From NCBI GenBank assembly GCA_021323895.1, contig JAJPKD010000132.1, positions 1-32,144 on the forward strand: a stretch of DNA of 32,144 bases, in the 5' to 3' direction. A program made the translations under genes and the position numbers. Shown in pieces: positions 1 through 32,144 of this stretch. This DNA comes from Acidobacteriota bacterium (GTDB taxonomy: Bacteria > Acidobacteriota > Blastocatellia > Pyrinomonadales > Pyrinomonadaceae). The notes under the pieces are model-generated. The model was not told the origin of the DNA. It saw only the letters and a program-made list of their open reading frames with translations, and searched no databases. Numbering within the stretch: the stretch's first letter is position 1; each line of letters starts with the position of its first letter.

Positions 1-1464
1 CTTGGGCCGGCTGCTTATCGGTTCGCGGATTTCCTAATTGAGAGCGGCCAGAGTCTCTGGCAAGTTCTGCCGCTCGGGCCGACCGGTTATGGCGACTCGC
101 CTTACGCGTGCTACTCGGCGTTCGCGGGAAACACGCTGCTTATTAGTCCGGAGAGACTCGCCGAAGATGGATTGCTGAATCAAAGCGAACTCGATGAAGT
201 TGAATCTGTCCCCGATGAGAAAGTCGATTTCGGCCGCGCGCATGAAATCAAAGACCACTTGCTCAAGAAAGTATTCGCGCGTTATCAACAAACAACTACC
301 ACCGGCTTTCGCAGTGAGTTCGATGCGTTCACGGAACGGAATGCTTCCTGGCTGAATGACTATGCGCTATTCCGTGCGCTCAAGACGGAACAGGGCGGGA
401 AGGCGTGGCATGAATGGGATGGTTCGCTGGTGCGGCGCGAAACAACCGCGCTTGAACGCGCGAAAACCAAGCTTCACGACCAGATCGAAGCGCACAAATT
501 CGCGCAATTTCTTTTCTTCAAACAATGGTTTGAGTTAAAAGCCTATTGCAATGAGAGAGGCGTTGACGTGATCGGCGACGTTCCGATTTTTGTCGCGCAC
601 GACTCGGCTGACGTGTGGACAAATCCGGAGCAATTCAAACTCGATGGAGAGGGCGTCCCGACCGTCGTCGCTGGTGTGCCGCCCGATTACTTCAGCGCGA
701 CGGGCCAGTTCTGGGGCAACCCGCTCTACAACTGGGAGACTATGCTGGCCGACGGATTCAGGTGGTGGATCGAACGGGTGCGCGCTATTTTGCAGATCGT
801 TGATATCGCCCGCATCGATCACTTTCGTGGCTTTGCGGCTTGCTGGGAAATTCCCGCCGGTGACACCACGGCGGAGAGAGGGCGCTGGGTCGAGGTTCCG
901 GGAAGGAAACTTTTCAATGCAATACGAAACGAGCTCGGGGAGTTGCCGATCATCGCGGAAGACTTGGGCGTGATCACACCGGACGGCGAGAAGTTACGCG
1001 ATAGTCTTGGCTTTCCCGGAATGCGAATTCTCCAATTCGCATTCAGCAGCGACACGACGAACATCGATCTGCCGCATAATTATCATCGCAACATGGTCGT
1101 TTACACCGGCACGCACGACAACGACACGACGGTCGGTTGGTTCAATAGCGTCGCGGGCGCGGCTTCGACCCGCTCAGCCGAGCAAATTAGCGCTGAACGG
1201 AATTACTGTTTGAAATACTTGCATACGGATGGCGATGAGCTTCACTGGGATTTCATTCGCGCGGTGCTCGCGTCGGTTGCCGATACGGCTCTGATTCCGT
1301 TGCAGGATTTGCTCGGGCTGGGAACCGAAGCGCGGATGAACCTGCCGAACAGCACCAGCGGGAATTGGGTATGGAGATTTCGCGACGGCGCTTTGACTAG
1401 TGAGCATGCCGAACGCTTGCGCTTGCTGACGGAAACCTATGGCCGCGTTCGCAGAAGACAATGA
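1..1464 (+). CDS. malQ: 4-alpha-glucanotransferase (amylomaltase, GH77), 5' end cut by window
   Basis: This enzyme transfers alpha-1,4-glucan segments between maltodextrins and releases glucose in the cytoplasm. The reading frame is open from the first base of the window and carries conserved family sequence (PLGPTGYGDSPY, YSAFAGN) well before the first internal ATG at 172, so the gene is truncated by the window edge and does not start at 172. All three expected catalytic acids are visible: the nucleophile Asp in ARIDHFRGF (codon 817-819), the acid/base Glu in IIAEDLGV (codon 958-960), and the Asp in GTHDND (codon 1117-1119). The stop codon overlaps the ATG of the sugar kinase downstream (ATGA), which points to translational coupling. 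Family assignment is secure; only the N-terminus is missing. Confidence 0.95.
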   Translation, partial: LGPAAYRFADFLIESGQSLWQVLPLGPTGYGDSPYACYSAFAGNTLLISPERLAEDGLLNQSELDEVESVPDEKVDFGRAHEIKDHLLKKVFARYQQTTTTGFRSEFDAFTERNASWLNDYALFRALKTEQGGKAWHEWDGSLVRRETTALERAKTKLHDQIEAHKFAQFLFFKQWFELKAYCNERGVDVIGDVPIFVAHDSADVWTNPEQFKLDGEGVPTVVAGVPPDYFSATGQFWGNPLYNWETMLADGFRWWIERVRAILQIVDIARIDHFRGFAACWEIPAGDTTAERGRWVEVPGRKLFNAIRNELGELPIIAEDLGVITPDGEKLRDSLGFPGMRILQFAFSSDTTNIDLPHNYHRNMVVYTGTHDNDTTVGWFNSVAGAASTRSAEQISAERNYCLKYLHTDGDELHWDFIRAVLASVADTALIPLQDLLGLGTEARMNLPNSTSGNWVWRFRDGALTSEHAERLRLLTETYGRVRRRQ

Positions 1465-2438
1465 CCGGTAGCACCGACATGCGAAGAGTTTTTGTCGCGG
1501 ACCTCGGCGGTACGCACTTGCGCACGGCTGTCGTCGATGAATCAGGCAGGATTCAGTTTCGGGCGAAACAACAAACGCCGCCCGCGGAGTCTGCGCAGGA
1601 CATCGTCACTGTGCTGGTTGCTGCCGCGCGCGAATGTGATCGGCAAAGCGCGGCGGCGGGTTTCTCAATCAGTGCGATTTCAGTCGTAGCGCCGGGTACG
1701 GTGAATGTTCCGGCCGGCTCAATTATTAAGGTGCCGAATCTGCCATTCTTGAGCGGGTTCAATCTTGCTGGTGCGGTATCACATGAACTGAAACGTCCGG
1801 CATTGCTTGAAAACGACGCCAATGCCGCCGCGGTTGGAGAGATGTGGAGAGGCGCTGCGCGTTCTCGCCGCTCTCTGGTTTGCCTGACGCTGGGCACGGG
1901 AGTGGGTGGTGGAATTATTCTCGATGGAAAGTTGTGGCATGGCGCGCATCATGCAGCTGCGGAGGTTGGTCACATGTGCGTGGAGCCGTTCGGCGGCGTT
2001 ACATGCACTTGCGGCAGTCGTGGTTGTTTGGAAGTTTATGCGTCCGCCACAGCGATCGTGCGCATGACAAGCGAAGCGCGATCTCGTTATCCACACTCGC
2101 GTCTGCAAACCGATAGCGAACTCACGTCAGAGAATATTTTTCGCGCCGGTGTCGCAGGCGATGAACTTGCGTTGGAAGTTTTTCGACAGATGGGCGTTTA
2201 CCTCGGGATCGGTCTCGCCAACCTGATTAATATTTTGAATCCCGAGATGATCGTAATCGGCGGCGGAGTCATGAATGCCTGGCAACTTTTCGAGAAGGAC
2301 ATGAACCGCGAAGTGAATGAGCGAGCTTTTCCACTGCTCGCCGATTTAGTCAAGATTGTGCCGGCGGAATGCGGCGACGATGCAGGACTGCTGGGGGCAG
2401 CAAAGGTGGCGTTTGATCGGGATGAAGAAACTCAATGA
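1461..2438 (+). CDS. ROK-family sugar kinase, probable glucokinase
   Basis: A 325-aa ROK protein that should phosphorylate glucose, or a related hexose, with ATP in the cytoplasm. Visible motifs are the phosphate-binding loop DLGGTHLR (residues 14-21), ENDANAAA with the likely catalytic Asp119, the LGTGVGGG loop (144-151), and the ROK zinc site formed by EVGH (His171) and CTCGSRGC (Cys182, Cys184, Cys189). The start at 1461 overlaps the malQ stop; an alternative ATG at 1479 would give MRRVFVADLGG, and neither has a clear Shine-Dalgarno sequence. Coupling with malQ fits phosphorylation of glucose released from maltodextrin. The exact sugar cannot be read from sequence; N-acetylmannosamine or fructokinase-type ROK members are less likely in this context. 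Confidence 0.9.
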   Translation: MTGSTDMRRVFVADLGGTHLRTAVVDESGRIQFRAKQQTPPAESAQDIVTVLVAAARECDRQSAAAGFSISAISVVAPGTVNVPAGSIIKVPNLPFLSGFNLAGAVSHELKRPALLENDANAAAVGEMWRGAARSRRSLVCLTLGTGVGGGIILDGKLWHGAHHAAAEVGHMCVEPFGGVTCTCGSRGCLEVYASATAIVRMTSEARSRYPHSRLQTDSELTSENIFRAGVAGDELALEVFRQMGVYLGIGLANLINILNPEMIVIGGGVMNAWQLFEKDMNREVNERAFPLLADLVKIVPAECGDDAGLLGAAKVAFDRDEETQ

Positions 2439-2440
2439 AG

Positions 2441-2453
2441 AATTCTTAACTGA
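2441..2453. repeat. 13-bp direct repeat, left copy (AATTCTTAACTGA)
   Basis: AATTCTTAACTGA occurs here just after the ROK kinase stop and again at 3430-3442, just upstream of the cation efflux gene, so the two copies bracket that gene. The bases around the match differ. It could be chance, a shared regulatory word, or a scar of cassette insertion. Confidence 0.4.
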
Positions 2454-2468
2454 GAGTTGCGTTGAAGT

Positions 2469-2518
2469 GGGTTGCAACCCGTAGCCGATCCCACGGAAGA
2501 TTCACCCTGCGGGATCGG
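2469..2518. other. Palindrome plus 8-bp hairpin in the convergent gap
   Basis: Between the plus-strand sugar kinase and the minus-strand efflux gene lies a perfect 12-bp palindrome GGGTTGCAACCC (2469-2480), followed by an 8-bp inverted repeat CCGATCCC (2485-2492) / GGGATCGG (2511-2518). The efflux gene stop codon sits in the 18-nt loop. There is no T-tract on either side, so it is not a canonical intrinsic terminator. It may still end or protect convergent transcripts. Confidence 0.4.
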
Positions 2519-3401
2519 TGTGAATTTGGACGCGCGTGCGCGAGAGTTCGGTCTCGATCGCGCGAATTACCGTAACCGTGATCGCGTGAGCTTCTTCAAA
2601 GGTTTTATCGCGCTGGACCTCGAGATGCAGATCGACAAATTTATGCGAACCTGAGCGGCGGGTGCGCAAGTCGTGAAAGCCAAGCACTCCCTGATTGCGA
2701 TACCGGCTGACGATCACCGCGACCCGCTCATCGACGTCCTCCGGCAGTCTGCGATCCATCAAAATATTGATCGATTCGTAGCCCACGCTCGCCGCCGACC
2801 AGAGAATGTAAACCGCGATGACAATCGAAACCACCGGATCAAGCCACAGCCAGCCAGTGAATACCGTGGCCGCCAGCGCACCCAAGACACCAAGATTGAT
2901 GTAGATGTCCGTGGCGTAGTGCAGCGCGTCCGAACTCAGCGCGGGCGAATCAGTTTGCCGCGCCACGCGTCGCAGGCGCATCACCAGCGCGACGCTTACG
3001 ACGATCGCGATAATCATCGAGCCGATGCCGATCAGTTCCGCGCTCGTGGGATGCGGACGAATCAGGCGACGAGCGGCTTCCCAAATCAAGAACGTTCCCG
3101 AGAGACCGATCACCAGCGCCTGGAACAAGCCGGCCAGCGATTCGATCTTGCCATGGCCGTAGAGATGATCTTCGTCTGCGGGACGCGCAGCGATCCGCAC
3201 CGCAAAGTAATTCAACATGGACGAGAAAATATCCATCACTGAATCAAGCAGCGAGGCCCACACGCTGATCGACGCCGTCAGCCAGCCGGTGCCTGTCTTC
3301 AGCGCAATCAGGAAAGCCGCGGCGTATATCGAGAGCCGCGCGGTGGAACTCTTTAGCGCGGCTTCTTCATGCAATGCCAAATCAATTTTACGCGTTGCCA
3401 T
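2502..3401 (-). CDS. Cation diffusion facilitator family transporter, FieF/YiiP-like
   Basis: A 299-aa inner-membrane antiporter expected to export Zn2+, Fe2+ or similar divalent cations in exchange for protons. It has about six hydrophobic segments, starting near residues 22-45. The two halves of the transport site are present: D53xxxD57 in LLDSVMDIFSS and H161xxxD165 in ALHYATDIYIN. The DEDHLYGHGKIE segment (77-88) matches the second metal site of YiiP-type proteins. The C-terminal cytoplasmic domain (about 215-299) carries DLHLEV, EEAHAI and the terminal VQIHTDP expected of the FieF subgroup. It lies 49 bp downstream of the ABC ATPase gene on the same strand. No strong Shine-Dalgarno is seen before the chosen ATG. 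Which metal it moves is not determined by sequence. Confidence 0.92.
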   Translation of the reverse strand: MATRKIDLALHEEAALKSSTARLSIYAAAFLIALKTGTGWLTASISVWASLLDSVMDIFSSMLNYFAVRIAARPADEDHLYGHGKIESLAGLFQALVIGLSGTFLIWEAARRLIRPHPTSAELIGIGSMIIAIVVSVALVMRLRRVARQTDSPALSSDALHYATDIYINLGVLGALAATVFTGWLWLDPVVSIVIAVYILWSAASVGYESINILMDRRLPEDVDERVAVIVSRYRNQGVLGFHDLRTRRSGSHKFVDLHLEVQRDKTFEEAHAITVTVIRAIETELSRTRVQIHTDPAG

Positions 3402-3429
3402 TTAGATTGGAATGATTGCGACTCTCGGC

Positions 3430-3442
3430 AATTCTTAACTGA
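3430..3442. repeat. 13-bp direct repeat, right copy (AATTCTTAACTGA)
   Basis: Second copy of the 13-mer also found at 2441-2453. It lies in the 49-bp gap between the ABC ATPase stop and the efflux gene start. Confidence 0.4.
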
Positions 3443-3450
3443 CGATCACT

Positions 3451-4335
3451 TTACAGAATATGTTCGCGCGGTAGTCGGCTCTTGTCCCACGGATTTGTCG
3501 TCTCGAAATGCGAAAGGACAGTGCCGTTGTCGGCGTTAGTCAGCCGCTGCACAGCAGGCAGGGAACTTCGCTGAAAGTCGCCGACGCTGCCGGTGAAAAT
3601 TATTTTTCCCTTCTCCAGCACCATGACTCGCGTCGCCGGCGCAGAGGCGTCGTTCGCTTCCTCGATCGCTATGCCGTTTTCGGTTTGCACCGCGCGATGT
3701 GAGGCCAGGTAGAAAATTTCATCCAACTTCTTGGTCACATAAATTGAAGAGATGCCGTGTACGTCGCGGGCGCGCACGATCAAATCCAGGACTTGCTCGG
3801 CGGTGATTGGATCGAGACCGGCGGCGGGTTCATCGAACAACATGATGGACGGCCAGCCGACCAGCGCGCGCGCAATTTCCAGACGGCGTCGCATCCCTCC
3901 CGACATCTCGAATGGAAGCTTCTCAAAATCCTGGTCGAGCCCGACAAAGCGCAGCACCTCCATCACCAGTTTTTCAATCGTCTCTTCGTCGGCGCCATGC
4001 TCCTCAAGCCGGTACGCGACATTTTCATACGCGGAGAGGCCCGTGAAAAGTGAGTCCTCCTGAAAAACCATTCCCATCCGGCTGCTGCGAATCTCCAGTA
4101 GCTTGGTCTCGCTGAGCGGCCCAACGTCGCGACCTTCGAGCAGCACTTGTCCGTCGTCAGGATGATCCAAGGCAATCGCGAGACGAAGCAGAACCGACTT
4201 TCCCGATCCTGACTCACCGGTAATGAATAACATTTCACCGCGTTGCAGGTAGAAGTTGATGTCGTACAGGACTTGCTTCTCGTCAAAACTGAGCGACACG
4301 TTGCGAAATTCAATGGCTGGAGATTCCTGGTTCAT
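3451..4335 (-). CDS. ABC transporter ATP-binding protein, MlaF-like, with unusual H-loop
   Basis: A 294-aa ABC ATPase most like the MlaF group, which powers lipid transport between membranes by MCE/Mla complexes. Motifs: Walker A GESGSGKS (40-47), Q-loop MVFQEDSLFTGLSAYENVAY (Q92), signature SGGMRRRLEIARAL (145-158), and Walker B IMLFDEPAAGLDP (D168, E169). The H-switch position reads IYVTKKLDE, with Lys202 where a His is expected. A stretch of about 20 residues (217-236) then precedes the usual VMVLEKGKI strand. The start at 4335 is chosen over an upstream in-frame ATG (4443) because GAGGAA lies 5 nt before it and the extension has no family similarity. No permease (MlaE) or MCE protein (MlaD) is in the window, so any partners are encoded elsewhere. 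Assignment to the MlaF branch rests on motif context and is less certain than the ABC assignment. Confidence 0.85.
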   Translation of the reverse strand: MNQESPAIEFRNVSLSFDEKQVLYDINFYLQRGEMLFITGESGSGKSVLLRLAIALDHPDDGQVLLEGRDVGPLSETKLLEIRSSRMGMVFQEDSLFTGLSAYENVAYRLEEHGADEETIEKLVMEVLRFVGLDQDFEKLPFEMSGGMRRRLEIARALVGWPSIMLFDEPAAGLDPITAEQVLDLIVRARDVHGISSIYVTKKLDEIFYLASHRAVQTENGIAIEEANDASAPATRVMVLEKGKIIFTGSVGDFQRSSLPAVQRLTNADNGTVLSHFETTNPWDKSRLPREHIL

Positions 4336-4340
4336 GGTGT

Positions 4341-4346
4341 TTCCTC
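4341..4346 (-). promoter_or_regulatory. Shine-Dalgarno GAGGAA of the ABC ATPase gene
   Basis: GAGGAA on the minus strand, 5 nt before the ATG at 4335. It decides the start against the longer reading frame. Confidence 0.75.
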
Positions 4347-4456
4347 GACGCGCAGGCGCGTAGCCTTCAAGCAGAGGGCAACCTTCGTACCTATATTGAC
4401 CGGCATGTAAACGGGCAGTGGGTGAGGCAACGCGTTCGAACACGTGTGCAAAAGCT

Positions 4457-4490
4457 CGCAGCGCGCGACGAAATTACGCAGCGCGCTGCG
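4457..4490. repeat. CGCAGCGCG repeats and palindrome, operator-like
   Basis: A perfect 14-bp palindrome CGCAGCGCGCTGCG (4477-4490) is preceded exactly 20 bp upstream by another copy of its half-site, CGCAGCGCG (4457-4465). The spacing is about two helical turns. It lies in the 187-bp gap upstream of the ABC ATPase start and downstream of the PLP enzyme stop. It could bind a regulator or, as RNA, fold as a hairpin between 4457-4465 and 4482-4490. No T-tract follows. Confidence 0.4.
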
Positions 4491-4522
4491 ATGCTTCAAT
4501 GCCGTAATCGCCATGCATGTGC

Positions 4523-5788
4523 TCATCCCACGCCGGCGAACTCTCCTTCGGCCACGCCAAGTTCAAGATGCAAGCGCGTCGCATCTCGCCGGGTGATTCC
4601 AAGCTCGTTCAGGCATCGATTGATCACTTCCCAGGTGGCGGCAATGTCGTTGTCCAAACCCACGGAGAAGCGAATCAGGCCATCGCTCATTCCCATCTTC
4701 AATCGTTCTTCTTCGGGAATTTCCGCCGAAGTGCTGTGGCCGGGCGCGCTGAACAGCGTCTTGAAATAACCGAGGCTGACCGCGAGATAACCAACTTTTT
4801 CTTCTTGCAGACGCGTCATGAGACGATCAGCCGTCAGGCGATCGCCAACATCGACGGCGACCATGCCACCGAAGCCGAAGCCCGGATTCATTAGCTGCTG
4901 CATCAATCGATGTTGCGGGTGACGCTCGAGACCCGGGTAATGAACGGGGAGGCCCAGCTCCTCGAAGCGTTGCGCCAGGTAGAGAGCGTTGCGGCTGTGA
5001 TGCCGCATGCGAATGTGCAGGCTGTGCAGGTTCTTGAGAATGTTCGCCGCGCGAATGCTGTCGAGCACCGGCCCCAGCAACATGCACGGCCCGTGATTAG
5101 TATTCGTCAAGCGATTGATGAATTCGTGCGTCGAGACAACGCAGCCCGCCACGCAATCGCTCGTGCCATTGATGAATTTCGTCATGCTGTGCACGACCAC
5201 GTCCGAGCCAAGCCGCAGCGGCGAAATCATAAGCGGGCTGAAAGTGTTGTCCACCACGAACGTCAATCCGCAATTCTTCGAGACTCGCGCCAGCATCGGG
5301 ATGTCAGCCACCTCGAGTAGCGGATTGTTGATGCTCTCGCAGTAGAGCACGCGGGTCTTTGGAGTGATTGCGGCGCGCACGGTTCGCTCGTCGCGCAGGT
5401 CAACGAATCGCGTCGTGATCCCAAAGCGCGGCAGCAGATTCGCGAGTAATGCGTACGTACCGCCGTACACGGTGCGCTCGGCAACGATCTCATCTCCGGC
5501 TGAGCACAACTCCATGAGCGTGCAGGCAATCGCCGCCATCCCCGAGGACGTTACCTGTGCCCATTGCCCATCTTCCATGCGCGCGAGCGCCATCGAAAGA
5601 TACTTATTCGTCGGATTGAACTGGCGCGAATAAAGGAAACATCCTTCGATTTCATGATCGAAGAGCTCCTCCATCTTCCCAACGCTGAGAAACGTGTAGG
5701 TAGATGAGTCGCAGATCGACGGATTCACATCTCCGAATTCACCAAAGACGAGAAAGTTTTGAATTTCAGTTGCTGGGTCGAAAGTCAT
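4523..5788 (-). CDS. Cys/Met metabolism PLP-dependent enzyme (cystathionine gamma-synthase / methionine gamma-lyase family)
   Basis: A 421-aa fold-type I PLP enzyme of the trans-sulfuration family. Visible family motifs: YSRQFNPT (53-60, with the Tyr and Arg that reach across to the neighbouring active site), SSGMAAI (81-87), VYGGTYAL with the ring-stacking Tyr108, ESINNP (151-156), VVDNTFSP with the pyridine-binding Asp180, and HSMTKFINGTSD with the PLP lysine Lys204. The C-terminal ISDGLIR-type motif appears as MSDGLIRFSVGLDN. The cysteine characteristic of classical methionine gamma-lyases after the active-site Tyr is a Gly here (YGG), so that exact activity is doubtful; cystathionine gamma-synthase, O-acylhomoserine sulfhydrylase or cystathionine lyase remain possible. 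The start at 5788 is fixed by GGAGG 5 nt upstream; a longer in-frame start at 5845 would overlap the preceding gene. Confidence 0.9.
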   Translation of the reverse strand: MTFDPATEIQNFLVFGEFGDVNPSICDSSTYTFLSVGKMEELFDHEIEGCFLYSRQFNPTNKYLSMALARMEDGQWAQVTSSGMAAIACTLMELCSAGDEIVAERTVYGGTYALLANLLPRFGITTRFVDLRDERTVRAAITPKTRVLYCESINNPLLEVADIPMLARVSKNCGLTFVVDNTFSPLMISPLRLGSDVVVHSMTKFINGTSDCVAGCVVSTHEFINRLTNTNHGPCMLLGPVLDSIRAANILKNLHSLHIRMRHHSRNALYLAQRFEELGLPVHYPGLERHPQHRLMQQLMNPGFGFGGMVAVDVGDRLTADRLMTRLQEEKVGYLAVSLGYFKTLFSAPGHSTSAEIPEEERLKMGMSDGLIRFSVGLDNDIAATWEVINRCLNELGITRRDATRLHLELGVAEGEFAGVG

Positions 5789-5793
5789 GATGG

Positions 5794-5799
5794 CCTCCC
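5794..5799 (-). promoter_or_regulatory. Shine-Dalgarno GGGAGG of the PLP enzyme gene
   Basis: GGGAGG on the minus strand, 5 nt before ATG 5788. It supports the shorter start and removes an overlap with the upstream gene. Confidence 0.75.
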
Positions 5800-5826
5800 G
5801 TGTTTCTGTGCAGAATAATCGTGACG

Positions 5827-6432
5827 CTAGGCGGCGCGGCGACAACCGGCCGCGTCCTTCTTTGCTTTATCAAGCGCGGCCAGCGCGGCTGACTCCGCTG
5901 CTCGCTTGGCTGCTAATTCGCGCTCGTATCTCTCGACGTCCATGTCCGCGGCGAGCCGCTGGTCCTCTAACTTCTGATTCGCTGCTCGCAGCGCGTCAAT
6001 GTCCTTCTTTGCCTTGTCGATGCGGGCCTGCACCGTCGTGCAGTTGCCCGAAAGCGGCGCCAGCGGACCATTCGCGTTGTCACAGCGCGCCTTTTCTTCT
6101 TTGAGTTGATCGAGCAACGCTTCGGCCTTGTTCTGCTGTGCTTCGTTGGCCTTAATCCTCGACGCGATCGAGTTGACGTTGTTCTTTGCGCGGTTGAGAT
6201 TGCCTTCTGCCACGATGCGCGCAGACCGCGCGCGGTTGTAGTCTCCTTGCGCTCTGCCGAGCGCCGCGATCACGCCGTCGCAGGGGTTTTTCTGAGCGTT
6301 CGCGCCGAACCCTAGTGAGGTGACCGCGACCGAAATCAAAAGCAAGAGGCAGTAAGTAATCGTTAGAGGCGTGCGCGAAGCTTTGCCCTGACTCGGACAT
6401 TTTCGAGCTGATTTTGCTGAATTGATTACCAT
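5827..6432 (-). CDS. Exported coiled-coil protein of unknown function
   Basis: 201 aa. A basic N-terminus is followed by a hydrophobic stretch (about 22-44) ending in GANAQ, which looks like a signal peptide cleaved near residue 46. The mature part is almost entirely Ala/Lys/Glu/Arg-rich heptad sequence (about 55-195), predicting long coiled coils in two arms split by a Gly/Pro/Cys-containing turn (around PLAPLSGNC). Cysteines at the start, middle and end of the mature chain could pair in the periplasm. AAGGAG lies 6 nt before the ATG. The gene is 24 bp downstream of the 412-aa exported protein and 38 bp upstream of the PLP enzyme on the same strand. I do not recognise a family; a periplasmic scaffold is only a guess. 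Confidence 0.75.
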   Translation of the reverse strand: MVINSAKSARKCPSQGKASRTPLTITYCLLLLISVAVTSLGFGANAQKNPCDGVIAALGRAQGDYNRARSARIVAEGNLNRAKNNVNSIASRIKANEAQQNKAEALLDQLKEEKARCDNANGPLAPLSGNCTTVQARIDKAKKDIDALRAANQKLEDQRLAADMDVERYERELAAKRAAESAALAALDKAKKDAAGCRRAA

Positions 6433-6456
6433 GATGATCTCCTTAAGTGCTGGCGC

Positions 6457-7695
6457 TTACTCCAAACCGCTGAGTGTCGCTTGCGGAAACGGCATCGCGC
6501 CTGGATTCTTCGGCGGCAGCAGCTTCACCATTCCGCCGGTGACCTCGTTACTAATCCAAGGTCGCCCATACAGCGTTCCGGCGCGAATTGCATCCGGATT
6601 GAACCGCAGATCGAAAGTGTTAGGACTCGGAAAATACGTTTCGACAAAGAATCGGCCGGGTCCAAGATTCAGGAATCCAGCTTTACTCTTGTCCTGTTCC
6701 GGATGCGGCGCGATCTCTCCGTTAGGCAGCACCGTGAAGTGCAGCTCGCGCACGACCTGTCCTGCTACCCGAATTTTGAGATTCCATTTGCCGGGGCGAT
6801 CGGCCAACCACAGCCAGCCGGGACCGGCCGCGCTGCCTTTCGCTCCCCACAACAACTTGGGTCGAAATGCCACTAAATAGACATTGTGCGGATTGACGAC
6901 GCGATCGTTCTTCGCCTTGACGAAGATGTCTTCCTGCTGATCGAACGTGGTTATCGATTCGTGGTTCTGGCTCGCGTCGAAAGCGTCATCGAGCGGCACC
7001 GGATTGCCATCGACTGATAACTTGTAGCTGATGTCTTTGATCGCAGAATCGTGTTGCAGGTTCATCCACGTATAAATCCAAACGCCGGTCAACTCGCCGC
7101 TGCTCGGTTGTCTTTGCACAATGTAACTGAAGCCAAGCAGGTCGTCGTAGAGCGCTCCATACTTCCAATTGTTCTTGCTGTCGTCGTAGTAAACAGTCTT
7201 TACGACTTGGAATTGCCGGGTGGTAAGCGTTCCCGTCTTCTTAGACGTGTCGTCATAGTACTTGAAGACTGCGGTGATCTTGCCGACGGGCGTGTAAATG
7301 TCCTTCTCTTCATTGCCGCGAATTTCCCAATCCTCGTACCAGGTCTCGCCGCCTGTACCTTTCAAGCCGGCGCGCAGGGTCCCGAGAACTTTTCCATCCT
7401 GGTAGAACTCCACCGTTACCGCGTCGCCCTTTCGCGTCCGGCCGAGCATCCGGCCGCTGATCTTCGGCGTCCATCCGACATGTTGATACGCGCCGTTAAT
7501 CATTTTGCGGACGCTGATGACTTGGAATTCAAGCGGCGCGTCAGCCATGGACGGTGCCTGCGCGGCTGTCGCTTTGTAGGGATCTAGTTCCTGGCCAAAC
7601 ACGGGCACCGTAACCAGGACGGTTATGACCAGCGCCGCAAATAGCATCGCCAGCACAAACAGGATTAAGGAAAGATACGATCGGGTATTTCTCAT
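6457..7695 (-). CDS. Exported or membrane-anchored protein of unknown function
   Basis: 412 aa. Residues 7-34 form one strongly hydrophobic segment followed by FGQELDPYKA, fitting a signal peptide or an N-terminal anchor. The rest is soluble, rich in aromatic and beta-type sequence, with short motifs suggesting a string of beta-sandwich modules (EFYQDGKVLGTLRAG, WNLKIRVAGQVVRELHF, FDLRFNPDAIRAGTLYGRPW). Few cysteines, no catalytic motif seen. A possible Shine-Dalgarno AAAGGA lies 8 nt before the ATG. It is the first gene of the closely spaced minus-strand run and lies just downstream of a terminator hairpin. I do not recognise the family; the export signal and fold style are inference. Confidence 0.75.
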   Translation of the reverse strand: MRNTRSYLSLILFVLAMLFAALVITVLVTVPVFGQELDPYKATAAQAPSMADAPLEFQVISVRKMINGAYQHVGWTPKISGRMLGRTRKGDAVTVEFYQDGKVLGTLRAGLKGTGGETWYEDWEIRGNEEKDIYTPVGKITAVFKYYDDTSKKTGTLTTRQFQVVKTVYYDDSKNNWKYGALYDDLLGFSYIVQRQPSSGELTGVWIYTWMNLQHDSAIKDISYKLSVDGNPVPLDDAFDASQNHESITTFDQQEDIFVKAKNDRVVNPHNVYLVAFRPKLLWGAKGSAAGPGWLWLADRPGKWNLKIRVAGQVVRELHFTVLPNGEIAPHPEQDKSKAGFLNLGPGRFFVETYFPSPNTFDLRFNPDAIRAGTLYGRPWISNEVTGGMVKLLPPKNPGAMPFPQATLSGLE

Positions 7696-7750
7696 GATTC
7701 CAATCCTTTCTTGAGTAAGCCACCCGCAGCGAATGTGCCAAGCGCCGAAG

Positions 7751-7788
7751 AAAAAACCTCCGCGGCTCCCGGATAGGAGGCGGAGGTT
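7751..7788 (-). terminator. Intrinsic terminator-like hairpin
   Basis: Perfect 9-bp stem AACCTCCGC (7755-7763) / GCGGAGGTT (7780-7788). Read on the minus strand, the second arm runs directly into a T-rich tail (TTTTTTCTTC), which makes a good terminator for transcripts coming from the protease gene. On the plus strand the tail is TTCTTTTC, so it may work both ways. It separates the protease from the 412-aa gene, whose own promoter must then lie in the 55-60 bp between hairpin and ATG, unless this is an attenuator. Confidence 0.65.
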
Positions 7789-8150
7789 CTTTTCGAGCGT
7801 TAACAGAAAACGAGACAGAGAGATCGCAATCTCTCACTCAAGTTTCTGCTGTAAGTTCTGAAGTTGACACGGGCGATTGTTCAATCGAGATTAGTAGCAC
7901 TCGTAAGAATCCAAAACCGCATCCTAAAAAGGAATCGCTAGGCACACTCTCACCGGGATCAGGCGCAACGCGTATGCCAACGAAATCCGATGGGGTGGTA
8001 CTCGCCTCGCCGTGGCAAATGCGACAAGTAAGCGATTGCGAAAAAATCCTCTGCGAGTTTTCTCGTGGTCCGGTGAGAAACTTTGCGCAACTTCATCAGC
8101 CCATGCGGGCGATTCGCGCGGGCCGATTGGCGGTGACTTATGGCCACCGG
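7789..8150. other. Intergenic stretch without a convincing gene
   Basis: About 360 bp downstream of the protease. Both strands carry short open frames of about 60-70 codons, with no start signal, family motif or coding-like composition that I can support. The one structured element is a plus-strand TTGACA (7864-7869) followed by the inverted repeat CGATTG-TT-CAATCG (7874-7887), which would sit in the -35/-10 spacer; no good -10 follows at the right spacing (GAGATT at 17 nt). Treat as possible promoter/operator only. Confidence 0.35.
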
Positions 8151-10097
8151 TCAGAAACGATTTCGATATTCGATCGATGAAATGAACGCTTTGACCATTT
8201 CGGCCTGAACATAATTGCCGTTGAATTGATTCAGCTTGCTCAGCCAGAAATTGTAGCCGCTGAAGTTTCCGTCGGGCGCCGCGTCGGGATCTCTCTGCAA
8301 ATATCCAAAGTACTCCATCAGCACGAAGGCGTTGTTGAATTCTTTCTGTTGGAAGGCTTGGTTCTCAGCGATCATGCGCAACGCGGCGGCGCGGCCCGCA
8401 GTGTCGCCAGAGCCGTAGGCGGTGATGGCGGCGTTCCGCTCCGAAGTCGTTGGCGTTACTCCTGCCGTCTGGAAGAGGTTGTTGACGTACGTCGATGCAG
8501 GCATGCCGTTAGGATAAAGCGCGAGGAATTGCGAACGCTGAACAAACGTTTGCGTAAAGGCAACTTTATTTGCTTCAAGCTGCTGTTCCCAGCCTGTTTG
8601 GAGGACCACTACGCCATTCGAAATGGTTCGCGTGTCGGCTAGGAAGGTAGCGCGCGTGACCGGTACCGGCTTCCCGCTAATGTTTCCAAACGCAGCTCGG
8701 TAGAGTCGATAAACCAGATATCCCGTTTGCTGAAATTCGATCGAAAGAAAGAAGGCCGCGCTCGTATCGATGCGCCTGACCTCGCGACACCCGACGTCTG
8801 ATCCGCAGTTCTCGACGTTCTGCGTCCAGAATTGAAAGCCGCTGGCATCAGGCTCGCGCGAGAGGAAATCCACGTATTGCTGGCGCACGTAGAAGCGCGA
8901 TTCGTCCACGATCGCCGGATTTGCTATGCAGGTGTTAAGCGAACGCGCGAGATTCAGCCGACCACCGCTGGTAGTCTTGTCGGTTAAGAGTGAGTCGGCA
9001 TCGGCATTCGTAATCATCACGCCCTTCAAACCGGCAGCCGTCAAATTGCAGCGCGACAGCAACAGCGCCGCAGCACCAGCGACATGAGGCGCAGCCTGCG
9101 ACGTGCCGCTGAAAGTTCCGTATGTGCCATTGCGCAACGTCGCGAAAATTACGTTGCCTGGCGCGCCGAGATGGACTGTCTTGTTGCCCCAGTTTGAAAA
9201 CGTCGCCAATGCATCGCGATTATCGGTGGCCACAACCGAAATGATTCCGGGTTCGTTGTAGTTGCTGGGGTAGGTCGGTGTGGTGCCGTTATCGTTATCG
9301 TGCCCGCCTTTCGTAAAGCCATCGTTCGCCGTTCCGTTGCCAGCGATCGAGACGAACAACATCCCGTTCGCTTCCACGCGTTGGATCTCATCAAGCAAAG
9401 ATTGAGAGAACGCACCGGCGTACCAACTATTATTCAGTACCTTGATGTTAGCTAGTCCGGCCTGCTTGAGCTGGACAGCGACTTCGAGCGCGTCGATGGC
9501 GTCAGAGATGCATCCTGAATTACTACTGTTGAGCCATTTGATGCCGAGCAGTTGCGTACGCCAGTTAATGCCGGTTACGCCCTGTCCATTATTTCCCGCG
9601 GCGCCAATGATGCCTGAAACGTTCGAGCCATGATTGTGATCGTCGAGGGGATCGCATGTATTCGTGATCGTGTTGATGCCGTGGGTGTTCGCTGGGCAAT
9701 TGATCGTGACACCGCTGATCGTAACTGAGAGTGGCGCAGAAGCAGACCACACGTTAGGCGAGAGGTCCGGATGGTTGTAGTCAATTCCGCTGTCGAGTAT
9801 CGCCACCACCTGGCTCAGTGAATCGTGTGTGATATCCCACGCCGCTTGCGCCGAGATGTCTGCGCCGGCCGTTCCGGGCTGTCCGCTAATTGTCTGACCC
9901 GTGTTGCGCAGACCCCACTGTTGCGACGCGTAGAAGGAGTCATTCGGCACAGCACCACCGTAGGCGACATAGTCGGGTTCTACGTACTCGACGTCAGTGC
10001 GCGTCGTCAGTTCTGCCATCAGCGCCGCGGTTGACCAGCTTCGCGAGTGGATGAGTCGCACCGGCGCCGCCGACTTCCACGTCCGAGTCAACGTCAT
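8151..10097 (-). CDS. Secreted subtilisin-like S8 serine protease with C-terminal DUF4214-like region; frameshifted from its signal/propeptide
   Basis: The main frame holds the end of the propeptide (LIHSRSWSTAALMAEL, DVEYVEPDY), then a full S8 catalytic domain. The triad is intact: Asp in AILDSGID (codon 9794-9792), His in DDHNHGSNVSGIIGA (9632-9630), Ser in SGTSQAAPHVAGAA (9101-9099), with the oxyanion Asn in SIAGNG. The last about 240 residues (from ESRFYVRQQYVDFLSREPDA) resemble the DUF4214 region found at the C-end of many acidobacterial secreted proteins, with the REPDA / RDPDA motif twice. The nominal start at 10097 is not real: the signal peptide and first part of the propeptide sit in the next frame (9994-10311). 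The intact product would be about 720 aa, extracellular. Whether it is a pseudogene or a sequence error is unresolved. Confidence 0.85.
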   Translation of the reverse strand: MTLTRTWKSAAPVRLIHSRSWSTAALMAELTTRTDVEYVEPDYVAYGGAVPNDSFYASQQWGLRNTGQTISGQPGTAGADISAQAAWDITHDSLSQVVAILDSGIDYNHPDLSPNVWSASAPLSVTISGVTINCPANTHGINTITNTCDPLDDHNHGSNVSGIIGAAGNNGQGVTGINWRTQLLGIKWLNSSNSGCISDAIDALEVAVQLKQAGLANIKVLNNSWYAGAFSQSLLDEIQRVEANGMLFVSIAGNGTANDGFTKGGHDNDNGTTPTYPSNYNEPGIISVVATDNRDALATFSNWGNKTVHLGAPGNVIFATLRNGTYGTFSGTSQAAPHVAGAAALLLSRCNLTAAGLKGVMITNADADSLLTDKTTSGGRLNLARSLNTCIANPAIVDESRFYVRQQYVDFLSREPDASGFQFWTQNVENCGSDVGCREVRRIDTSAAFFLSIEFQQTGYLVYRLYRAAFGNISGKPVPVTRATFLADTRTISNGVVVLQTGWEQQLEANKVAFTQTFVQRSQFLALYPNGMPASTYVNNLFQTAGVTPTTSERNAAITAYGSGDTAGRAAALRMIAENQAFQQKEFNNAFVLMEYFGYLQRDPDAAPDGNFSGYNFWLSKLNQFNGNYVQAEMVKAFISSIEYRNRF

Positions 10098-10311
10098 AAC
10101 TCTGTTCTACGCTTTGCCGCGCGGCTTGAAGCTTCGAGCTTCGGAACTTGACGAGCACCCGACCGGCAGCCGCTTCCTGACCAGCGATCATTTCTGTCTT
10201 GAATCCGGCTGTCTGCGGAACCTGCGCGTGTGAAATCTGGGCCTGACGAACTGCGAAGAAAACATTGGCAATTGCGGAAATTAGAATGGCGATAAACGCA
10301 GCTTTACGCAT
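9994..10311 (-). pseudogene. Signal peptide and N-terminal propeptide of the S8 protease, in a different frame
   Basis: Starting at ATG 10311, with AAGGAG 9 nt upstream (10321-10326), this frame encodes a signal peptide (MRKAAFIAILISAIANVFFA, continuing to HAQ) and the beginning of an inhibitor-I9-type propeptide (GRVLVKFRSSKLQAARQSV, then SDVEVGGAGA). It then runs out of phase and stops at 9994. The propeptide continues in the neighbouring frame with LIHSRS and DVEYVEPDY, so the two frames are halves of one gene. The join lies about 10045-10070, in a GC-rich run, and needs a net +1 shift (one extra base or two missing). Confidence 0.8.
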
Positions 10312-10532
10312 TTCCGGGAACTCCTTGTGTATGTCACTCAGTAATAAAGCCCATTTTATCGGGCGAATATTCCAAGAATCGAAAGATCTGGGCGGGCGAG
10401 ATTGAGCATCACGATAGTAACGGCAAGAGCGCAAGCAATGCCAGTGCCGGATGTGAATTAGCAGGACTGAACTGTTAAAGATCCTGGTTGGTCCCTGAAA
10501 GTCCATGTTACGTTTTCGAGGTTGAATCCATA
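10312..10532. promoter_or_regulatory. Protease upstream region, probable promoter area
   Basis: Non-coding region upstream of the protease start. On the minus strand it holds TTGCTT, a 16-nt gap and TATCGT (around 10407-10434), and an A/T-rich TAAAAT close to the gene. Neither is strong enough to call as the promoter. Nothing else recognisable. Confidence 0.3.
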
Positions 10533-10670
10533 GTGATTAGTCGGGAAAAATTGCTGCGGAAGGAATTTGCGGTTGGGCAGTACTCGAAGATTGGCCTAAG
10601 GCAGCAAGAACGGCGGACACGACGGCGAAGCCAGCTGTGCGACGGCCTTAATCGAATAGACAACATTTGA
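10533..10670 (+). CDS. Possible small basic protein followed by a terminator
   Basis: From GTG 10533 this would encode about 45 aa, rich in Arg, Lys and Gln (REKLLRKEFAVGQYSKIG, RRTRRRSQLCDGL); a TTG at 10488 would add 15 residues. GAGG lies 11 nt before the GTG, which is rather far. The main support is context: a strong plus-strand terminator starts 18 nt after the stop codon, and no other plus-strand gene precedes it for more than 8 kb. The transcript could instead be a small non-coding RNA of which this frame is a by-product. I recognise no family. Confidence 0.3.
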   Translation: MISREKLLRKEFAVGQYSKIGLRQQERRTRRRSQLCDGLNRIDNI

Positions 10671-10687
10671 GGTCCTCACCTTACAGG

Positions 10688-10724
10688 GGAGGGCGGTTCC
10701 CTCGTGACCGCCCTCCTCGATTTT
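10688..10724 (+). terminator. Intrinsic terminator or leader hairpin upstream of the CHAT gene
   Basis: Perfect 10-bp GC-rich stem GGAGGGCGGT (10688-10697) / ACCGCCCTCC (10707-10716) with a 9-nt loop, followed by TCGATTTT on the plus strand. It either ends a short upstream transcript (10533-10670 region) or acts as an attenuator in the leader of the TPR-CHAT unit, 76 nt before its nominal start. Confidence 0.7.
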
Positions 10725-10799
10725 GTATCCTTCGCAAGCTATTCCTAAACTTCTTACCAGCAATCACAAATTGTTTTCATTGTATCTGTAGCTCTATGC

Positions 10800-13700
10800 G
10801 TGATAAATAGAGCGCGTCGGTTATGTCCTGTGATGCGTAGTCAAAGAATCCCCCAGGCAAAATTTGTGTTCCCGGAAGCTAGCCCCGAGCCATTTTTCCG
10901 TAACGCGAAAGCGCCAAAGCGAATCGTCGCTGCACTGCAAGTGGTCCTCGTCTGCCTTTTTCTGCCAGCCGTCGCGCAATCTGCACCAGCAGCGCCAGAT
11001 GTTGAGACTGTCGAGAAGCTGATCACGGAAGCTAACTCCGCTCGTTCTGAGTGGCGTGAGGCGTCCCTCTGGAAAGCATTATCTAATTATGATTTAGCTG
11101 CAGAAATTTTCCTGAGGTTGCATCGTCACCAGCGCGCCTCGAACGCGCTCATGGAAGCTGGCGCCGTGGAATTCTCCCTCGGTCAGTATCGCGCGGCACT
11201 GGAGCGGTATCATCGATCTTGGCTTGAGGCCAAAGCTGCGCGCGATGATTTGCAGACAGCACTCGCGCTAAGCGAAACAGGACGAATGTACTCGTTACTG
11301 GGCGACAACGGGAAGGCCCAAACTGCTTGTGCCCAAGCACGCGAATTTTTCGAGGGGAAAGCATCTAAAGATCCATCGACCAATTTCCAAACAGCCTACG
11401 CTCGCGCGCTGAAGAACAGCGCGGAAGTTCAATACTCCGAAGGCAACCTGCTGATGGCCTCGCAGAACTTTCGTCGCGCATTGGACTTGTTTGTTAAAGC
11501 GAAAGACGAGGACCGCGAAGCAGGGGCGCGGTTGTTCCTGGGCTATATCGCAGGCAGCTTGGGCGATCCGACGACCGCGTCGGCTGAGATCTCTCACGCA
11601 CTGACGATCTATCGATCAGTCGGAGACAAAAGTGGCGAGGGCATGTGCCTGACGGCGCTCGGGATTGCGAGTTCACTTAACCGTGAGATCGAGCACGCCT
11701 TAAAGTTGCACAGCGAGGCACGCGAAATCTTTCAGAAGATCGGCGATCGCCAAAGTGAAGGTGTCGTACTAAATGGCTGGGGGCAAGCTTTTGAAGATTT
11801 GAGTAATTACCAAGCGGCGCTCGAAAAGTATCGTGAGGCATTTCAGCTCTTTGAGGCAAACGGCAGTTTGGATTTTGTTCCGGTGGTGATGTTCAAGATT
11901 GCCCGAACGCGGCGTATCATGGGCGATAATGACGGAGCCATCGCGGCTTACCAGCAATGTTTCAAGCTGAGCCGCGCGGCCAGAAAGACTCGCACGGAAG
12001 CCAACGCTTTGAACGATCTGGCGTTGATGTACGCGGCTCGTCAAGATCGTCAGAATACGATTGCGCAATATCGACGGATTCTTAAATTCTACGAGTCAAA
12101 CAGAGATCGTCGCAGCCGAGTAGTCGCTCTCAATAATCTCGCTGACTTTTATTTGCGCATCGGCGAGAACACAAACGCGCTTCGCACCTATCAACAATCT
12201 CTATCTCTGAGCGATGGGCTCAGCGACAAACCGGTGAAAGCCGCGACGCTGTACGGCTTGGCGCTAACTACTCGCAATTCCGGTCGTCTGGATGAATCGC
12301 TGTCCTACCTAAGGCGCTCCGTTGATTTGCTCGAAGGGTTACGCGCAAATGTCGCCAGCCCGGATTATCGAACCTCGTATTTCGCCGGTGTGCGGTCTTA
12401 TTACGAATTGGAAATCGACGTGCTGATGCAACTCGAGCGTAAACGCCCGGGTGAGGGATTCGCAACGCAGGCTTTTCTTGCTAATGAAAATGCGCGCGCG
12501 CGCTCATTGATTGATTTGGTGATCGAGGCAGGCTCCGATGTGCGTCAGAACGTTACGCCACAGATGTTGCAACGCGAACGTGAGCTGCGCGCACTGCTTC
12601 GGACCCAGGCCCAGTACGAAATGGATTTGGAATCGAAAGGCAGCAGCGAAGCGGACGAAGTGAAAAAGCAGATCGCTGAATTGCGGAATCAGTATGAACA
12701 ACTGGAAGGGGATTTGCGGGAGCAGAACCCTCGGTCCACTGCTGTGGTGAAGAACGGGCTGGAGCTCAGCGAAATTCAACGCCAGTTAGACGAAAACACG
12801 GTTCTATTGGAGTACTCGTTGGGCGATGATCGCAGCTATTTGTGGATGGTAACCAGGGACTCGTTGCGGAGCTACGAGTTACCGCCGCGGAAGAACCTCG
12901 AGGCTCTGGCGCTGGAGAGTTACAAAGCGCTGACTGCGCGGAAGGAATTCGACGGACGAACCGATGCTGGATATCAACATGAGGTTGAAGGTGCGGATGC
13001 CTTATTTGAAAAGAATGCGGCGAGCCTCGGCGATATGCTGCTGGGTGCAGTGGCGAGCGAACTTGGAACAAAACGATTGCTGATCGTCGCACAGGGACCC
13101 CTGCAGTTCATTCCATTCGACGCCTTGCCGATTCCTAACGACACCTCGGAAAACAGCGCGACCAATAGTCGCGTTAGGCTTATCGAGAGACACGAGGTGG
13201 TAATGCTTCCGTCATTTGCGACGCTGGCTGCGATTCGCTCCGGCACGCGTCCAGTTGGCTCGCCGGACAAAGTAGTTGCGGTGCTGGCTGATCCCGTCTT
13301 CACTAGTGGTGACGACCGCGTGGCGCATCAAAACGACGCAAGTGTTGCTGCGGTTGACTTGAATGCAGCGAAGACGTTTCCCGCGCTCCGTGAATTTGGA
13401 AACCTCACCAGAGCGGGAGGCACTTTGCGTTTGATTCACGCGGCAGAGGAGGCCGACACGATCGTGAACACTGTTCCACGCGGGGCAGCTCTGGTTGCGA
13501 AAGGCTTCGAAGCTAATCGCGAAACTGCTACAGGTCCAGTCATCGGCAAATATCAGATCGTTCATTTCGCGACTCATAGTTTTTTGAATTCGGTGCATCC
13601 CGAGTTATCTGGCGTAGTGCTGAGCAGAGTGAACCGCGACGGCAGCAGTGCCGACGGCTTCATTGGTTTGGCCGATATTTATCACATGCACCTCACCGCT

Positions 13701-14120
13701 AATCTGGTTGTTCTGAGTGCTTGCGACACCGCGCTTGGGAAAGAAGTGAAGGGCGAAGGCTTGGTTGGTTTAACTCATGCATTTATGTCCGCAGGAGCAA
13801 GGGGGGTCGTTGCCAGCCTGTGGAAGGTGGACGACCGTGCGACGGCAGCTTTGATGTCGGAATTTTATAGGGCGATGTTGCAGGATGGACTGCCGCCTGC
13901 GGCCGCTTTGCGCACGGCAAAAGAAAAGATCAGGGGACAAAAGACGTGGAGCGCGCCATATTATTGGGCCGGATTCGTGCTACAGGGCGAATACAAAGAT
14001 CCAATTGCAATCAGAAATCATACCTGGCGCTCAGCGATGATCTTTTTTGCTCTGGCGCTTGGCTTTATCTTGTCTGTGTTCCTAATTCTCAGGCAGAGAC
14101 GGAACCGCCGCCCACTGTGA
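10800..14120 (+). CDS. TPR-CHAT protein: exported, membrane-anchored caspase/separase-like protease
   Basis: 1106 aa from GTG 10800; ATG 10833 is an equally possible start. Neither has a clear Shine-Dalgarno. Domain order: hydrophobic signal-like segment (about 41-60, ending AVAQSAPAA), about ten TPR units of 36-40 residues (about 80-530), a charged coiled coil (about 580-650), a CHAT peptidase domain (about 750-1065), and a C-terminal membrane helix (about 1079-1098) with basic tail RQRRNRR. The His-Cys dyad is intact: His926 in IVHFATHS and Cys975 in VVLSACDTALG, with the usual GEGLVGLTHAFMSAGA and VVASLWKVDD following. With an N-terminal export signal and positive C-terminal tail, TPR and CHAT domains should face the periplasm. 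The gene is followed after 61 bp by a sigma factor and then a membrane protein, suggesting a signalling unit. Target unknown. Confidence 0.9.
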   Translation: MINRARRLCPVMRSQRIPQAKFVFPEASPEPFFRNAKAPKRIVAALQVVLVCLFLPAVAQSAPAAPDVETVEKLITEANSARSEWREASLWKALSNYDLAAEIFLRLHRHQRASNALMEAGAVEFSLGQYRAALERYHRSWLEAKAARDDLQTALALSETGRMYSLLGDNGKAQTACAQAREFFEGKASKDPSTNFQTAYARALKNSAEVQYSEGNLLMASQNFRRALDLFVKAKDEDREAGARLFLGYIAGSLGDPTTASAEISHALTIYRSVGDKSGEGMCLTALGIASSLNREIEHALKLHSEAREIFQKIGDRQSEGVVLNGWGQAFEDLSNYQAALEKYREAFQLFEANGSLDFVPVVMFKIARTRRIMGDNDGAIAAYQQCFKLSRAARKTRTEANALNDLALMYAARQDRQNTIAQYRRILKFYESNRDRRSRVVALNNLADFYLRIGENTNALRTYQQSLSLSDGLSDKPVKAATLYGLALTTRNSGRLDESLSYLRRSVDLLEGLRANVASPDYRTSYFAGVRSYYELEIDVLMQLERKRPGEGFATQAFLANENARARSLIDLVIEAGSDVRQNVTPQMLQRERELRALLRTQAQYEMDLESKGSSEADEVKKQIAELRNQYEQLEGDLREQNPRSTAVVKNGLELSEIQRQLDENTVLLEYSLGDDRSYLWMVTRDSLRSYELPPRKNLEALALESYKALTARKEFDGRTDAGYQHEVEGADALFEKNAASLGDMLLGAVASELGTKRLLIVAQGPLQFIPFDALPIPNDTSENSATNSRVRLIERHEVVMLPSFATLAAIRSGTRPVGSPDKVVAVLADPVFTSGDDRVAHQNDASVAAVDLNAAKTFPALREFGNLTRAGGTLRLIHAAEEADTIVNTVPRGAALVAKGFEANRETATGPVIGKYQIVHFATHSFLNSVHPELSGVVLSRVNRDGSSADGFIGLADIYHMHLTANLVVLSACDTALGKEVKGEGLVGLTHAFMSAGARGVVASLWKVDDRATAALMSEFYRAMLQDGLPPAAALRTAKEKIRGQKTWSAPYYWAGFVLQGEYKDPIAIRNHTWRSAMIFFALALGFILSVFLILRQRRNRRPL

Positions 14121-14181
14121 CGCATGAGTTGGTTCAATTAGCACCCGTTACTAACATCCCAACGCCGAAGACTTGGCGGCT

Positions 14182-14769
14182 ATGCGTCATCGTCCAGAAT
14201 TATCCCCAGAGAGTTTTGAACAGTTGCTCGCCTGGTTAGATTCTGACCGCGACGCCGCAGCCAATGCGTACCTCGAGTTGCGGCATTCACTTGTCAAAAT
14301 CTTCGGATGGAATCATTGCAGCGATCCTGAGGGGATGGCTGATGAAACTTTTGACCGGGTTGCTCGACAAATCGAGCGGCTAAGAGAAAACTACGAAGGA
14401 AATCCGAATCTCTTCTTTTACGGAGTTGCCAACAATCTCATTCGTGAATATCAGAAGAAGGTTAAGACCCATGTTGCCATCGAGGATATAGATTTAAAGG
14501 ATGAATCGCTTCGCGAAGCTGAGACGGATTTGTTCCATAAGCGCGAGGAATGTCTGTCAAAATGTCTGGGCGAACTTAGCGCTGAAAAGCGTGAGTTGTT
14601 GCTGGAATACTACTCCGAGGAGAAGCATGCGAAGATCGATCGGCGGGCCGAAATGGCCAGAAAACTGGGCATTTCCATCCAAAATTTGCGTGTGCGCATG
14701 TGTCGGCTTCGAGATGCGCTGGAAGAATGTATCGAGCGCTGCCTGGAAAAATCGACTTCCGAAGAGTGA
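14182..14769 (+). CDS. Sigma-70-like (ECF-type) transcription factor
   Basis: 195 aa. The N-terminal half resembles sigma region 2 (SDPEGMADETFDRVARQI, then NPNLFFYGVANNLIREYQKK). The C-terminal half resembles region 4 with a helix-turn-helix: CLGELSAEKRELLLEYY, then EMARKLGISIQNLRVRMCRL, which reads like the usual LGIS..TVR..R..RAR segment. The linker between them is short, as in ECF sigma factors. ATG 14182 is preferred to the TTG at 14173. It lies 61 bp after the TPR-CHAT gene and 50 bp before the membrane protein gene, all on the plus strand. It probably directs RNA polymerase to a small regulon, perhaps including its own operon. Similarity is distant from textbook ECFs, so the promoter type cannot be guessed. 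Confidence 0.8.
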   Translation: MRHRPELSPESFEQLLAWLDSDRDAAANAYLELRHSLVKIFGWNHCSDPEGMADETFDRVARQIERLRENYEGNPNLFFYGVANNLIREYQKKVKTHVAIEDIDLKDESLREAETDLFHKREECLSKCLGELSAEKRELLLEYYSEEKHAKIDRRAEMARKLGISIQNLRVRMCRLRDALEECIERCLEKSTSEE

Positions 14770-14819
14770 AATGCTTTGGGGAGATTTTCATAGTCAATGG
14801 GATTGTCCGAGATAAACAA

Positions 14820-15671
14820 ATGAATCCAAACCCGACCGACGCCACACTGCGACAGTTTCTTCTGCGAGTACTCGATCAAGACGACTCCGCAGAGATCGAG
14901 AAGCTCTTTATTTCCGATCCAGAGTGGAAGCAGCGCATCTTGGTTGCCGAAGAAGATTTGATTGAAGCCTACCTTGAAGGGACACTATCACCGACAGAGC
15001 GCCAACAATTTCTTACGCAATATGGCGATACGCCACAGCGCCAGCGCCGGTTGCAAATCACAAAATTGATAAAGGAACACGCGGTTGCACAAAGCTACCG
15101 TGAGCGTGCGACCTTACCGCCGAAGGCCTCCCTCTTATCGAGAGTTTGGCCGCTCAACATGCGGTTCTTGATTCCGGTTGTAGCGGTTGTGATTATCGCT
15201 CTAACGGCCGGCCTTGTTTTGCTGGTCCAATTTACCAGAGGGCGAGTTGCTGAAGCTGACTATCATGCGGCGATCGAACGCGAACTGGCGGATCTCAATT
15301 CAACCTCTCATCAATTCGACGTTCCTTCGCAAGTAGCTTCGCTGATTGTGTCACCGGTGTCAGTGCGAAGCGGAGCGGCCAATAATGAACTCACGCGAAC
15401 GCCCGACACGCGCGTCGTCGAGTTGCAACTGGTCTGGACCCAGAAGCGGAAGTTCGCGAGTTATCGCGCTGCGATTCATCGCGTTGGCGAAAGCGCGCAT
15501 TTCAGCGTTGCAAATCTACGCCTCGACAACTTGCCGATGGGTACGGTCGTGCGAGTAAGAGTCCCTGATCGCTTACTCAGGAAAGGACAATACGTAATCG
15601 AAGTTACGGGAGTTGATGTCAGCGGCAAGTCTGGCCCAACCGAAGAATATACCTTCGCGGTAAATTCCTGA
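14820..15671 (+). CDS. Single-pass membrane protein, candidate anti-sigma factor
   Basis: 283 aa from ATG 14820; the upstream in-frame extension runs into the sigma gene and is unlikely. Three parts are visible: a helical, acidic cytoplasmic domain (1-90; LRQFLLRVLD, EEDLIEAYLEGTLSPTERQQ), one membrane helix (116-138, FLIPVVAVVIIALTAGLVLL), and an outer domain (about 140-283) rich in beta-type sequence (RVVELQLVW, GTVVRVRVP, GQYVIEVTGVD). There is no HxxxCxxC zinc motif, so it is not a ZAS-type anti-sigma factor. The DxxLxAYLEGxL-like segment and the position right after a sigma gene are what one expects of a membrane anti-sigma. The function is inferred from organisation and gene order; direct family recognition is lacking. 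Confidence 0.7.
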   Translation: MNPNPTDATLRQFLLRVLDQDDSAEIEKLFISDPEWKQRILVAEEDLIEAYLEGTLSPTERQQFLTQYGDTPQRQRRLQITKLIKEHAVAQSYRERATLPPKASLLSRVWPLNMRFLIPVVAVVIIALTAGLVLLVQFTRGRVAEADYHAAIERELADLNSTSHQFDVPSQVASLIVSPVSVRSGAANNELTRTPDTRVVELQLVWTQKRKFASYRAAIHRVGESAHFSVANLRLDNLPMGTVVRVRVPDRLLRKGQYVIEVTGVDVSGKSGPTEEYTFAVNS

Positions 15672-15718
15672 TCCCTTGGTGTCGAGAGATCGTTGTTGGA
15701 AAGCGTGGTGCCAGCAGG

Positions 15719-16705
15719 TTAGGTTTTTGGGTGACCCTGTGGATGCGTTTTTCGCCACTCGTACGCGCTGCGAATAATCGAATCGAGATCGGTGAACTGC
15801 GGCACCCAGCCGAGCAGTTTGTTTGCCTTTTCGTTTGACGCAACCAGATGTGAAGGATCGCCTGAGCGACGCGGCTCGATCTTTACTTCGATTGATTGGC
15901 CGGTTACGCGGCATGCGGCTTCGATGACTTCGAGCACCGAATTGCCTCGACCGGTGCCGAGGTTTACAGCGAGTGACTCGTTAGTGGTCTCCAAATAATC
16001 TAATGCCGCCAGGTGGGCGCTCGCCAAATCGGTCACATGAATGTAGTCGCGGATCGCGGTGCCATCGCCAGTTGGATAATCGTTCCCGAAAACCGACACA
16101 TACTCAAGCTCACCATCGGCGGCGCGCAACACGTTGGGAATCAGATGAGTTTCAGGATCATGATCCTCGCCGCAGCTCGCTGTCGCGCCCGCGGCGTTGA
16201 AGTAGCGTAGCGCGGCAAATCGCAAGTCGTACGCCTGATCATAGCTTTCCAGGACCCGCTCGATCATGAACTTTGACCAGCCGTAAGGATTCGCGGGATG
16301 CTGCGGGTGATCCTCGTCGATCGGAATGCGCTGTGGCTCTCCGTAAGTCGCGCAAGTCGAGGAGAAGACGAAACGCTTCACGCCGGCGTTGGTCAGAGCT
16401 TCCAAAAGCGCAATGCACTGGGCGACATTATTCTCAAAATAGCGCGCCGGTTCCGCGACTGACTCGCCTACGTACGCCAAAGCGGCGAAGTGAATGCATG
16501 AATCAATCTGATGTTCATCGGTGACTCGTCGGACGAGGCCGCGATCGCCGACATTCCCTTGATAGAACGGAACCTTATCGGGAACCACAGCCCGATGTCC
16601 GCGCGACAAGTTGTCGACGACAACAACGCTTTGCCCGTGTGATATCAACAGCTCGACGGTCGCGCTACCGATATAGCCGGCGCCCCCAGTGACTAGGATC
16701 GACAT
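15719..16705 (-). CDS. galE: UDP-glucose 4-epimerase
   Basis: 328 aa; interconverts UDP-glucose and UDP-galactose in the cytoplasm, supplying galactose for exopolysaccharide or LPS and allowing galactose use. It is a short-chain dehydrogenase-type Rossmann protein: NAD-binding GGAGYIGS (7-14), the DNLSRGH segment after beta-2 (31-37), [10 protein letters not shown] with the active-site Thr/Ser (Thr117), and the catalytic YxxxK pair Tyr141/Lys145 in [11 protein letters not shown]. Sugar-nucleotide binding motifs [26 protein letters not shown] and [12 protein letters not shown] are all present, and the length is normal. GAGG lies 5 nt before the ATG. It follows the kinase gene by 81 bp on the same strand and converges on the membrane protein gene with a 47-bp gap. 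Confidence 0.95.
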
Positions 16706-16786
16706 TCAGACCTCGGAATCTTGATTGGCATTGAATATCTAAAACGACGAATGAGATTGTTCGGTGAAATTTCGGGCGAAAAAATC

Positions 16787-19783
16787 TTAATCGAAGTTCC
16801 TAATCATAACAGCATCGCGCCTCCTGCCACCTCGTGACAGCACCATTTGCTGCTGATTAAGCCAATCGTAGTTCAGAATCAAGTCTTCAGTGAAGTTTGT
16901 GATCTTTGCTGGCGCCGAACCGTCCAATGGCTGACGCCAAATGTTATGGACGCCATTCACCTTGTCGAGATAGCTGAACCCTTTGCTGTCCGGCGTCCAG
17001 CGGATGATCTGATTGTATGGGTAAGGGAGCGCGAATGTCCGCACCGGCTCGCCTCCGGTGATGCGAAAAACAGCAATCTTCCAACGGTCTGTTTCGTCGG
17101 CTCGGTAAGTGCACGCGATGTTGGCGCCGTCGGGTGATACGACTGGCCGTAGCGCGATTCCGGCGAACGTCAGTTGCACCGGTTGACCTCCCGTAATGGG
17201 AATCTTCCACAAGGTGCCCCGGGCTTTCGCGCGCGAAGTGTAAACAACCCAACCGTTGTCGGGTGTGAAACTTGGATAGCTCTCGCCGTCGCCGAACGTG
17301 AGTTGATGATTGTTATTTCCGTCAACATCGACAAGCCAAATGTGATGACCTCCGCCATCGGTTGAAACGTAGGCTATCGTCTTTCCATTGCTCGATGGAG
17401 CGGGGACGAAACCGGTGTTGGTGGTAAGCTGTTTCCGATCACTGCTGTCGAGATTCATGCTCCAAAGGTGCGATTGCTCGTTTTCGCCGATGGTAAAGAC
17501 GATTCGACTCGCAGAGGTAATCCTCAGACCATCGGCTCCGCTTTTTCCATCGCTGGTCAATCGCTTTTGTTCCCCACTGAGATTCACCGTCCAAACGTCG
17601 GAAACCTCTTCCGTATCCGACGTCACCAGCGCATTCGGCGCCAGCGTGATGCTTTCGTATTCCCGCCCACTGCTGGTTAGAGGAGTCAGCTCCTTCTCGG
17701 GATATGAGACCCGCCAAAGCTCAATCGCTCGAGTGCCAGGTTTCTGACCAGAGAAAAGCAAACTCCGGCCGTCGTCTTTCCACGCCACACCGCGCACCGC
17801 CGACCATTGCCAGGGTGTCAGCTCGAATGGATTAGCGCCACTGAGGGGCACGGCCAGAACGGCGAGTTCGGTTTCGTTCTTGCGGCTGGCTGCGGCGGCG
17901 ATGATTTTGCCGTCAGGTGACCAGGCAACGCCCGCGAAGGAAAACTTGTCAGGATGTTGACGCGTGATGATTTCGCGTTCGCTCGTGCCGTCGACATTCG
18001 CGATGATTAGTGAATCGCGATGTTGGGCCGGATAACTTCGAATGAACGAGATTTGAGTTCCGTCCGGCGAAAAGCTGATCGGAGTGTCCAGATTGACGAC
18101 GACTTTTTGAGACGGCCCGCCGCGAACCGGCATGCGATAGAGGACGCTCACGGTGCTGCCGGGCTGCGTCGAGTTGTAGAAGAGGCTCTGACCGTTCGGC
18201 GTGAAACGCATGCCCCACAATAGTGCCGGATCAGGCGGCAACAATTCCCAGTTCTCATCAGTTTCCAGATTACGAATGCGCAGGCTTTGCTTTCCCGAAT
18301 CGATCAGCGCAAACGCCAGGAGCTTTCCGTCGGGCGATATCGATCCATCCATGGTGTGCCCGTTGGTACTTAACGAAACTAGTTCCAGCGCATTCTTGGG
18401 CCGGACGGTCTTGCGCGAGAGCGCACCGGATTTCATCAACATGAAAGCCGTCGTAACAATGGCAAGAACTCCGAGAAGCGAAGCCGCCACCAGGCGGCGA
18501 TTTCTGAAAACAGCCGGCATCGGATGAGCAATTACGTCAGATCGTTGGTCTAACGAATTTTCGTTAGCGACGATCGACGCCGTCGGCGCGGTCGTAACTT
18601 CCCGCCGTAGTTTCTCTGACGATTCCTCTGCATCGCTGGTGCTTGAGACCGATCCCATCTCATCCAGCGGCAACGCCATCTCCCACACACGCTGTTGTCT
18701 CGATATCGCTGATAGCTCATTAAGCGCCGGGACGAGACACGACGCGTCCGGATAACGAGCCTCCGTTTCTTTGCTTAAAGAGCGGCGAAGAATTTGGGTG
18801 GCCAGACTCGGAAGGCAGCGAATTCCGGTTTGCACCAGGCCCGGCTCGCTCTTCAGAATCTCAGCGATGACGTCGCTGTTTGTCGCGCCGGCAAACGGCG
18901 ATCTGCCGGCCAACATTTCATAAAACACTACACCCCAGCTCCAGATGTCGGTGCGCGCATCAACCCGTTGGCCGCGCGCCTGTTCGGGTGACATGTAGGT
19001 TGCCGTGCCCATTAACAAGCCTGGCTCTGTCTGAATCGCCTGCGAAGCGCGGTGGGGCTGAATATGTTCTGTGCCCCTGCGATCCGGGCCGGCAAGTTTT
19101 GCCAGCCCGAAATCAACTACCTTAACCAGGCCGTCCGGTCGAATGATGATGTTCTCCGGTTTGATGTCGCGATGAACGATGCCTTCCGCATGGGCTGCGG
19201 CGATGCCCGCAGCGACCTGGGTTGCGATGTCGAGCGCTTCACCAAAAACCAAATTATGTTTCGACAGTCGTTCGCGCAGGGTAACGCCATCGACGAATTC
19301 CATCGCGATGAAGAGTCGCCCTTCGGCTTCGCCAATCTCATATATGTGCGCAATGTTCGGATGCGAGATGGCGGACGCTGCGCGGGCCTCGTGCTTGAAT
19401 CTGCGCTCGCCGTCAGGATCCGGCCGAAGGAGTTTTGGCAGCAGCTTCAGCGCAACTTTTCGCCCCAGCCTAACGTCGTGCGCGAGATAAACCTCGCCCA
19501 TGCCGCCGCGGCCAATCGGACGAACGAGTTTGTAGGCCCCGAGCGTCTTTCCCGCCAGGGCTTCATCGGCTTGCTGCGAAATTATTCTCGCGCCGACGTC
19601 GAATATTGGCCGACTGAGAAAAGGCTCGTTGGCGTCGCTTTTTTCCAGCAAGGAGAGGACCTCGCGGTGCAAACGTTCGTCTCCAGCGCAGGCTGAATCC
19701 AAGAACTGCTTCCGCTGATCAAGAGGCACATCAACGACCGCGTTGAATAGTTCTTCGATCCGTTGCCAGAGATGAGGATCCAT
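16787..19783 (-). CDS. Membrane Ser/Thr protein kinase with C-terminal TolB/WD40-like propeller
   Basis: 998 aa. A short helical N-terminal region (1-80) precedes a complete Hanks-type kinase domain: GRGGMGEVYLA (91-101), VALK with Lys113, Glu132 of helix C, HRDIKPEN (Asp206), DFG (224-226), SPEQ (265-268) and the DIWSWGVVFYEML helix. A juxtamembrane linker follows, then one membrane helix (431-450, LVAASLLGVLAIVTTAFMLM), then about 530 outer residues with PD40/TolB-like blades (SPDGKLLAFA, FSPDGTQISFIRS, WSPDGKIIAAA, SPDGANIACTY). This is the layout of a transmembrane receptor kinase whose propeller senses something in the periplasm. The ECF sigma gene lies 76 bp upstream on the same strand, so the two are probably co-transcribed, and the kinase may control sigma activity by phosphorylation. 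The ATG at 19783 has only a weak upstream purine run. Confidence 0.93.
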   Translation of the reverse strand: MDPHLWQRIEELFNAVVDVPLDQRKQFLDSACAGDERLHREVLSLLEKSDANEPFLSRPIFDVGARIISQQADEALAGKTLGAYKLVRPIGRGGMGEVYLAHDVRLGRKVALKLLPKLLRPDPDGERRFKHEARAASAISHPNIAHIYEIGEAEGRLFIAMEFVDGVTLRERLSKHNLVFGEALDIATQVAAGIAAAHAEGIVHRDIKPENIIIRPDGLVKVVDFGLAKLAGPDRRGTEHIQPHRASQAIQTEPGLLMGTATYMSPEQARGQRVDARTDIWSWGVVFYEMLAGRSPFAGATNSDVIAEILKSEPGLVQTGIRCLPSLATQILRRSLSKETEARYPDASCLVPALNELSAISRQQRVWEMALPLDEMGSVSSTSDAEESSEKLRREVTTAPTASIVANENSLDQRSDVIAHPMPAVFRNRRLVAASLLGVLAIVTTAFMLMKSGALSRKTVRPKNALELVSLSTNGHTMDGSISPDGKLLAFALIDSGKQSLRIRNLETDENWELLPPDPALLWGMRFTPNGQSLFYNSTQPGSTVSVLYRMPVRGGPSQKVVVNLDTPISFSPDGTQISFIRSYPAQHRDSLIIANVDGTSEREIITRQHPDKFSFAGVAWSPDGKIIAAAASRKNETELAVLAVPLSGANPFELTPWQWSAVRGVAWKDDGRSLLFSGQKPGTRAIELWRVSYPEKELTPLTSSGREYESITLAPNALVTSDTEEVSDVWTVNLSGEQKRLTSDGKSGADGLRITSASRIVFTIGENEQSHLWSMNLDSSDRKQLTTNTGFVPAPSSNGKTIAYVSTDGGGHHIWLVDVDGNNNHQLTFGDGESYPSFTPDNGWVVYTSRAKARGTLWKIPITGGQPVQLTFAGIALRPVVSPDGANIACTYRADETDRWKIAVFRITGGEPVRTFALPYPYNQIIRWTPDSKGFSYLDKVNGVHNIWRQPLDGSAPAKITNFTEDLILNYDWLNQQQMVLSRGGRRRDAVMIRNFD

Positions 19784-19859
19784 ATGATGAGAGATTCCTA
19801 AACTACTACGTACTGTTCTGGTGAAAAAGCTATCCGCAGGTCGGGACTGCGAATGAAGA

Positions 19860-20459
19860 TCAAAGCGTTGGCTCAGGATTATGGCAGATTTCGCGCTGCA
19901 ACCAAGCCTTTGCGAGCCGCCAATGAAGCATCACCGTAACCGGTGCAATGCCGAGCACCTCGGCTACCTCATCGACGGTGAGCCCACCAAAGAATCGCAT
20001 CTCGACAATTCTGCTTTTCTTCTGATCAAACTTAGCCAAGCGTTGCAAGGCTTCGTCGAGCGCGATTAACTCTTCGGATTTTTGCGGCGAGATTACTGGT
20101 GCGTCCTCGAGGTCAACGTGCACCACATTGCCCCCTCGCTTAGCGCGCCGCTGCGCGCGGGCATGATCCAACAGGATGCGGCGCATAATTTTTGATGCCA
20201 GGGCGAAAAAGTGCGCGCGGTTCTGCCAACGAACTTCCCTCTGATCCACCAACTTCAAGTACGCCTCATTCACCAGCGCGGTTGTCTGGAGCGTGTGGCC
20301 CGGGTGTTCCCTGCGCATGTAATTACTCGCCATTCGTCGCAACTCGGCCTCGACCATTGGCAAGAGTTTGTCGAGCGCTTCAGCCGAGCCCGCATTCCAA
20401 TCGATTAAGAGTTGTGTGATTTGCTCGGTCACGAGGCTACGGTCGGGATTAAGAACCAC
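19860..20459 (-). CDS. ECF RNA polymerase sigma factor (acidobacterial kinase-linked type)
   Basis: About 199 aa from GTG 20459; a GTG at 20432 would give MTEQITQLLIDW, which looks like the common start of this family and may be correct. Region 2 is seen in ALDKLLPMVEAELRRMASNY, LVNEAYLKLVDQ and FFALASKIMRRILLDHARA. Region 4 is seen in LDEALQRLAKFDQKKSRIVE, RFFGGLTVDEVAEVLGIA and PVTVMLHWRLAKAWLQRE. The pattern matches the sigma-70 subgroup (TIGR02999-like) that is abundant in Acidobacteriota and often sits next to Ser/Thr kinase genes. No anti-sigma gene is adjacent; the kinase 76 bp downstream is the likely regulator. It is divergent from the giant exoprotein gene, with 223 bp between starts in which I see no convincing promoter pair. 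Confidence 0.92.
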   Translation of the reverse strand: MVLNPDRSLVTEQITQLLIDWNAGSAEALDKLLPMVEAELRRMASNYMRREHPGHTLQTTALVNEAYLKLVDQREVRWQNRAHFFALASKIMRRILLDHARAQRRAKRGGNVVHVDLEDAPVISPQKSEELIALDEALQRLAKFDQKKSRIVEMRFFGGLTVDEVAEVLGIAPVTVMLHWRLAKAWLQREICHNPEPTL

Positions 20460-20682
20460 GGCATTGTACTCGAAATGCTTGGTAATCCCAGCAAAAAGAC
20501 TTTCTGAGTCGGCGTTTATAGGTTTTGTCCGCGATTGACGCGTTAGAGTCTGAACGAATCTTTACTTGGCGGGCTGCTTGGCTCAGTCCGCTTGCTCTCG
20601 ATTTGTCGTTTGTCGCACGCATTAATCAAGCACAGCGACGCTCCGGAAGTCTCATTCGGCCTGTCAGAACCAGAGGAGAACC

Positions 20683-23600
20683 ATGCGCACCCCATTTCTT
20701 ACTCACCCGATCACACGTGTACTCGCGCTTGCGCTGATGACCAGCGTAGCCGCACTCGCCACTTTCGTTGTCGTCCATCGCCGAACTGTCGGTCTGAGCG
20801 CCATCGGTGATGAGCAGCGTCGGACGCGGGCATCAGAGACTGCGAAACAAGCTTATGGTGCGTTGCCATTGAGTTTTGAAGTGAATCAGGGGCAGGTTGA
20901 TTCTCGGGTGAAATACCTTGCGCGTGGCGCTGGCTACAGTCTGTTCCTCACCCCAGGCGAAGCGGTGTTCTCGCTGAGCACCGCTTCGGCGACTCCAAAA
21001 GAGACTGATGAGGCCAGCAGGCCAGAAGTTCGCAAGCGTGAGATTAGTGCTGATTCGCCGAATGCGAGTTCGGTCCTGACGATGAAACTGGTTGGCGCAA
21101 ACCCCGGCGCCGCAATTTCAGGCGAGAAGCAATTGCCGGGCAAGAGCAATTATTTTCGCGGTAACGATTCGCATAAATGGGTGAAGGGAATCTCGACATT
21201 CGAAAGGGTAAACTATCGAGAGATCTATTCCGGAATCGATCTAACTTACTACGGAAATCAGAGACAACTTGAATACGACTTTGTGATTCAGCCGGGCAGC
21301 GATCCGCGGCAGATTGCTTTTTCAGTCGAAGGCGCCGAGAGGATCAAGATCGACAGTGCTGGTGATTTGCTTTTGACTTTGAACGGCCGCGAGATTCGCC
21401 AGCACAAGCCGGTGACCTATCAGGAAGTCAACGGCGAGCGCTATGAAATCAAAAGTAGTTATGTCCTTAGCAGCAATAATCAGATTCAGTTTGAGATCGA
21501 TCAGTATGACCCAGCCAAACCGCTCGTGATCGATCCGGTCCTGGTTTACTCAACTTATTTTGGCGGCGCTGGTTTTGACATCGCCAATGCCATCGCCGTG
21601 AATTCTATTGGTGAGGCTTACATTACCGGCACGACCGCCTCGCTCAATTTTCCGGCCTCGGCCGTTCAGAAAACAACCCATGATGTTTCCGATGCTTTCG
21701 TAGTGAAGCTCAATGCCGCAGGTAATGCGGTTGTTTATGCCAGTTACTTCGGTGGCGATAACCGTGACTTCGCCAACGCGATCGCTGTCGACGTAAGCGG
21801 CAATGCCTATGTCGCTGGCGCTACGCATTCTTTCAACTTTCCCACGGCGGGCGCGCCCTTTCAATCCGCAAAGACTGGCGGCAATCCGCTTTTCAAAAGC
21901 ACGGACAGCGGCGCAAATTTTGGGTCAGGTATCGTTTCCGGAAATCCGACGGGACTAACGACCGCTAACATCAGTTCGATTGCGGTTCATCCAACAAACC
22001 CGTCGATCGTTTTCGCAACTCCGTTCACTGGGGAACCCGTCTACAAAAGCACTGACGGCGGAGCCACTTGGGTGGCCAGCGGCGCGGGTATTCCTGACGA
22101 CTTCCTGAATGAGATCACTTTTAATCGTGCAAACCCGGCAATCATGTACGCTGCCGCTGCCGGCAATAGCCTGTCGGGTGGGGCTGGTGGTTTGTATCGC
22201 AGCGCGGACAGCGGCGCGAACTGGACGTTGGTGAGTGGCCCGACCTTTCTGAATACGGTCATCTCAGACGCGGCAGGCGCAATCTATGTAGGTGGATTTG
22301 ATGGTCGCGGTGTCTGGAAGAGCACCGACGGCACGAATTTCTCCAGCGCGGTTGTGGGCGATGTCGAGGCCGATGGATCTGCTGACGGGTTCGGCTATTC
22401 CGTTACCAATATCGCCGTTGATCCTTCAAGCCTGACGACGGTCTATGCCGGTACGGACGGGGGTGGGGTTTGGAAGAGTCTTGACGGTGGCGCAACCTGG
22501 GCGCAAGTGCTGAATTCGCCAGGCTACGTTTCAGACCATTCGCTTTCGACCGACGCGAGCAACACGCAATCTCTTTATGCAGTCGTTGGGGGCCAACTGC
22601 AAAAGACCACGAATGCAGGTGTCAACTGGTCGGTAGTTCCCACGACAGTAAGTGCCGGCAGCTTTCCGACTTCAACACTCATCGCCAACTCCGCAGTCTA
22701 TGTAGGTACAACTCAGAACGGCGTCATCAAAAGCACGGATGGCGGCGCTAACTGGTCAGCGACGTCGTTGACGTCGAGCGACATTCACGGTTTGGTCGCT
22801 GCGCCGTCGGCCACAAACGAAATCTACGCGGAAGTGCTCTCGGGTTCTGACGGGTTCGTTGCGAAATTTAGTCCCGACGGCTCGGCGCTGAGCTATTCAA
22901 CGTATCTCGGCGGCGGCAGGGCCGGTTCGCAGTTCAACGCTGAAGAGAATTTGATGGCCATCGCTGTTGATATCTCGGGCAACGCTTATGTGGCCGGCAC
23001 AACGTCGGCAGCGAACTTCCCAATTCAAGGTGGCGTGCAGACGTCGAACTCGGGCTTTGTTGATGCGGTCGTGGCAAAGCTGGATGCGAATGGATCAAAC
23101 CTTCTTTTTTCAACTTATCTGGGCGGCAACGGTAACGAAGCTGCGCGAGGCATCGCGCTGTCGTCCAGTGGCAGCATTTATGTGGCCGGCAATACTGCAA
23201 GCAGCAACTTTCCAACCGTCAATGCGGCGCAGCCGGCGTTTGGCGGCGTCACGGACGCCTTCATCGTGAAATACGATCCGTCGGGTGGCACTTACACCAC
23301 CGCATTCTCGACGTTTATCGGGGGCGCCGGTAACGATCAGGCCAAGGCAATCGCCGTTGACAGTTCTGGTAACGCCTACGTCGCAGGCCAAACCAACACG
23401 GGCGGTCTCGCATCAGCCGGCGCCGCCCAAACGGCGAAGGGCTCGCAGTTCGACGGCTTTCTCGCCAAGTACAATTCGAGTGGCGTTAAGTCTTACTTCA
23501 CATACGTGGGCGGCACAGGTTCAGCGGGTGGAGAGTTCAGCCGCGACATCGCCACCGGCGTTGCCGTCGATGCGTCGGGGAATAGTTACGTCACCGGGTA

Positions 23601-25536
23601 CACGCGCTCAAATGGTTTTCCGACCAGCGGTTCACTGAAGACATTCAACACCACAACCTGTGACGGCGTGCCTTGCTATGACGCCTTTGTAACGAAGATC
23701 AATTCGACAGGTTCGGCGCGCATATTCTCGACTCTGCTGGGAGGCGATGGCAGCGATCAAGCGCTTGGAGTTGCGCTGGATTCAAGCGGCGGAGCTTACG
23801 TTGTCGGGGTTACGACATCGCTGGAAGTGAAAACTGGGGCGGTGCAAACCGCGAACGGTGGCGGTTCCGGTGCCTTCATTACCAAGCTGGCTCCGATCAC
23901 CGATCTTTCGGTAACGATGACCGACAGTCCTGATCCGGTCAGCATCAACAACAACGTCACCTACACCGCGACGATTACCAACGGTGAAGCAAACGTGACG
24001 GGCGTGACTTTGACCGACACGCTGCCGGCAAATACGACTTACGTTTCAGCAACAGCTTCCCAAGGCACCTGTAGCGGAACAACGACGATCACTTGCAACA
24101 TCGGCAGCATGGCGAGCGGGGCAACGGTGACCGTGACGATCGTGCTCTCGCCAACCGTCGAAGGTTCTGTCTCGAACCGGGTCGATGTTAATTCTACTGA
24201 GACCGATTCGAATCCGGTGAATAATTTCGCGACGCAATCCACCAGAGTCACCGTCGGCACTGTCTATACCGTTAATTCAAACGCCGACACCGACGACGGC
24301 GCGTGCACGGCCAGCGGCACGGGCAACGGTTGTACTTTGCGCGAGGCATTGAACGCGGCAAACGCGAATGCCGGCAAAGACACCATTCTGTTCAGTATTG
24401 GTTCAGGCTTGCAGACGATTACGCTCGCATCTTCATTACCAGGTGTGAACAGCGCGGTGTTTATGGATGCGACCTCGCAACCGGGCTTCGCGGGTCAGCC
24501 AATCATAGAAATCAACGGCACCAGCGCTGCGCACTGTTTGTTCATTCCGACGACATCCAGCGGCAGCACGGTTCGTGGATTCGTAATCAATCGCTGCGGC
24601 GGTCACGGCATTCAGATCGACGGCAGCAACAACGTCATCCAGGGCAATTACATCGGCACGAATGCGAGCGGCACCGCAACGCTTCCAGTAGCTTTCAGCA
24701 GCATCTTCATCAACGGCAGCAACAACCAGATTGGTGGCACAACGGTGGCCAACCGCAACGTCCTTTCCGGCAACGGCCATCAAGGCATTGCAATGACTGG
24801 ATCAGGAAACACGATCCAGGGGAACTACATTGGCACAAACGCTACGGGCACGGCCGCGCTTGGAGGCGGAGCTATGTTCATCTTTCAGGGTGCGTCGAAC
24901 AATCTGATCGGCGGAACCCTCGGAACAACGCCCGGAGGATCTTGCACCGGCGCGTGCAATTTGATCTCCGGCAACAGCGGATCGGTTTCAATCAACGCGA
25001 CGAATACTGCGGGAGCGACTAACAACACTATCCAGGGCAACTACATCGGCGTTAACGTCACGGGCACTGCCGCGATTCCGAACAATAGCCAAGGCGTTTT
25101 GATCATGAGCGTGTCTGGCAACCACGTCATCGGCAACGTCATTTCCGGCAACAGCAGTACAGGCGTCTCGTTGTTCGATCCTACTTTTGCGCACCCAGCC
25201 TCAAACAACGACATTCGTGGAAACTTGATTGGCACGAACGCCGCAGGCACCGCAGCGATTCCAAACGCCAATGGCGGCGTTGAGCTGCATGGAGGGTCAA
25301 ACGGCAACATTATCGGTGGCTCAACGGCCGCGGATCGGAATGTTATTTCCGGCAATACCGGCACCGGGGTGTCGATAGGTTCTAACGGTCCGTCAAACGG
25401 GAACTTCATCAAGGGAAATTTCATTGGCACTAATGCGTCCGGAACGGGAATTCTCGGAAACACAGCACAAGGCATTCAGATAACTGGCGCCAGCAACAAT
25501 TTCATTGCGGATCGGCGCCCGGCGAGGGGAATTTGA
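20683..25536 (+). CDS. Giant exported repeat protein, N-terminal part (SBBP, Asp-box, DUF11, CSLREA, beta-helix); ends at a frameshift
   Basis: ATG 20683 with GAGGAG 4 nt upstream. Domain order: signal or anchor helix (about 8-27, VLALALMTSVAALATFVVV); the N-terminal module typical of SBBP proteins (LSFEVNQGQVD, GAGYSLFLTPGEAVFSL, SNYFRG, YYGNQRQLEYDF); SBBP repeats of the form YSTYLGG...AIAVDSSGNAYVAGTT; a block of Asp-box repeats (KSTDGGATW) embedded between the second and third SBBP repeats; a DUF11 module (DLSVTMTDSPDPVSINNNV); a CSLREA-like segment (NGCTLREALNAANAN); then right-handed beta-helix coils (GNYIGTNASGT / RNVISGN). The frame breaks in the fifth coil, at FIADRRPARGI, and stops. 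Restoring one G near 25507 gives FIGGSAPGEGNLISGN and joins it to the next frame. Probably a large surface or secreted adhesin-like or matrix protein; no enzyme motif seen. Confidence 0.88.
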   Translation: MRTPFLTHPITRVLALALMTSVAALATFVVVHRRTVGLSAIGDEQRRTRASETAKQAYGALPLSFEVNQGQVDSRVKYLARGAGYSLFLTPGEAVFSLSTASATPKETDEASRPEVRKREISADSPNASSVLTMKLVGANPGAAISGEKQLPGKSNYFRGNDSHKWVKGISTFERVNYREIYSGIDLTYYGNQRQLEYDFVIQPGSDPRQIAFSVEGAERIKIDSAGDLLLTLNGREIRQHKPVTYQEVNGERYEIKSSYVLSSNNQIQFEIDQYDPAKPLVIDPVLVYSTYFGGAGFDIANAIAVNSIGEAYITGTTASLNFPASAVQKTTHDVSDAFVVKLNAAGNAVVYASYFGGDNRDFANAIAVDVSGNAYVAGATHSFNFPTAGAPFQSAKTGGNPLFKSTDSGANFGSGIVSGNPTGLTTANISSIAVHPTNPSIVFATPFTGEPVYKSTDGGATWVASGAGIPDDFLNEITFNRANPAIMYAAAAGNSLSGGAGGLYRSADSGANWTLVSGPTFLNTVISDAAGAIYVGGFDGRGVWKSTDGTNFSSAVVGDVEADGSADGFGYSVTNIAVDPSSLTTVYAGTDGGGVWKSLDGGATWAQVLNSPGYVSDHSLSTDASNTQSLYAVVGGQLQKTTNAGVNWSVVPTTVSAGSFPTSTLIANSAVYVGTTQNGVIKSTDGGANWSATSLTSSDIHGLVAAPSATNEIYAEVLSGSDGFVAKFSPDGSALSYSTYLGGGRAGSQFNAEENLMAIAVDISGNAYVAGTTSAANFPIQGGVQTSNSGFVDAVVAKLDANGSNLLFSTYLGGNGNEAARGIALSSSGSIYVAGNTASSNFPTVNAAQPAFGGVTDAFIVKYDPSGGTYTTAFSTFIGGAGNDQAKAIAVDSSGNAYVAGQTNTGGLASAGAAQTAKGSQFDGFLAKYNSSGVKSYFTYVGGTGSAGGEFSRDIATGVAVDASGNSYVTGYTRSNGFPTSGSLKTFNTTTCDGVPCYDAFVTKINSTGSARIFSTLLGGDGSDQALGVALDSSGGAYVVGVTTSLEVKTGAVQTANGGGSGAFITKLAPITDLSVTMTDSPDPVSINNNVTYTATITNGEANVTGVTLTDTLPANTTYVSATASQGTCSGTTTITCNIGSMASGATVTVTIVLSPTVEGSVSNRVDVNSTETDSNPVNNFATQSTRVTVGTVYTVNSNADTDDGACTASGTGNGCTLREALNAANANAGKDTILFSIGSGLQTITLASSLPGVNSAVFMDATSQPGFAGQPIIEINGTSAAHCLFIPTTSSGSTVRGFVINRCGGHGIQIDGSNNVIQGNYIGTNASGTATLPVAFSSIFINGSNNQIGGTTVANRNVLSGNGHQGIAMTGSGNTIQGNYIGTNATGTAALGGGAMFIFQGASNNLIGGTLGTTPGGSCTGACNLISGNSGSVSINATNTAGATNNTIQGNYIGVNVTGTAAIPNNSQGVLIMSVSGNHVIGNVISGNSSTGVSLFDPTFAHPASNNDIRGNLIGTNAAGTAAIPNANGGVELHGGSNGNIIGGSTAADRNVISGNTGTGVSIGSNGPSNGNFIKGNFIGTNASGTGILGNTAQGIQITGASNNFIADRRPARGI
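21541..23822 (+). repeat. Seven SBBP beta-propeller repeats
   Basis: Seven units with the cores YSTYFGG, YASYFGG, YSTYLGG, FSTYLGG, FSTFIGG, YFTYVGG and FSTLLGG, each followed by AIAVD..GNAYVAGxT. Two come before and five after an inserted Asp-box block, so together they could close one seven-bladed propeller. Confidence 0.8.
21889..22760 (+). repeat. Seven Asp-box (BNR/sortilin-like) repeats nested inside the SBBP array
   Basis: Seven motifs of the type KSTDGGATW: FKSTDSGANF, YKSTDGGATW, YRSADSGANW, WKSTDGTNF (degenerate), WKSLDGGATW, KTTNAGVNW, IKSTDGGANW. The spacing suits blades of a second propeller inserted between SBBP units 2 and 3. Confidence 0.75.
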
Positions 25537-27300
25537 TCTCAGGAAACAACAGCAACGGCGTCGCATTGAACAGTAATTCCACCGGCTCAGGTTTTGAGAT
25601 TCCGACCGGTAATCACATTGAAGGCAATTTCATCGGCACGGACGTTACCGGCACGGTTGCTTTGCGCAATAACTCGAACGGCATTTCGATGTCGAGCTCG
25701 AGTGGGAATTTCATCGGCGGGACGAGCGCGGGTGCGCGCAACCTCATCTCAGGAAACACACGCGCGGGGATTTCACTTTCCAATACGGGCACGTTCAATC
25801 CGGCGGGCTCAAATAGCAACATCATCCGAGGTAACTATATCGGGACAAAGGCCGACGGTAACAGCGCGTTAGGGAATGGTAATGCAGGTGTCACGATCAA
25901 TGGCGGTTCGCTGGGCAACATTATCGGGGGCGATGATGCGGCCGATGGTGCAACGGACGGAGTCGTACGCGCGCGTAACATTCTGTCGGGTAATAACAAC
26001 GAGGGCATTAGTCTTGCCAACTCGAGCGGCCAAGCCAATAACACGATCATTCAGGGCAATTACATAGGCTTGAATGCGACCGGCACGGCGGCAATTCCGA
26101 ATAACTCTAGCGGCATATCGCTTTCAGGTGTAAGCGCTACGCAAATTGGCGGCACAAGCGCTGGCGCGGGCAACGTGATCTCTGGTAACAATCAGAATGG
26201 AATCAATCTCAATGAAGCCAGTCCCGGTACCGGCCAATCAAATCTTCCGACCACGAACACGCACATAGAAGGGAACTTCATCGGCACCAACGCGGCAGGC
26301 ACCGCGGCGATTCGAAATCAACAAACAGGCGTTCGTATCAGCGGGCTTAACTCGTCTAATAACGTCGTCGGCGGTAGCGTCGCCGGCGCGCGCAACTTAA
26401 TCGGCGCCAGCGGCTTCAATGCGGTCAGCATTGAAACAAACTCTAACGGCAACTTCGTGCTCGGCAATTGGATGGGTGTGGATATCACCGGCACGACGGC
26501 GCTTGTAACAAACGTCAGCGGCACAAACGTTTTCGGCAACGGCAGCGGCGTAGTAATCAGCGGTGCTTCGAACAATCAAATCGGCGGTCCGACTGTGGCT
26601 GAGCGCAACGTCATCTCCGGCAACAACTGCCAGGGCGTTAACATTATTAACGCGCTGGTCAGCGGCAATCTGGTTCAAGCCAGCGGAAACAAAGTTCAAG
26701 GCAACTACATAGGTCTGAACGCAGCGGGCACCGACATGATCATCGATCCGACGAACGGGTCAAAATTTGGCAACAAGTGCAGCGACGTCTTCATCGCCGG
26801 TGCGACGAATAACTTAATCGGCGGCGCGACCCCGGGTGCAGGGAACGTGCTGGTCGGAGCGACGCATCAGGGCGTCGTCGTCAGCAATAACAACAATGTC
26901 ATCGGCTCCAATAACACGAACCAAGGCAACATCATTGGCGCGAATGCTGCGATGACGACTCCGCTGCCGAATCCTATTGGTGTGTTCTTGATCAACGGCG
27001 CGTCGAATAACACGATTGGTGGTGACGATGCCGCGGATGGCGTAGTTGACGGCGTGGTGAACGCGGGCAACAAAATCTTCGCCAGCACCGGCGACGGCAT
27101 CAATATTCAGAGCGCGGTAGTGAACAATGCGATCGTCCTCGCGACTGGCAACGTTGTTCAAGGCAATTTGATCGGCGGCAGCACGTTGTTGAGGAACATC
27201 AACAACGGCGTGAATCTCAACGGCGCAATGAATACACTCGTGGGTGGCTCCACGCCGGGCGCCGGCAATACCATCTCGTTCAACGGCAACAACGGGATCG
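24637..27300 (+). repeat. About 13 parallel beta-helix double-motif repeats
   Basis: Alternating motifs GNYIGTNAxGTAAIPN and NxIGGxxxxxRNVISGN, about 13 pairs, with matching DNA-level repetition (GGCAACTACATCGGCACGAA-like words). The pattern runs straight across the reading-frame break at 25507. Two coils carry a longer loop with GGDDAADG and VDGVV-like sequence. Confidence 0.8.
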
Positions 27301-30300
27301 TGGTGAACTGTCCCACACTAAACGGCGTCGTGACTTGCGGCGTGGGCAACACGTTCTCGCGGAATTCGATCTTCAGCCACGTTAATAATCTCGGCATTCG
27401 TCTGAACGCGAGTGGCGCGAACACCGGCAATAACAATCAAGCCGCGCCGGTGATTTCGTTCGTTAGCGTTACCGGGGGCGGCACAATCGTGCAGGGCTCG
27501 CTGACGACGAACGCCGCCAATCAAAATTACACGCTGGAATTCTTCGCGAACGATTCGTGCGGGAACAACACTCAAGGTGAAGGCAAGACCTATATCGGTA
27601 CTTACAACGTCACGACTGACGGCAGTGGCACAGTGAACTTCACTACGCCCGCGCTTGATGTGGTTGCGGCCGGAAAGATCATTACCGGCACGGCGACCCA
27701 CGCAACTAACGGCACATCGCGGTTTTCTACTTGTGCCATCGCGTCGAATGCAACGGCTACGATTTCGGGCCGCACAACTGATCAAAGCGGAACTCCGCTC
27801 GCGGGCGCAACCGTAACGTTGAGCGGTGGACAGAGTGCGACGGCGACGACGGATGCTCAAGGAAATTACTCGTTCCCGAACCTTCCTTCGAATGTCAGCT
27901 ACACAGTCGCGGCATCGCTTTCCGGAGTGACGTTCTATCCGGCGAGTTTCACGCTCGCGAACTTACCGGCGGATCGCACGGTCAATTTCACCAAGGCCAT
28001 CACGCGATACACGATTACGGATTTGGGCGCGTTGATCGCGGGCCCGCAGAGCGTGGGCTGGGATGTGAACAATGCTGGTCAAGCAACCGGCTGGTCGAAC
28101 AGAGGCTCCACGGCGACAAACTATCGACCGTACTTCTACAACAACGGAGTGATCACGAATCTGGCGCCGCTTGGGACCGGAACCAACGCGCTGGCCATCT
28201 CAATGAATGAGTCAGGACGCATAGTCGGTTATTCCGAACTGGCGCCGCAAGCACCAGGTGGAGCCTTCTCAGGTCAGATCCACGGTTACTTCTCTGACAA
28301 CGGAGGCGTATTGAAAGACATCGGCACGTTCGGCGGTCCGAGCAGCCAAGCCTGGGGTGTGAACGACAACGGCGTCGTCGTTGGCCAAGCTCAGAACGCG
28401 AGTAGTCAGTCGCGACCGTTCGTGTGGCGCGATCTGAACAACGATGGCTTGTGGCAACTCAGCGAGATGATCGACGTCGGCTGGATAAACGGCGGCGTTA
28501 ATGGTCGCATGTTCGCTATCAACAACAACAACGTGGCGGTCGGCAATAACATCGATGGCGCGACCGGATTCCAAACCGCGACGCTTTGGAAAGATGAGAA
28601 CGGCAACGGCATCTCCGATCCGGGCGAACTTCGTTTACTGGGCACACTCGGTGGTCCGACCTCGTTCGCGCAAGGCATCAACGACAACGGCTACGTCTCG
28701 GGCGTTACCGACATCAACGGCTTCGCGAGTAACGGCCGCACGATGCAGCGGGCCTTCATCTGGCATGATGACAACGGCAACGGCGTCAGCGATCCCGGCG
28801 AGATGAAGAACCTCGGCACGCTCGGCGGTGAATTCAGCGCGGCCCTTCGCATCAATGCTACCAATGAAATCATCGGCTGGTCGGATGCGGTGGGTATCAA
28901 CACGGCGCACGCTATGCGTTGGAAGAACAACTTCATGCTCGATCTGAACGCGGCGATTCCGCAGAACTCAGGTTGGACACTGGTGGAAGCACGCGGTCTC
29001 AGCGATAACGGCAAGATCACAGGCTACGGCACGATCAACGGCGCCACGCATGCATACCTGCTGAAACCGGCGCTGATTGCGCAAACAGTCAACTTCGATC
29101 CGATAGCAAACAAGACTTACGGCAATGCGCCGTTCACAGTCAGCGCGACCGCATCGTCAAATCTCCCGGTGACGTTCAGTGTGGTTTCAGGTCCGGCAAC
29201 TGTTAACGGCTCGACCGTCACGGTCACGGGAGCAGGTTCGGTCACGCTGCGGGCGGCGCAAGCCGGAGACGCAACCTACGATTCGGCTTTTGCGGATCAA
29301 ACTTTCACTGTGGCGCCAACGTTGTTGCGCGTCATTGCTGATAGCAAGACGAAAGTCTTTGGCGCTTCGAATCCCGCATTCACGGTTCACTATTCAGGTT
29401 TCGTGAATGGAGACGGAGAAGGTTCATTGGGAGGCACGCTTTCCTTCAGCACGGCCGCGGACAACAGCCCGGTTGGCTCGTACGCAATTACGCCGAGCGG
29501 TTACGTCTCCAGTAATTACTCATTTCAATATCTGGGGGCCATACTGACTATCGATCAAGCAAGCACGAGCACGGCTAGCGGAAACTACAATCTACCTGTT
29601 CCGGGAAGCGTAAATCTCGTCGCGCAAGTTAGCGGCGACGCTCCTTCAACTCTCGCAGTTAACGGCGGCACCGTAACCTTCGTGATTCGGCAAGGCGCAA
29701 TGACCGTGGGCACGGTTACCTCCGGCACCGTCTCAAACGAACAGGCGAGCGCGAGCTTCAACGTTCCGGCAGGTGGCGCTTACACGGTCTATGCCAGTTA
29801 CAACGGCACCAGCAACTATCTCGGCAGCACCGGTTTGGCGAGTCTGACGGTGGGCAACGCCAATCCGGTGCCGAGCATTACCGGCGTGACTCCCGACTCT
29901 GCGGTAAAGAAACCGACTGAGACGGGACAGTTCACACTTTTGATCGACGGGAACGGATTCATGTCTACGGGCAACGGGAGCCCGGCTAATTCCAGCGTCG
30001 ATTGGTACGATCGCACCACGGGTCAGCACACCACTCTGGCAACCACTTCGATTACGGCGGTACAGATTCAGGCTGTGGTTCCGTTCACGCTCATTCGCGA
30101 TGGAAAGACCGTGGAGGTGAGCGTGATCAATCCCGCTCCCGGTGGCGGCGCGTCCAACGTGCAGCCTTTCTTTGTGACAGACACAACGGCAACCGTAACG
30201 GCGGCGGACACCGTGTTGCCTGATCCGGTTACCGGAAATGCGTCGTCTACTTCAGTAACGCCCTCGGGCGCGGTTCTTTCCGCCGAAGCTTCGAGCGGCG

Positions 30301-31346
30301 GAGCCGGCGGCAGCGGCACGCTGACCATCGCGCAGTACAGTGACGATCCGATCGGAACTAACTCTTCGCCCAACACCTCGGCCTTCAGCACCGCCGAAGG
30401 CAGTGGTTACTTTGACGTCTATGTTTCGCCGGGCAGCAGCTTTACCACGCTGACTCTTGATTACTGCAACACCGGCGGGACCACGCTCTACTGGTGGGAC
30501 GGGACCGTCTGGGGTTTGGTGTCGAACCAGACTTACCATCCGACCACCGGCTGCATCACGATCACCGTCACGACGACCACTTCGCCAAGCATCGCCCAAC
30601 TCACCGGCACAGTCTTCGGTGTCGCGAGTGGCCCGGCGATCAGTTCCATCGGTGTAACGCCATCTTCACCGGTTGCCTTGGGTACCGCAATCACACTCAA
30701 TGCCGCCATCACCGATACTGTCAGCGGCCCTTACACAGCCGAGATAAATTGGGGCGATGGTCAAGCCTCGACGCTAATGAATGTGGCTGGCCCGGGACTG
30801 ACTGCCCCGCATACTTACGCGACCGCCAACAGCTATTCGATCGCCGTGAAGGTTTCGCGCGGCAGCAGCTTTGGCACCTCGAGCTTTTCGCCGGTGGTGG
30901 TCTTTGATCCTGACGGCGGCTCCTTAGAGGGCAACGGTTGGTTCAACGCGCCGCTCGGATCATTCCCGGCCAATCCGAGCTTCGCGGGGAAAGTGCAGTT
31001 CGAATCCAACGCCAAGTACGAGAAGAAGGACAACTCACTGAAGGGCAACCTCAAGGTCAATCTTCCCGGCAAGGACTTTAAGGCGAGCAGCCTCTCGTGG
31101 CTGACGGTCAACGGATCGAAGGCACTCGTCAGTGGCACGGGCACGATCGACAATCGCGGCAGCTACAACATTATCGTTAGCGGGATCGACGGAAAGATAG
31201 ACGGCAAGAAGCTGCCTGATAAGGTGCGCATAAAGATTTGGGACTCGGCCACCGGCCAGATCATTTATGACAACCAGATGGATGCTGCCATTAACGCCGC
31301 GCCTACTCTGGTCTTGGGAGGCGGCAATATCAACATTAAGAAATAG
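25533..31346 (+). CDS. Giant exported repeat protein, C-terminal part (beta-helix, CnaB-like, HAF, MBG, Ig-like, PKD, post-COAP-like end)
   Basis: This frame has no genuine start: the first possible codon is a TTG inside a repeat, overlapping the upstream stop. It continues the beta-helix coils to about 27300, then a Cys-containing module (LEFFANDSCGNNTQGEG), a carboxypeptidase-regulatory/CnaB-like domain (ISGRTTDQSGTPLAGATVTL), seven HAF-type repeats (LGTLGGPTSFAQGINDNGYV), two MBG-like domains (FDPIANKTYGNAPFTV; KVFGASNPAFTVHYSGF), an Ig-like repeat domain, an IPT-like stretch (PSITGVTPDSAVKKP), a PKD-like domain (YTAEINWGDGQAST), and a C-terminal domain (GNGWFNAPLGSFPANPS ... KVRIKIWDSATGQIIYDNQM) that resembles post-COAP-1 domains. 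No LPXTG, T9SS-type or outer-membrane anchor was seen. With the N-terminal part the intact protein would be about 3554 aa. A strong terminator follows 54 nt after the stop. Confidence 0.85.
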   Translation: MISGNNSNGVALNSNSTGSGFEIPTGNHIEGNFIGTDVTGTVALRNNSNGISMSSSSGNFIGGTSAGARNLISGNTRAGISLSNTGTFNPAGSNSNIIRGNYIGTKADGNSALGNGNAGVTINGGSLGNIIGGDDAADGATDGVVRARNILSGNNNEGISLANSSGQANNTIIQGNYIGLNATGTAAIPNNSSGISLSGVSATQIGGTSAGAGNVISGNNQNGINLNEASPGTGQSNLPTTNTHIEGNFIGTNAAGTAAIRNQQTGVRISGLNSSNNVVGGSVAGARNLIGASGFNAVSIETNSNGNFVLGNWMGVDITGTTALVTNVSGTNVFGNGSGVVISGASNNQIGGPTVAERNVISGNNCQGVNIINALVSGNLVQASGNKVQGNYIGLNAAGTDMIIDPTNGSKFGNKCSDVFIAGATNNLIGGATPGAGNVLVGATHQGVVVSNNNNVIGSNNTNQGNIIGANAAMTTPLPNPIGVFLINGASNNTIGGDDAADGVVDGVVNAGNKIFASTGDGINIQSAVVNNAIVLATGNVVQGNLIGGSTLLRNINNGVNLNGAMNTLVGGSTPGAGNTISFNGNNGIVVNCPTLNGVVTCGVGNTFSRNSIFSHVNNLGIRLNASGANTGNNNQAAPVISFVSVTGGGTIVQGSLTTNAANQNYTLEFFANDSCGNNTQGEGKTYIGTYNVTTDGSGTVNFTTPALDVVAAGKIITGTATHATNGTSRFSTCAIASNATATISGRTTDQSGTPLAGATVTLSGGQSATATTDAQGNYSFPNLPSNVSYTVAASLSGVTFYPASFTLANLPADRTVNFTKAITRYTITDLGALIAGPQSVGWDVNNAGQATGWSNRGSTATNYRPYFYNNGVITNLAPLGTGTNALAISMNESGRIVGYSELAPQAPGGAFSGQIHGYFSDNGGVLKDIGTFGGPSSQAWGVNDNGVVVGQAQNASSQSRPFVWRDLNNDGLWQLSEMIDVGWINGGVNGRMFAINNNNVAVGNNIDGATGFQTATLWKDENGNGISDPGELRLLGTLGGPTSFAQGINDNGYVSGVTDINGFASNGRTMQRAFIWHDDNGNGVSDPGEMKNLGTLGGEFSAALRINATNEIIGWSDAVGINTAHAMRWKNNFMLDLNAAIPQNSGWTLVEARGLSDNGKITGYGTINGATHAYLLKPALIAQTVNFDPIANKTYGNAPFTVSATASSNLPVTFSVVSGPATVNGSTVTVTGAGSVTLRAAQAGDATYDSAFADQTFTVAPTLLRVIADSKTKVFGASNPAFTVHYSGFVNGDGEGSLGGTLSFSTAADNSPVGSYAITPSGYVSSNYSFQYLGAILTIDQASTSTASGNYNLPVPGSVNLVAQVSGDAPSTLAVNGGTVTFVIRQGAMTVGTVTSGTVSNEQASASFNVPAGGAYTVYASYNGTSNYLGSTGLASLTVGNANPVPSITGVTPDSAVKKPTETGQFTLLIDGNGFMSTGNGSPANSSVDWYDRTTGQHTTLATTSITAVQIQAVVPFTLIRDGKTVEVSVINPAPGGGASNVQPFFVTDTTATVTAADTVLPDPVTGNASSTSVTPSGAVLSAEASSGGAGGSGTLTIAQYSDDPIGTNSSPNTSAFSTAEGSGYFDVYVSPGSSFTTLTLDYCNTGGTTLYWWDGTVWGLVSNQTYHPTTGCITITVTTTTSPSIAQLTGTVFGVASGPAISSIGVTPSSPVALGTAITLNAAITDTVSGPYTAEINWGDGQASTLMNVAGPGLTAPHTYATANSYSIAVKVSRGSSFGTSSFSPVVVFDPDGGSLEGNGWFNAPLGSFPANPSFAGKVQFESNAKYEKKDNSLKGNLKVNLPGKDFKASSLSWLTVNGSKALVSGTGTIDNRGSYNIIVSGIDGKIDGKKLPDKVRIKIWDSATGQIIYDNQMDAAINAAPTLVLGGGNINIKK
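28008..29060 (+). repeat. Seven HAF-type repeats
   Basis: Seven units of the LGxLGGxxSxAxGINDNGxVVG type: LGALIAG..VNNAGQATG, LAPLGTG..MNESGRIVG, IGTFGGP..VNDNGVVVG, VGWINGG..INNNNVAVG, LGTLGGP..INDNGYVSG, LGTLGGE..INATNEIIG, and a final degenerate LSDNGKITG unit. The number again suits a seven-bladed propeller. Confidence 0.75.
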
Positions 31347-31400
31347 TCCACGCGATCGCGCGATCAGACGTTAGAACTGACAGCGATGTCAGCGGACAAC

Positions 31401-31435
31401 GCGGCGGGTGCAGTTTGGCCCGCCGCATTTTTCTT
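31401..31435 (+). terminator. Intrinsic terminator after the giant exoprotein gene
   Basis: Perfect 8-bp GC stem GCGGCGGG (31401-31408) / CCCGCCGC (31419-31426), a 10-nt loop, then ATTTTTCTT. It lies 54 nt past the stop codon of the giant gene and is the clearest terminator in the window. Confidence 0.85.
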
Positions 31436-31538
31436 GAGTCTGCCGATATCCAGTGAGTTAACCCGCTTCATGCTTCACGCAGTCTTCGCCCTCGAAGTTC
31501 GATCCTGAAGCTAAATCTGTTAATCTAGCGCGCGTCCA

Positions 31539-32144
31539 ATGGCCATAAAGTTTTCTCGATTGCTGTTAATAGCGCTTGCTTTTGTGGGCGCTATCGGCGC
31601 AGTCAATCAGACTGCTTCGGCACAGTCATCCGATCAAAATCTCCCCACAGCGGTTCTAACAAATGACATCAACGGCAGGATTGGCGCGCTCGATCTCGGC
31701 GATCCGCGCCTGACGCGGCACTACTATGCATTTGAGGCCAACCCCGGCGATTTGCTGATTACCGTCGAGAGCAAGAACCTCAACGGCGACGTCGATGTAT
31801 TCACGGCAGTGACGTTCCGGCCGCTGATGAAGACCACAATGATTGCCACGTCGCAATCAAGCGAGATTACGAAAGGGATCTATCTGCGGGCGCACCAGAT
31901 TTTGATATTGCGCGTTGAGGCCCGCACGCCGAGCGATGAACCGGGAAGTTACCGAATTCACTTCGGCGGGACTTTCGCGCCATTCAGTGGGGGCATTCCG
32001 GTCGCCGAAAACTCGCCGGCCGAAACCACGCCGGAAAAATCGGACGCTAACAGATTATCTTCGGTCGGGGCGACGATTCCACGACCAGTTGAGGAAGTTG
32101 CTGCCGAACCCAAGCCTTCGCCTGAGAAGACGGAAGAGAAGCCA
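31539..32144 (+). CDS. Exported protein of unknown function, 3' end cut by window
   Basis: Open from ATG 31539 to the last base (202 codons, no stop). The N-terminus is a clear signal peptide (MAIKFSRLLLIALAFVGAIG to TASAQ, cleavage near residue 29). A beta-rich domain follows (about 35-160; LDLGDPRLTRHYYAFEANPG, LLITVESKNLNGDVDVF, ILILRVEARTPSDEPGSYRI) that resembles PPC-like or C2-like beta-sandwiches attached to secreted proteins. From about residue 165 the sequence becomes Pro/Glu/Lys-rich and unstructured, and continues beyond the window. No Shine-Dalgarno is obvious. It follows the giant gene's terminator by about 100 bp, so it has its own transcript. Family not named; export is well supported. 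Confidence 0.75.
   Translation, partial: MAIKFSRLLLIALAFVGAIGAVNQTASAQSSDQNLPTAVLTNDINGRIGALDLGDPRLTRHYYAFEANPGDLLITVESKNLNGDVDVFTAVTFRPLMKTTMIATSQSSEITKGIYLRAHQILILRVEARTPSDEPGSYRIHFGGTFAPFSGGIPVAENSPAETTPEKSDANRLSSVGATIPRPVEEVAAEPKPSPEKTEEKP

Follow-up and report, generated by a model that had tools for sequence, protein, structure and literature searches.

The stretch of DNA that was analysed, referred to here as the window, comprises 32,144 nucleotides of an Acidobacteriota contig (JAJPKD010000132.1). Three genes follow one another on its forward strand: an ORF of 1106 codons encoding TPR repeats and a CHAT domain, a gene for an ECF-like sigma factor, and, beginning 50 bp after the sigma gene, an ORF for a 283-aa membrane protein with its ATG at 14820 and its stop codon at 15669-15671. 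The positions of these genes, of the features predicted within them and of the neighbouring genes are shown in Table 1.

Table 1. Genes and predicted features of the window (positions are counted from its first nucleotide)
Feature	Position	Strand	Evidence
Subtilase gene, adjoining TPR-CHAT	8151-10506	-	Peptidase_S8 E 5.2e-44, with DUF4214
TPR-CHAT protein (caspase clan), putative regulatory protease	10800-14120	+	CHAT E 5.4e-63 (Pfam)
Predicted catalytic His926 of CHAT	13575-13577	+	HFATH motif; His in 34/34 CHATs spanning both columns (37 matches)
Predicted catalytic Cys975 of CHAT	13722-13724	+	LSACDT motif; Cys in 34/34 CHATs spanning both columns (37 matches)
ECF-like sigma factor, 195 aa, predicted target	14182-14769	+	TIGR02989 E 4.8e-12 and TIGR02937 E 8.3e-10, both below cut-offs
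Sigma cysteines C124, C128, C183, C187	14551-14553, 14563-14565, 14728-14730, 14740-14742	+	CxxxC...CxxxC
Zinc-less membrane anti-sigma-like protein, 283 aa	14820-15671	+	ORF; AlphaFold2 pLDDT 89.2, pTM 0.57; sigma precedes in 84/87 homologous ORFs
Predicted extra N-terminal hairpin R1, residues 8-44, copy of R2	14841-14951	+	hhalign R1 vs R2 97.1%, E 7e-11
Putative degenerate anti-sigma domain R2, residues 45-97	14952-15110	+	hhalign vs 27 zinc anti-sigma domains 95.0%, E 4e-8
Site of lost HxxxCxxC (QYGDTPQR), residues 67-74	15018-15041	+	0/84 sigma-linked members with motif
Transmembrane segment, residues 118-136 (inside predicted helix 114-161)	15171-15227	+	Hydropathy and model
FnIII/Ig-like beta-sandwich, predicted extracytoplasmic sensor, residues 172-282	15333-15665	+	Model and fold search
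Separate ECF sigma, then Ser/Thr kinase with WD40-like propeller	16787-20459	-	PF07638 E 4.4e-55 (sigma)

Two neighbouring gene groups were also noted. The subtilase gene is apparently split over two overlapping frames (8151-10097 and 9994-10506), and its relative at locus L032 lies in a single frame within the fetched stretch. As a constant partner the subtilase was rejected, since the window's protein has matches in only 5 of 86 sources, the one in L071 without a Pfam peptidase domain. The sigma and kinase genes on the reverse strand are probably a kinase-linked type of ECF control.

By hydropathy, the transmembrane segment is the single strong hydrophobic segment of the 283-aa protein. The first homologue set comprised 42 ORFs; a transmembrane segment was called in 41 of them, and in the one ORF missing the call (L049) the alignment still shows a hydrophobic stretch at this place. 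In the AlphaFold2 model, built from 37 alignment rows, helices up to residue 97 are followed by the long helix carrying the transmembrane segment and by a beta-sandwich. The best match of the sandwich in the fold search was a phage neck protein (Z 8.5, 107 residues, rmsd 8.7 Å), followed by a match with Z 8.2 (107 residues, 3.3 Å) and by many FnIII/Ig folds; this search with the full model in effect probed the sandwich only, and anti-sigma folds were not among the matches listed. The FnIII/Ig-like sandwich of the model is a common fold and names no ligand. An earlier note on this DNA had described a protein with the position and layout of an anti-sigma factor and without HxxxCxxC, which agrees with what was found here; the beta-sandwich sensor that it placed at residues 140-283 is likewise predicted, but with the shorter extent given in Table 1.

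Searches with the single sequence gave weak scores for the N-domain. The sole Pfam match of the whole protein (to E 10) was zf-HC2 at residues 45-64 with E 0.0046, under its cut-off, and NCBIfam gave one match only, to an unrelated family (E 0.13). These scores speak for a membrane partner unrelated to sigma control whose likeness to anti-sigma domains is due to chance, an alternative that the earlier note had left standing. The profile comparison of the N-domain with anti-sigma families, which that note had proposed, argues against it: in hhalign, residues 46-91 align at the profile level with zinc anti-sigma domains at 95.0% and E 4e-8, and the same alignment reversed gave 0.2%. The zinc anti-sigma set consisted of 27 of 30 loci from related genomes, the 3 loci without a nearby HxxxCxxC having been dropped. 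The family profile reaches these domains mainly through its second half, the EEDLIEAYLEGTLSPTERQQ half, and R1 compared with them gave 80.8%. The resemblance of EEDLIEAYLEGTLSPTERQQ to the helical part of anti-sigma domains, pointed out earlier from the letters, is thus borne out, the zf-HC2 match in this region being below its cut-off.

A profile of 42 homologous N-domains (A2) matched, at E 1e-5 or better, in at least 47 of 297 genomes of the phylum, a lower bound because 16 candidates were scored per genome where more existed; some of these genomes have second-half matches only. Among 14 fetched matches covering mainly the second half of the N-domain, 11 carry HxxxCxxC, and in the 9 of these with a full alignment the motif aligns with HFLxSPxR of the family. 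At this aligned position the full HxxxCxxC is present in 0/84 sigma-linked family members, which places them outside the ZAS subfamily and rules out a zinc finger kept in another register. The His of the motif is kept in 21/84 members, whose other two positions have also changed in most cases: S or T stands for the first Cys in 68/84 of the members and R for the second Cys in 58/84.

The class I layout has four helices, a three-helix bundle on sigma 4 and a fourth helix on sigma 2, and five are predicted in the window model up to residue 97 (7-14, 20-32, 34-53, 58-68 and 72-97). A PDB sequence search with the N-domain profile gave no significant match; the top one was 3hug_B (E 0.15), presumably RslA, the anti-sigma factor of SigL. 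From these sequence comparisons, the N-domain is predicted to be a degenerate class I-like anti-sigma domain with a second copy of its helical hairpin. The suggestion of a distinct anti-sigma class was upheld in part: the extra duplicated hairpin sets the family apart, but its domain resembles those of class I, of which about 44% are without the zinc motif according to the available text of PMC7406223. With zinc-less anti-sigma factors this common, the anti-sigma protein as such is already of a known kind.

The window sigma is divergent, with Pfam recognising region 4 at only E 0.0015, and a PDB sequence search with it matched no sigma factor. To follow the gene pair in relatives, loci were picked from lists in which matches were ordered by how similar their anti-sigma protein or N-domain is; these lists give the length of the open frame and no neighbouring genes. 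In the window and 85 fetched loci (L numbers), 88 ORFs matched the N-domain profile, and 87 were kept after a second ORF of L059 with a single hairpin was set aside. In 84 of these 87 ORFs, the gene immediately before, in the same orientation and at most 300 bp away, encodes a sigma factor; no sigma gene was found near the other three (L053, L066 and L191). The linkage to sigma genes in relatives, on which the earlier note had made its reading depend, is present for nearly all of these ORFs.

The distances between sigma factors and those between anti-sigma proteins correlate with r 0.44 (84 pairs, 44 genomes). When partners were swapped within genomes (20 genomes, 60 pairs), the mean r was 0.27 and the maximum 0.37, and 0/1000 swaps reached 0.44, which supports cognate pairing of sigma and anti-sigma beyond species history; co-inheritance of the operon contributes to the co-variation as well. 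A search for bipartite promoters upstream of 84 clusters gave no shared element above shuffles.

Sigma and anti-sigma genes are in frame with each other in some relatives, which made a joined model possible. The chain used was that of L034 read through the stop codon (312 aa; alignment of 95 rows, 30 of them joined), comprising sigma 2, sigma 4 and the anti-sigma domain. AlphaFold gave it pTM 0.86 and pLDDT 90.2, overall scores for the cognate pair only; at this pTM, a random placement of the three flexibly linked domains would not be expected. Over both sigma domains, the model superposes on sigma factors bound to anti-sigma proteins at 8.2 Å (1or7_B, 149 residues), 8.7 Å (6in7_B, 154 residues), 9.1 Å (8z6g_D, 151 residues) and 10.4 Å (6dxo_A, 128 residues), while ECF sigmas bound to RNA polymerase gave 18 to 25 Å (for example 6jbq_F, 165 residues, 23.4 Å). 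The remaining listed anti-sigma-bound ECF chains align over sigma 2 only. Ranked by Z, polymerase-bound sigmas come first (8.4 to 8.0) and anti-sigma-bound AlgU and sigma E next (7.3 to 6.5), a near-tie. A Foldseek search with the joined model gave no match at E 0.001 or better, the top rows being AlgU/MucA (E 0.35) and SigW/RsiW (E 0.47).

Binding of the sigma factor by the 283-aa protein is thus well supported computationally, through the predicted complex and co-variation, and the protein very probably functions as an anti-sigma factor. Against the profile match with its clean reversed control, the upstream sigma gene, the co-variation and the pTM of the complex model, an unrelated membrane partner appears highly improbable and is close to refuted.

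In the linked sigmas, one CxxxC opens region 4 and a second CxxxC closes it, and all four cysteines are present in 66/84. The spaced four-Cys pattern was found in 0/29 other sigma genes of two genomes (29 scored of the best 30 of 69 matches). The control sigma of L211, read in the right frame, is also without it, and the control of L193 resembles a housekeeping sigma. The four cysteines may form a metal or redox site.

The TPR-CHAT protein encoded upstream of the sigma gene has two hydrophobic segments, an N-terminal one resembling a signal or transmembrane helix (residues 42-60) and a C-terminal transmembrane segment (residues 1079-1097). A PDB sequence search with it gave TPR-type matches only and no CHAT. 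With a minimum length of 700 aa for the CHAT protein, 61 of the 87 ORFs either have a CHAT gene no more than 1.6 kb away or encode a fusion. CHAT lies upstream of the sigma/anti-sigma pair in 38 and downstream in 12, it is on the opposite strand in 3, and in 8 it forms one protein with the anti-sigma domain; the remaining 26 ORFs have none. The count becomes 62/87 with fragments allowed and 58/84 without L146-L148, which had been picked as likely fusions. Both gene sets were listed for seven genomes, and there a listed CHAT gene is no more than 5 kb away for 25 of 38 two-hairpin anti-sigma matches, against 1.32 expected; the CHAT genes counted are the strongest matches, those listed, and one single-hairpin match was left out. 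Genome G038 has 60 CHAT matches, yet only 1 of its 8 anti-sigma genes has a listed CHAT at a distance of 5 kb or less (0.57 expected).

The 26 ORFs without a nearby CHAT and the 1/8 of G038 indicate that many of these anti-sigma factors may work without CHAT. Both also count for a rather unlikely explanation in which the protein is an anti-sigma factor but is not under the control of this protease: the FnIII/Ig-like domain would act as the sensor, or proteases of the DegS/RseP type would cut, and TPR-CHAT would be a member of the regulon or an effector. Sigma factors often switch on the genes next to their own, and the sandwich aligns across the family whether or not a member has CHAT next to it, as this explanation would have it. 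It fits less well with the placement of CHAT both upstream and downstream of the pair, a link which survives rearrangement, and the eight fusions, which keep the transmembrane segment and the catalytic motif, would be hard to explain if CHAT were a mere regulon member.

Genes for other peptidases were observed at related loci. A clostripain-like gene is present in 16/86 loci (L037, L038, L039, L040, L041, L042, L043, L048, L068, L070, L149, L160, L180, L181, L182 and L187), beside CHAT in all except L182; the assignment is based on Peptidase_C11 (E 2.5e-26, Pfam) for the L180 member and on blastp clustering for the others. The gene order in L040 is C11 (1383-2984), CHAT (3045-6797), sigma and anti-sigma. 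In L035, a caspase-domain gene (Peptidase_C14, E 4.1e-21; 5054-7159, reverse strand) lies 234 bp after the anti-sigma gene. Three of the closest relatives encode a second, small CHAT-domain protein near TPR-CHAT (L032:2084-2869, L033:13415-14404 and L034:13327-14373), recognised by Pfam CHAT in L032 (E 4e-8) and L034 (E 3.4e-9) and by phmmer in L033.

The eight fused ORFs have the architecture ASD-TM-TPR-CHAT. In five of them examined with Pfam, CHAT was matched with E 1e-58 to 3e-66 and TPRs lie between the transmembrane segment and CHAT; hydropathy gives a transmembrane segment after the anti-sigma domain in 8/8. These counts are not frequencies, because L146-L148 were taken for their fusion-like frame length and some of the other loci were sought as separate proteins. 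Among the separate CHAT proteins, an N-terminal hydrophobic segment is above the cut-off in 36/53 and falls short of it in 17/53, and a C-terminal transmembrane segment is present in 14/53, the window's included. This hydropathy pattern suggests that CHAT would mostly lie on the external face of the membrane, the same side as the sandwich.

Further fusions may exist, since 18 matches (genomes G011, G034, G057, G044, G032, G052, G037, G007, G056, G025, G020, G029, G028, G018, G049 and G024) fall in ORFs as long as ASD-TM-TPR-CHAT fusions (1161-1267 codons), and the seven that were fetched are all fusions. A protein of about 285 aa is encoded directly after four of the eight fusions (L055:2740-3594, L058:2869-3750, L146:2285-3115 and L148:6677-7534), the one of L058 being without a Pfam match. 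In the anti-sigma homologues L062:6994-8013 and L165:5738-7027, a TPR region replaces the beta-sandwich, perhaps as an intermediate towards TPR-CHAT fusions.

The His/Cys motif was found by pattern in 53/53 separate and 8/8 fused CHATs. Such conservation in all 61 linked or fused CHATs suggests that catalysis matters and weighs against a conformational relay without cleavage, in which TPR-CHAT, bound to the sandwich or part of one chain with the anti-sigma domain, would pass a signal along the membrane helix, with CHAT serving as a scaffold or cleaving other targets. TPRs are binding domains, CHAT could act in cis in the fusions, and the anti-sigma factor is a CHAT substrate by prediction only, all of which is compatible with a relay; it is nevertheless considered doubtful, and more so than an anti-sigma factor outside CHAT control.

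A membrane-anchored zinc-less anti-sigma factor that holds the ECF sigma and is itself controlled by TPR-CHAT cleavage is the reading we prefer, and taken as a whole it is somewhat more probable than its negation. The cytoplasmic N-domain would bind the ECF sigma of the upstream gene at its regions 2 and 4 and keep it off RNA polymerase, and one transmembrane helix would join it to the periplasmic FnIII/Ig-like domain. The TPR-CHAT protein would be exported and tethered to the membrane, its caspase-like domain facing the periplasmic part of the anti-sigma factor. Upon a cue sensed by the TPR region, CHAT would cut the anti-sigma factor in a site-1-type cleavage, and general proteases would then free the sigma factor for its putative target genes. 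In the ASD-TM-TPR-CHAT relatives, sensor, protease and anti-sigma factor would be on one chain. The homology, linkage, fusions, catalytic motif and hydropathy pattern were computed; what we infer is the binding of sigma, from the model and co-variation, together with the topology, the cleavage, its signal and the target genes. The readings weighed here overlap, and their probabilities need not sum to 1.

A fuller version is put forward tentatively. TPR-CHAT in the periplasm would be the signal-dependent first cutter of the zinc-less anti-sigma factor, and CxxxC...CxxxC in sigma region 4 would provide a second check, gated by redox state or metal; the cysteine site lost from the anti-sigma factor would thus have a counterpart in the sigma factor. 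A clostripain-type protease adjoins in some relatives, the fusions would unite sensor, protease and anti-sigma factor on one chain, and the whole would be a non-CRISPR counterpart of Craspase.

Zinc-less anti-sigma factors and CHAT near ECF54 have already been published; what distinguishes the present family is its second hairpin, its repeated association with CHAT genes and the occurrence of ASD-TM-TPR-CHAT fusions. A literature search gave no account of a CHAT/sigma/anti-sigma cluster among the matches listed, subscription journals being mostly outside its scope. In the literature covered, as far as its available text goes, only the CRISPR-linked CHAT protease is known to act on a sigma inhibitor. 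The recurrent chromosomal cluster and the fusions offer the CHAT clan a concrete substrate candidate and a transcriptional read-out, and the linked sigmas provide, in their four-cysteine site, a second point for testing.

Among known systems, the zinc-less class I anti-sigma factors RseA and RskA likewise have a cytoplasmic helical domain and a gene beside that of an ECF sigma, and lack HxxxCxxC; MucA is also a zinc-less anti-sigma factor of class I. When both domains are compared, sigma bound by RseA or MucA gives the best superposition with the sigma arrangement of the joined model. In the portion of PMC7406223 that is available, RseA is given as an anti-sigma factor without zinc, and about 65% of class I members have a transmembrane helix. 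Unlike RseA and RskA, the window protein is near the zinc type in sequence, with a degenerate HxxxCxxC, and its family has the duplicated hairpin, the FnIII/Ig-like sensor predicted from the model and often a CHAT gene or fusion.

For ECF54, with an example from Geodermatophilus, the text available from PMC8999054 describes CHAT, subtilase and carboxypeptidase genes nearby and proposes control by proteolysis. The window cluster is likened to ECF54 by gene context alone. Unlike in the ECF54 model, the CHAT-linked ECF sigma here does have an anti-sigma factor, encoded directly downstream, which may have been missed because its zinc motif is gone. In the Calp system, CalpT is an anti-sigma factor that is cut to free a sigma factor. 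It differs from the window cluster in its protease, CalpL being of the Lon type with a SAVED sensor in type III CRISPR and not a CHAT protein.

In gene content the cluster also resembles Craspase (type III-E CRISPR), where the TPR-CHAT protein Csx29 cleaves Csx30, the inhibitor of CASP-sigma, as described in the available part of PMC10028731. Shared with Csx29/Csx30/CASP-sigma are a TPR-CHAT protein with the His/Cys motif, a sigma inhibitor and an ECF sigma encoded together, both in the window and in the 61/87 ORFs. No Cas family was among the Pfam matches of the 15 window ORFs scanned, two of which had no match. Unlike in Craspase, the inhibitor of the window is predicted to be anchored in the membrane, many CHATs have export-like signals and ASD-TM-TPR-CHAT fusions occur, and cleavage is here predicted by analogy. 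With its recurrence and its fusions, the chromosomal cluster raises the possibility that Craspase exemplifies a more widespread type of module.
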